From Zygnema cylindricum (taxonomy: Eukaryota > Streptophyta > Zygnematophyceae > Zygnematales > Zygnemataceae), in assembly GCA_037447655.1 (NCBI GenBank), contig JBBHKE010002398.1:10064-74063 (forward strand): a DNA stretch of 64,000 bases, read 5' to 3'. The translations under genes and the position numbers were made by a program. Of the stretch, positions 1 through 64,000 are shown one piece after another (the first letter of the stretch is position 1; each line of letters starts with the position of its first letter). Below the pieces are notes generated by a model. The model made no database searches. It was given only the letters and a program-made list of their open reading frames with translations, and was not told where the DNA came from.

Positions 1-237
1 GTGGTAAAGAAGTAGTCCAGATATGTGTTCTAAATTTTAAATAAAAGTTGAAAAAGAGAGTGCTTCGAATTAGAATACAGGTAAACAAAACGAAACTTTA
101 CCACAAAACCTAACCGAGGTTAACGTTAACGTGAAACTAATAGTGTTTTATGAAGTACGTGAGGGAGAAAATACATAGGGTGAAGAACGTTGTTACTAAA
201 GTGGGTTTAATCAAGAAAATGTTGTTTTGTTCTGCAA
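1..237. other. Unassigned left flank
   Basis: No gene or recognisable domain is visible. The stretch is AT-rich and runs into a Copia-type polypurine tract and the start of an LTR at 238-353. It is probably decayed internal sequence of Copia B, whose body lies off the left edge, but nothing in it proves this. Confidence 0.4.
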
Positions 238-353
238 CTAGAAAATAAGGGGAGTGTTGAAATATATAGTTTTTTTTTGTTATTTTCTAGGTCTTAATAT
301 TAGCGGAAAAGGGGAACATGCAGGCAGCTTGTCTTCATCTCTTCTCTCTTACC
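238..353 (+). repeat. Truncated Copia B polypurine tract plus LTR start, duplicated at 709-824
   Basis: These 116 bases recur almost unchanged 471 bases downstream. Both copies hold the polypurine tract followed by an LTR start (TGTTGAAATATATAG, at 255 and 726). In the first copy the LTR stops abruptly at 353 and joins RNase H coding sequence. This is the scar of a deletion or unequal exchange between two Copia B copies. Confidence 0.75.
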
Positions 354-700
354 GGTTGCTCAGTCTACTATGGAGGCTGAGTATACGACGTCTTGTTTTG
401 TTGTAAAAGAACTAATTTGGGTGAAATCATTGTTGCAAGAAGTGGGATACATAAAAGAGGGAGTGCATGAAGTATTTTGTGATAATCAAAGTGCAATTGC
501 AATTGGAGCCAATCCAAAACACCATTTCAAAGCAAAACAAATGGACATAAGATTAAGCTTCGTGAGAGAAAAAGTTGAAAATAAATTTTAAATCTTGTGT
601 ATAGACCTGATGAAGAAATGGTGGCTGAAAAGATAACCAAACCTGTGCCCTCTCCTAAATTAAAATATTGTCGGGAAAAATGCGGGTTGAAAGAAAACTA
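354..700 (+). pseudogene. Copia B RNase H C-terminal fragment
   Basis: This is the end of a Ty1/Copia polyprotein. The open part (370-591) reads MEAEY, then VKELIWVKSLL, FCDNQSAIAIGANPKHH and [15 protein letters not shown], the standard RNase H C-terminal block of plant Copia elements. It closely matches the same block of Copia-1 at 31800-32040. A frameshift near 590 moves the last ~35 codons (PDEEMVAEKITKPVPSPKL) into another frame, so the copy is dead. A polypurine tract (712-725) and an LTR follow at once, which fixes the element on the plus strand. Confidence 0.85.
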
Positions 701-725
701 AAATTAGACTAGAAAATAAGGGGAG

Positions 726-1273
726 TGTTGAAATATATAGCTTTTTTTTGTTATTTTCTAGGTCTTAATATTAGCGGAAAAGGGGAACATGCAGGCAGCT
801 TGTCTTCATCTCTTCTCTCTTACCCCTATACTTGTTGTAGTCAATTAAAGAGAGAGAGAGAGAGTGATGGAGCCATGGGTGCCTCCGCTCTACAGACAGG
901 GTTAGAGAGTGACCTTAAGTCACTCTCTGCAAAAAGGTTGAGTCCAACAGACTTGAACCCCCGACCGGTAGAGCTTGCCGTAGTCGTCGGCTCTAACAAG
1001 TCTGTCGTAGATGTTCGCTAGAGTACATAGGGTGTGATTTGTATTTAAAGTATAATACATCCCATAATCTGATTAAAGAAAATGTAAATGTTCCATCATA
1101 GAACGGGTTGAATTCAGTGCGGACTAGATCTCTCACAAAACAAATAAATCTAACATTTGTTTCGAAGAACGACTATAATGCCGGTTCGCATCTAACGGCA
1201 TACGTCTTCACCGAGATTCCGAAAAAGTCACTTTCGCGTTTTATGACGTGGCATGACCTGGAGCCACGTGGAG
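726..1273 (+). mobile_element. Copia B 3' LTR, first part
   Basis: The LTR starts with TGTTGAAATATATAG right after a polypurine tract. It resembles the Copia C LTR (reverse complement of 40948-41945) in block order throughout. At 1273 it is interrupted by a minus-strand Copia-1 and resumes at 19136, with the 5-base duplication TGGAG at 1269-1273 and 19131-19135. Its two parts total about 1002 bases, matching the 998-base Copia C LTR. Confidence 0.85.
925..1022 (-). promoter_or_regulatory. Antisense tRNA-like module in the Copia B LTR
   Basis: Read on the minus strand, antisense to the element, this segment has a D-arm-like GTTAGAGC and about 40 bases later GGGGGTTCAAGTCTG, which resembles a Pol III B box and T arm. 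The equivalent position in the other Copia LTRs here holds a related module. It is a tRNA-like relic or internal promoter, not a functional tRNA: no complete acceptor stem can be drawn. Confidence 0.4.
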
Positions 1274-2327
1274 TGAAACTCTAAGACCTCTATAAGTCCT
1301 CAAAGTGGAAAGCTTCCAAGAAGCCTCTAGGATAACCCCTGAACCCTTTGTGTTTCAGCAAAAACAACTGCCACCCTGGCACCTTCACCCCTGTAAATAG
1401 TCTTCCCTTTTTGTAGACTCCCCTGAGTCGATAGCAAAAAAAGAATCTTTGAATTTGCTCCCCTTTGCAATAAGTTATGGAGGGTCAAAGTTGACCATTT
1501 GTATAGAAGCTCTCTGGGAGAGAGGGTCCTATCTCCTAATTTTTCTAAGTCTTATCCCTCTCACAGACTCTATCTACTGATATACGGAGCCAATCAAATT
1601 ACAGTTCCGTACACAAAAGTACAGCTGTCGGTGTACTCTTTGTACGGACACTGTACGACATGGCCTAAATGTCGACACGTGGTATGTCCGCATTCGCTCC
1701 CTTAATCCTTGGAGATGCCGCGATCCAATGTCATTCCGCCACGTGTCATTCGATGTGGCGATGACCAAAAACCCCTGAAATCCACTTCCGCGATCTCAAC
1801 GTTAATTCTGGTTGTCCGATTAAATTCACATTTAATCGTAGCCGTAATAAATACATGCGCGGTATTCGTTTCATTAAAGAAATAAATGCGCGGTATTCTT
1901 TCTTATCCGTACCGTAATCCGTACTTTTACATTACTGGATCTATGTATCCCGTAAACAGTTATAGTTAAATGAATTATCTTACCTGATAATGTTAAATTA
2001 AATATCAAACCATATAGTACGTTACACTACTTAAAGACTTAACGTCTAAGGCTACCGGCTACTGGCTGTGTGCCGTCTGGTATGTACCAGGATCAAATCC
2101 TGTGGCCGGCAAATACCTTTTTAGTAAATAAACCCCTAACTAATATATATTTCCCGTAAACCTCTAGATAGCCTAGGTAGCTATGGCTCTAGCTCCCTCT
2201 CCAATTTCTCAGTGACTGCGACAAGTTTGAGAGTTGGAGAGAGAATCTAGAGGTAGACTGCCTCAGCTTCTTTCAATATTTCTATTTAGACCTAGAAAAT
2301 ACTTTAAATGGACCATTAATTTCTACA
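1274..2327 (-). repeat. 3' LTR of Copia-1 copy 2
   Basis: About 1054 bases. On the minus strand it starts TGTAGAAATTAATGG after a polypurine tract and ends in TTTCA. It is homologous along its length to the 5' LTR at 18073-19130 and to the LTRs of the intact Copia-1. Confidence 0.92.
2035..2112 (+). promoter_or_regulatory. Antisense tRNA-like module in the Copia-1 copy 2 LTR
   Basis: The order is a CTAAGGCTACCGGC block, a GC-rich middle, then AGGATCAAATCCTG, which resembles a degenerate B box and T arm. The same module occurs at 18836-18915, 24166-24232, 26955-27030 and 32357-32432, always antisense to the element. Short arms can pair, but no full cloverleaf is convincing. Confidence 0.35.
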
Positions 2328-3006
2328 CTCCCCTTGTTTTCTAGTCAATCTTTAATTTCAGACCACACTTCTCCCTACAGAAAATGTGCTTAGGGGCAGG
2401 CACAGGTTTGGTCATCATATCTGCTACCATCTCACTATTTGGTCAGTACTCTAAACTGATTATTTTGTTTTCTACTTTCTCTCTAACAAAGCTGAGTCTA
2501 ATGTCCATGTGTTTGGCTTTAAAATGATGTTTAGGATTGGCAGAAATAGCGATTGCTACTTGATTATCACAAAAAAAAATCTGCACACCACTCTTAAGGT
2601 GACCAAGCTCACCAAGTAAAGACTTGACCCACATCAATTCTTTTACAGCAGAGCAAGAGGCCATATACTTAGCCTCCCTGGTGGACTGAGCATTAACTTT
2701 TTGCTGTTTGCTACTCCAATAGCAAGCCCCATCACCCACATATAATACATATCCAGAAGTGCATCTCCTCATCGGAGCATCACCATAACTGGCATCACTC
2801 CAAGTAGTGATGTCAGTATTCTCCCCACCCAAATGGAACCATAGATCCCTAGTTCCTATCAAATATCTAAGGACTCTTTTAGCTGCCTCCCAATCCCTCT
2901 TAGTGAAAGCATTTAGACTTCTAATCAGCACTCCAACTGTTGCGGCTAAATCCGACCAGGTACAATTCATAAAATAGATTAGACTTCCCATTACTTGCCT
3001 GTAAAG
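2328..3006 (-). pseudogene. RT end and RNase H of Copia-1 copy 2
   Basis: The open segment 2443-3012 encodes the RT/RNase H junction (YRQVMGSLIYFMNCT) and the RNase H domain (SDASYGDAPMRRCTSGYVLY, then FCDNQVAIAISANPKHH). It lines up residue for residue with 31480-32135 of the better Copia-1. The upstream half of the same reading frame lies at 14411 onward, because a Gypsy element was inserted at this codon. Confidence 0.92.
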
Positions 3007-4526
3007 TGTCATGCCGTATCCCGTCGGCTATTTTAGTTGTTTATATTTGGGTGTTAGGACGGGCAACGGCTACACTATTTTGTATTTGGGTATTATTTGG
3101 GGTTCGCATGACCGTACGACGTGTACCGTACGACCTACATTTTCCGTGATTTCCGGGATGGCGATTTGGATCGTACCCGCGGTCCTACCGTACGACGTAT
3201 ATTTTCCGCGATTTCCGTCGACGGCGGATTTGATTATTTCTCGTCGTTCGTACGACTTACGTCGACCGGAATTCCCGCGGCCACAAACTAGACCGTACTT
3301 GCGGTCCTGCCGTACCTTATTTATTTCTCCAGGATTTCTCACCGACAACTGCCGTACTTATTTCTGTTTTTCCGGATTTCTCGCCGACGACACCTTTTCG
3401 AATTGCATCGAGACAAACAAACTTACCGTACTATATATATTTTGCGCGATTCTCGCCGACGGTAGCTTTGATCATTTCACGTCGACTGTACGACTCATAT
3501 TTTCCAGAATTCGCGCGACGACAAAGTGGACTGTATCTGCGGTCCTACAATACAAGCTTTCATTTCCTTGAATCCCGGCCGACATCAAATTTTAATCATT
3601 TCGCGTGGAGTAGCATCTCGACCGTCGACACAAAGTATGCGATTTTTGTAATATCACATCTAGACCGTCGACGCAAGTGACAAAAAAATCGACTGTCAGT
3701 TCTGACGAAGCGACGTCATTAGACTATTTTAAGTCGTGAACCATTAGAGGTTCATGCATTCACATGTAGATAGGAAGGGTTTTAATCCGTAGGTTATAGA
3801 TTCTGTAACGTAGGGCATAGGATTTCGGCCTCTTATTGGCTAAATCCAAACTAGACGCAAATACTTACATAGCACGCTGTACTCTGATTGGCATGTTTTC
3901 GCTAGGCGTAGTTTTTGTTACTTAGTTCATTTCGGATCATTTCCTGCACACAATTTTCGAGTGCAAGAATTATCCATTTTATTTATTTTCAGTATTGAGG
4001 GTTTTTCTGCAACCATCTTTTTATTTGTAAAATTGTCCGGACAGCTTAGAGGCAATTTTCTGCCTTTGCGTAAAGCGTCTAGTTTTCCATTACATTATCA
4101 ATATCTTGTAAAGCCTTACATATTAATCTATACGGCCTCGGCCAAGACCTACACAGTTTCCCTTCACTTTTCTCGTCCTTTTGAGTGGATTTCGACCGCG
4201 ATCTCACAACACAAACTTCATTTCCCGGCTATGGCTGAACTTTAATTAATGTGGAAGTTGCATGTTGGGATTAATGATTTGTTGTTTTTATTTCTTGTGA
4301 TTGTGTATTTATTTCTATTTGGCTTATGCGCATCTTTTGAGTTTGGCTATCTCAAACCTCATAAGTGTCGGGCATATTGTCATTTTCAGTTTTTTTTTTA
4401 TGTTTCTCGGTTGTTTATGCATTGATTTATTTTATTTAAATATAAATTCAGATTATCCTTGATAAGATAACTCATGCAAGGAATATAAATGGACTGTGGG
4501 GCCTAGTGGTCATCCATCGGCTTAGT
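3007..4526 (+). repeat. 5' LTR core of the methyltransferase Gypsy
   Basis: It matches 12686-14203 along its whole length. The first ~600 bases are a degenerate array of CpG-rich blocks, such as CCGTACGACGT, GCGGTCCTACCGTAC and ATTTTCCGCGATTTCC, repeated at about 90-100 base spacing. The second half is T-rich. It lacks the 192-base segment that follows the 3' copy. Confidence 0.88.
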
Positions 4527-5441
4527 ATTCCTGCACTTGAAAATTGTCTTTTTTCTTTTCTCGCTTATTTGTTTTTCTTTCAATTTCGGTTTTCTTTTTA
4601 TTCAAAGATAAAAAAATAAAAAAATATCAAAAATATATATTATAGATACATTTCTACAAATATCTATAACTAGCTTTACATTTATAATTACCATTTGCTT
4701 GTTAGTTGACGTCTTATCTTATTGGCCAATTTTCGGCCAACGATATACTACACTAACTTAAGTAATTGGTTTATGTTTTCCCCATTTTCTTTGTTATATG
4801 TCTTGAGCATCGTTTGCTCACATTAAGACATACTTCACTAAGGAGTGGAGTAAGTGGAGCAGATCCGTTCTTGGGAGCTCTGCAAAACTTTGGTTGTAGC
4901 TAACAACCGCAGTTCAACATTGGCAATCACCAGATTGCTAAGAGTGTATGTAAGTATCACGATGCCTTGCGGGTACAGGCGCGTGTTAAGGTAGTCGGTT
5001 GATCGTATAGAGGGATCGTGTTTGGAGTGGATTAGTGTTAATCCACTTGTATTGAGCATTGCATTCGTCCAGCTTTCCTTGCCTGCTATCTGGCCCTGAG
5101 TGGCCTTGGCTGAGTTTGCTTTGCCCGGAGTGGGAGTTCTTTCATAGATCTTGCCGTTGGAGGCATTGGTTAGCATTTTTGTGGATTGTGCCGCTTTAGA
5201 TCTGCACTTGGGAGTGCTTGGATAGTAAGTTATTTGCCTTTATAGATCTGGCCCTTCGGCCTTGTCCCCTTGTTTGCAGGGTAGAAGGTTTTGGTAATAC
5301 GGCTTCCTGATAGATCTGGCCATCGAGGCCCTGTTAGGGATTGATTGGCTGATTGGACAAAAGAGTGGTGTGGCCTGGCATTTGAAGCATATCGGATAGA
5401 TCGGTTTTGTTATCTGGTCATCATTTGGTGTTATCATTTTT
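4527..5441 (+). other. Untranslated leader of the methyltransferase Gypsy
   Basis: About 0.9 kb between the LTR core and the gag start. No convincing ORF is present and no standard primer-binding site (TGGTATCAGAGC type) could be found. Copy decay or an unusual primer could explain its absence. Confidence 0.5.
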
Positions 5442-7382
5442 ATGCCCACCAATTGGGATAATCTTGATTATCCTGTCGGAACCACTCGATCGTCGGCCTC
5501 GTTTAGGCCCACGGAATCCGGACCATCAGATTTCTCTAGTCTTTTGGACCATCCTTCCCTAAATATCTCGGGTCAAATTTCCCCTTCGGTTCGATCCACT
5601 CTCACCTCAGTATCTTCCTTATCATCAGTCTCTTCCACATTTTTCGAAGAGGAATCTGACCGCGATTCCCTTGACGGGTCGGATTCCGATTCATTATCTT
5701 TTTGGTTTCCGCAAATTTCCAAGCTTGTTTTATCTCCAAGCATTCCATTATTGGAAATGGCTTCCACATCCGAGGGGGGGGGCCGCCTTCATTTCTGTTT
5801 TTCAGGAATGAAGGATACCATGACGTTATCGCATTTTCGAATGCTATTCGATACCGAAATGCGTGATCTTGCATTTCGGTACCAAGATCGGTTCGACCTA
5901 CGGGTCGCTTTCTCTCTCTTAGGTCGTTACCTTCGAGGTTCAGCCCTTACTCTTTATTCTCGCAAGTATGATTCCGTACTTGCGATGACAGAGTTCTCTC
6001 CGTCTTTTGCTGGGAGTCCTGCTATTATAGGACAACCAGAAATTCCATACCAACCGGCTATCCCGGAAGTCCTTGATCTCAATGGCGATGTTATTACAGC
6101 AGCAGTTGCGGAAATACCGCAACAGTTTGCTATAGCCGCACGTGCTGGAATTCCAGCACGACCAGCGATGACGATCCCTATATTGGATCCGCTCTCTGTC
6201 ATGTTTGAAATGTTGCAAGCGGAATACCGTATGCAAAACCATGACCAAGTTCGCGAGTTAATAACTTCGAACGGAAGTCAAGAGAGACCGCCCCTGCCAT
6301 GCGTGCTCGTATGGAAGCTCTTCGTGAAGCATTGCCGGACTTAATTTCGGATGCTGAAGCTGTCCAAAAATTTGTAGGACAGTTTCCGAGTCAGTCTAAG
6401 AAATTTATCCAGAGTCACCTGACTCAAACATATGGCTTGAAGTTCACTTTCGACCAAGCCGCCCAGCATGCCGTGGAATACGAAATGCAAAATTGTTGGT
6501 GGGAAGCCCATGACCGACCTAAAGCGGTCTCGAAAGAACCGATTGTTCCACCATGGAACAATCCTCGTCTTAACAACTGGCCTCCTAAAGTCCCGGCCAT
6601 GGGAACGCGACCTAGTTCTCCCGGAAACCGATTATGTTTCCGATGTGGGAAGACCGAGCATGATGCCCTAATGTGTCCAGACAAAACTGCTTCCTGCCCT
6701 AATGTGTCCACATTGCAAGCAAACCGGACATTATGTCCATCGTTGTCATATAAAAAACCCACAATATTACTATCAGAACGAAATTAAGAGTGGTGGCATT
6801 CCAGCTCGATCCGCAAGCGTGGTTCAACAGGTTAAAGAACCGGAAAAAGACACCACTCCACCTAAGGTATCTCGAAGAGATAGAGAGCGTTTAGAAATGC
6901 AAGAGCAAATGGCGGCTATGATGAAAGAACAATTCGCAGCTTTCATGACCCAAATGAAGCCACAATTTACAAGCATGGCTCGCACTGTTGTACACATGCC
7001 CACGTTGGCAGGTCGAATCTTACGAGATTCCACCATCCAACAACGAGAGGCTACGTTCGATAAAGGTTCGACCGATCACAGTCGTGACGGTAAAACACCT
7101 AACACGCGTATTCCTTTGTCATTCACTAAAGAACCTTCTTCTCTCTTGCCCGAAACCGCTTCAGCCATCGCGGCTGAAGCTCTCAACATAGTGGATCGAA
7201 CTATACATGAGGCACACCGCGTGAAAGAACGCTTGTGCATTCTATCCGCTATGATTTGTGACTCACCAAAAATCTCCCCTATCTCCTTACCCTCTGATAG
7301 CTCAGCTGCAGCTGCCGCGTTACAAGCACTTCAGCTGCACAAAAATCTTGCTGCTATTCAGCCTATTTCCATAGAGGAGTGA
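5442..7382 (+). pseudogene. gag of the methyltransferase Gypsy
   Basis: Gag forms the particle and binds RNA. The frame starts at 5442 (MPTNWDNLDYPVG) with a Ser-rich acidic N-terminus, followed by a retrotransposon Gag-like helical region. It shifts frame near 6299 and again near 6700. The two CCHC zinc knuckles straddle the second shift: CFRCGKTEHDALMC (near 6638) and CPHCKQTGHYVHRC (near 6703). The last segment (to 7382) has a Met/Gln-rich helix and ends in TGA before the protease. The whole would be about 640 residues. An Ala/Pro/Ile repeat (PAIPEV, AGIPARPA) at 6000-6180 is unusual for a Gag. Confidence 0.85.
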
Positions 7383-7430
7383 AAGTCTCTCGATCCTCAC
7401 ATCAGTTTTTTAAATAATGCGAAGGGTGCA

Positions 7431-7740
7431 TTGTTGATCAATGGTATAGCCCCTTCCCTGCCTCTCATGGATACGGGTGCAAAGCCGGTGATATTGGGCT
7501 CTAGCTTTGCACTGAAGCTTGGTCTAACTCCGGACAAGCTTCAGTCCACTTCTAGTTGCTTGTTAACATCAGCGGGTACAACCAAACTTGTCCTAGGAAT
7601 CACTAAGGAACCGCTTGTTTTCAGGTTCCAGAACGAAACAGCCACAGACTTGTTGAAATCTCGGTTCACGCTCTAGTCACTAAATGTAGTGACTATGAAT
7701 GCCTAGTGGGACAGGACGTTATATTTCGTGTACGGTGTGG
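7431..7740 (+). pseudogene. Retropepsin of the methyltransferase Gypsy
   Basis: An aspartic protease that cuts the Gag-Pol polyprotein. The active-site loop is PLMDTGAKPVILGSSFALKLGL, with catalytic Asp in DTGA. After a frameshift near 7676, the end of the fold continues as ECLVGQDVIF, the position of the LLGMDF-type motif in Gypsy proteases. It follows gag by 48 bases and leads straight into the methyltransferase region. Confidence 0.82.
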
Positions 7741-9100
7741 TGTTGACATGCATGATCAGACATCTTCTTATAGGCCCACTAGCTTCCCGAAACGCAAAAT
7801 CTGCATTCCGCTAATTTCTGCTAGGAAGCCCATGCCTATTATGGCAAATTCGGCCAGTTCCATACTTGCATTTTTAAGGAATTCAGTGGGGGCCGAAATA
7901 TTTCATTCATTGTCAGCAGAAGAAATTTTGCCCGATAGTTCTTTATTACCAAAAATTTTCAGTGATCCAGGTTTTCTTATAGATACGAGGGAATTTGACC
8001 AAATCTATAACCAAACCTTGTCAATTCCACTTTCTCCGGTCTCTCCCCCAATCCCAATCCCTACAGACTCTTTTGGGTTTCTTCCCATTGATTGGAATCC
8101 GGTCCAATTGAAACCTCATCGAAATGGATTAGTGATTTTGGACCTTTTCGCTGGAATAGGCACTTCTCTCCTTCCATGTTTGCGGGACGGATTATTAATC
8201 CGATTTTATTATTCGGTGGAGATTGATCCGTTAGCACGGAAAGCACAATTACATCATTGTAATCTGTCGCATTCCCAATACCCGCATTTGTTACCAAAAT
8301 CTGCATACGACCCTCCCACAAGACATTCGGATTGTGGGCAACCATCACTTACTGGAGATTGGTCCAATCGATCTTGTTTTTGGCGGATGGGAGTGCCAGG
8401 GAATGTCTCGTGCCGGGAAAGGTCTCGGATTAGCCGATCCCCGCACCAAATTATTTTATGAGTTGGTTCGCATCCTGCATTTTCTACAAACTTTAGATCA
8501 TCCTATGGGCTATATCTTGGAAAATGTCGCAGCCTACAATGATCCAAGACCTACAATTTTGGCTGATTATCAACGAATTGAACAATTAATTGGTCCGCCT
8601 CTTATTATTGACGCGGCTCGCCATGGTTCACTAGCACACCGGGTTCGCTCCAAATGGATGAACCTGATCGATATTGGTAGACTCCGTGAGGCCAACTTGT
8701 TAGTTCGTCCTCCTCATTCATACATTCAGGCTGCCCTTCTTCCTTTTCATAAGGTGCAGCCTTGCATTCAAAAGGACTGTCCCCCTAATTTCAGTGTCAA
8801 TGTCACGGGTCAACCTCTCAAGGTGCTTCCTACCTTAGTTTCTTACCCACATTCACATGCATTTTCTAATGATGGTCCTTGCATGCTCCGAAACATTCAT
8901 ACCGGTGAGCTCGAAGAGCCTACCTCTACGGAACGAGAACACCTAATGCATTTCATTCCCAGCACTACTGCCGCTCCTGGTCTTACTGAACGTCAAAGAT
9001 GCACTTTATTAGGTCGTGTCATGGACCCTCAGTCTTTGTCTTTTGTTTTAGGTCTTGGGTTTGCAGCTGGTCGCCACTCTCAGGCACATCCGTCTCAACC
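7706..9100 (+). pseudogene. Cytosine-5 DNA methyltransferase domain inside the Gypsy pol
   Basis: It would transfer a methyl group from S-adenosylmethionine to C5 of cytosine in DNA. Motif I is VILDLFAGIGTSLLPCL (8130-8180), with an acidic SAM contact in YSVEIDPLARKA. A frameshift near 8310 leads to PQDIRIVG and DLVFGG. Motif IV is GGWECQGMSRAGKG, with the catalytic Cys at 8394-8396. Motif VI is GYILENVAAY (near 8510). A motif VIII region reads HGSLAHRVRSKW (near 8625), and motif X-like sequence is RCTLLGRVMDPQSLSFVLG (near 8995). Order and spacing fit a complete DNMT catalytic domain. Glu replaces the usual Pro before the catalytic Cys. It lies between protease and RT. Confidence 0.92.
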
Positions 9101-9117
9101 AGCTGGGGGGGGGAATG
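9098..9117 (+). promoter_or_regulatory. Candidate central polypurine tract
   Basis: AGCTGGGGGGGGGAAT lies between the methyltransferase and RT regions. The identical 16-mer occurs at 12479-12494 just before the 3' repeats, where a polypurine tract is expected. A duplicated tract inside pol would prime a second plus-strand start, as central tracts do in some retroviruses and Ty1. Confidence 0.5.
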
Positions 9118-9479
9118 CATCACTAAGAAAATCTTTCCGTCCCACTCTCCAAGGGACCACATTTCAATTTTTCCTCTTTCCTTCTCCAATTCCACCAGTT
9201 CCGGAAATCTCTGTCTACGATTTCCTCAATCCTAGCCATATGTCCTGGTCTATTCCCGCATATACGGCTGTCCAGTCTACAAGTCCCATGCATATTCCAC
9301 CCACTCCTCATTGGAGTGCTGCTTTTCCAACACGCAGTTGGAATCATTCGGTTAATTGCCTTAAACAGACACCTGTAGCTTACGAGTTAGGTCAAACGCT
9401 TATCGCAGATGAGCAGTTGGCCTTTGCACAAGCCATGGAAGCTATGACGACCGAAAATCCTGATGCTCCTAAATGGAAA

Positions 9480-10429
9480 TTCGGCACAAATCTAACAAAG
9501 GCCGAACAAGAGTTACTGAATGACGTAGTTTTACGAAATATCGATGCCTTTGCCTTTTCTATGAATGATTTGGGTCGTCACACTGCTTATAAAATGTCGA
9601 TAGATCTCGAAGATGATCGCCCTATATTTAAACCGAAACATCGTTTGTCAGAAACTGAATGGGAAATGGTAGACAAGCGATGTGCTGAACTAGAGGAAGC
9701 TGGCCTAATCTATCGGTCAGACTCCACATTTGCAGCTCCCACTGTCATGCCTCGGAAAAAAGATTCCGAGGGAAATTTTACTGAACGTCGAATGTGTGGT
9801 GACTATCGTGAACTAAATGCTAGAACAGTTCAAGATCGTCATCCCATGCCTCTTGCCGAAGAAATATTTGATCATGTAGGCGGAGCAAATTATTTTAGTA
9901 TCCTTGACCTCCGTCAAGGATTCAATCAAATCGAGATAGAGGAAAAAGACCGGCATAAAACTGCCTTTTGGGGTAGCGACAACCGATGGGAATGGGCCGT
10001 AATGCCATTCGGACTGAAAAATGCTCCGGCAGTATTTCAAAAAGTCATAGACTCCGTTCTTGGAGGCTGTGAGTTTCTAGATGTTACATCGATGACCTTA
10101 TCATTGCCTCGGCTACTATCGAAGAGCACGCTGCTCACATCGAATGGGTATTGACTGAATTGAAAAAGGTCGGATTAAAATGTCATCCAACGAAATACAC
10201 CTTTGGAGCCCTGGGAGTGCCTTACCTCGGCCATTTTATCTTGGCTGAGGGGATCACTCCTCTCGAAGCAAAGGTAGAGGCAATCAATAAATTGCCTGCT
10301 CCCACGGACCTCACCAGTCTGCGAGCCTTTCTCGGACTTGCTAATTATTATCGCAGGTTCGTACTCAATTTCAGCACAATCGCATCTCCTCTAAACGATC
10401 TTCTCAAGAAGGAAGTGGCGTTTATATAG
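9480..10429 (+). pseudogene. Reverse transcriptase of the methyltransferase Gypsy
   Basis: Copies the element RNA into DNA. Visible blocks are AELEEAGLIYRSDSTFAAP, MCGDYRELNARTVQDRHPMP, FSILDLRQGFNQIEIEEKD and WAVMPFGLKNAPAVFQ. The catalytic box YIDDLIIAS is at 10085-10111. The main ORF (to 10154) loses frame just before this box near 10077; the continuation (10077-10427) has HPTKYTFG, YLGHFI and LRAFLGLANYYRRFV, and stops at TAG 10427. These are textbook Ty3/Gypsy RT motifs in order. Confidence 0.93.
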
Positions 10430-10900
10430 GGTCCCGATCAGATTTCCGCATTTCAAAAAATAAAAACCGCCTTATTGAGTGCTCCAATTCTCCGTCCTCC
10501 CAATCACAAACTTCCTTTTTGTATCCAAACAGATTTGGAAAACCCGGAATCGCTGCCATCTTGACACAAAGAGAGTTGAGCGGAGAGGAATACGTAGTTG
10601 CTTACGCGAGTAGAAGCAATAACCGGGCTGAATCAAATTATATTAGCTACGAAAGAGAGTGTCTAGCCGCGGTTTGGGGTGTCGTTCACTTCCGCCATTA
10701 TTTGTACGGAAACCTTTCACACTCTTAACTGACCATCAGCCCTTACATTGGCTGATGACGAACGATAAGCTTTCCGGGAAGTTAGCCCGATGGGCTTTAA
10801 TCTTACAAGAATATGACGTTGAAATAATTCAACGACCAGGTCTGCTTAGTCTAAACGCAGACGGAATTTCCCGAAATCCTTTGCCCCGAACAACAGATAA
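10430..10900 (+). pseudogene. RNase H of the methyltransferase Gypsy
   Basis: Degrades RNA in RNA:DNA hybrids. Blocks are CIQTD (near 10520), GIAAILTQ, VVAYASRS, ESNYISYERECLAAVWG and, after another frameshift near 10700, TLLTDHQPLHWLM and RWALILQEYDVEIIQRPG. The order matches Gypsy RNase H. At least two single-base shifts (about 10530 and 10700) split it over three frames. Confidence 0.88.
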
Positions 10901-12349
10901 CGGAGTTCGACAGGATTTCGATGACGTTGATGTTCCCGTCATATCAATAGGTACTTATCTTACTTACTGCCTGGCTTCTATTCCGAACCCCCGTCTCGCC
11001 ACAGATCCTTGGCGTGATGGGCCTCTCATTCTTTTCCTATCCTCCCAGACCTTCTGGTCCGGCACGACCACTGATGAAGAAGACAGAGTGAAAAAGAGGG
11101 CCAAAGGTTACCTTTGGCTCGGGGGATCTTTAGTTCGGTTGTTGGCAGACGGAAGCCATAGGCACGTTCCACGGCCTACCAAGCATCTTTCTCTCATTGA
11201 GCAGATTCACACCAAGCTTGGTCACTACGGTACCAAGCGAACGTTAAGTCTAGTTCAGGCACGATATTGGTGGTCAAGAATGCAAGCTGATCTTGCTGCT
11301 ATTGTGCACAAGTGTGCCACCTGTGACCGTCTCCGAACTTCTTTTTCTAACCAGCAGACTACGCTCCAACCTCTACCTATCAGGGGTTTGTTCTATCGAT
11401 GGTCAGTCGATTTAGCCGGACCTTTTCCTATCTCACGTAGGGGGAAACAATACATCATGATTATGATTGAAAATTTCAGTAAGTGGGTAGAAGTTGTAGC
11501 TCTGCCTCAGAAGACAGCTAAGTTAACCACCGCAGCTTTTAAGGAACATGTCCTTATGAGATACGGTGCCCCAGCCGAGGTCCTTACGGATCAAGGTACA
11601 GAATTTCGGGGAGAATTCAAGAGATGCTTGATGAGGCTCTCATCGATCATCGTCGTACTAGCCGGGATCACCCCCCAGGCCGATGTCCTAGCTGAACGGG
11701 CAGTCCAGACATTTAAGCGTGCTTGCGTAAGCATTGCTTAGAAAAACACATTTCAGTTTGGGACGAGTCCCTCGGTAACATTACCATGGGATATCGCATG
11801 TCGGTGCAAGCTAGTCTGGCTAATTTCATCCCGTATTATGTTTTATTTGGGCGACAACCGTTGCTCGGTCGCAATATTCAGAAGGCCGCAAGCTTCCAAC
11901 TTCCGCTGATGTTTGACACTATTTTTTTGGAAGAACTCACTCGTCGTGCTTTGCTTTTTGCCCGTGAAATGCCCATGGCTTTTGATAACCTGCAGATTGT
12001 CCAACATCGGGACACACTTCGGTTTGCCACCACTCGCAGCGGAAATTACAGGCCGCAACAAAAGCCCTATCGGGTGGGAGATTATGTTTATCTTCGCAGG
12101 CAATCTTTTGACACTTTGGACACGGATGTTTCTGCACACATCTTACGGATTATCGAGGTGGATCCGAACGGGATGTTAGGATTACAAGGAGCAGACACGG
12201 ATTTTTCGAGAGCACTCCAAGAATTGTTCTCCATGTTACTTACCAGATTTGTCGCAGGATATGGATCCTATGCGGATGCCGATTACGGAGGCGACGGCAT
12301 GTACCTTTTGTCATCGATCGGACGGGGAAACTACCATGTTACTTTGTGA
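10900..12349 (+). pseudogene. Integrase of the methyltransferase Gypsy
   Basis: Inserts the DNA copy into the genome. The zinc-binding HHCC module is HTKLGHYGTKR to CATCDR (11206-11325). The catalytic core has WSVDLAGPF (first Asp, near 11400), VLTDQGTEF (second Asp, near 11580) and ADVLAERAVQTFK (Glu, near 11690). A frameshift lies between 11620 and 11720. The C-terminal part (11723-12240) has RHCLEKH-like sequence, the conserved PYYVLFGRQPLL and a GDYVYLRRQ beta segment. A final shift near 12245 leads into the PHD finger. Confidence 0.92.
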
Positions 12350-12476
12350 TCACTGGAATCAGGGGTTTCACATGGAGTGTTTGGTGCCACCTTTATTGGC
12401 AGTTCCGGACGATCAGTGGTTTTACCACGGATGTAGCGAGCTACCGGTCGTGTTGGCCAGCTCCTCTGCCGGCTAA
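12249..12476 (+). pseudogene. C-terminal PHD finger of the methyltransferase Gypsy polyprotein
   Basis: The segment has the spacing of a C4HC3 PHD finger, a module that usually reads the histone H3 tail. It shows CTFCHRSDGE, MLLCD, NQGFHMECLVPPL and DDQWFYHGC. Most ligands are present: Cys1, Cys2, Cys3, His5, Cys6 and Cys8. Cys4 is Trp (CDHW) and Cys7 is Tyr (FYHGC), each one base from Cys, so this copy is damaged. It directly follows the integrase, where chromoviruses carry a chromodomain, suggesting a role in choosing chromatin for integration. Sure of the fold by pattern; the role is inferred. Confidence 0.85.
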
Positions 12477-12478
12477 AG

Positions 12479-12494
12479 AGCTGGGGGGGGGAAT
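12479..12494 (+). promoter_or_regulatory. Polypurine tract before the 3' repeats
   Basis: AGCTGGGGGGGGGAAT follows the stop of the last ORF and abuts the 192-base segment A (12492-12683). It would prime plus-strand DNA synthesis and would place the LTR start at segment A, not at the TGTCATG core. Confidence 0.6.
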
Positions 12495-12683
12495 AAACCG
12501 ACCTAACCATAACCAGCTAAGTCGTTGACCTTTCTTTTTCTTCCACCTAGCCAGTTGTTGTATTTACCCATTTTTACTTTTATGATTTATTTCATTTCCG
12601 ATATCTCGCTATCATTTGAGTTTAAGTTGAGCATAGCTGATGATATTGCATGCATCTTCATGTTATTTGACACATGCACGACA
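12492..12683 (+). repeat. 192-base segment A, repeated at 14204-14395
   Basis: It starts AATAAACCGACCTAACC and ends GCACGACA. The second copy is exactly as long and about 95% identical. The copies flank the 3' LTR core, while the 5' LTR core (3007-4526) has no copy on either side. Confidence 0.9.
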
Positions 12684-12685
12684 GC

Positions 12686-14203
12686 TGTCATGCCCCATCT
12701 CGTCAGCTATTTAGTTGTTTATATTTGGGTGTTAGGACGGGCAACCACTATACTAATTTGTATTTGGGTATTATTTGGGTTTCGCAGGACCGTACGACGT
12801 GTACCGTACGACCTACATTTTCCGAGATTTCCGAGATGGCCATTTGGATCGTACCCGCGGTCCTACCGTACGACGTATATTTTCCGCGATTTCCGCTGAC
12901 GGCGGATTTGATTATTTCGCATCGTTCGTACGACTTTCCTCGACTGGAATTCCCGCGGCCACAAATTGGACCGTACTTGCGGTCCTGCCGTACCTTATTT
13001 ATTTCTCCAGGATTTTTCAACGACAACTGCCGTACTTATTTATGTTTTCCGGATTTCTCGCCGACGACACCTTTTCGAATTGCATCGAGACAAACAAACT
13101 TACCGTACTATATATATTTCGCGCGATTCTCGCCAACGGTAGCTTTGATCATTTCACGTCGACCGTACGACTCATATTTTCCAGAATTCGCGCGACGACA
13201 AAGTGGACCGTATCTGCGGTCCTGCCGTACAAGCTTTCATTTCCTTGAATCCCGGCCGACATCAAATTTTAATCATTTCGCGTGGAGTAGCATCTCGACC
13301 GTCGACACAAAGTATGCGATTTTTGTAATATGACATCTGGACCGTCGACGCAAGTGACAGACAAATCGACTGTCAGTTCTGACGAAGCGACGTCATTGGA
13401 CTATTTTAAGTCGTGAACCATTTGGAGGTTCACGCATTCACATGTAGGTAGGAAGGATTTTAATCCGTAGGTTATAGATTTTGTAACGTAGGGCATAGGA
13501 TTTCGGCTTCCTATTGGCTGAATCCAAACTAGACGCAAAGATTGACATAGCACGCTGTACTCTGATTGGCTTGTTTTCGCTAGGCGTAGTTTTTGTTACT
13601 TAGTTCATTTCTTATCATTTCCTGCACACAATTTTCAAGTGCAGGAATTATTCATTTGATTTTTTTTCAGTATTGAGGATTCTCTGCAGCCATCTTTTTA
13701 TTTGTAAAATTGTCCGGACAGCTTAGAGGCGATTTTTTGCCTTTGCGTGAAGCGTCTAGTTTTCTATTACATTATCAATATCTTGTAAAGCCTTACAAAT
13801 TAATCTATACGGCTTCGGCGAAGACCTACACGGTTTCCCTTCACTTTTCTCATCTTTTTGAGTGGATTTCGACCGCGATCTCACAACACAAACTTCTTTT
13901 CCCGATTGTGGCTGAACTTTAATTAGTGTGGAAGTTGCATTTTGGGGTTATTGTTGTGTTGTTTTTATTTATTGTGATTGTGTATTTATTTCTATTTGGC
14001 TTTTGAGCATCTTTTGAGTTTGGTTATCTCAAACCTCATAAGTTTCGAGCATATTGTCATTTTCAGTTTTTATTTATCTTTCTCGGTTGTTTATGCTTTG
14101 ATTTATTCTATTTAAGTATAAATTCAGATTATCCTTGATAAGATAACTCTTGCAAGGAATATAAATAGACCGTGGGGCCTAGTGGTCATCCATCGGCGTA
14201 GTA
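12686..14203 (+). repeat. 3' LTR core of the methyltransferase Gypsy
   Basis: Homologous to 3007-4526 with scattered substitutions. It starts TGTCATGCC. The two bases before it (GC) separate it from segment A, so the join reads GCACGACAGCTGTCATGC, a near-perfect palindrome. Confidence 0.9.
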
Positions 14204-14395
14204 AATAAACCGACCTAACCATAACCAGCTAAGTCGTTGACCTTTCTTTTTCTTCCACCTTGCCTGTTGTTGTATTGACCCATTTTTACTTTTATGATTT
14301 ATTTCATTTCCGATATCTTGCTATCATTTGAATTTAAGTTGAGCACAGCTGATGATATTGCATGCATCTTCATGTTATTTGACACATGCACGACA
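14204..14395 (+). repeat. Second copy of segment A, forming the element's right end
   Basis: It joins the LTR core at 14203 without spacer and ends GCACGACA directly against the interrupted Copia RT gene (AAGGAATAGTC). See the finding on circular permutation. Confidence 0.88.
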
Positions 14396-14399
14396 AAGG

Positions 14400-15370
14400 A
14401 ATAGTCTGCATGAACTTCTGTTCATCAGGAGATAATTCCTCGTCTAAGACTTGACTATTTCTTCCTCACTCCCCTCACTTCCTTTCTTCAACTTCATTGG
14501 AGTTGTACAACTAAAAGCTTTATCCATCTGAAATTTTTCAAGCATGTTCCCTATTGCTTCCTTTTGAGTCAATCTTATAATCTTTCTTTCTCGGTCTCTT
14601 TCTACTTGAATTCCCAAATTATATTTTGCTTCCCCCATATCGTTCATTTCAAATCTCTCCTTAAGATCGGTTTTCAGTTTATTAATTTTTTCTATTGATT
14701 TACTTAAAACAAACAAATCATCAACATAAATTCCAATAAATACAATACCTTCCTCATCTTCAAAAAAATAGACTGAGTGATCTGAGCTGATCCGGATATA
14801 TCCCAAACCGGTAAGAAACTCATCAAGTTTCTTATTCCACTGTCGAGGCGCCTGTTTCAAACCGTTAAGGGATTTAATCAGCCGGCATACCTTACTCTCC
14901 TCTCATTCCTCCACAAATCCTTCGGGTTGTCACATGAAGATCTCCTCTTCCAATTCTCCATGCAAAAAGGCTGTCTTGATGTCCATCTGGTGCACCTCCA
15001 TGTCTTTCGCTGCTGCTACACTGAGAAGTATGCGGACGAAGGGAAATTTGACGACCGGGGCAAAGGTTTCCTCGTAGTCGATTCCTTCTTTCTGTGTAAA
15101 TCCTTTTGCCACTAATCGGGCTTTGTAACGCTGAATGGTGTTATCCGGGTTCAGTTTTAATTTGAAAACCCACTTACAACCGATTGGTTTTCGGTTAGGT
15201 GGACAGTCCACCAGCTCCCAAGTATCGGCTGCCGTAATTGAGGCCATCTTCTCATTGATGGCTGTCTTCCACCGGTTCCTTTCTGGACAAGTCATCGCCT
15301 CTCCATAAGTTTGAGGTTCATCTTGATGAGATAGTTTTGTTACCTTGTTATTAACATGTTTTTCTTGCAA
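14400..15370 (-). pseudogene. Reverse transcriptase of Copia-1 copy 2
   Basis: Minus-strand Copia RT. It reads RNRWKTAINEKM, CKWVFKLKLNPD, KARLVAKGFTQKEGIDYEETFAPVV and MDIKTAFLHGELEEEIFM (15370-14930), then KQAPRQWNKKLDEFLTGLGYI and the catalytic IYVDDLFVLSKS (14860-14444). A break lies between the two ORFs at 14860-14930. The frame is cut at 14396 by the Gypsy insertion and resumes at 3006. Confidence 0.93.
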
Positions 15371-15399
15371 TCTTTTGCTACTTCTCTTTCCCCCCTCAA

Positions 15400-16560
15400 A
15401 ATCTGTGGCCAGAATAGATGGTTCTCGTGGGTTCTTTCGAACAATCTCGGCTTCTCCCCTGTCCCTTTATTCCGAATCAATTTCCACCACGTCTTCCGCT
15501 TCGGGTAGAGTTGTCACTGGAGTTTCCGCAGCCGAGTCCTTTTCAGTCTGATTTGTACCTGCAAGAATGTCATCTTCTCTAAAACCTAGATAGTTAGGAA
15601 GCTCAAAGTCATCGGAATTTTCTAACTCGAATCTGATTTTTACTGACTTTGTATATTTGAAGGGATCCACAGACTTTCCTTCATCCATAACTACTAGATG
15701 CTTTACTAAGATTATATCTTCCCTTTTTAGATCATAAACTCTATATCTTTTAACATCCTCATCATATCCTAATAAGTATCCCGGTATTCCTTTAGAATCT
15801 AGATTCCAATTAGACCGATCTGTATCTAGACTGAATGCTTGACTGCCGAAAACCTTTAAGTGAGATACGTCTGGTTTTCGGCATGTCCATCTCTCATAAG
15901 GTGTTTGATCTTTTATAGCTGAGGTAAGAACTCTGTTTTTGAGGTAATTAGCGCAATTTATTGTTTCTGCCTAAAACCTTTTTCCTATCTTCTTATCCGA
16001 CAACATACTTCTAGCACTATCACTTAGTGTCATATTTAATCGTTCAGCTACCCCATTATGTTCCGAGTTTTATGAAACTGTCTTTTGGTGTTGAACTCCA
16101 TCTTCCCTCAGAAAATCCTCTAACTAGTTAGAAGTAAACTCTTCATCATTGTCACTCCTTATTCTCTTGATTGGAGTTTCATGGAGTTTTTCGCTCCATG
16201 CTTTATATTGTCTAAAATAATCCTGAGCTTCGGACTTGTTTTTCAAAAAATACACTTGGGAATATCGAGACCAATCATCAGTGATAGTCATCATAAATCT
16301 CTTCCCCCCCCGGTGAGGGCACTTTAGCCGGTCCCCAAATATCTGTGTGTACTAGATCTAGAATTTTTTCTCCCTTATAGGTGGATGTTTTAGGAAAGGG
16401 TAATCTGTGTGTTTTACCTTGAGCACATCCACTACAATCATTTATATTATCACTCTCACTGAACTTAATCCCTTCCACCACTCCCATCGTTTTCATCTTT
16501 CTTAACTTGTCTAGATTCACATGCCCAAGCCTCTTATGCCACATCATAATATCATGAACA
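15400..16560 (-). pseudogene. Integrase of Copia-1 copy 2
   Basis: Starts with the GAG-pre-integrase module WHKRLGHVNLDKL and CSGCAQGK (16547-16400). The catalytic core follows with HTDIWGP, a DNEEF remnant in place of DNGGEY near 16150, and the Glu region PEHNGVAERLN near 16060. The C-terminal part (15688-15467) is the acidic linker to RT. Stops and frameshifts are frequent across 15690-16280. Confidence 0.88.
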
Positions 16561-16592
16561 CCAGCATAATAAGGTTTATTCGTTTCATTACT

Positions 16593-18045
16593 TCAAACCA
16601 GCCTAAACATCCCATGGCTACCTTTCTCAGCAATGAAATAGACATCCACCTCAAAACTAGCAGTAAAGACTCCTTCCCTACTGCTAGTAAAAAAACCCTT
16701 ATCATCTAATACACATGTAGAGATGAGGTTTTTGTTCAACTCCGGTATAAACAATACATCGGAGAATGTTACTATGGATATCTTTCTTTCTACTAACACT
16801 TTCAGATCTACCGATCCTACAAAAGTAGTGGTGACTATCCTCCAATCCCCGTACTGTATCTCTACGGTGGGAATCTTTTTTATCTTAGTGAACAGGTGCC
16901 TATCCTTACACATGTGTATGGAGGCACTTGAATCTATAATCCAGCCTGCTTCACCTTTCAATCCACCGTAAGCACATTTCTGCCTTCGTGGAATTTTGAC
17001 CTCGTTTTTCGCCTCCAACTCCTCATCCAAAAGGAGCTCATCGTCCTCGTCCTCGGATTCCGCCTCATGTACCTCTGTTACAAGGGCGTTTTTCTTTCCT
17101 CTAGGGGTACCACCTGTCTGCCCCTTTTTTAACCGAAGCTCGGTTAGCTTAGTGCACTCTGCCATATAGTGCCGCGGTTTCTTACAAAAATGACATAAAC
17201 CTTTGTGAGCTCTTGGTCCGAACTCGTCGGCCAGATTTTTTTGCTCCCTTCCCCCATAGTTTCTGACCAGTTTCCGATAATCCTTATTCCTCCAATTGTT
17301 CGAAGTTGCCAAGGCTTGGCCACTCTTTCCTCCCCTTTGGATCTCAATCGTATTCTCCCGAACGAGAATCAACCCTACCAATGAGTTCCATATCCACCTT
17401 GAGTCCGGCAAGTCCTGCACACGGTTGACTATGTTCTCGAACTCATCAGGTAACTTCATCAGTAAACACTTAACCTTTTCTTTTTCCCTAAAATCTTTTC
17501 CCGCACTCTCTAGATCCATGAAGAGTGTAGCAAGCTCATTGAAAAAATCCAACATCTTCCCCCTTTTATATATTTACTCCTTAACTTTCTGATCAGCCAA
17601 CTGTTGTTGCTGAATCGTACCACTTCGGTACATCTCTATGAGAGCCATCCAAAGATCGGATGCCCTTTCTACGTGCAAATGAGGACATGCAAGTCCTTGA
17701 GTGAGATGGCCTAGGATGAAGTGTTTTGCTGCCATATTGTTGAAGTCTCACGTTTCAGTATCATTCTCCTCATTCCTCGGAATAGGTGACATGAATGCCG
17801 AACCAGTTGCTATTGGTATGGTCGCCTCCTTCTCCTTTCCTTTGTCCACCACCTCTCCTTCCTTTGTTTCCTCCGTTGAAGGTGGATCCTCTTTCCTAGT
17901 GAATCTGCTTCCTCCAAACCCTCGAGGGATTCCAAGACTTGATGGACACCCCAACCATCCACTCACTATCCCCCAAAACCTTTTTTCCCATAGAGCTCCT
18001 ATCATCATACTTTCCTAGTATATGAAGCCTGTTCCTTTAAAGATT
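16593..18045 (-). pseudogene. gag-protease of Copia-1 copy 2
   Basis: Gag begins MGPPSTLRIF at 18045; its ATG lies inside the primer-binding site. A TAG replaces a Trp codon about 18 codons in. The best part (17555-16593) has the UBN2-like Gag core (MLDFFNELATLFMDLES), the CCHC knuckle CHFCKKPRHYMAEC, an acidic tract (ESEDEDDELLLDEELE) and the protease motif WIIDSSASIHMCKD, where Gly of DSGAS is Ser. That change should kill the protease. Confidence 0.92.
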
Positions 18046-18058
18046 CGTAGCGTAGAGG

Positions 18059-18072
18059 GTGGGCCCATAACC
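18059..18072 (-). promoter_or_regulatory. Half-tRNA(iMet) primer-binding site of Copia-1 copy 2
   Basis: On the minus strand the sequence is GGTTATGGGCCCAC, directly after the LTR end. It is complementary to the anticodon stem-loop of plant initiator tRNA-Met, not to its 3' end. Confidence 0.85.
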
Positions 18073-19130
18073 TGAAACTCTGAGACCTCCATAAGTCCTC
18101 AGAGTGGACAGCTTCCTAGAAGCCTCTAGGATAACCCTGACCCCTTTGTGTTTCAGCAAAAACAACTGCCACCTTGGCAAACAATAACTCTGACCACCTT
18201 CACCCCTGTAAAGGCAAGACTCCCTTGAGTCGATAGCAAAACACAAATCTCTGAATTTGCTCCATTGAGCAGTAAGTTATGGAGGGTCAAAGTTGACCTT
18301 TTGTACAGAAGCTCTGTGGGAGAGAGGGTCCTATCTCCTAATTTTTTCAAGTCCTATCTCTCTCACTGACTCTATCTACTGATGTACGGAGCCAATCAGA
18401 TTACAGTTCCGTACACAAAAGTACAGCTATCGGTGTACTTTTTGTACGGACATTGTACGACATGGCCTAAATGTCGACACGTGGTATGTCCGCATTCGCT
18501 CCCTTAATCCTTGGAGATGCCGCGATCCAATGTCATTCCGCCACGTGTCATTTGATGTGGCGATGACCAAAAACCACCGAAATCCTCTTCTGCGATCTCG
18601 GCGTTAATTCTGGCCGTCCGATTAAATTCACATTTAATCTTAGCCGTAATAAATACATGCGCGGTATTCGTTTCATTAAAGAAATAAATTCGCGGTATTC
18701 GTTTCTTATCCGTACCGTAATCCGTACTTTTACATTACTGGATCTATGTATCCCGTAAACAGTTACAGTCAAATGAATTATCCTACCTGATAATGTTTAA
18801 TTAAATATCAAACCATATAGTACGTAACACTACTTAAAGACTTAACGGCTAAGGCTACCTGCCACTGGCTATTTGCCGTCCGGTAGGTACCACGATCAAA
18901 CCCTGTGGTCGGCACATACCTTTTTAGTAAATAAACCCCTAATTAATATATATTTCTCGTAAACCTCTGGATAGCCTGGGTAGGCATGGCTTTAGCTCCC
19001 TCTCCAATTTTTCAGTGACTGCGACAAGTTTGAGAGTTGGAGAGAGAAGTTAGAGGTAGACTGCCTCGGCTTCTTTCTATATTTCTATTTAGACCTAGAA
19101 AATAATTTAAATGGACCATTAATTTATACA
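18073..19130 (-). repeat. 5' LTR of Copia-1 copy 2
   Basis: 1058 bases, homologous to 1274-2327. It is flanked by TSD TGGAG at 19131-19135, after which the interrupted Copia B LTR continues. Confidence 0.93.
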
Positions 19131-19135
19131 TGGAG

Positions 19136-19589
19136 AGATGACATTCGGTCATGGGAATTCCGAGGAACGTACGGACGAGTGAAAATTCGACACGCGTCAG
19201 CATTTTAGCCTTGTCGTACGTATGCCGTACAAAAAGTATTCCGACAGTAGTACTTTTTGGTACGGTACAGTAATCCAATTGGTCTGTACTTCAGTAGATA
19301 GAAGTTATTAGAGGGAATCAAGACTTAGAAAATTTTGGTAGGTAGTCACCTCTCCCTTTGAGAGTTTGTACAAATTGGCATTTTTACTGCCTCATAACTT
19401 ATCGGCTAGTTGGCCGTTTTTAGTGATTCTTTTTGCTACGGACTCAGGGGAGTCCACGCTGCACAAGGGTGCATTCAAAAAGTCAGTTTGCCATTTTGGA
19501 CAGCAGTTGTTGTGGCTTGAAGTGGGTTAGTTAAATACTATCTACAGGCTTTTTGTATTATGTGGTCCAATGGAGGACACGGAATTGCA
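19136..19589 (+). mobile_element. Copia B 3' LTR, second part
   Basis: Continues the LTR interrupted at 1273 and ends in GGAATTGCA. No primer-binding site follows, as expected of a 3' LTR. Directly beyond it the minus-strand accessory ORF of the chromovirus resumes, so Copia B was inserted into that ORF. Confidence 0.85.
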
Positions 19590-20740
19590 ATCCGCCGCTG
19601 CCAAGCGTCTCCTGACGGTTCGCTCCCGTAGCTGGTCCCCTTCTGCTTCTTGTGCAGCAGCTTGCTCTTCTGGTTGTGGAGGAGCGGCCTTGGGTGCAGA
19701 TGCTTTTGGTGCTTGACTTTGGGGAGCTTGCGGTGCTGCGCTTTGTGGGGCCTCTGCTGCCGCTTCGTCCGCCTGTTCTCACCGAGGTACTTTCCTCAAT
19801 TTGAAAGAAACGTGCTTCTTGGCATCTTGGGCTCGCTGCAGAGCATTTTTCTGGGCTAACTTGAGTGCTCGCACTTCTGGTGTGACTTCTACCCGCGAAA
19901 TGATGTCGTGCAGGCGGACATCCCATAGGTGATAATGGTGTAGCAATTCAAAAACGTCCACCCTGTACCGGTAGTGGTCCTCGACCACCTCTACGAACGG
20001 TAGTAAATGAGGGTTTAACTGCACATAACCCTTATGATTGTTACCCAGGTCCTTCGCCCACATAAAATTCCATGTCGGGTGTGACATCATACTGGTAAGG
20101 ATGTTGATTCGATCTCTAGACTTTCCTGTGCGCCACGCTACTGGCCACTCCGAAGGATCCCACAAATAGCTTTGGAAAAACTGAAAGCGAGATCTGGATG
20201 TTGCGGGTCGATACGTAGTGGGAGTAAATAGTCGGGAATTTCTTCTTATTCGTTTTCCTTTTCCATTTCCCTTTCCTCTCGTCAAAGGACAAACACATCA
20301 TCCTCGCTAGGATAGTATGCCTCTGCCTTCTTTTCGGAGCTCTCTGAAGACTGCTCGTTGGCGATACTCTCTTTATTTGAATCCCACCTCACCTCCAGAT
20401 CGGAGGCATGTTCCTCTATCGGTGGGGGTGTCTGTTCCCGCTTCGGCTCCTCAACCTCTGAGAGCTCATGATCTTCCTCATCTTCTTGGTCCCCCTCTTT
20501 AAGTGGGTTATACTCGGGATCCTGCAAATTTTCTGACCCCTCCCCTCCACTAGTTTTAGCCGGTCTTTTCGCACTACTAGTTGTCTCTCCCTGCTCCGGT
20601 TCTTCCACCATTCCCCTCCACCTGTCGGCATCTAACATGACCCTCGCCGCGACTAACAATCTATCCCGGTGAGGTATATCCTCTTGCCCCACCAGTACCA
20701 GTCTCCTTCTTTTTGGTGGTGGAGAGGAGGACGACGCCAT
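19590..20740 (-). pseudogene. Accessory ORF downstream of the chromovirus pol, function unknown
   Basis: I do not recognise this protein. A plausible start is ATG at 20740 (MASSSSPPPKRRRLVLVG), with a basic cluster that could be a nuclear signal. An acidic, Ser/Glu-rich region of ~120 residues follows. After a frameshift at 20282-20285 comes a folded-looking part with FQFFQSYLWDPSEWPVAWR, MMSHPTWNFMWAKDLG and a helix rich in Ala/Gln/Lys (20285-19779). One TGA at 19776 precedes an Ala/Pro/Gln tail (PQSAAPQAPQSQAPKASA) that stays open until Copia B cuts it at 19589. Same strand as pol and beyond the chromodomain. No membrane segment, so not env-like. It could be a captured host gene. Confidence 0.5.
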
Positions 20741-21229
20741 GGATGCGGCTATACAAGTTAGTTCAGGCAACTTGAAAAGTGAGGGTAAACTGGGGGTGCG
20801 GAGCGAGATGCTCTCCAAATTGCTTCTACTAGGTTAGTGGCGAGAACTAATGGCGGCTTTAGCTAAGAGGATTGAGGGTTTCACAATTGGACTCTTCTAA
20901 GCGTCGCAGCGTGCGAGATTATCGCAACGTCCAACATTTCGTAAGTTGCGCTGTTGCGACGATACCGAGGGTTCGAACTCACCAAGGTTGCGATTCACAA
21001 CTACGTCGTTACGCTTTTCTGTCAGCGCAGCGGTGGCGATGCGATTCTCTGACTATGCCATTATTATCCTGCGCTTCGGTGGTTGCGCAACCATAGTGCT
21101 TTGGTCCGTTACCTTCGCCATTGCGTTTCCTCGCCGCGTTCCCAGGGTGACTGCGAAGATTACGATATTGCGATTTGTTCCCCTTTTGTGCTTAGTGCGA
21201 CTGCCCCTCCGATTATGCTGAGTGTCCAT

Positions 21230-21400
21230 ACTCTGCGTAAACCGACACAGCAAATCCGGTGAAGGAAGCACCTTTTCGTCTACCCAAGAATCGTGCTCCA
21301 TTCCATAACCCTTCTACCGCACTAAATATTGCGTGGAGTCGGAATTTTGGTGGCGACGCGACTATAAAATTTCCTCCATTTCGTATTCATCCGCGGTACC
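21230..21400 (-). pseudogene. Chromodomain of the chromovirus
   Basis: On the minus strand the segment reads EYEMEEIL, stop, SRRHQNSDSTQYLVR, stop, KGYGMEHDSWVDEKVLP. With Trp read for the second stop this is the chromodomain pattern (E.E.IL, YLV.W.GY, D.SW.....L). It reads methylated histone H3 in chromoviruses and directs integration to heterochromatin. Two nonsense codons make it inactive. Confidence 0.8.
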
Positions 21401-23388
21401 TTACCCGGCGGTAGTGGGGTAGATTAACGTCGATGAGGAAAAATCGAATCAGGATCGTGAAACGGCCTGAGGAGTGAAACATGGAACACATTGTGAATCT
21501 GCCATTATTTTGGAATATCAAGTTTATAAGCCACTTCATTTACTTTGGAAAGGATTGTGAATGGTCGAGTGAACCTTGGCGCTAATTTCCTTGAAAGTGC
21601 ACCTGGTAACGACATGTTTGCCATGTTAAGGCGAACCCTATCACCCTCATTATAGGCGATGTCTTTCCAATTAGCGTCGGCTTGCGACTTTTGGCGATCC
21701 TTAGCTTGTAGAAGGGCCTTCGCCGCCTTTTCCAAATTCACTTGCAGCGTCTGCTCAAATTCCATAGCGGCCGGTGTAGGGCATTCGCTGACCAATAAGT
21801 TTTGGGGAAGGGTAGGTTGTCGCCAATTGAGAGAGAAAGGCGTAGCGTTAGTCGACGAGTGCATAACACTGTTGTATACTACCTCAATCACCGTCAACTA
21901 GTTCACCCAGTCTTGTTGGTGCACTGACACGTAAGCCCTTAACACTCCTCCAAAGTTATGTTCACTCTTTCGGTCTGACAGTCGGTCTGAGGGTGGTACG
22001 GTGTGGACGTGGCAAGCTGCGTTCCACATTACTCGAAAACAGATTTCTCCAAAAGTGACTGACAAATTTTCTATCGCGATCACTTACGATATTTTTCGGA
22101 AGTTCGTGATGACGGAAAATCTCTCGAAAGAATAAGTTTGCCACATCACGAGCTGTAGTTATGGTTGTCGTACAAAGGAAATGGGGCATTTTTGTAAGGT
22201 AATCCACAACGACGAATATAGAGTCATTGCCTTCTGCAGTTATTGGAAGTGCAACGATAAAGTCCATTGAAATCGCTTCTCAGGGGACTGACGGTATCCG
22301 AAGAGGTTGTAAAAGTCATTGACTACCCGATTCCGATTTGTTTATATTACAAGAGTCACACGTCCTAGCATACTCTGTGATTTCTCGAGTCATGTTTGGC
22401 CAGAAGTACGCCTCAGCGACACGCGTCGTTGTTTTATCTCGTCCGAAATGTCCACTGAGAGGATCGTCATGACTCATTTTAAATATTGTGTGACTATTTC
22501 TTGGTCTGTCGGAACATAAAGTCGAGGTGTCTCACTCGATTTGTACCGCCACATACCGTTGGCGATTCGAATCAAAATCTTCCTTTTGACCAGTTCCTTG
22601 ATTGTATCATCGTCGTCGTATGCGGCCTTAATCATATTTAGCCACTGCTCATCCACTTGCACCATAATCGTCACTGCGCTGACTTTCTGATCCTGCGTTT
22701 TGTCCGCTACTACGGTGTTCTTTCTTCCAGCATCCTCACTTCGCTCCTGTGATGATTGCGTTGTTTGCTTTGTCATTGGCGCAACGACACCAGGCCTCTT
22801 TGACAAAGCATCTGTCGGGTTTGTCTTGCCCGATTTGTATTCGATAGTTAACTCTGGTCCGAAGGTCTGAAAAAATGTCATCCACCTGACTTGTTTCTTC
22901 GATAATTTGGGTTGCGTTTGGGGATACTTTAACGCGTGGTGATCTGTGATTACAGTGATCCACTTTCCTTGAACGTAGCATTTCTAGACTTCTAAAACAT
23001 TAATGATAGCAATCGTCTTTTTTTCATGCGTGGCCCAATTGAGTTCCGCTGCCTTTAACATCCGACTATCATAGGCAATAGGTTGTAGGCCTTTTCCATG
23101 ATCTTGCATAAGAATTGCTCCAATACCCGTATCACTGGCGTCAGTAATATCGTCCGGGGTAATTTGAGGGCGAGAACAACTAACACAGGGTCGTGACCAA
23201 CTGCTCCTTTAGCGTGTCAAAGGCTGCCGTTTGCGTCGTTTTCCACTCATAGGGCACATCATTTTTGAGTAAATCCGTGAGAGCAGTAGCAATTTTTGTG
23301 AAACCTTCAACAAATCGGCGATAGTAGGAGCATAATCCAAGAAAGCTTTGCAACTCCATAACGTTAGTCGGTTGCGGCCACTCCTTGA
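21400..23388 (-). pseudogene. RNase H and integrase of the chromovirus
   Basis: From high to low coordinates: KEWPQPTNVMELQSFLGLCS and YYRRFVEGFTKIATALTDLL (RT end, 23388-23180), FFQTFGPELTIEYKSGKTNP (RNase H end, 22881), then MDFIVALPITAEGNDSIFVV (first catalytic Asp) and IVSDRDRKFVSHFW (second Asp, 22267-22000). Last is NSVMHSSTNATPFSLNW with the C-terminal GDRVRLN and LAPRFTRPFTI blocks (21897-21505). Multiple stops and shifts are present, including one before the HVSLLRPF-type end near 21480. Confidence 0.9.
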
Positions 23389-24810
23389 TGAAACTCTGAG
23401 ATCTCCATAAGTCCTCAGAGTGGACAGCTTCCAAGAAGCCTCTAGGATAACCCTGACCCCTTTGAGTTTCAGCAAGAACAACTACCACCCTGGCAGACAA
23501 AAACTCTGACCAACTTCACCCCTGTGAAGGCAAGACTCCCCTGAGTCGATAGCAAAAAGAATCTCTGAATTTGCTCCCGTGAGCAGTAAGTTATGGAGGG
23601 TCAAAGTTGACCTTTTGTACAGAAGCTCTCTGGGAGAGAGGGTCCTATCTCCTAGTTTTTCTAAGTCCTATCTCTCTCACAGACTCTATCTACTAATGTA
23701 CAGAGCTAATCAGATTACAGTTCCGTACACAAAAGTACAGCTGTCGGTGTACTTTCTGTACGAACATTGTACGATATGACCTAAATGTCGACACGTGGTA
23801 TATCCGGATTTGCTCGCTTAATTCTCGGAGATGCCGCGATCCAATGTCATTCCGCCACGTGTCATCCGATGTGGCGATGATCAAAAACCGTCGAAATTCT
23901 CTTCCGCGATCTCGTCGTTTAATTTCGGCCGTCCGATTAAATTCACATTTAATCGTAGCCGTAATAAATACATGCGCGGTATTCGTTTCGGTAAATAAAT
24001 AAATGCGCGATATTCGTTCCTTATCCGTACAGTAATCCGTACTTTTACATTACTGGATCTATGTCTCCTATAAAACTATTTCAGTAAAATGAACTATCCT
24101 ACTTATAAATGTTTAATTAATTATTAAACCCAATACTACGCAACACTATCTCTAGAGTTAACGGTTAGAGCTACCGGCTACCGGCTAAATTTTGGCCGGC
24201 AGGTTGCAAGTTAAAATCGTGGAGGGGGCACATATATTTTAGTACATATATCCTTTAATTATAAATATACTAATATTTATATCCCGTAAACCTTTGGATA
24301 GCCTACGTAGCCATGGCTCTAGCTTCCTCTCCAATTTCTCAGTGACTGCGACAAGTTTGAGAGTTGGAGAGAGAAAGTTAGAGGTAGAGTGCCTCGGCTT
24401 CTTTCTATATTTCTATTCAGACCTACAAAATACTTAAAAAGACCATTAATTTCTACACTCCCTTTATTTTCTAGTCAATCTTTAATTTTAGACCACACTT
24501 CTCCCTGCAGAAAATTAGCTTAGGGGGAGGCACAGGTTTGGTCATCATATCTGCTACCATCTCACTATCTGGTCGGTACTCCAAACTGATTATTTTGTTT
24601 TCTACTTTCCTTATAACAAAGCTGAGTCTAATGTCCATGTGTTTGGCTTTAAAATGATGTTTAAGATTGGCAAAAATAGCGATTACTGCTTGATTATCAC
24701 AAAATATTTTCTGCACACCACTCTTAAGGTGACCAAGCTCACCAAGCAAAGACTTGACCCACATCAATTCTTTTACAGCAGAGCAAGAGGCCATATACTC
24801 AGCCTCCATG
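23389..24810 (-). mobile_element. Copia-1 remnant: 3' end of RNase H plus LTR
   Basis: LTR 23389-24457, polypurine tract 24458-24472 and RNase H codons up to 24810 lie on the minus strand inside the chromovirus RT. The left edge is a normal LTR end. The right edge is a deletion joint, because the chromovirus has lost about 95 RT codons including its catalytic box, and Copia has lost everything 5' of RNase H. Confidence 0.87.
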
Positions 24811-24893
24811 GTCGTCGGTGCGTTGGTCAATCCAAACGGCATAACCAGAAATTGAAAATGACCGTACCAGGTCCGGAATGCAGTATTTTCCAC
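24471..24893 (-). pseudogene. In-frame fusion of Gypsy RT with Copia RNase H
   Basis: One open frame begins with the Gypsy RT block [19 protein letters not shown] and LTNAPT, then passes without a stop into the Copia block [20 protein letters not shown] and its RNase H end. The joint is at about 24810. It is a deletion product of two unrelated element classes, not a functional gene. Confidence 0.85.
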
Positions 24894-25680
24894 GTCTTCC
24901 TCGGCAATTTTAATCTAGTGGTAACCACTTCGCAAGTTTATCTTCGAAAAATACTTGGCTTCTCTTAACCGATCTAACAATTCATCTATCTTTGGTGGAG
25001 GGTACGCATTTTTAACTGTTAACTTGTTTAGCGCTCGGTAGTCCACACACATATGTAAACCTCCATCTTTGTTATTCACGAAGAGGACGAGGGCTCCACA
25101 CGGTGACTTGCTCGGTTCGATTGCTCCGACTTCGACCAACTCCGCAAGTTGCTTTTTGAGTTCGTCTAATTCGATGTAACTCATTTTATACATCCGATTA
25201 GCCGAAGGTATCGCTCCGGGGACAAGTTCTATCATATGGTCTACGTCGCGTTTTGGAGGTAAACCTTTCAAGAGCTTCGGGGGGAAGACATCAACATACT
25301 CCTCGTGAAGCTTTCTTATGACTTCCGGGGCCTCTACGGAAGTCTTTTCTGGAAGCCACCACTTTTTGAGTCGAAGTCGGGATTTTTTTTACTCCATTCC
25401 TCCAGAATCCCCTCCTTCGTTTTTTCAACGGGTTGGATGACCACCATACCAATTGTCTCCCCTTTTTTGAGTGCCCTCTTTAACTGTAAGGCTGAAAGCA
25501 GGCGTCCCTCTTCCAATCCCTTACCAGCCGCTCCCACATTTACCTCAAACTCTTTTTCGCCTTTTCTCACTTTCATGCTACCGTTTTTCCAATCGATTGT
25601 AGCGTTCCACTTTCACAGCCACGACTTCCCCAAGATTACTTCATGGTCCCCAAGAGGTATTACATGAAGTGTGTCATAAC
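24894..25680 (-). pseudogene. Protease end and RT start of the chromovirus
   Basis: The segment 25271-24915 encodes [60 protein letters not shown] and [11 protein letters not shown], the fingers and palm start of Gypsy RT. The stretch 25576-25300 (minus) carries the linker between protease and RT in broken frames. Confidence 0.88.
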
Positions 25681-25762
25681 ATAGGAATTTCCCCATTCGG
25701 ACACGTAACCTCGGAGTGCGATGAGTAATTGAGAGGGAACTCCCGTCGGCCAATTGAACCGT

Positions 25763-26741
25763 CTAATTATCCGAAATAGTAATGAGGGGAAGTTTCAACT
25801 TTTTCACCGTCTTCTTGTTGATAAAATTCCCCGACGCGCCTGAATCCACCATGAAGCTAGCTGCGCTCGTACCAATTTGACCTTGAAAAACCAAAGGGTC
25901 ACCACCTTCACCAGCTAACCTCGTGACTGTGAGCTTGCCCTTCTTAGGAACTTTCCTTTTTGGGCAATCCTTGGCAATATGGTCTGAGGAACCGCACTGG
26001 AAGCACAATTCATTTTGTCTTCCCCGTTGGAGCTCCTCGGGGGACGAGCCATTGGCCTTGGCCTTAACGGTTTTCTTCTTCTTCCGAATTCCATTGACCG
26101 CGTCTTTGTCACCATTTACCGCTCCGAGCTCCATAGGAGTAGGACCATCATCCCTTCGACCTCCCCCGTTGCTGCTCGATCCAAAATAATAGGATCTACA
26201 AAGGGTGAAGTCTTCCGAATCGGTCCATTCCGCAAACTGAATAATTACCGAGAGGCTAGGAGTCACAGTTTCCCGCGCGAGCCACTGTTCCACATCCCTC
26301 CGAATGGATCCCTTGAGCCCCTTCACATAACGATCCACGGCTTCATCTTCTGTTATCGTAGGTATTTGAACCTTGCCCACCAAGAACCGTTGCGTGTACT
26401 CCATAACCGAAGTACGTTGCTTTAGAATCGATATTTTATCCCTTACAGCCTTGATCGTATTCACGGGTTGCCACGAGTCGCGGAGGAGTTGAACAAAATT
26501 GGACCACTCAGCAGGTATCTCATCGCTTTCTACCAGTGTTCTCCACCATACTTTTGCTGTTCTTTTAAGCAAACCGCCAGCGTAGTGAACCTTTTCACAA
26601 TCTGACATGCTGAGGAAATTTTTGAGATAATTCGCCATGGAAAATAACCACGCATCAAGATTCTTGTGACAGGCCGGGTCAAACTCGTCGGGAAGTCTAA
26701 GCTTGGGTCTCCTCAAGTCTCTCTCTGTGCCTCCATGAGTT
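25763..26741 (-). pseudogene. gag-protease of the chromovirus
   Basis: A 317-residue open stretch. The Gag core is LDAWLFSMANYLKNFLSMSD, KVWWRTLVESDEIPAEWSNF and VMEYTQRFLVGKVQIP. A CCHC knuckle CFQCGSSDHIAKDC follows a basic Lys-rich region. The retropepsin motif is ASFMVDSGASGNFI near the end. The N-terminus of the same gag lies beyond the inserted Copia-1, at 33199-33327, with at least two frameshifts between. This order matches plant chromovirus Gag-PR. Confidence 0.92.
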
Positions 26742-26746
26742 CTTTC

Positions 26747-27796
26747 TGTAGAAACTAATGGTTTTATTAGTATTTTCTAGGTCTGAAAAGAAATATAGAA
26801 GTCGAGGCAGTCTATCTCTAACTTCTCTCTCCAACTCTCAAACTTGTCGCAGTCACTGAGAAATTGGAGAGGAAGCTAGAGCCATGGCTACCTTGGCTAT
26901 CCTGAGGTTTACGGGAATTTTATATTAGGGTTTATATATTTAATTAAAATGTATGTGCCGGCGGCAGGATTTGATCCTTGTACCTGCCGGCCGGCAGACA
27001 CAATATAGCCGGTAGCCTTAGACGTTTCATCTAGCGGTAGTGTTACTTAGCATATAGTTTGATAATTATTTATATATGTATACAAGCGATAAACTATTTA
27101 ACTAGAATTAATTACGGGATACATAGATCCAGTAATATGTAAATGTACGACTTACGGTACGGACATAAATCAGTACCGCGCATTTGTTTCGTAAATGAAA
27201 CAAATACCGCGCATGTATTTATTACGGCTACGATTAAAGCCGAATTTAATCGGACGGCCGGGATTAGCGCCGAGATCGCGGAGGAAGATTTCGGCGGTTT
27301 GTGGCCATCGCCACATCGGATGACGCGTGGCAAAATTCCGTTGGATTGTGGAAACTCCGGAGATTATGGCACCGAATCCGGATTTGACATGTGTCGACAT
27401 TTTGGCCATGTCGTACAATATCCGTACATAAAGTACACCGGCAGCTGTACTTTTGCGTACGGAACTCAATTCTGATTGGTTCCGTACATCAGTAGATAGA
27501 GTCTGTGAGTGAGATAGGACTTAGAAAAATTAGAAGATAGGACCCTCTCTCCCAGAGAGCTTCTGTACAAAAGGTCAACTTTGACCCTCCATAACTTACT
27601 GCTCAGGGGAGCAAATTCAGAGATTCTTTTTGCTATCGACTCAGGGGAGTCTTGTCTTCACAGGGGTGAAGTTGGTCAGAGTTTTTGTCTGCCAGGGTGG
27701 CAGTTATTTTTGCTTAAACACAAAGGGGTCAGGATTATCCTAGAGGCTTCTTGGAAGCTGTCCACTCTGAGGACTTATGGAGGTCTCAGAGTTTCA
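26747..27796 (+). repeat. 5' LTR of Copia-1
   Basis: Starts TGTAGAAACTAATGG and ends GAGTTTCA. It includes an antisense tRNA-like module (26955-27030). TSD CTTTC precedes it. Confidence 0.96.
26955..27030 (-). promoter_or_regulatory. Antisense tRNA-like module in the Copia-1 LTR
   Basis: On the minus strand: GTCTAAGGCTACCGGC, a GC-rich hairpin (GCCGGCCGGC), then AGGATCAAATCCTG. The 3' LTR holds the same module at 32357-32432. It shows B-box-like sequence with three mismatches to GGTTCGANTCC. Confidence 0.35.
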
Positions 27797-27810
27797 GGTT
27801 ATGGGCCCAC
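27797..27810 (+). promoter_or_regulatory. Half-tRNA(iMet) primer-binding site of Copia-1, containing the gag ATG
   Basis: GGTTATGGGCCCAC is complementary over 14 bases to the anticodon stem-loop of plant initiator tRNA-Met. Its ATG (27801-27803) pairs with the CAU anticodon and is also the likely gag start. Confidence 0.85.
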
Positions 27811-30800
27811 CCTCTAGGGTGCCAATATTTAATGGAACTGGCTTCATATACTGGGAAAGTATGATGATAGGAGCTCTATGCGAAAAAAGGTTTTGGGGGA
27901 TAGTGAGTGGACGATTGGGGCGTCCATCAAGTCTTGGAATTCCTCCAGGGTTTAAAGGAAGCAGATTCACCAGGAAAGAGGATTCACCTTCAACGGAGGA
28001 AACAAAGGAAGGAGAGGTGGTGGACAAAGGAAAGGAGAAGGAGGCAACCACACCAATAGCAACTGGTTTAGCATTCATGTCACCTATTCCGAGGAACGAG
28101 GAGAATGATACTGAAACCTGGGACTTCAACAATATGGCGGCAAAGCACTTCATCCTACGCCATCTCACTCAAGGACTTGCATGTCCTCATTTGCAGGTAG
28201 AGAGGGCATCCGATCTTTGGATGGCTCTCATAGAGATGTACCGAAGTGGTACGATTCAGCAACAACAGTTGGCTGATCAGAAAGTTAAGGAGTATGTATA
28301 CAAAGGGGGAAATATGTTGGATTTTTGCAATGAGCTTGCTACACTCTTCATGGAGCTAGAGAGTGCGGGTAAAGTTTTTAGTGAAAAAGAAAAAGTTAAC
28401 TGTTTACTAATGAAGTTACCTGATGAGTTCGAGAACATAGTCAACCGTGTGCAGGACTTGCCGGACTCAAGGTGGATATGGAACTCAGTGGTAGGGATGA
28501 TTCTCGTTCGAGAGAATACGATTGAGATCCGAAGGGGAGGAAAGAGTGGCCAAGCCTTGGCAACAGCGACCGATTGGAGGAACAAGGATTCCCGGAAACC
28601 AGTCAGAAACTATGGGGGTAGGGAGCGGGAAAAACAGGTTGGCGAGTTCGAACCAAGGGCTCCCAAAGGTTTATGTCATTTTTGTAAGAAACCTATGCAC
28701 TATATGGCAGAGTGCACCGAGCTAACCGAGCTTCGGTTAAAGGAGGGGCAGACCGGTGGTACCCCGAGAGGAAAGAAAAAGGCCCTTGTCACACAGGTAC
28801 TTGAGGCGGAATCCGAGGACGAGGACGATGAGCTCCTTTTGGATGAGGAGTTGGAGGCGAAAACTGAGGTTGAAATTCCACGAAGGCAGAAATGTGCTTA
28901 CGGTGGATTGAAAGGTGAAGCAGGCTGGATTATAGATTCAGGTGCCTCAATGCACATGTGTAAGGATAGACACCTGTTCACTAAGATAAGAAAGATTCCC
29001 ACCGTAGAGATAGAGTACGGGGATGGGAGGATAGTCACCACTACTCTTGTAGGATCGGTAGATCTGAAAGTGTTAGTTGAAGGAAAGACATCCATATTAA
29101 CATTCTCCGATGTATTGTTTATTCCGGAGCTGAACAAAAACCTTATCTCTACATCAGTATTAGATGATAAGGGTTTTTTCACTAGCACTAGGGAAGGAGT
29201 CTTTACTGCTAGTTTTGAGGAGGATGTCTATTTCATTGCTGAGAAAGGTAGCCATGGGATGTTTAGGCTGTTCTTAAGTAATGAAACGAAGAAACTTTAT
29301 TATGCTGGTGTTCATGATATTATGATGTGGCATAAGAGGCTTGGGCATGTGAATCTAGATAAGTTAAGAGAGATGAAAAAGATGGGAGTGGTGGAAGGGA
29401 TTCAGTTCAGTGAGAGTGATGATATAAGTGATTGTAGTGGGTGTGCTTAAGGTAAAGCACACAGATTACCCTTTCCAAAAACAGCCATCTACAAGGGAGA
29501 AAAACTTCTAGATCTAGTACACACAGATATTTGGGGACCGGCTAGAGTGCCCTCACCGGGGGGGAAGAGATTTATGATGACTATAACTGATGATTGGTCT
29601 CGGTATTCCCGAGTATATTTTTTGAAAAACAAGTCAGAAGCTGAGGACTGTTTTAGACAATATAAAGCATGGAGCGAAAAACTCCATGAAACTCCAATCA
29701 AGAGAGTAAGGAGTGACAATGGTGGAGAGTATACTTCTAACCAGTTTGAGGATTTTTTGAGGGAAGATGGGGTTCAACACCAAAAGACAGTGCCAGAAAA
29801 TCCTGAACAGAATGGGGTAGCTGAAAGGTTAAATAGAACACTAAGTGATAGTGCTAGAAGTATGTTGTCGGATAAGAAGATAGGAAAAAGGTTTTGGGCA
29901 GAAGCAATGAACTGTGCTAATTACCTCAAAAATAGAGTTCTTACTTCAGCTATAAAAGATCAAACACCTTATGAGAGATGGACAGGCCGGAAACCAGACT
30001 TATCTCATTTAAAGGTTTTCGGCAGTCAAGTATTCAGTCTAGATACTGATCGGTCCAATTGGAAGCTAGATCCTAAAGGAAAACCGGGATACTTATTAGG
30101 ATATGATGAGGATGTTAAAGGATATAGAGTTTATGATCTAAAAAGAGAAGATATAATCTTAGTAAAGCATCTAGTAGTTATGGATGAAGGAAAGTCTGTG
30201 GATCCCTTCAAATATACAAAGTCAGTAAAAATCAGATTTGAGTCAGAAAATTCTGATGACTTTGAGCTTCCTAACTATCCAGGTTTTAGAGACGATGACA
30301 TTCTTGCAGGAACAAATCAGACCGAAAAGGACTCGGCTGTGGAAACTCCAGTGACAACTCTACTCGAAGCGGAAGACGTGGTGGAAATTGATTCGGAATC
30401 AAGGGATAGGGGAGAAGCCGAGTTTGTTCGAAAGAATCCACGAGAACCATCTATTCCGGCCTCAGATTTTGAGGGAGGGAGGAGAAGTAGCAAAAGACTG
30501 CAAGAAAAACAGGTTAATAACAAGGTAACTTAACTATCTCATCAAGATGAACCTCAAACTTATCGAGAGGCGATGACTTGTCCAGAAAGAAACCGGTGGA
30601 AGACAGCCATAAATGAGGAGATGGCTTCAATCATGGCAGCCGATACTTGGGAGCTGGTGGACTGTCCACCTAACCGAAAACCAATCGGTTGTAAGTGGGT
30701 TTTCAAACTGAAACTGAACCCAGATAACACAATCGAGCGCTACAAGGCCAGATTAGTGGCAAAGGGATTTACACAAAAGGAAGGAATTGACTACGAGGAA

Positions 30801-32135
30801 ACCTTTGCCCCGGTGGTCAGATTTCCCTCCGTCCGCATACTTCTCAGTTTAGCAGCGGCGGAAGACATGGAAGTGCACCAGATGGACATCAAAACAGCCT
30901 TTTTGCATGGAGAATTAGAAGAGGAGATCTTCATGCGACAACCCGAAGGGTTTGTGGAAGAAGGAGAGGAGAGTAAGGTATGCCGGCTGATTAAATCTCT
31001 TTATGGTTTGAAACAGGCGCCCCGACAGTGGAATAAGAAGCTTGATGAGTTTCTTACCGGTCTAGGATATATTCGGATCAGCTCAGATCACTCAATCTAT
31101 GTTTTTGAAGATGAGGAAGGTTTTATATTTATTGCAATTTATGTTGATGATTTGCTTGTTTTAAGTAAATCAATGGAAAAAATTAATAAACTGAAAACCG
31201 ATCTTAAGGGGAGATTTGAAATGAACGATATGGGGGAAGCAAAATATATTTTGGGAATTCAAGTAGAGAGAGACCGAAAAAGAAAAATTATAAGATTGAC
31301 TCAAAAGGAAGCAATAGGAAACATGCTTGAAAAATTTCAAATGGATAAAGCTAATAGTTGCACAACTCCAATGGAATTGAAGAAGGGAAGTGAGGGGAGT
31401 GAGGAAGAAGGAGTCATAGTCTTAGACGAGGAATTATCTCCTGAAGAACAGAAGTTCATGCAGACTATTCCTTACAGGCAAGTAGTGGGAAGTCTAATCT
31501 ATTTTATGAATTGTACCCGACCGGATTTAGCTGCAGCTGTAGGAGTGCTGAGTAGAAGTCTAAATGCTCCCACTAAGAAGGATTGGGAGGCAGCTAAGAG
31601 AGTCCTTAGATACTTGGTAGGAACTAGAGATCTATGGTTGCATTTGGGTGGGGAGAATACTGACATCACTACTTAGAGTGATGCCAGTTATGGTAATGCT
31701 CCGATGAGGAGATGTACTTCTGGATATGTATTATATGTGGGTGATGGGGCTTGCTGTTGGAGTAGCAAACAGCAAAAGGTTATTGCTCAGTCCACCATGG
31801 AGGCTGAGTATATGGCCTCTTGCTCTGCTGTAAAAGAATTGATGTGGGTCAAGTCTTTGCTTGGTGAGCTTGGTCACCTTAAGAGTGGTGTGCAGAAAAT
31901 ATTTTGTGATAATCAGGCAGCAATCGCTATTTCTGCCAATCCTAAACACCATTTTAAAGCCAAACACATGGACATCAGACTCAGCTTTGTTAGAGAGAAA
32001 GTAGAAAACAAAATAATCAGTTTAGAATACAGACCAGATAGTGAGATGGTAGCAGATATGATGACCAAACCTGTGCCTTCCCCTAAGCTAATTTTTTGCA
32101 GGGAGAAGTGTGGTCTGAAATTAAAGATTGACTAG
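27801..32135 (+). pseudogene. Copia-1 Gag-Pol polyprotein with three nonsense codons
   Basis: A 1444-codon single frame encoding all functions for transposition. Gag (MGPPSRVPIFNGTGFIYWES) has a CCHC knuckle CHFCKKPMHYMAEC at residues 292-305. Protease motif WIIDSGASMHMC is near 379. Integrase has WHKRLGHVNLD, HTDIWGP (near 574), DNGGEY (near 639) and PEQNGVAERLN (near 673). RT has the box IYVDDLLVLS (near 1113). RNase H has SDASYG and FCDNQAAIAI. Stops are TAA 29448 (a Gln in copy 2), TAA 30531 (a Lys in copy 2) and TAG 31674 (a Trp in copy 2). No frameshift was seen. It cannot make a full polyprotein without suppression. Confidence 0.95.
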
Positions 32136-32148
32136 AAAATAAGGGGAG

Positions 32149-33198
32149 TGTAGAAACTAATGGTTTTATTAGTATTTTCTAGGTCTGAAAAGAAATATAG
32201 AAGTCGAGGCAGTCTATCTCTAACTTCTCTCTCCAACTCTCAAACTTGTCGCAGTCACTGAGAAATTGGAGAGGAAGCTAGAGCCATGGCTACCTTGGCT
32301 ATCCTGAGGTTTACGGGAATTTTATATTAGGGTTTATATATTTAATTAAAATGTATGTGCCGGCGGCAGGATTTGATCCTTGTACCTGCCGGCCGGCAGA
32401 CACAATATAGCCGGTAGCCTTAGCCGTTTCATCTAGCGGTAGTGTTACTTAGCATATAGTTTGATAATTATTTATATATGTATACAAGCGATAAACCATT
32501 TAACTAGAATTAATTACGGGATACATAGATCCAGTAATATGTAAATGTACGACTTACGGTACGGACATAAATCAGTACCGCGCATTTGTTTCGTAAATGA
32601 AACAAATACCGCGCATGTATTTATTACGGCTACGATTAAAGCCGAATTTAATCGGACGGCCGGGATTAGCGCCGAGATCGCGGAGGAAGATTTCGGCGGT
32701 TTGTGGCCATCGCCACATCGGATGACGCGTGGCAAAATTCCGTTGGATTGTGGAAACTCCGGAGATTATGGCACCGAATCCGGATTTGACATGTGTCGAC
32801 ATTTTGGCCATGTCGTACAATATCCGTACATAAAGTACACCGGCAGCTGTACTTTTGCGTACGGAACTCAATTCTGATTGGTTCCGTACATCAGTAGATA
32901 GAGTCTGTGAGTGAGATAGGACTTAGAAAAATTAGAAGATAGGACCCTCTCTCCCAGAGAGCTTCTGTACAAAAGGTCAACTTTGACCCTCCATAACTTA
33001 CTGCTCAGGGGAGCAAATTCAGAGATTCTTTTTGCTATCGACTCAGGGGAGTCTTGTCTTCACAGGGGTGAAGTTGGTCAGAGTTTTTGTCTGCCAGGGT
33101 GGCAGTTATTTTTGCTTAAACACAAAGGGGTCAGGATTATCCTAGAGGCTTCTTGGAAGCTGTCCACTCTGAGGACTTATGGAGGTCTCAGAGTTTCA
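32149..33198 (+). repeat. 3' LTR of Copia-1
   Basis: Same length as the 5' LTR and nearly identical. It is followed by TSD CTTTC, then by the interrupted chromovirus gag leader. Confidence 0.96.
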
Positions 33199-33347
33199 CT
33201 TTCACCAAGATGAGATTCGAAAGATTGCGATGGTGTCACTTAGGTGAGCATTCTGTAACGTGACCTTTTCAAACTCCCGAAGAACCGGCTCCAACATATC
33301 CGTTGTTGAAACGCCGTGACCTTCCATGCTGTCGAGTCACGATGAAT
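33199..33347 (-). pseudogene. 5' end of the chromovirus gag
   Basis: An ATG at 33327 (minus) opens MEGHGVSTTDMLEPVLREFE, a helical N-terminus. The frame breaks before the point where Copia-1 was inserted (33199) and resumes at 26746. Confidence 0.55.
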
Positions 33348-33360
33348 GGCTCCGATACCA
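33348..33360 (-). promoter_or_regulatory. Primer-binding site of the chromovirus
   Basis: On the minus strand, TGGTATCGGAGCC is complementary to the 3' end of initiator tRNA-Met with one mismatch to the common TGGTATCAGAGC form. The chromovirus uses the ordinary 3'-end primer, unlike its Copia neighbours. Confidence 0.8.
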
Positions 33361-33361
33361 G

Positions 33362-33823
33362 TGTAAAAGGGACAAGATAATAACACCGGACTCTAAATGC
33401 ACAGCGGAATAATCCCCAAAGATCCCCTCGTACCAACAGTAAGGTACACAGCATTCATAGAAAGGATTGAGCTTCATTAATCGTAAGAGATTACAAGATT
33501 AAAAGCTCGCTGCAAAGGTCTATTCAAGAGTCTACTGTTAACTAAGACTACTAGACTACTAAACTAACCAGCTGCCAGTCATTTTGGTTATACTTATGTA
33601 CACGTGGACCTTCTCGGTCAACCACGATCTATCTAAACTATCTTCTAGAACAATGTAGTCAAATCTACATTCTACGGCGTTGCTATATTGCTACGCTGCG
33701 TTGCTAAACTGCTACGCGGCGTTGCTATACTGCTATGCTACGCTAGACTGGCATCGCAGCTGCGCAGCTCTGAACCGCAACCGCAGCAGCCTATACTGTA
33801 CATAATTATGTAACCCTGTTATA
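33362..33823 (-). repeat. 5' LTR of the chromovirus
   Basis: A non-coding block of about 462 bases between the PBS and the interrupted Copia C integrase. Its minus-strand start is TATAACAGGGTTACAT, likely a decayed TGTAACA. An internal short repeat (GCGTTGCTA..CTGCTACG) lies at 33676-33745. The 3' LTR is off-window, so the exact edge is inferred from where Copia C coding stops. Confidence 0.65.
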
Positions 33824-33837
33824 CTATCCGTGTCAAG

Positions 33838-34975
33838 ACTGTAAACTTGGCTACGAAATACTTTAAGGTGAGAGATATCTGGTTTCCTCCCAACCCATCT
33901 CTCATAAGGTGTTATTTCTTTTATGGCTAAGGTAAGGACTCTATTCTTAATATAGTTCGCACAGTTCATGGCTTCTACCCAATATCTCTTTCCTATTTTC
34001 TTGTCGGCCAAATACTGCACACACTATCTCCTAGTGTTCGGTTCTACCTCTCAACTACCCCATTTTGTTCCAGGTTATATGGTACAGTTTTCTAGTGATG
34101 AACTCTCTCATCTCTCAGGTATTCCTCAAACTTGTTAGAGGTATATTCTCCCCCATTATCACTCTTTGTTCTCTTAATGGTGGTTCCATGCAACTTCTCA
34201 CTACAGGCTATATATTCTTTGAAGTTAGTTGTTGTTTCAGACTTTGATTTTAGAAAGTAGACTCTAGAGTATCTAGACCAGTCATCAGTTATTGTCAACA
34301 TAAACCTCTTTCCTCCGATCGAAAGTACTTTTGCGTGTCTCCAGATATTTGTGTGGACCAAATCTAGTACTTTCTCACCCCTATATGTGGCAGCTTTGGG
34401 AAAGGGAAGTGTGTAAGCCTTACCTTGAGCACAACCACTACAATCATCCACCATTTCATTATCCCCAAATTGAATGCCTTCTACTACAACAAGCTTCTTT
34501 ATTTCCCTCAGCCTATCAAAATGCACATGCCCCAACCGCTTATGCCAAATCATCAACTTAGATCAACCAACATAATAAGCATTCTTCTTTTCATTACTCA
34601 GGTTAAGCCTAAACATTCTTTGGCAACCCTTATCTGCCGTGAATTAAACTTCATCCCCATACTTAGGTGTAAAGATTCCATTTTCTAGTGAAGGTATCAA
34701 ACTCTTTGTCATCTAACACAGACATAGAGAGAAGATTTTTACTCAACTGAGGAATGTAGAGTACATCTGAGAAAGTGCGTATAGATGTCTTACCCTCCAC
34801 TTAAACTTTCAGATCTACTGACCCCACTAGATCTGTAGTAACCACTCTCCCATCCCCATACTCTATCTCTACAGTAGGGATCTTTCTTATCTTAGTAAAG
34901 AGATGCTTATCACGACACATATGCATGGATGCACGTGAGTTGATTATCCATCGTTCCTGTGGAGCTTCTCGAATT
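33838..34975 (-). pseudogene. Protease end and integrase of Copia C
   Basis: From 34975 down: ERWIINSRASMHMCRDKHLF (DSGAS decayed to NSRAS), then WHKRLGHVHFDRLREIKKL with CSGCAQGK, HTNIWRH (Asp of HTDIWGP lost), DDWSRYSRVYFLKSKS and SDNGGEYTSNKFEEYL. After a gap come KKIGKRYWVEAMNCANYIKN and KVFRSQVYSLDTD, where the chromovirus cuts in. Two catalytic positions are mutated. Confidence 0.88.
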
Positions 34976-34992
34976 GATCCTGTTGTTTTTGA

Positions 34993-35052
34993 AAACTTAG
35001 TTTCGTGCGTACGGAGCGTTTCGTGCGTACGCGATGTTTCGTGCGTACGCAT
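34993..35052 (+). repeat. Tandem GTTTCGTGCGTACG motif at the LARD LTR start
   Basis: Three consecutive units of about 19 bases with TTTCGTGCGTACG, repeated in the 3' LTR at 37285-37344 and, diverged, in the solo LTR at 39370-39420. CpG-rich and U3-located, so possibly a transcription-factor or methylation-sensitive element. Confidence 0.7.
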
Positions 35053-36312
35053 TTACGCGATATATTGTGGAGGTTCGAAAGAATTTATGGATTGGGGAAT
35101 TAAATGTACACGTAAATTAATGGAGTAATTGAGTGGCGCGAAATGTGAGAGGAAATGGACGGCGGATCGCGAAGCAATCCGACGTGAGATAATCGACGTT
35201 TCATATACGAAATGTTGAAAGTGTACATCGATCGTACGGAACATAATGTGCGACAGGCGGAATTTATGAAAAGGACGCCGCTGGTACGTAGAATCTATTT
35301 TGGACAGGTGTACCTTTATTTCGGCAGGCGGCATTTATGACGAAGTACGTGGTTGCGATACGGTACAGATTTGGATTGTAAAATATCATTTCGTCAAGTG
35401 GATGGAAGTGGCACGTGGCTCAACATCAAGGGTGCCAAATAAGAGTGACGTACGGTGGATATAAGCCGCCGTTATTTTTTCAAGTAATGGTGACGCGAAA
35501 TCGCGTCAATCACACGATGTTTATTTTGGACGTCCCGGATTCTTTGACGAAAATCAAGGAGTTTCGCTGAGTGACTCAGCATGACTCAGCATGACTCAGC
35601 ATACGATTCTATGAGATTGCGTGTACTTGAAAATATTTGGAACAACAATGCTTTGTCTTATTTGTATTATTAAATTAGTGCTGATTATGACATTTATATT
35701 TAAGTGGTTAATTAGGGTTTCGACACTTTAATTTATGTGTCGCATTTGCAGACAAGTGTACGCTTACGATTGCTTGACTCTCAGGTGTACGCTTACGATT
35801 AATTTGATTTAGTGACAGTTACGTAATTTACGTTGGTTATTTTGACACTTAGTGATTTGTTAACAGCTCACAAGTGTATATATAGGTTTGAGCTTCATTA
35901 GAATAATAATCAATGCTGGTTAGTAAAGTGGGGACCAAAGATGTAGCATTTTAGGGTTGTCGATTAGGTCATGCACTTTGAATGATAAAATGATTATTTG
36001 ATTATACATTTGTTTATGTGTGATGCATGCTTTTGTTATTATTTATTTATGTTATTTTATGTATGTTTGTTATGCATTATTTATGCATTTGTCCTAGGGT
36101 TTGCTTATGTTGATTATTCCATCAAACCTTAGATGTTGTCATAGGGTTTATTTATGTTGATTATTCCATGAAACCCTAAATGTTGTTTGTTGCGTCTGTG
36201 TACGCATATGGAGGATGCATTTCATATGATTGTTCGTCGACCTATTTTTGCTTAGCTTTTTGCATGATAGTTTGGGTTGCTTCTGCGGTCTATTTTAGAC
36301 CAAAGAACAACA

Positions 36313-37272
36313 GGTTATGGGCCCACACCCCATCTATCATATGTTAGGTTAAGTCGATGTAGGTTTTTGTCACACGCATTGTAGCGGGTTAATATTGTCC
36401 TTGCTGGTTGTATTGCAGTAATGGTGTCTGTGTACCCATGAGATCGGCCTTATCATAGTGTTGGTATGTGCCGAGTTTAATCTTGCATCGCCCCAAGGGT
36501 TAACTTAGTGATAGTGCCGAAATGTCTACCCTCAATGAAAATGATTTATTTTGAGAATCGATATTTTAGTTTTGGAAATAAATGTTTATTTTTAATGAAA
36601 CATTTCGAAATGTGGAGATTTGACATTTAGTGGAGAGATGTGGAAGGAGGAGTTTCGACGTTTGGGGGAGAGATCCGAAAGGTGGAGTTGTGGCATTTGG
36701 TGAAAGATCCGAATTTGTGGATCTATAATTATGGGATGTTATGAGATTTTATTTTTCAGATTGTTGGTAGTTTTGGGAAATGTAACATTATTGGAGCTTA
36801 AAATTGGGATAGAGAATGTAGATTTTATTTACTTTTATTTTTAATGTTTTATTTTGTGGGATTAAGTACGCGGGTCGCGAAATTTAGAAAATTTGGAAAG
36901 TTTTATTTTTTGGAAATTGTTATGGTAGTTAGAGGAAAATGTGGTAATTTTTGTTGGAATTTTATTTATTATTGGTAGAATTGATTTTCGGAAAATAGTT
37001 TATTATTTATGTATTTTTATGGGAAATTTTCGGATTTAGATATTGTTGAGAAAAGAGAAAAGAAAATGAAAATATATATATTATGTATTATGAAATTTGG
37101 ATGGTATGTGGAGTCAGCGGAAGCGATGGTGGAACAAGTGGGAAAATTTTGTTGGAGGAATTTGGCGGATTAAGATGGAGAAGGCAGTTGAAAGCAGGTG
37201 TGACAGCTGGTAACATTTGTGACAGCTGATGACGTGGCGCCATGGATGCACGAGACTAATTTTTCGGGGGAG
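36313..37272 (+). other. Non-coding interior of the LARD-type element
   Basis: 960 bases without an ORF of note or any Gag/Pol motif. It is rich in TTTTATTT and TGGAGATTTG-type words. Only the PBS at its start and the polypurine tract at its end are recognisable. Confidence 0.85.
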
Positions 37273-38609
37273 TGTTGTTTTTGAAAACTTAGTTTCGTGC
37301 GTACGGAGCGTTTCGTGCGTACGCGATGTTTCGTGCGTACGCATTTACGCGATATATTGTGGAGGTTCGAAAGAATTTATGGATTGGGGAATTAAATGTA
37401 CACGTAAATTAATGGAGTAATTGAGTGGCGCGAAATGTGAGAGGAAATGGACGGCGGATCGCGAAGCAATCCGACGTGAGATAATCGACGTTTCATATAC
37501 GAAATGTTGAAAGTGTACATCGATCGTACGGAACATAATGTGCGACAGGCGGAATTTATGAAAAGGACGCCGCTGGTACGTAGAATCTATTTTGGACAGG
37601 TGTACCTTTATTTCGGCAGGCGGCATTTATGACGAAGTACGTGGTTGCGATACGGTACAGATTTGGATTGTAAAATATCATTTCGTCAAGTGGATGGAAG
37701 TGGCACGTGGCTCAACATCAAGGGTGCCAAATAAGAGTGACGTACGGTGGATATAAGCCGCCGTTATTTTTTCAAGTAATGGTGACGCGAAATCGCGTCA
37801 ATCACACGATGTTTATTTTGGACGTCCCGGATTCTTTGACGAAAATCAAGGAGTTTCGCTGAGTGACTCAACATGACTCAGCATGACTCAGCATACGATT
37901 CTATGAGATTGCGTGTACTTGAAAATATTTGGAACAACAATGCTTTGTCTTATTTGTATTATTAAATTAGTGCTGATTATGACATTTATATTTAAGTGGT
38001 TAATTAGGGTTTCGACACTTTAATTTATGTGTCGCATTTGCAGACAAGTGTACGCTTACGATTGCTTGACTCTCAGGTGTACGCTTACGATTAATTTGAT
38101 TTAGTGACAGTTACGTAATTTACGTTGGTTATTTTGACACTTAGTGATTTGTTAACAGCTCACAAGTGTATATATAGGTTTGAGCTTCATTAGAATAATA
38201 ATCAATGCTGGTTAGTAAAGTGGGGACCAAAGATGTAGCATTTTAGGGTTGTCGATTAGGTCATGCACTTTGAATGATAAAATGATTATTTGATTATACA
38301 TTTGTTTATGTGTGATGCATGCTTTTGTTATTATTTATTTATGTTATTTTATGTATGTTTGTTATGCATTATTTATGCATTTGTCCTAGGGTTTGCTTAT
38401 GTTGATTATTCCATCAAACCTTAGATGTTGTCATAGGGTTTATTTATGTTGATTATTCCATGAAACCCTAAATGTTGTTTGTTGCGTCTGTGTACGCATA
38501 TGGAGGATGCATTTCATATGATTGTTCGTCGACCTATTTTTGCTTAGCTTTTTGCATGATAGTTTGGGTTGCTTCTGCGGTCTATTTTAGACCAAAGAAC
38601 AACAGATCC

Positions 38610-39351
38610 AAGGGCACATTTTTGTTTCCGAGGAATCTCCTTCTCCTCCAGACTCTCGTCAAGAATAAGCTCCCCATCCTCCTCCTCAGAGCACTCGTCC
38701 TCAATCTCTCTTTTCACTTTTGTGACCGCAAGTGCTTTCTTCTTCCCTCCGAAAGAACCGCCTCCACGGTTCTCTTGGAGCCTCAGCTTTGACAGCTTCA
38801 CACAATCCGCAATGAAGTGCCTCGGCTTTTTACAAAAATGACAAACACCTGGGGCCTCGGTCCTCCAGACTAATCTCTCTCTCCTTTGTACGGTTTCTTC
38901 GGATCCTTCTCCCACCGGTTTGCTCCTGCAGCTAGAGCTTGGATGCTCTTTTCCCCTCTCCTAATCTCAATTGTGTTTTCCTGCACAAGTATCATCTGGA
39001 CCATTGTGTTCCACTTCCATGAACGGTCAGTCATTTCCTGTACTCAGTACACAATGTTTTTATACTCGTTGGATAACTTTATGATGAGAGTGTTAACTTT
39101 CATCTTTATTGTACCTGTCCACCCGACACTCTCCATCTCTATATACAAACAATAGAGATCATTACAGTAGTCTAACATCTATCCCCATTTGTATGTATAA
39201 TTCCCTAACTTCTGCTCTGCCAACTGGAGCTCCTGAATAGTACCTGCTCTATAGATCTCCATCAAACTCACCCACAACTCCTCGGTCTTGTAAATGTGAA
39301 GGTGGGGGGGGCTGAGTGAGGTGTCTTAGAATAAAGTTTTTGGCACCCATG
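38610..39351 (-). pseudogene. gag of Copia C, main part
   Basis: Minus-strand Gag with the CCHC knuckle CHFCKKPRHFIADC (near 38850), an acidic tail (ECSEEEDGELILDESLEEKE) and, near 39350, GAKNFILRHLTQ, which joins across the solo LTR to the DTQTWEDINM segment at 40622. Several stops are present. Confidence 0.85.
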
Positions 39352-40616
39352 TGTTGTTTTGAAATGTTAGTTTCGTGCGTACGCGACATTTTGTGCACAC
39401 GCGACGTTTCGTGCGTATGTTATTATCGGAAGTAATGTGGTTATACAAATGGAGGTTCGAATGGATTTGTGGATTGGGGGAGTAAATGTATGAGTAAAAT
39501 TCAAGGGACGTGATGGAGTAATTGAGTGGCGCGAAATGCGTTTAGAAATGGACGGCGGATTGCGACGCGATCCGACGTAAAATATTCGAAGAGATTGAAA
39601 TGGTACTTCGCACGTACGAAACATAATGCGACAGGTGGCATTTATGAAAAGGACGCGACGGTACAAAGAATCCTATTTTACAGGAGTACTTAAAATTGGA
39701 AAGCGTAATTTATGGCGAAGTACGTAATTGCGGTACGGACAAATTTGGATGGTTTGACGTCGTTTCGTCAAGTGGAATTTGGGATTACGTGGCGCGACAT
39801 CGAGGGTGCCGAACAAGAGCGACGGACGACGGACAAAGGCCGCCAGTATTTTTCAAGTAGTGGTGACGCGAAATCGCGTCAATCACACAATATTTATTTT
39901 TGGACGGCTCGGATTGTTTTACCAGATTCGTGGAGTCTTGTTGACTTACACGCAATGACTGAGCATACGATTTTGTTGTCGGTGTAAATATTTGGTTAAA
40001 CATTGTTTTGTCTTTTTGTGAATTAGTTATTAGTGTATTTTTACTCATTTTGACATACTTTGAAGTATTCGGGTATATTAACATTAGTTGAAGTAGATAG
40101 CGTACGGCTGGTATGCCTCCGTACGTTTAGTAGTGAGATCTAGTTTATATTTGTAGGACTTAGTCATTTTAAGACATAGGAACTTTCTGTACCAAAAAAA
40201 AACTGGTTATGGTCATTTTTGGTAATTTTGTCTGAGTATTGCTCTCAGATCTGTTGGCAAAATTATATGAAATTTTGCATGTATGTTCCTCATTGTATTT
40301 TTTACTTTGCTACAGATTTTCAGGCCTATTGTGTGCCTGGTCTGTGTTTTACTTCATTGTGAAGCTGGCCGGTTTTATCAAAGTTCTGGCAAACTGTTTT
40401 TCTGCAACTTTGACCAGATGATGTGATCACTCTGTTCATTATTTTTGTCTGAAATTTTGTGAGGTTATTTTATAGCCTAAAAAATATCGGTTTTTGCAGT
40501 TTCAGCTTGTTTTGATATTTCTGTAGAATTCTGTGTTGATTCAAAGTAGGCTGTTTTTGGGTAGTCTGTGGTGCTTCCGAGTGTAAATCCATGGCTGAAA
40601 ATGGCTATGGACAACA
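39352..40616 (+). mobile_element. Solo LTR related to the LARD-type element
   Basis: 1265 bases, starting TGTTGTTTTGAAATG and ending GGACAACA, flanked by CCATG at 39347-39351 and 40617-40621. It shares the CGTGCGTACG start and several blocks with the 34981 LTR but is well diverged. It splits one Copia C gag codon run (GAKNF / DINM). A solo LTR results from recombination between the two LTRs of an older insertion. Confidence 0.9.
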
Positions 40617-40621
40617 CCATG

Positions 40622-40933
40622 TTGATGTCTTCCCACGTTTGGGTATCGTTCTCCACGGTTTTCACGGTTGCCGCTCCGGGTGCCGTGGTAATAGGGGCAA
40701 TAGGAGTAAGAGGCGTCTCCTTCTCTTTCCTTTTTTCGGACACATTGCTGACCCCATCATATCCCTCCTCTGCTGCAGAAAACCTTATTCCACCAAACCC
40801 TATGGAGTTTCCTAAGGTGGACGTTTCACTTGTCCGCTAACAATACCCCTGTATCGTTTTTCGCACAAAGCCCCTTTCATCATAGCTTCCTAATAGATTA
40901 ACCCAGATCCATTAAAGGTGGGCACCCGAGAGG
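40622..40933 (-). pseudogene. gag N-terminus of Copia C
   Basis: Minus-strand MGPPSRVPTFNGSG start near 40943, then stops, then KEKETPLTPIAPITTA and ENDTQTWEDINM. It matches the Copia-1 start (MGPPSRVPIFNGTG) and ENDTETWDFNNM. Confidence 0.8.
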
Positions 40934-40947
40934 GTGGGCCCATAACC
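40934..40947 (-). promoter_or_regulatory. Half-tRNA(iMet) primer-binding site of Copia C
   Basis: GGTTATGGGCCCAC on the minus strand, immediately inside the LTR end TTGCA. It is identical to that of Copia-1, copy 2 and the LARD-type element. Confidence 0.85.
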
Positions 40948-41945
40948 TGCAATTCTGTGTCATCCATTGGACTACATAATTTAGGAAGCCTCTAGATAGT
41001 TTTAAACTAACCAACTTTCAGCTACAACCACTGCTGCCCAAGAAAACAAATTGACCGTTTGACTGCACCCCTGTGCAGCGTGGACACCCATGAGTGAGTA
41101 GCAAAAAGTATCACTTAAAACGACCAACCAGTTGATAAGTTATGAGGTGGCAAAGATGCCAAGTTTTATATAAAATTCTCTAAATGAGAGGTGCCTATCT
41201 ACCAGATTTTCCTAAGTTCTAAAACCCCTCTCACATCCCATATCTACTGATGTACGACGAACCAATCATACGACTGTAAAGTAAAGAAAGGTACTGCGGC
41301 CGATGTATTTTATGTACGGCCTATGTACGGCAAGGCTATTGGGTTGACACCTGTCTCCATATGATTCGTCTGGATTTCCGCGCACGAATGTCATTTAGCC
41401 ACGTGGCGCCAAGTCATGCCACGCCTGCAAACCGCCAAAGTGGTCATTTCGAGATCTCGGCGATGATACGCGCCGTCGGATAAAAACCGGCTTTTTGTAT
41501 TAACCGTTGAAACAAATATCCGTTTCATTTGTTTTGTGTGTGACGTATCGTACCGTGATCTTACGGATCTTTATGCATTCTGTCCGTAATTCCGTTAATT
41601 GAACTAGATCCTTTAAACAATGTTTAAATAAATATCACACCCCATGTATTGTCTCGGACTTCTACGATAGACCGGTTAGAGCTGACGGCTAAGCCTCGCT
41701 CTGCCGGTCAAAGGTTCGAGTCCTGTCGAACTCAACCTTTTGTTAAGAGTGACGTATGTCACTCTTTAGTCCTGCCTGTGGAGCTAAGGCAGCCATGGCT
41801 CAACCATCCTCTCTATCCTTCAGTGAGTACAACAAGTATGGGGGCTAAAGAGAGGAGTTGGAGGCAGGTTTTCCGCCCTTTTCTTTCTTATTTTACTGGT
41901 CTATTTAGACCTAGAAAATACACTATAAATCTAGTAATTTCAACA
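40948..41945 (-). repeat. 5' LTR of Copia C
   Basis: 998 bases, minus-strand start TGTTGAAATTACTAG and end GAATTGCA. It aligns block by block with the Copia B LTR. Its right edge is the right edge of the whole retrotransposon nest. Confidence 0.88.
41664..41740 (+). promoter_or_regulatory. Best-preserved tRNA-like module (antisense in the Copia C LTR)
   Basis: ACCGGTTAGAGCTGACGG is D-arm-like, followed 40 bases on by AAAGGTTCGAGTCCTG, whose GGTTCGAGTCC (41713-41723) is a perfect Pol III B box with a 7-base T loop. A matching 5' acceptor strand is missing, so this is not an ordinary tRNA gene. Confidence 0.5.
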
Positions 41946-41950
41946 ATAAT

Positions 41951-42392
41951 GACAACAAAAAGTACATGCAAAAGAGCGGACTTTATTTGTATAGGTAAAT
42001 AAGCACTTTGTTTTCTTAGCGCCCATTAAATAACAAAATTATTTCTAGCATCTAAAACTCATTTTGCGTCTAACTGCATAAAATCGCGTTGACAAAATCC
42101 GTAAGATAGAGTCAAACTCCATTTCTCTTTTTCTTCTTTTTATAGGTTTTGGGCGAGGACCCATGATGTCCTTTTGAGTTCGTATATAGCGTAGTGATCT
42201 CATATTTTAGTTTTATTATTTTTTTTTCTTGCTTTTAATGTGTTGCACTTAGTGTTGCTTAACTTTTGTAGTTTTTTTTTCGTACTTTTGGGTTTTCCAA
42301 TAGTCGCCTTTAATGGTAGTGAATAATATTCTATTTCAACGAAGTTTTGTACATGAATGGTCTTAACCATCGTTGTTTTGATAATAAAAATT
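41951..42392. other. Intergenic, no feature seen
   Basis: AT-rich sequence between the nest and the inverted-repeat element, with T-runs. No ORF, repeat or RNA was recognised. Confidence 0.6.
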
Positions 42393-43448
42393 GGGAATTG
42401 ATCATGGCAGTGTTTGGTTGCGCACAGTCACTTACGTCATTTTGTCAAAAATTGTACGTTTGAAGTACACAATGGTACAAATAAAATACCGTTGAGTCTA
42501 AATTTGACGGTCAATCTGTTGGACAACTTTGACTTTCAAAATATTGTTTCAACTGCTTAAACTTTTGCCGCGCTTGCGAATGTCGACCGTCATAATATAA
42601 TTGTCAATTCACACGGCCGACGAACGTTTACGGTAACAAAACTGCGGCAACCACATGTAAATAAAAGTGTTGTAGACAGTCACTTTTTGTCGTTACTTGA
42701 GCTCCAAGGTGAAAGCACGTTTGATATTAACTTAGCCGCAAAATTGAAATTTAGTTGTCTAAGAGTTACATTGAATTTAGAAGCAAATTGAAACGAAGCC
42801 TCTTTAAACTGAAGTGTCGTAAGTCTTGTACGGAAATATTAAAACGCACGAAACAAAATTTCGTTGTCAATGTAAGAATGTTGATTCGTAGATAGTGTGG
42901 CACGATTACGCTGCTCGTGACGGCGCTTATTATTTTCATTTAATTTCAATTGATATTTTTACGCCGGTTCGTTTTATTATAGTGTACAAAGTTTATTTCG
43001 TTTCGTGCGTTTTAATATTTTCGTGCAAGACTTACAGTACTTCAGTTTAAAGAGGTTTCGTTTCAATTTGTGTCTAAATTCAAAATTTCAATTTTGCGGC
43101 TAAGTTAATATCCAACGTGCTCTCACCATGGAGCTCACTTAACGACAAAAAGTGACTATCTGCAACACTTTTATTTACATGTGGTTGCCGCAGTTTTGTT
43201 ACCGTAAACCTTGGCCGGCCGTGTGAATTGCTGATTTTATTATGACGGTAGACGTTCGCAAGCACGGCAAAATTTTAAGCGGTTAGAAACAATATTTTGA
43301 AAGTCAAAGCTGTCCAACCGATTGACCGTCAAATTTAGACTCAACGGTACTTTATTTGTACCATAGTGTACTTCAAACGTATAATATTTGACAAAATGAC
43401 GCAAGTGACTTTGCTCAACCAAAACAGTCACTGCCATGATCAATTCCC
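42393..43448. mobile_element. Long-inverted-repeat (foldback or Mutator-like) element
   Basis: Arms 42393-~42860 and ~42990-43448 are inverted copies of each other (GGGAATTGATCATGGCAGTG against CACTGCCATGATCAATTCCC) with about 90% match and a ~130-base spacer. Flanks TAAAAATT and TAAAAACTT may be an imperfect 9-base TSD, as in Mutator-like elements. No transposase is present. Confidence 0.8.
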
Positions 43449-43555
43449 TAAAAACTTCTCTCATAGCAATCCCCATAGTTGAACCGGAATTCTTGACTGA
43501 CGTAAGAAATCACATGGCGTTACGCACTGTCAAATAAACAATATGTGTCTAACAG

Positions 43556-43777
43556 TACACCACGCATCGTTATTAGTGTCAAGGTTTAAATAGTGTAAAA
43601 AAAAAAATAGTGTTAACAATTCTAATTTAGTGCGAGAAACGTGGCAGATTATGGTCCACTTCCTTAAATAGCGTTGCTTATTTAATTTTGAAAATTATGT
43701 ACACTATTTTTGGAAAAGAATCAAAATTTTAAGAACCCAAATTAGAGTCGTTGACACTAATAACGATGCGAGGTGTA
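43556..43777. mobile_element. TACACC-type MITE, diverged copy
   Basis: Inverted ends TACACCACGCATCGTTATTA and its near complement at 43750-43777. The same ends occur at 60169-60388 and 60638-60846. Non-coding. Confidence 0.7.
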
Positions 43778-43890
43778 GTAGAGTGCATATATTAAGTGCG
43801 CACTATACCGCACTGTTCTTGATCTATGTCTCAAAGCGTTTCTGCGAACGTCTTCCCATGTGAGCCGCCCAACTGGAAATCACTCACTTA

Positions 43891-44586
43891 GGGCGTGTTC
43901 CCATGTAACCGATATTTTGAAACGTTATTTTGGAATTTAGCGCTGATTTTACGGTGTACTTTTCAAAGTGTGCCTATGTGAATCGTTACTTGCGCGTTCA
44001 TTATTTTGAATATGTGGCAGTTGTACACGTCGCCAATACTTGCGAAACCCAAACTGCTGACATTTGTAGACGCCAACGATCGCGGAACAAACTGCCGACA
44101 TTTGTACGCCGCAAAGAGATCCTGACATACTGGGACAATTGTCGACGCCACCTGTCATTTGTTGAAGCCCACACGTGAACGACATAAGCAATCGCCTACG
44201 TCTACAAAATGACATTTGTAGACGCCCACAAGTGGACAACATAACCAAACGGACAAACATCTTTTTTTTCGTGTACTCTCCTAACCGCAAAAAAAAAATT
44301 GAAAACGTTTGACGCGTGCAATCCAGGTTTTCCATTCGTCAATAGGGTAGTATTTTGACTAAAATCAGATCGCGATTTGATTCCAGTGCAAGTGTGAAGA
44401 TGAGCTGGAAGTGGGTCGCGATGATAATAACGCCAAATTGTCGTACCTTCCAAGTTCCAAGATGACGCAAAATGTACTTGTGTTTTTGCCCATTTTTCGT
44501 ACGGCGTAATATTTTCTCGTTGGAAGTCCCATTTTCCGTGAAAACGACGGGAAAAAACCCTTACTTGAACACATGGGAACACGCCC
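43891..44586. mobile_element. PIF/Harbinger-like MITE 1
   Basis: 696 bases with inverted ends GGGCGTGTTCCCATGT and TSD TTA on both sides (43888-43890, 44587-44589). A TWA target and GGG-start ends fit PIF/Harbinger. The last ~150 bases resemble the end of the second copy (63072-63847). It ends about 210 bases before the host gene start. Confidence 0.78.
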
Positions 44587-44793
44587 TTAAACATGGAATA
44601 GCGTCATTTATCCATAGATCAAAGTGAAACCAACGGTTTCGGCAACTGTGTACGAAGTGGATGCTGGACGGGAAAAACAGTTCTGTATTTTGTGCAGTGT
44701 TAACTGTGCGATCGTGTTTATGTTCTATGAATCCATTACTCCCTCCGTCCCTAGCCTGCAGCGAAGGCGCACATCTCCTTCCGTACACCTTCG

Positions 44794-45309
44794 TTGAATC
44801 CTATACCATCAGGCGTTTCCTCAAACCCTAATCCTTTGTCAGCCGTCAAGACGACAAAGATGGGCCCAGGAGCAGACGATGTCGACGCTTCTCACCGTCG
44901 ACACGTGGAACATCCAGAGAGAGGGAGGCCTGCTACGCGTCATCGAGAAGATCATGGTTACAGAGGGAGAGAGAGGCCTCATGAGGAAGATGACCACGGA
45001 GAGAAAGATGACGGTCGTTTTTTTGAAGGAGAGAGTTCTCGCTTTCGCTCGAAAGGAATGCAGGAGGACGAGAAGGATAGAGAGGAGCCACGTGTTAGGG
45101 AGAGATGGGGTGGTACAGAGGGCAGGGGTAGGGATGGGAGACAGCAGTGGGGAAGGGGGGATCGCGGCTCAGATGCTGACGTCATCCCTGAGCTTTATTC
45201 CATCCATAAGGCAACTGTACGGAGCGTTCGTCCTTTTGGCATTTTTGTGCAAATGGAAGGTTTTAGGAAACACGCTCTCATTCATTTGTCGCATGTGAGC
45301 GAGTATGAG
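44794..45309 (+). CDS. Exon 1 of the S1/zinc-knuckle gene
   Basis: 172 codons. The first ~130 are Arg/Glu/Gly/Asp-rich. The S1 domain starts at PELYSIHKATVRSVRPFGIF. The donor is GAG|GTAAGT. A downstream in-frame ATG at 44860 (MGPGADDVD) is an equally good start. Confidence 0.88.
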
Positions 45310-47020
45310 GTAAGTTAACCAGATCGTTCAACAGAGTTCTGTCGCTTTGCAGTTTTTAGGGTTTTTGTCCGTGAAGAAAAATGAATTTGGTCAATGAATC
45401 TTTCACTCAATCCTTTTTTATTGAATCTTTTACTGAATAGTTTTCTGAATCGTTTAATGAATCTATTACTCTTAACCTTTTACTGACCTTGTACTGAATT
45501 GCTTGCTGAATCTTTTGCTGAACCTTTTATCGAATCTTGTACTTATTCTTCTCCAGGTGATAACGAATCTACCAGAATACAAGGAACCCTGACCTTTTTT
45601 CTGAACAGTTACTGACCTTTTGCTGTTTTTTTTTAAGAATCTTATACCAAATATTTTGTCGAAACTCTTGCAGGTGACAAAGCGTGACGACCCGGATGAC
45701 TCCAAAGTGAAAGCTCTGCAAGGTGTGGCTGGTGAAGGGGACTCCGTGTGGGTGAAGGTGGTCTCTGTGAAGGAGGAGGAGCCCGGGAATGCGAAGATTG
45801 GAGCATCCATGAAGTTGGTAAACCAGAGAGACGGCACCGACAAGGACCCTCAAAATACTCTGTTGGGGGAACAGATGTCAAAGCCTCGCTGGCAGGAGCC
45901 TAAGAAGGTGAGCTATTGCTTTACGATGTAGACATTGGCACACACCTCTCTTTCTCCCCCCCCCCCTCCCCCTCTCTCATTCTGTTGCTTCATCTTTCAT
46001 CCACTCCATCTCTCTCTCTCCCCCCCTCTCTTTCTCATTCCGTTGCTTCATCTTTCTCCACTCTCCCACCCTCCCTCTCACATTCTGTTGCTTTATCTTT
46101 CATGCACTTCCCTTCCCTCTCTCCCCCCCTCTCTCTCTCATTCCGTTGCTTCATCTTTCATCCACTCCCTCTTGCTATCTTCCTTCTTTTCTTCTCCCAC
46201 CCGCCCTTCATCCAATTTCTCCGTCTCCCATGTACACAGTTTTTTTTGTTATATGCGCGCTGTCATACATATGAAAAATCTGATTTTTACGACGAGGAGA
46301 CAACAATCGAATAAGTTGAGGTTTCTATTGCTGTTCTGTTTTGTCCATTTTATTGCAGATGGAGTTGGGAGCCGTCTACAATGTCACATGCACTCGCTGT
46401 GGCGGCCATGGCCACTTGAAGACAGAATGTTACGCTTCTCTCAACAACAAAACATATGAATTGCTTCCTGACGTGGACACTACGGAGACTGAACGACAGG
46501 CTGAAGGAGATGTTTCAGGAAATGTAAGTACAGGAAATAGGAGAGAGACCACCGGAGTAAGTAGAGGGTCAGGAGTTGCATCAAGAGATACTGAAAATGG
46601 GGCTGGAAGGGGATTAGGGTTAGCGCCTGGAACGGGTTTACCAGTTGGGAGAGGGAGGGGAAGAGCTATGACTCAACCGGCTTGGATGACCCATGGAGTT
46701 GGAATAGCGGGAGAACCAAAGCAGATCGGGAAAGGTGGAAGTGATTCTATAAAGAGTAAAGAAGTGAAGGGAACAAAGGTAAGAACAGACGATATGGAAA
46801 ACCTACCTTCGAAAATTTCGTCGAAAGAGGATGCATTAGCTGTAATTGCAAAACTGGAACAGGAGTTGAAATCCAAGAAATCTCGCAAGGAGGAGAAAAA
46901 GAAAAAGAAGGAAAAAAGGAAAGAGAGGAAGGAGAAACGGAAAGAACGGCGCAAAAAGGAAGGGAGAGAGAAGAAAAAGGACAGGAAAAGAAGAAGAGAT
47001 GATGATGAAAGTGATGACTC

Positions 47021-47051
<31 letters not shown>

Positions 47052-48050
47052 AGTCGAGACAGGAGGAAGAAATCTAAAAGGAGAGGTAATAGAAGCTTCA
47101 AGGATAACAGTGAGGAATCTTCAGATGGGAGTCTAGAATTGCGAAGGAAAAGTAAATCAAAAAGGACCCGTACGGATAGAGACAGAGAAGATGATGACAA
47201 AGATTTGATCAATGTCAAGAAAAAGAGTCGTGGATACAACAATGAATCAGAAGAGGATTTTCAAAAAGTAAAACAAAACGAGGATTTTGTGAGGCAAGAT
47301 TTGGGGCCTAAGCATGGAAAGGAAGGCATGGAAGATACCAAAATTAGTGACGATGATCAGGGTTTTGGAGATAAACAGAATCACAAGTGGAGGGAAGATG
47401 AGGATCGAGGGGGTAGAGTAGTGAGTGAGATGGGGAGGAACGTAGGAAACCAAAGGCATGTTGGGAGAGGAGATGAAAGCAGAGGTTCTTATGAAGATGA
47501 TTATGGCAAAGTAAACGAGCGTAGTCGGGGAAGGGAAAATGATGAAGGAAGAGAAATGTTTAGAGTCGGTGGTGGAAGGAAGGAAAGGGAGGCAACTGGT
47601 CTGGAAGATAGTTTGGAAATGAGAGCAAATAGAAGTCGAGCTCCGGAGGATAACCGTAGAGGAAGGAGAGAGAGTGAGAGACAAAGTGAAAGACACTTCT
47701 CTGACAGTATTGCAGAGGAAGGGAAAGTGGAGAGTTCCAAGCACAGAGACAGGTCAGAAGAGAGAGGCGATCCCAGAAGGGATGTGGAGAGTGATGGAAA
47801 TAGACTGGAAAGGAGGAATGCCCTTCGTAAAGAGAGAGAGAGGAGTTTTGGAGAAGACAGGGGAGAAACCGAAGTTATGGACCACAGAAAGAGGAGATAT
47901 GACCAAAGAGAACAAGACAGAGGCGGTTGGAGGAGAGAGGAGTCTGATTATGGTAGTAGAGAAGCTAGACGAGTTTCAGAAAATGACGAATATGATCGAA
48001 GAAGGGAAAGTTCAAGGAAACGAGACTGTAACGAAAAGGGGACGGTCTGA
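44794..48050 (+). CDS. S1 domain and CCHC zinc-knuckle protein, ZCCHC17/pNO40-like, three exons
   Basis: Likely a nuclear or nucleolar RNA-binding protein in ribosome biogenesis or splicing, by analogy with ZCCHC17. Exons 44794-45309, 45674-45907 and 46359-48050 are all phase 0 with GT-AG borders (GTAAGT, GTGAGC; TTGCAG twice). They give 813 residues. A charged N-terminus precedes an S1 fold (residues ~133-240: YSIHKATVRSVRPFGIFVQM, ALIHLSHVSEYE, then KIGASMKLVNQ). The knuckle CTRCGGHGHLKTEC is at 261-274, followed by NKTYELLPD. The remaining ~500 residues are K/R/E/S/D-rich and probably disordered. The start could be 44860 instead. A G-run near 48041 may hide a further ~100 codons. Neighbours are repeats only. 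Confidence 0.9.
45310..45673 (+). other. Intron 1 with degenerate CTGAATCTTTTA repeats
   Basis: GT-AG intron of 364 bases. Positions 45385-45545 are a run of 12-15 base units around TGAATCTTTTACTGAA, with no coding potential. Confidence 0.75.
45674..45907 (+). CDS. Exon 2 of the S1/zinc-knuckle gene
   Basis: 78 codons completing the S1 fold: GEGDSVWVKVVSVKEEEPGN and KIGASMKLVNQRDGTDKDP, the conserved last strands seen in ZCCHC17-type proteins. Confidence 0.9.
45908..46358 (+). other. Intron 2 with a long pyrimidine tract
   Basis: GT-AG intron of 451 bases. Positions 45945-46225 are almost pure C/T (CTCTCTCCCCC words interspersed with ATTCTGTTGCTTCATC at ~60-base spacing). Confidence 0.85.
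46359..48050 (+). CDS. Exon 3 of the S1/zinc-knuckle gene
   Basis: 563 codons. It begins with the zinc knuckle. A lysine-rich helix (KEKRKERKEKRKERRKKEGR), a Ser/Glu repeat (DDSESESESESESSRDRRKK) and an Arg/Glu/Ser/Asp tail follow. It stops at TGA 48048-48050, right after a GGGG run. Confidence 0.85.
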
Positions 48051-48345
48051 TGAGAATGACGACAATGGAGGAAAACGAGACAGGTATGTTGACCAGAAAA
48101 CCAGAGAGTATTCTGAAGATGAATATTCGAGAGCACTGTCTAAGAGGAGTACTAGAGATGAGCATAAATATTCTGAAGAGGATCAGCACGGTGCAGTCAG
48201 GTGCAATAAGGGGAGAGAAGAGGAGATGCGATCCTTTGGAAACAGTGACGACGAAGGACTGCGTAAGAAGTGGAGGCAGGAAAGGGAGGGGAAGGAGGTT
48301 GAGTTTCCAGAAATGGAAAGGAATTTGGTTGCAAGAGATGACTGA
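48051..48345 (+). pseudogene. Probable frameshifted continuation of the S1/zinc-knuckle tail
   Basis: In the next frame the same composition continues without a stop for ~98 codons (GRSDENDDNGGKRDRYVDQK, YSEDEYSRALSKRS, NLVARDD). One base fewer in GGGG (48038-48041) would join it to exon 3. Either a base error, a true truncation or alternative splicing. Confidence 0.55.
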
Positions 48346-48481
48346 GAGAAGAATGGGGGACAAAGACAAAATTGTAAGCGATAATTTCATGGTCGAGGAT
48401 TTGGGGAATGGGAGAAGAGAAGATGGATACAATTGCTTTGAGGAAGATGTTAAATTTAGTGTAGGTGCGTGTAAGACGTGA

Positions 48482-49580
48482 AAGGTACCTGTGGATGAAT
48501 AGGAAATTTGAGAGAAACGGAGATCTACAAAAGGGTATTAAACGGAGAGCTCCGCATAGAACAAGAAGGAAAGTCATTTGAGCCATTTTGGTGACATGGC
48601 CTCCAAAAAAGGATGTGACAGACAAAGGTTTGCAATTTTCCTGCATGGGGAGAGTGACGGGAAGAAACTCAACTTGAGACAATTCATTGGATTAGCTTTT
48701 TCTTTTCTGAAATCTGACACCGAATCGATCGAATTCTGGAAAATAATACTTGAGCGCTTCAGTTTTTGGAGTAGATCTATTGTCCAGAAGCTTTCAAGGT
48801 TTGAAAGGGTTTTTTTTGTATACCACGGTATGCTTAGAGCTTTTTTCCGAGGGAGGTCGATCCTTGTCTTATTTTCCTTTGGAAACAAAAAAACAATTAA
48901 TGGGTAGTTTCAAGTCGAGGAGGGAACAATGAGTCCGAGGGACTAACTCGTTTAACTTCTGGTCTTGTAGCTGCCGATCTTAAAGGAGAGCTTTCATACA
49001 TCTCTTAATGTTGTGCAGAACAATTAAAGGGATGATCTGTCTACTTAAGATAAAGGATTGTCAAGAACTGAGTTTAGAATCTGTGTCTGTGAGAACCGAG
49101 GTGTAGATGACGCTCTTAAAAGTCTACCAACAACTTTCCAAGTGCTTTTCAAGAAAAGTTTGTAAAATCTACTTACTGGTAAACGTGTTTTTAACTTCCG
49201 AATCGGCTATAGTTTTATGTTTATGTTATTTTTCTCCCTTTCAAGTGGAATGTCTTCATGAACATTGAACCCTGTTAAACTCGATTTCCGGAAGTTCCTC
49301 GGAGCATTGTAATTGGCTAAAATTGGTTATTTTGGTAAAAATGGTTATACAAGTTAGTGTAATTTGCGTTAACTTAGTCATCTCTGTTAGCTTCCTAAGT
49401 TAAACCGGTATATGTTCGTTCTAGACGATCCTTGCTTCCACACTAAAAAGCTGAAATTTGCGGTGCTCTAATATTAATGTTTATTGTTGCATCATTTAAC
49501 TTCGAGCACTTAACAAACATTTCCAATCATTTTGATTTTACTCTTGATCTTACTCGTGTTGGCAGTTTATAGCATAGCTA
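48482..49580. other. Intergenic and 3' flank, no gene seen
   Basis: Probably the 3' UTR and downstream flank of the S1/zinc-knuckle gene. No clear poly(A) signal could be chosen and no conserved ORF is present. Confidence 0.5.
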
Positions 49581-49729
49581 AAATGTTCGAAAATAATTGA
49601 AAACGCCCCATAGTGGAGCGGTAATGGTGCCCCCATACTACATGGGTTTTTACATGGCAAATGCACTTAAATTCACGTGTAGTATGGGATTACTGCATAT
49701 AAAGTTCCCGATTGCTCTTGCACATTTGA
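49581..49729. mobile_element. AATGTGCGAAAACAATTGG-type small MITE
   Basis: Diverged copy: AAATGTTCGAAAATAATTGA at the left and TTGCACATTT at the right, with CCCCATACTACATGGG inside. See 59610-59738 for the best copy. Confidence 0.55.
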
Positions 49730-49867
49730 ACTGTGTTATATGAGGGAAACGGGGATAAAGAGGACCCTTGTAAATAGGGCTCGAGTGCTATGAGGCTTAC
49801 AGGGTAATTATACGGAGTGCTAGTGTTGGCGCTTGTATCGTGCACTTTTTCTGTATGATCAATACTA

Positions 49868-50235
49868 CAGTTACTAGAGGGAGAGAGAAGGAGAGAGAAG
49901 AGGAGGTAGAGAGCGAGGAAAAAGCAGAATAGAATAAACAGAATGGGAGAGAGAAGGCGAGGGAAAGTGAACGAGAGGGATGGAGAGAGAGGGAGGAAAA
50001 AGGGAAGGGAAAGAGTACAAGAGGGGGAGAGGGAGGGGGACAGAATAAGGGAGCAGGGAAACAGAGAGAATGGGAGAAAGAAGGGGAGGGAAAATGAGAG
50101 GGAGAGCAGAGAGGGAGGGAGGAGGGAGGGAGAGAGGAGGAGAGTAAAGTGGGAGAGAGAGAAAGAGAGGGAGAAAAAAAAGGACAAGGAGAGAGAGAGA
50201 GAGATAGAGATAGAGAGAGGGAGACAGAGAGGGAG
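49868..50235. repeat. GA/GGGA purine low-complexity tract
   Basis: About 370 bases of GAGAGAGGGAG-type sequence, open on both strands by composition only. Not a gene. Confidence 0.9.
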
Positions 50236-50281
50236 AGGATTTTTTGTGTTTTATTGTTTATATTTTCTAGATGAAATGTAA

Positions 50282-51067
50282 GGCCCTTTTCATGAAAGGA
50301 GGTAGGGATAAAAAATTCAATTATTCGTATATTCTTATGGGTTATTGAGAACTCTTTTGTCGTTTTACATGTTTATTTAGTTTCTGATAAAAAATGATGA
50401 GTTCTCCTCCATTTTTTAGGGTTATCAGAACCTATTCTTTTTCCCCACTGACCCTCATCTTGGCCCCACCCAAATATGCCACGTGTCAGTTTCTGTTTCC
50501 GGGAGGCTGCTCAATTTAGGAGCCAGCTTCACACGTGCGATGACCCCTCCTGATAGAAGGACGTCGAAACGGCCATAGCTGCACTGGAAATGGAGAATTA
50601 TTTGTTTATTTATGCGTTTATTTATTTTATTAAGGAGAAGAATGTGGTTCATTCAAAGAAAGCAATGAATAAGGAAAAAAAAGAACAAGACAAAAGAGGG
50701 CTGAAAGCATGATACCCATATTTTCAAAATAAAGAAACAAAGCACAAGCATAAGCTATTTGGACAAGGAGAAGCTGGAGACGGGAGAGCATTTCCTGTTT
50801 GTTATAAATTTGTCGTTTTTGACAGCTTTAGAATTTAGATTTGTTGGTCGGCCTATTTTCTGGTCCAAATAGGACCTTCTGAAGGCCCATTACCATTGAG
50901 AATTTATGGCCGTACATTCTGTCGTCTGACATCTGTACATTTTAGTACTACCGTTTATCGCTTTTAGCAACCAACGTTTTTTTTCGCCAACAATTGCGCG
51001 TGCCCCACTTGGGGAGTGGAAATCCGACGGTTTCGATTGCAAGGTAAAGATCTTACCCTTGATGCGC
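50282..51067. other. Intergenic, no feature seen
   Basis: Mixed-composition sequence between the purine tract and the minisatellite. No ORF with recognisable motifs and no repeat structure. Confidence 0.55.
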
Positions 51068-51855
51068 AATGCCTCGATATGGATGCGCTTCACTGATACG
51101 ATGCCATGCTCAAACATCGATGCGCTTCTCGATATGGTTTCAATTTGACGATATGGCTCCGATGCATCGATATCGCTGCGATGCAACGTTATGGCTTCGA
51201 TGCAACGTTATGGCTTCGATGCAACGATATGGATGCAATGCAACGATATGACTATCATGTAACGATATGGCTGTCATGAAACGATATGGCTACGATGCAA
51301 CGATATGGCTGCCATGCAACGATATGGCTGCCATGTAAAGATATGGCTGCCATGCAACGATATGGATGCCATGCAACGATATGGATGCGATGCAGCGATA
51401 TGGCTACGATGCAACGATATGGATGCGATGCAGCGATATGGCTGTGATGAAACGATATGGCTGCCATGCAACAATATGGTTGCGATGTAACGATATGTCT
51501 GCCATGCAACGGTATGGCTGCGATGCAACTATATGGCTGCCATGTAACGATATGGCTGCCATGAAACGATATGTTTGCGATGCAACGATATGGCTGCCAT
51601 GCAACGATATGGCTTCCATGAAACGATATAAATGCGATGCAACGATATGGCTGCAATGCAACGATATGACTGCGGTGCAACGATATGGATGCGGTGCAAC
51701 GACATGGTCGCGGTGCAACGATATGGCTGCGATGCAACGATATGGCTGCGATGCAACGAAATATGGCTGCGATGCAACGATATGGCTGCCATGCAACGAT
51801 ATGGCTTCCATGAAACGATATAAATGCGATGCAACGACATGGCTGCAATGCAAAG

Positions 51856-52600
51856 CAGAGGTCGCAAACGGTCAACCGAAACCGTGACCGATCGTTAACC
51901 GACCGCCCGCGCCGGATCCGGAACGGATTCGGTTGCCAAATTTTGGGGGTCGGGCGGTTACGGTCGGTTGATTCACCAGGAAAAAAAAAACGGTCGGTTA
52001 CGGTCGGTCAACCAAAAAAATGAAAATTTTGTACTGTCCCTATAATCCAACATTCTTGTACTTTGTACTCTTTGGCATCGTGGAAGTACGTGACATCATG
52101 ATTAGCGTCGCAAATCTGACACGGTACTGTAGTAAGCTATTCATTTCGCAAATCAAAGGGAACGCGACAAAGCGTCGCAAATCTGACACGGTAGTACAAT
52201 ATTCATTTCAAAAATCTTAGAGAACGCGACAAAGCGTCGCAAATCTGACACAGTAGTACACTATTCATTTCGCAAATCTTAGGGAACGCGACAAAGCGTC
52301 GCAAAACTGACACGGTAGTAGCCCTATTCATTTCGCAAATCTTAGGGAACGCGACAAATCGTAATTATTGGCTTATTCCGTCGTACATAGATTAATTTTG
52401 TACTTTTTCGGTTACGGGCGGGCACGGTTAGTCGCGAAAAATCAAGATTCGGTTAATTTTTTTTTTCGTAAACGACGGTCGGTTAACGGTTAATAATTTT
52501 GGAGCGTGACAAAACCTGGTCGGGTGTCGGTTACTCAGATTTTGAAAAAAAATAAACGGTCGGTTTCGGGTATGAAATTTTTTGACTTTTGCGACCTCTG
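51856..52600. mobile_element. Non-autonomous hAT-type element inside the minisatellite
   Basis: 745 bases with inverted ends CAGAGGTCGCAAA and TTTGCGACCTCTG. TSD ATGCAAAG (8 bases) is at 51848-51855 and 52601-52608. The 8-base TSD and CAGAGG start fit hAT. Sub-terminal CGGTCGGTTACGGT-type words are repeated on both sides. Positions 52106-52360 hold a 62-base tandem repeat in about four copies. No transposase. Confidence 0.93.
52106..52360. repeat. 62-bp tandem repeat within the hAT-type element
   Basis: Four units around GCGTCGCAAATCTGACACGG and ATTCATTTCGCAAATCTTAG, each ending GGGAACGCGACAAA. Confidence 0.85.
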
Positions 52601-54868
52601 ATGCAAAGATATGACTGCGGTGCAACGATATGGTTGCGGTCCAACGATATGGCTGCCATGCAACGATATGGCTGCCATGCTGCCATGCAACGATATGGCT
52701 GCCGTGCAGCGATATGGATTCCGTGCAGCGATATCGTTGCGGTGCAGGGATATCGTTGCGGTGCAACGATATGGCTGCGATGCAACGATATGACTGCGGT
52801 GCAGCGATATGGATGCGATGCAAAGATATGGCTGCCATGTAATGATATGGCTGCCATTCAACGATATGGCTGCCATGCAACGATATGGTCGCGATGCATA
52901 GATATGACTGCGGTGCAACAATATGGTTGCGGTGCAGCGATATGGCTGCCATGCAACGATATGGCTGCCATGCTGCCATGCAACGATATGGCTGCCGTGC
53001 AGCGATATGGGTTCCGTGCAGCGATATCGTTGCGGTGCAGGGATATCGTTGCGGTGCAACGATATGGCTGCGATGCAACGATATGACTGTGGTGCAGCGA
53101 TATGGATGCGATGCAACGATATGGCTGCCATGTAATGATATGGCTGCCATTCAACGATATGGCTGCCATGCAACGATATGGTCGCGATGCATAGATATGA
53201 CTGCGGTGCAACGATATGGTTGCGGTGCAGCGATATGGCTGCCATGCAACGATATGGCTGCCATGCTGCCATGCAACGATATGGCTGCCGTGCAGCGATA
53301 TGGGTTCCGTGCAGCGATATCGTTGCGGTGCAGGGATATCGTTGCGGTGCAACGATATGGCTGCGATGCAACGATATGACTGCGGTGCAGCGATATGGAT
53401 GCGATGCAACGATATGGCTGCCATTCAACGATATGGCTGCCATGCAACGATATGGTCACGATGCAACGATATGGTTGCCAAGTAGCGATATGGCCGCGAT
53501 GCAACGTTATTACTTCCGTGCAGCGATATGACTGCCATGCAATGATATGGCTACCATGGAACGATATGACTGCCGTGCAACGATATGGCTGCCATGCAAC
53601 GATATGGTTGCCATGAAACGATATGGCTGCCGTGCAACGATATGGCTGCCATGGAACAATATGGCTGCCATGTAGCGATATGGCTGCCATGTAACGTTAT
53701 GGCTGCCATGCAGCGATATGGTTGCCATGCAACGATATAGCTGCCATGAAACCGATATGGCTGCCATGCAACGATATGGCTGCCGTGAAACGATATGGCT
53801 GCGAGGAAACGATAAGGCTGCGATGCAACGATATGGCTGCCATGCAGCGATATGGCTGCCATGGAACGATATGGATGCGATGCAACGATATGTCTGCCAC
53901 GTTGCGATATGGCTGCGACGCAGCGATATGGCCGCGACGCAACGATAAGGCTGCGACACAACGATATGGCTGCAATGCAGCAATATGGCTGCGATGCAAC
54001 GATATGACTGCCGTGCAACGATCTGGCTCCCGTGCAACGATATGGCTGCCACGTAGCGATATTGATGCGATGCAATGATATGGCCGCGATGCAACGATAT
54101 GCTGCCATGCAGAAATATGGCTGCGATTCAGCGATATGGCTGCCATGCAACGATATAAATGCGATGCAACGATATGGATGCAATGCAACGATATGGATGC
54201 GGTGCAACGATATGGTTGCGGTGTAATGATATGGTTGTGATGCAACGATATGGCTGCGGTTCAGCAATATGGATGCGGTGCAACGATATGGCTGCCATGT
54301 AACGATATGGCTGCCATGTAACGATATGGCTGCCATTCAACAATATGGCTTCCATGCAACAATATTGCTGCCATGCAACGATATGGATGCGGTGCAACGA
54401 TATGGCTGCAATTCAACGATATGGCTGCCATGCAACGATATGGCTGCCGTGAAACGATATGGCTGCGAGGAAACGATAAGGCTGCAATGCAACGATATGG
54501 CTGCCAAGCAACTATATGGCTGCCATGTAACGATATGGCTGCCATGTAACGATTTGGCTGCGACGCAGCGATATGGCTGCGGGGCAACTATAAGGCTGCG
54601 ACGCAACGATAAGGCTGCGGTACAACGATATGGCTGCCCTGCTACGATATGGCTGCCGTGCAACGATATGGCTGCCATGCAAAGATATAGCTGCCGTGCA
54701 GCGATATGGCTTCCGTGCAGCGATATGGCTGCCATGCAACCATATGGCTGCCGTGCAACGATATGGCTGCCATGCAACGATATGGCTGCCATGCAGCGAT
54801 ATGGCTGCCATGCAACGATATGGCTACCATGCAGCGATATGGCTACCATGCAACGATATGGCTGCCAT

Positions 54869-55652
54869 TCAGCCGTAATAGCACTCTTATAATTATCGAT
54901 TTAGTGGATTTTCGCTGTATGAAATTTATATTGTCAACAAATGTTTTCATTTGTTCGGCGACTTTACACGGTCAGCCAGTTCAGGCAGTTTCACTGCCCC
55001 TGAAAGAACATATACCGGGTTCATTCAGAGTTGAAGTCCAAAGTGAGAATGAGAGTAGTGAGTATGGTCAGTATAGTTAGCAATAATAGTCAAGACCATT
55101 TGTGGTAATAACAGATATCTAACGCCTCTCCTTTCTCTTTGCTATGAACTCAGATCGTACACCATCACTCGTATTAATAAAGCTTGCTATTATTATATTT
55201 TAAAGTAGCACACGACCTGAATAGTCTTGCAATTGTATAATCAAGACAACCTGGCCACAAGCCCGTAGTAATTTCAAATGTTTGAAGCGCCTACAAATCA
55301 AATTTTTCTTATCTTAGTTTTCCGGATATCAAGCCTTTCTCCAGTTTTGTTTATTTGCATATTGCAGGCACTTTACAACATAATCAGTTGACACTTTTCA
55401 ACAAATATCACTTTTAGCATAAGGAACACATTGCTCGTTTCAACTTCATAGACTAGGAAACATTGCTTTCTTATTTTCAAATACTGAGGGAAAAAACTCG
55501 TCAAATGTTTGGTGTTAATGAGATCTAACCATTACATCCGAAAAAAGAAAGAAGAATAAAAACAGCTAAGCAAATAAAGAAATAACAAACATTCATTGCG
55601 TGAAAATGATTCCCTCATCTTCTCTATTTACACTCTAGTTACACCATTCAAG
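54869..55652. other. Flank between the minisatellite and the COBRA-like gene
   Basis: Contains the presumed 3' UTR and downstream flank of the minus-strand COBRA-like gene. No other gene or repeat was recognised. Confidence 0.5.
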
Positions 55653-55963
55653 TCAAACTGCAGAAGCTCGTGAAGAAAATAACAACGACAAAGCTCCAAA
55701 GAGTATATATATATACAATTTTGGGATTGATTTTTGAACAACCCCACTTACAATTGGAAGAAAATCTGGCATCTTACATTCTGCTCCGTTAACTATTACA
55801 GTTTTGGGAAAAACAGTTTCCGTAATGTTAAGAATAGGACCTCCTGTAATATTGTAACCGGTCGAGTTTTTCGTCCGATTGAAAAGTAAAGTATATTGGA
55901 CGTTCCCTCCACTTAAAATCCATTCGTTGTAGTATTTAATTCCTTTTACAATAAGGTAATTTT
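55653..55963 (-). CDS. Last exon of the COBRA-like gene, with GPI-anchor tail
   Basis: 103 residues after acceptor TTTACAG. It reads NYLIVKGIKYYNEWILSGGN, then FPKTVIVNGAECKMPDFLP, the conserved COBRA end. The last 20 residues (LYIYILFGALSLLFSSRASA) are hydrophobic, as needed for GPI attachment. N-glycosylation sites NRT, NST and NIT are visible. Confidence 0.88.
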
Positions 55964-58900
55964 CTGTAAACGTCATAAAGCTTTACAAACTTTTTTCAGG
56001 ACCTTTTGTATTTGCCTCACAAACAAACATTTGTTTTAAATAAAAATTATTAGGTGACGAAAAGGGAAAAATGTGAGGAATTTGAAAAGGAAAGTACATC
56101 AAATCTTTCACAAGCACAGAAAAAGTGGTGATATCTTATATGAAATAAAAATCGGAGTTCACGTTTTGCTGCATAACCTAAAAGAATAGTTTTATTTTTG
56201 GTTAAATTATGTTATGAGTTTTATAAAGAGTTAGCTTTCAAAGAAACTTTAAAATAATAAGAATATGTGGTTATATGGATCCCAATTGTAAAAAAACTGC
56301 TTTAAATACTTAGAGGTTAAGTTTGGCAGTGAAACAAATGAGGCGACCAAAGTTCGTTTTCCATTCGACAAAAAAACAATATATAGTACTCAAAACACCG
56401 TATTGAACGCAAAATGTGGTTCAGTAAATTCTTTTATCACTTAAGATAATATCAAAAAATCCAGAATACTCCAGACATTTCAAACCTCCCCTCTAAGCAC
56501 CCAAACACACACCATAATTCTTATTGAAAACCATCGTTCAAATGTGCGAAAAACAATAGGAAACGCTAAATGTGGTTACCCCGTACAACACGCATATTAA
56601 GTGGTTTTTTCGAGTATATTACACCTATAATATATACATTATATTACAAGTATATTTCGATATTTCCAGTATATTACGAAACCACCTATAGCGTTTCCAA
56701 TTGTTTTCACACATTTGAACTAGTGTTGAAAATGCATAACATAATTCTCATCGAAAACACACACCATACTTCTTATCGAAAATACATATTGTAATTCTTA
56801 TAGAAAACACACAACATAATTCTTATACAAAACATACATAGTAATACAACAATTCTTATCAAAAATACATACCGTAATTCTTAGGAGTGTCGAAGGAGGC
56901 ATCTGCGGAGTAATTTGCTGCGAGATTTTGGGAAAGTCCTTCAGGAAGCTCCAAAACTGTGTACCAATCTTCTATCGGTTCTGCACCTTGATTGGAAATC
57001 GCCACCTAACCCGAAAATCAAAGGGTTTTTCAGGTTTTTTTGGGGTTTTTCTAGGGATTTTTAGATTTTGTAGGGTTTTTAGGTTTTTTTCAAAAATAAA
57101 AATGGAAGGGGCTTGTACTGTGGTTTCTGGTGAAACCTAAAAACAGCAAGATTTGACATCTGATGCTTCTCAACTTGCCTTCATAGAATCTTCAAGTAAA
57201 AGAATGGAGTTTAACGACAAATACGATAAGAACGAAATGCACATATGGGCCTTATCTATTATGAAGCTCTGAGAAATCCTGCCATTTTGTGACTTTTAAT
57301 TCAAATTGATTCAATTTTCCTTTGTATGACTCAAGTTACAAAATGTAGCATATGGCCTCAACTAACTACTCCAAAATTCAATCTCTTGCAGCATAATGAA
57401 TCCCAAAGTTTGAATGTAAGTACAATCCTTGGATTTTGTAAATAACTGTAAAACAAAGCTCAGGGCGATAGTTTTGCGACTGTCTTATAAGATTTCCTGA
57501 AAAATGTCCGTTCTATTGGCGGAAAATGGCCGACAATTGCCAAAAACCTTAGTTCTAATGTACGAAAACAATTGGAAACACTATATATGGTCCACCCATA
57601 CTATACGAATATAATAATGTAGAGTACGAGAATAGTACGGACTAACCATATAAAGCGTTTCCTTATGTTTTTGCACATTTGATGTTTTGAACTATGCCGA
57701 AAACATACACCGGCTTTCCTAATAAAAGAGTCCAATGAGAAACTAACCTGCATACTCCATCCATCGATGCCGCCTCCAAGAAGGTCCAAGTGAACCATGG
57801 TGGGACAAGAGCTCCCACAACTCTGTATTCCCCCCATACCTACTCACTTTCATCATTTTCATTATCAGATTAACATTATCATTACCCTCATCCTCATCCT
57901 CATCCTCATCCTCATCCTCATCCTCATCCTCATCCTCATCCTCATCCTCATCCTCATCCACATCCTCATCCTCATCCTCATTCTCGTCCTCATCCTTATC
58001 CACATACTCAAAGTTATCATTCGTGTCCTCGTCATATTTATCAATAACATTATCATTATCACCATAATCATCATCAGAAAATTTCCATTTGAGATTTCTG
58101 GGGTTCAAGAAACTCCTTAACAAAACTCTTCTCTTACAGGCTTGAGAACCAACCTACCAAAGAAAACATGCAGTGAAAGCAACGTTAACAGAATCGGATA
58201 AAACCAGATACTGTGGTTTAAAATTATGAAACGTGTTTTGAAATTAAGTGTGAATGTGATTCGAAACGATGTACTTTTTTCCAACCCTCACCGTTGTTTA
58301 AAATTAGTAGATAACTCACCCTCTTACTGACACCTGGCACTTTCTTCTTGCCGAGGTTCTTTCCTAGTAGAAGCACAGCTGCTGGATCCTCATTGGACGA
58401 CGTCGAAGGGTCACATTCTCCTCCCGAGGATATGGTGGAGGCCGCGGGACATTCACATGTACATGTTTTCGTTGGAGCGAAAGTATTGTTAAAGTATGCT
58501 GAATGAAAAACAAAAACAAAACAGTACTCTTAGACTATCCACAGCTTATTATAAGACAGGAAGATAAGTTTTCGGTTTAAATTTTACTAAGTAACATGCG
58601 GAAACAAAATAGTGAAGTTGGAAAGAAACGTTTAGTATGGCCAGAATTTCATGCACTTAATAGATATGCGCGAAAACAAATGATTATTTTTTTGTCGATT
58701 AAAGAGACTGCTCTTAAAGTTGCTGAGGAGTCAGTGAATTGAGTAGTTTTCCATGTTGATCAATTTCACAAAGAAATGCTACATGGAGCTGAAAAAACTT
58801 GCGGAAACTTTTTTTGATCGAGGGAATGATCAACTCCATCATCAGAGACTATTCCTATTTCTTTGATGCGACAACTGTCGCATACAGGGCGATGTCGTAA

Positions 58901-61900
58901 TCTGATCACTAAAGAAATAAGTTTTTACATATTGTTACAACATCACAAAGTACTACTAAATCTACAACTCCCAGCATCCTTAGTGTTCCATATTAACTTC
59001 AAAACCAAGGTCCCACGCTCCTATTAATACTAATGGGATTAACCGTATAGTTCAAATATTTGCAGTTTCCCTTTTGTTCCACTTTGAAAAAATGAAAAGA
59101 ACGCTATACATGGTGACCCCATATTATACATATTTAACTCGAAAAAGCTGGGTATAATACACGTCCAAAACTGGGTAGCCATATACAGTGTTTCCAATTT
59201 TTTTAGCTCATTGGAACAATGCATTTAACATCAAAGACATAAATCTGTAAAACGAATATAGACGCCTATCTTAGAGAGGGGAGGAGGGAGGGGGAAGGAG
59301 GGAGGGGGAGGAGGAGGAAAAAGAAGGAAAAAAGGGAAGGGAGGAAGGGAATCAGTAAAACATAAAAAAATCTGGAATCAGATCTGAATGGATCTTTGAA
59401 TAGGGTTTTGACCAGAGCTAGTTTGTTTCACATTAAAACTTGTACATATGTGCTATTTTGCATAAAACATAAACTAAAAATCAACCCAAAATCAACTCAA
59501 AATCGGAACATTAACATGCCTGAGAAACCTGAGTGAGCTGATTTTATGATGTTGGTAATCCAGTGAACTTATTTCAAGGTCCATTTTTGAAGCTTGTTTT
59601 TCCGTATATTTAAATGTGCGAAAACAATTGGAAACGCTGTAGGTAGTTTCTCCATACTATACGGGTAGTATACTCGAAAAGACCATATAAGATGAGTATA
59701 GTACGGGTTTACCATGTATACAGTTGCCCACATTTGAACCATAGATCAAAAGTGCAAAAGCGAGGGGAAGTATATGCGTACTAAACATATTATCTGGGTA
59801 TAATATGCCCTGTAATACAGGGTTACTAGAAATAGCATTTACAAGCGTTTTTGCACTTTCTACCTTTAGATTTAAACTAAAACTTGTACTTACCGAGTGC
59901 TGGGGCATTTTGTCGAGATCCCACAGAGGTCGGAAATTGTCGAATGGTCGTCGATTGCATTTGGTCGCAGGCATAACCAGGAAGGAGGAGACTGATATTG
60001 GGGGGAGAGGGAGCAATGGAGGAGGACCAATATTCTTTTCCCTTGGCCTGGCACATTAAATTAAAACGCATACTATACTTTAAGACTCACGTACTCGATG
60101 TATATGTTTTCGGATTTCCAGGCATTTGGTATTGAGGATTGCTTTGTCAAATACAAAAAGACGGAAGGTACACTGCATATCGTTACTAGTGTTTATAATT
60201 ATTCACCGCTTAAATCAATGTTTCTCTGTGCACACATGTCCAAGTTTTGTTTGGAGACCACCAATTGAAAGGTAAGGATCTTATCTTTTTATTGGAACCG
60301 CCAAATTAATAATCCGATCAGTGTACACAGAAACAAGTAGATTTTAGTGGTGAAAATAACATACACGCTAACAACGATACACGGTGTAGTGTATCAAACA
60401 TCCATCTTGAGGAAAAACATAACATTTCAGTAGTCTAAACTGCCTAAATTTTCTAAACTCTCTAAATTGTCTAACTTGTGTGTAAAAAGAGACTGACCAT
60501 GGTCATGGAAAAAGTCACCGAATTAGAATTGGGATGGAAAGCCGGCGCAAGAAGAGATCCATTGAGACTGCCAACCATAAGCATTCAATCATTTACCATT
60601 TTAGAAAAAACCACACAATGCTAAAACTCTCCAAGTGTACACCCTGTATTGTTATTAGCATTAATGTTTTTTTTGCCACTTAAATGAATTTTTCTCCATG
60701 CACACTTGTCGGACGGTTGCGACGGAGATGTAAGATCCTTACCTTCCGATTGGTGGTCTCCAAGCGGAAATTGGATACGTGATCACGGAGAAAAAATCAT
60801 TTAAGCGGTGAAAATAACATTAACGCTAATAACGGTACACGGTGTAGTTTCAATTCTGTAAGCTTTGGAAACTTTTGAGTCTATTTTCAGCAGAACATAA
60901 GCTGAATAATACAATTATGCGAATTCTTAAACATAATTTGAGAGCTGAAAAAAAACCAACATCCCGACAGGAAGAAATTGACAACACTTTTGCAACCCAT
61001 GCTTTGAAAAGGTAAAAGAACTACAGAAAAAAACCATAGAGTCAAAAAGATCATTGCGTCTGACATCATAAACTCGATTCAAAGAATGACACTTTTTAGT
61101 TCCAAAATTAACTCACACTAAATCATGCCATGAATTGTAAAAACAGGGTCGAATTCTTGGTGATCATCACTAGTGGGAGTTCAGAAAGAAGGCAGGTTAA
61201 ATCAAAGTCAGAAAGCAGGAAGCTTCGCTCTCGGCAATTCAGGGACTCCATCGGCTCGGTTTTATTTCTTTTTTTTTTATTTAAAATAGTCTTCCTGCTG
61301 GAGTGTTCCAAACAAACTTAAGACAAGTTATCCGAGGTTAATATTGCAAAAAATCAATTATTTAAAAGAGTAAAAGGAAAGAAAGGAAAAGGAAAAGATC
61401 AATCGAAAAAAAGAAAGATTCAGGAAAAAGGGGATCGGCACTCAATCAGATCACTCTGCATAAAATAATAAAAAAAAAATGTTTAATGAAAACATCATAA
61501 AAAGACCTTGAGCACATGTAAATTTTAACATTATGGGCACAATGGCAAGATTTCCATGTGAAAAAGCTGTGAATTTGTTTTATAAACATTGACGTTCATT
61601 GTTTGCCCAAGTGACCTCGTTATTGCGTTGTTCTCTCTCAGTCACTTTACTGAAACTTTCTTATATAATCGTCTCACCGATTCTTTCCATATATAATCAA
61701 TTTATCAATCCTTTCTCATATAATCTCTTGGTCAATCTTTCTCGTTCTTTCTTGTATAATGACTTTATCGATTCTTTCATGTATAAACAATTGATTGGTT
61801 CTTTCTTACATAATCACTTTGTCGATTCTTTCTTATATAATCGCTTTATCGATTCTTTCTTAAATAATATTTTGATACACCTTGCTGTATCGAATGCGAC

Positions 61901-62236
61901 TTCAAGATTCCTTTGAACAATTACGAAAACATAATTCACCACAATCATGCGAGCCCCTTGGCTTAATAAACATTTGTTCCCTTTAACTGTAATACTCACA
62001 ATTTATTCATTCAGTTAAACGAGATTGGTCTAATAACATCAACGTATTTTTGTGTTGTAACAAAATTTCATGACTTTGATAGATATATACAATTTTCTAG
62101 GTTATGTTACTTTACTGTTGTGACTTTTAAGGGGGAGAAAATCTCACTCATTCATCCGCCAAGCCCACCGTAGGGCCCATCCAGGATCTGACGTAATATC
62201 TGTATAGCGTTGCTCGTTGGTTAATTTTACTTGGAT
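55653..62236 (-). CDS. COBRA-like GPI-anchored protein (partial, at least eight exons)
   Basis: COBRA proteins sit on the outer plasma membrane by a GPI anchor and guide cellulose deposition and cell-wall growth. Exons found, 5' to 3' on the minus strand: 62148-62236, 60957-61001, 60498-60567, 59894-60047, 58320-58498, 57748-58153, 56873-57005 and 55653-55963. Phases agree at every joint if one G is removed in exon 57748-58153. Family marks are DPGWALRWAWRMNE, LLPGYACDQ, AYFNNTFAPTKTCTCECP, WSMQVAISNQGAEPIEDWYT, FPKTVIVNGAECKMPDFLP and a hydrophobic C-terminus. Closest in pattern to COBL7/10-type proteins. The N-terminal signal and first exons were not found and may lie beyond 62236. Introns carry MITEs. 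Confidence 0.85.
56539..56717. mobile_element. Small MITE in a COBRA-like intron, copy 1
   Basis: Ends CAAATGTGCGAAAAACAATA and AATTGTTTTCACACATTTG. The interior is AT-rich with TATATTACAC. It lies in the last intron. Confidence 0.78.
56873..57005 (-). CDS. COBRA-like exon encoding the second half of the beta-domain
   Basis: Acceptor GGGTTAG, donor ACG|GTATGT. It encodes VAISNQGAEPIEDWYTVLEL, PEGLSQNLAANYSADASFD and TPKNY. The N-G-x-x-P-I-x-x-W pattern matches the COBRA C-terminal domain (cellulose-binding-like fold). Confidence 0.9.
57555..57681. mobile_element. Small MITE in a COBRA-like intron, copy 2
   Basis: TAATGTACGAAAACAATTGG at the left, TTTTTGCACATTTGA at the right, 127 bases. Confidence 0.72.
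57748..58153 (-). CDS. COBRA-like exon with acidic Asp/Glu insertion and apparent one-base frameshift
   Basis: Starts VGSQACKRRVLLRSFLNPRN after acceptor TTTGGTAG. It then runs through SDDDYGDNDNVIDKYDEDTN into ~20 Asp-Glu pairs coded by (GATGAG)n at 57894-57995. It should end in SCGSSCPTMVHLDLLGGGID and GWSMQ before donor CAG|GTTAGT. The two halves are in different frames; a G6 run (57830-57835, C6 on the plus strand) with one extra base explains it, since 406 bases is one more than the 405 needed. The C..C pair and DGWSMQ match COBRA, but such an acidic run is not typical of the family. Confidence 0.78.
57894..57995. repeat. (CATCCT)n hexanucleotide repeat in a COBRA-like exon
   Basis: About 17 units with a few variants. 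Its length is a multiple of three, so it encodes Asp-Glu pairs on the minus strand. Confidence 0.93.
58320..58498 (-). CDS. COBRA-like exon with the Cys-rich motif
   Basis: Acceptor TTCATTCAG, donor AGG|GTGAGT, 179 bases. Encodes YFNNTFAPTKTCTCECP, matching the COBRA YFND..PC.TCACGC motif, then GGECDPSTSSNEDPAAVLLL. Confidence 0.9.
59082..59215. mobile_element. Small MITE in a COBRA-like intron, diverged copy 3
   Basis: AAAAGAACGCTATACATGGT at the left and ACAGTGTTTCCAATTTTTTT at the right are inverted relatives of the family ends. Confidence 0.6.
59270..59350. repeat. GGGAGGA purine tract in a COBRA-like intron
   Basis: Short GGGAGGGGGAAGGAGG-type low-complexity run with no coding value. 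Confidence 0.85.
59610..59738. mobile_element. Small MITE in a COBRA-like intron, copy 4 (best preserved)
   Basis: 129 bases with ends AAATGTGCGAAAACAATTGG and CCCACATTTG. The interior CCATACTATACGGGTAGTAT can pair with GAGTATAGTACGGG. Confidence 0.78.
59894..60047 (-). CDS. COBRA-like exon with the PGYxC motif
   Basis: Acceptor ATGTGCCAG, donor CTCG|GTAAGT, 154 bases. Encodes KGKEYWSSSIAPSPPNISLL and LPGYACDQMQSTT, equivalent to the COBRA L.PGY.CGP block. Confidence 0.88.
60169..60388. mobile_element. TACACC-type MITE in a COBRA-like intron, copy 1
   Basis: 220 bases. Ends TACACTGCATATCGTTACTA and GTTGTTAGCGTG-type complement at the right, plus sub-terminal CACCGCTTAAATCA pairing with TTTTAGTGGTG. 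Confidence 0.82.
60498..60567 (-). CDS. COBRA-like exon with NGSLLAP
   Basis: Acceptor GGTTGGCAG, donor ATG|GTCAGT, 70 bases. Encodes LNGSLLAPAFHPNSNSVTF, matching the COBRA CC.NG..LP segment. Confidence 0.75.
60638..60846. mobile_element. TACACC-type MITE in a COBRA-like intron, copy 2
   Basis: 209 bases with ends TACACCCTGTATTGTTATTA and TAATAACGGTACACGGTGTA. About 85% like copy 1 near the ends. Confidence 0.85.
60957..61001 (-). CDS. Small COBRA-like exon with the CC pair
   Basis: 45 bases encoding MGCKSVVNFFLSGCC across the joint with the next exon. The phase fits both neighbours (one base at the start, two at the end). The donor TTG|GTTTTT is weak, and an alternative acceptor would extend it to 61020. 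The segment between this and the previous exon is shorter than in typical COBRA proteins, so an exon may be missing. Confidence 0.5.
61658..61870. repeat. 27-bp AT-rich tandem repeat in a COBRA-like intron
   Basis: About eight diverged units of CGATTCTTTCTTATATAATC plus GCTTTAT. The small ORF here (FLYNRFIDS repeats) is only the translated repeat. Confidence 0.85.
62148..62236 (-). CDS. COBRA-like exon with the GWxLRWxW motif
   Basis: Acceptor TGATGGCAG, donor AATGA|GTGAGA, 89 bases. Encodes IQVKLTNEQRYTDITSDPGW and ALRWAWRMNE, the signature of the COBRA N-terminal domain (N....I..PGW.L.W.W...E). Confidence 0.85.
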
Positions 62237-63071
62237 CTGCCATCACTCTTGTGGCTCAAATTAGTACAGAACACACTAAATTAGGTTTTTGATCTCCAAT
62301 GTTGTGTGATTATTCTCAAATTTGATTAATGTGAATAATTTCTTGACTGCCTTGAAAAAGGATCGGAAATTTTTATGTGTATATCCTACTTAGTATATAT
62401 GCACTTCCAAAGACCACCATTGGAAATACTTTCAAGAGCAGAGATTTGCATGTAAAATGTACAGTGGTGGAACTGTGGAAGTACTTGAAGGCAATAGCGG
62501 TTTGTGAGGCGGCACCATTGTTCCATACTTCAGTTTAAAAGTGCGAAATTGATACTGTTACCCCGTAAGTACACGTACTATAAGCTTATAGTATGCGTAC
62601 TGTAAGGGGTGACTATTGGAGTTCCATATTGTATCGAATTCATGACGAGGTACGGTACTTAAGTGTACCGTAAGGCTGAAACGTTTCGTACTCTAGAAGA
62701 TACGCTACGCGATACATGATACATGGATCATTTTGTAACATTTTTTCTCGCACTGAAAACAATGTTACTAGGGTTGCGAGTCGCAACACTTGCTAGCGTA
62801 GTTCAAAGCGCACTTTTTTTTGCACTTTTTAACCGCTTCACCGACACTCAAAAGCACTGGCTTCACCTCTTTGCTTAGTCACCGATAAAGGGCATCGAGA
62901 ATCGTTCGATCAAATATGATCGAACGGCAGTGTATTAAATGACAAGAAACTAGAGGCCTTTCGCTGTTGAAAGTATCGCGTTTTGCGATTCTGTACGACC
63001 GTCATTCTTTGATACACAAATTCTGCATAAAATAGAAACAATGATTGACCTGTTGAAATAGTGCAGCCTAA
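62237..63071. other. Upstream part of the COBRA-like gene, exons not resolved
   Basis: The remaining 5' exons (signal peptide, YDV....Y motif) should lie here or beyond. I could not place them. A diverged palindromic MITE-like stretch (ACTATAAGCTTATAGT) lies near 62577. Confidence 0.35.
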
Positions 63072-63847
63072 GGGTGCGTCTCTATGTACTTCAAACTTAG
63101 AGATTTTTTTTTGTTTTTTAGCGCAGATCCGGCGGACCCGGATTTCAGGTGTCCCTATGTGTACCAAACGAAATTGTCACTTAGGGCGTGACGATTGTAT
63201 ACGTCGACAATGCCCGTGACGGCTGTCAGCGTCTACAATCTGTGATGACCCACGTCATTTTTCGTAACTGCTTGTGACTTCACGTGACTTTTCGTGACAT
63301 TGTAGACCTACCGCCCTCCAGCCTGTGCCGTTTCACGGTTGAAGAAGATGCGTTTTGACTTTGCGTCTATTGTCGACTCGACGTGAAATGGCATCGGAAC
63401 CTTGAGACCCCTGCAAAAAAAAAATCCGTACCGGATGGAAACAGACAAAATAAAACAAACTGTGTACTTCTCTTTGTCGTATTGAACAAAAACGGACAAA
63501 ATATAGCGAATCGTGTACACTTCCACGTCGCTTGAAACCGTTTGAATTTTTGAACAAAAGAGTACACGTGCGAAGACGTGTTCCTATTTGTTTATAGAAA
63601 ATCCTTAATTTTAAAACACATCAGCCCTATATTTTAAAGATAAGGTTGAAGATGACGTTTTTTGTCGTCGAAGTGGGTCGAAGAACACAAGACGACAAGA
63701 TGTAGTACATTTTAAATCCAATGATGACGCAAAATGTACTTCTCTTTTTTTCTATTTTATTGTACGGTTGAAACTTACGCGGTACGGCTCTAAGTTTTAC
63801 AGGAAAACGACAGAAAAATCCTTACTTAAGCACACAAAGACGCACCC
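63072..63847. mobile_element. PIF/Harbinger-like MITE 2
   Basis: 776 bases, inverted ends GGGTGCGTCTCTATGTAC and CAAAGACGCACCC, TSD TAA at 63069-63071 and 63848-63850. Its right ~150 bases match those of MITE 1 (TGATGACGCAAAATGTACTT block). Confidence 0.8.
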
Positions 63848-64000
63848 TAAGTGACAGTATATAGCATAGTTCAAAAGTAGGTTTTTTTATGGTAGGCCTT
63901 TGGTAGGCGCACAAAACTTTGCACAAAACTCGCGCAACGTAGGCACTGTATATGTGTGCGTCGTGCACACTCCTGTACGAACGTCTGAATCTGACGTAAG

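What the first reader, a model, noticed from the sequence alone, without database searches (positions are those of the whole stretch)
5442..12476. Gypsy retrotransposon that carries both a DNA methyltransferase and a PHD finger
One polyprotein order reads Gag, protease, cytosine-5 methyltransferase, RT, RNase H, integrase, PHD. The methyltransferase shows motifs I, IV, VI and VIII-X in order. The PHD lies where chromoviruses carry a chromodomain. Methyltransferase capture by retrotransposons has been reported in charophyte algae and dinoflagellates. Adding a histone-tail reader suggests a self-contained chromatin programme: choose the site by histone state, then methylate own or target DNA. 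This is the strongest candidate for an under-described system here.
Basis: partly seen in the sequence, partly recalled or inferred. Interest (0 to 1): 0.93.

Follow-up and report, generated by a model that had tools for sequence, protein, structure and literature searches.

The report
Retrotransposon with methyltransferase and PHD finger
A dead copy of a plant-type jumping gene carries both an enzyme that tags DNA and a module that may read chromatin, and it belongs to a little-described family found in green algae whose terminal repeats suggest an unusual circular route into the genome.

The parts
3007..14395 (+). whole element, ends TGTC...GACA
   Evidence: self-BLAST and flank comparison with a sibling Copia copy
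3003..3006 (.). left target-site copy AAAG
   Evidence: sibling empty site reads AAGG
14396..14399 (.). right target-site copy AAGG
3007..4527 (+). repeat A1 (no B next to it)
   Evidence: 93.5% identical to A2
12483..12491 (+). G9 tract directly before B1, polypurine-tract-like
   Evidence: sequence; role inferred
12492..12683 (+). repeat B1
   Evidence: 96.9% identical to B2
12680..12689 (.). B1/A2 junction, perfect palindrome GACA-GC-TGTC, the only one in the window
12686..14203 (+). repeat A2
14204..14395 (+). repeat B2, joined to A2 without a spare base
5442..7382 (+). gag in three frame pieces, two CCHC knuckles at 6635-6676 and 6705-6746
7383..7730 (+). aspartyl protease, DTGA at 7470, frame change inside
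   Evidence: Pfam 2.2e-4
8129..9050 (+). DNMT3-type C5 methyltransferase, motifs I-X, one frame change between motifs I and IV
9780..10240 (+). reverse transcriptase, YIDD at 10085, frame change inside
   Evidence: Pfam RVT_1 2.1e-14 and 1.2e-8
10345..10815 (+). RNase H, frame changes inside
   Evidence: Pfam RT_RNaseH 2.3e-9 on its last part; first part by motif only
11181..12190 (+). integrase: H2C2 zinc finger, DDE core and C-terminal region, one frame change
   Evidence: Pfam 1.7e-14 and 1.7e-10
12297..12434 (+). PHD finger, ligands 4 and 7 mutated
   Evidence: Pfam 1.3e-7, alignments

Best explanation
This is a dead copy of a streptophyte-type Gypsy element of a green-lineage family whose Pol carries a DNMT3-like cytosine methyltransferase and whose integrase is often (29 of 44 relatives with a core) followed by a PHD finger. 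Shown: domain order, DNMT3 affinity, common descent with Closterium elements, split A-B-A-B repeats, 4-bp target duplication. Inferred: (1) reverse transcription uses the G9 tract and an unidentified primer site after A1, giving cDNA with terminal repeats B-A; (2) the MTase packaged with RT methylates the new cDNA; (3) the cDNA ends are joined into a two-LTR circle (A2|B2 is that joint); (4) the DDE integrase cuts the palindrome GACA-GC-TGTC inside one repeat, leaving CA-OH ends, and inserts the circle as A-coding-B-A-B; (5) the PHD, of the kind lacking the Trp of H3K4me3 readers, docks integrase on nucleosomes with unmethylated H3K4, so that a premethylated copy lands in already silent chromatin. 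DNMT3 enzymes join the same two functions through their own ADD domain (recalled).
Against: The PHD is not universal: 14 of 44 relatives with an integrase core show none; some are cut short, but three Closterium proteins (P0060, P0061, P0080) and at least four others with over 600 residues after the start of the core (P0020, P0022, P0039, P0051) are not. The window's exact combination is in 0 of 90 relatives, though only 4 of the 23 MTase-then-RT relatives reach the integrase core. Motif IV has Glu for Pro, and 12 of 27 Closterium enzymes have His for the motif VI Asn. No CpG-decay signature between A1 and A2, and A is CpG-rich (o/e 1.5 against 0.61-0.67 in Copia), which does not favour long-term self-methylation. 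No TGG-type primer site was seen just after A1. The circle model rests on one copy plus one figure legend. The H3K4 reading is by residue analogy, partly recalled.
Confidence: 0.55

Rival explanations
1. Ordinary Gypsy element with passenger domains: MTase and PHD were captured but do nothing for the element, and the split repeats came from rearrangement of normal A+B LTRs.
For: This copy is decayed throughout, with two PHD ligands lost; A2+B2 alone looks like a normal TG...CA LTR; the PHD is missing from several relatives.
Against: Catalytic Cys kept in 79 of 81 diverse relatives and all PHD ligands in 28 of 30 relatives; the same repeat layout is stated for K. nitens.
Confidence: 0.2
2. The MTase acts on RNA (genomic RNA or tRNA primer), not on cDNA.
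For: Glu for Pro in motif IV in 55 of 82 relatives with a residue there; PMC5890265 found a LINE DNMT unable to methylate yeast DNA and raised RNA as a target (section 11).
Against: DNMT3 placement; DNMT2 hits were far weaker (0.059 at best); a Dnmt3 from a DIRS element did methylate CG (PMC5890265).
Confidence: 0.15
3. Several separate captures: MTase before RT in streptophytes, after RNase H in chlorophytes, perhaps others.
For: The two orders separate in the MTase tree and window plus Closterium separate from the rest in the RT and IN trees. P0004 and P0050 have very divergent MTases and RTs that group with an MTase-free Gypsy of this window (97/86).
Against: The 19 element MTases put in the tree form one clade against DNMT3A, phage and bacterial enzymes (100/100); but P0004 and P0050 were left out of that tree, and host algal DNMT3s were not available, so this is open.
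Confidence: 0.4
4. One-off chimera of this copy.
For: The exact combination of pre-RT MTase and PHD is in 0 of 90 relatives; copies in the own genome could not be searched.
Against: RT, IN and MTase agree on streptophyte-type descent, and the PHD linker is colinear with that of chlorophyte-type relatives.
Confidence: 0.05

Closest known systems
KnitGypsy-Dnmt3 of Klebsormidium nitens (PMC5890265; abstract, sections 6, 9, 11 and search passages read; figures and supplements not seen)
   Same: Gypsy domains, Dnmt3-type MTase in Pol, DIRS-like A-coding-B-A-B repeats.
SymbioDIRS-Dnmt3 and SymbioLINE-Dnmt of Symbiodinium (same paper)
   Same: Retrotransposon with a DNMT; for SymbioDIRS also split repeats and shuffled domain order.
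   Different: Tyrosine recombinase or LINE endonuclease instead of a DDE integrase.
Chromoviruses (Ty3/Gypsy with integrase chromodomain; recalled)
   Same: Chromatin-reader module at the integrase C-terminus.
   Different: PHD, not chromodomain; additional MTase; split repeats.
PAT/ngaro-type DIRS elements (recalled)
   Same: Split direct repeats, circle implied.
   Different: DDE integrase, 4-bp target duplication, TG...CA ends.
DNMT3A/B
   Same: Catalytic domain; pairing with an H3K4me0 reader is analogous (recalled).

Membership tests
Ty3/Gypsy (Metaviridae) | PR, RT, RNase H, then integrase in Pol | tested here: met
Ty3/Gypsy (Metaviridae) | DDE integration with short target duplication and TG...CA ends | tested here: met
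   4-bp AAGG/AAAG against the empty sibling site
Ty3/Gypsy (Metaviridae) | identical LTRs directly flanking the coding part | tested here: not met
   A-coding-B-A-B
KnitGypsy-Dnmt3 type | Dnmt3 MTase inside Gypsy Pol | tested here: met
KnitGypsy-Dnmt3 type | DIRS-like repeat layout | tested here: met
   against the figure legend
KnitGypsy-Dnmt3 type | sequence relatedness to the K. nitens copies | not testable with these tools
   no K. nitens letters or named hit
Chromovirus | chromodomain at the integrase C-terminus | tested here: not met
   Pfam shows PHD and no chromodomain in the 10 pieces scanned
DIRS/PAT | tyrosine recombinase | tested here: not met
   rve/DDE found, no phage-integrase domain in the 10 pieces scanned
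DNMT3 | catalytic domain nearest DNMT3 with Cys, ENV and RxR residues | tested here: met
DNMT3 | ADD or PWWP domain upstream | tested here: not met
   not found in the 10 pieces scanned
PHD finger | eight C4HC3 zinc ligands | tested here: not met
   6 of 8 in this copy; 28 of 30 relatives complete

The most novel reading that the evidence does not exclude
A green-lineage family of Gypsy elements couples a DNMT3 methyltransferase with an H3K4me0-reading PHD on integrase and inserts from a premethylated two-LTR circle opened at an internal palindromic site by a DDE integrase: a Ty3-like element that integrates like a DIRS element and brings its own silencing mark to silent chromatin.
Probability: 0.28. 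Interest if true: 0.86.

Novelty: new variant of a known kind. Interest (0 to 1): 0.64.

Why it matters
DNMT capture by retrotransposons is in print for two lineages (PMC5890265). Here the class extends to chlorophyte-type and Closterium elements, in many cases with a chromatin-reader domain on integrase, which makes testable why an element would carry its own silencing enzyme. The split repeats with a 4-bp target duplication suggest a circle-based route for a DDE-integrase retrotransposon, an exception to the end-integration rule.

Tried and rejected
Scans of viral contigs with the MTase and PHD fragments and with an integrase-PHD alignment found no relative; with a family MTase alignment they found 36 loci, matched over part of the enzyme, which I did not read further. 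Bacterial and archaeal contigs: none with the fragment, 17 loci with the alignment, ten of which gave outgroup rows. A phage origin of the MTase was considered: 212 phage records match the window fragment, seven of the 20 listed were fetched; in the tree six of these seven lie outside DNMT3A plus the family and the seventh lies with bacteria (support for DNMT3A plus family only 90/84). Self-methylation footprint: none found. Host species: not determined. Rfam: 0 hits at gathering threshold. NCBIfam: dcm for 3 of 6 proteins, all below its cut-off. Rows dropped before trees: one search used 81 of 92 MTase rows (225 residues or more) plus DNMT3A; further dropped two long-branch rows (P0004, P0050) and 18 rows judged redundant; P0001 and P0046 were labelled pre-RT there because a protease remnant or Gag knuckle lies upstream, no RT being in their ORFs; one search used 19 hand-picked family rows; one search left out redundant rows (a list of six) and pieces under 90 residues. 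The tree joined long branches (P0050 with DNMT3A) and was not relied on for DNMT3 placement.

Paper searches for a PHD in Gypsy elements, split repeats or further DNMT retrotransposons (all 10 used) listed, by title and start of abstract, only PMC5890265 on DNMT retrotransposons. The library lacks most subscription papers, so 'not in print' is limited to that.

Full report
What is there. Six-frame reading and Pfam give on the + strand, from 5442 to 12476, gag with two CCHC knuckles, aspartyl protease, C5 methyltransferase, reverse transcriptase, RNase H, integrase (H2C2 and DDE core) and PHD. Eleven frame pieces are separated by nine frame changes and one in-frame stop, so this copy is dead. 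A scan of all six frames of the window with family profiles finds one methyltransferase (in two pieces) and one PHD.

Boundaries. The element runs from 3007 to 14395 and sits inside an older minus-strand Copia whose probable terminal repeats lie at 1274-2327 and 18073-19130. A sibling Copia at 27.8-31.7 kb gives the empty site: it reads AAGG where the flanks read AAAG and AAGG, a 4-bp duplication with one later substitution. Ends are TGTC...GACA.

Repeats. They are split: A1 (3007-4527), coding, B1 (12492-12683), GC, A2 (12686-14203), B2 (14204-14395). A1/A2 differ at 94 of 1517 positions, B1/B2 at 6 of 192. B1 follows a G9 tract; B1 and A2 meet in the perfect palindrome GACAGCTGTC; A2 and B2 meet without a spare base. 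De Mendoza et al. [quoted passage not shown] the A-coding region-B-A-B order is given for DIRS in section 6). My reading, an inference: cDNA carries B-A at both ends, the ends are joined in a two-LTR circle, and integrase opens one internal B|A palindrome, which yields exactly A-coding-B-A-B with CA ends. No primer site was recognised after A1.

Relatives. Three protein searches gave 90 distinct proteins, all found through the MTase. Named sources are Chlamydomonas eustigma, Cymbomonas, Chrzof1 (read as Chromochloris) and Closterium; the rest come from contigs without a name. Profile scans: 35 of 90 have MTase after RT, none from Closterium; 23 of 90 have MTase before RT, 22 of them Closterium and one P0004. 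Of 44 with an integrase core, 30 have a PHD, 29 of these after the core (in P0050 it precedes the integrase). Of the 14 without, several are cut short, but P0020, P0022, P0039 and P0051 run on for over 600 residues from the start of the core. Four Closterium proteins have a core and none a PHD; P0066 stops early, so three are informative. RT (with 18 Closterium rows, 96/91) and integrase (with two, 95/91) trees place the window with Closterium; the MTase tree agrees (94/86), and in the reduced tree pre-RT and post-RH rows fall on two sides of one branch (89, not starred). So the PHD is most simply ancestral and lost more than once, and the MTase changed place once or was captured more than once; P0004 and P0050, whose RTs group with a second, MTase-free Gypsy of the window (97/86), speak for the latter in their case.

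PHD. It matches Pfam at 1.3e-7; best solved matches by sequence include PHF12, Lid, KDM5A, WSTF, DPF3 and KAT6B. In this copy ligands 4 and 7 are W and Y; 28 of 30 relatives keep all eight, the other two being incomplete. The linker from integrase to PHD is colinear with the three relatives compared. Of 31 PHDs, window included, 30 could be read and none has Trp two before the His; that this Trp marks H3K4me3 readers is recalled. From this I infer an H3K4me0-type reader.

Function. De novo CG methylation by a SymbioDIRS DNMT is reported, and cDNA methylation was proposed there (PMC5890265, abstract and section 11). For the present family it is inferred. Against durable self-methylation: C-to-T differences between A1 and A2 are not enriched at CG (15 of 208.5, 7.2%) over CHH (27 of 352, 7.7%), and A has CpG o/e 1.5 while Copia has 0.61-0.67. 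CHG is somewhat higher in this element's A repeats and in the Copia repeats alike (13.0% and 19.7%).

Verdict. Observation confirmed; interpretation partly supported. A new variant of the DNMT-Gypsy kind, whose PHD and circle-like repeats are the parts that would interest a specialist.

Noticed in passing
window 3007-4527, 12686-14203: Repeat A is CpG-rich (o/e 1.5 against 0.93 for the window) and holds an internal 130-bp repeat about 75-77% alike.
   Followed up: partly
relatives P0010, P0013, P0038, P0042, after the PHD: A further C-terminal domain with a DPWAGTGTI-like motif in 4 of 11 tails of 150 residues or more; P0010 weakly like D12 adenine methyltransferases (0.018, below cut-off), P0038 without a hit. 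Absent from the window. Some elements may carry two kinds of methyltransferase.
   Followed up: partly
relatives P0001-P0090, motif IV: Glu replaces the usual Pro before the catalytic Cys in 55 of 82 relatives with a residue there; effect on activity unknown.
   Followed up: partly
window 51255-54900: Large satellite array read in many frames as MAAISLHGSHIV-type repeats.
   Followed up: no
window 44755-48345: Probable host gene pieces with an S1 domain start and a CCHC knuckle (both below cut-off) followed by a charged Arg/Glu-rich tail.
   Followed up: no
window 22319-26776, minus strand: Second Gypsy element with gag/Ty3-type capsid, CCHC, protease, RT and H2C2 pieces; no MTase or PHD profile hit there.
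   Followed up: no
relative P0050: PHD lies between MTase and integrase instead of after integrase, on a very divergent branch.
   Followed up: no
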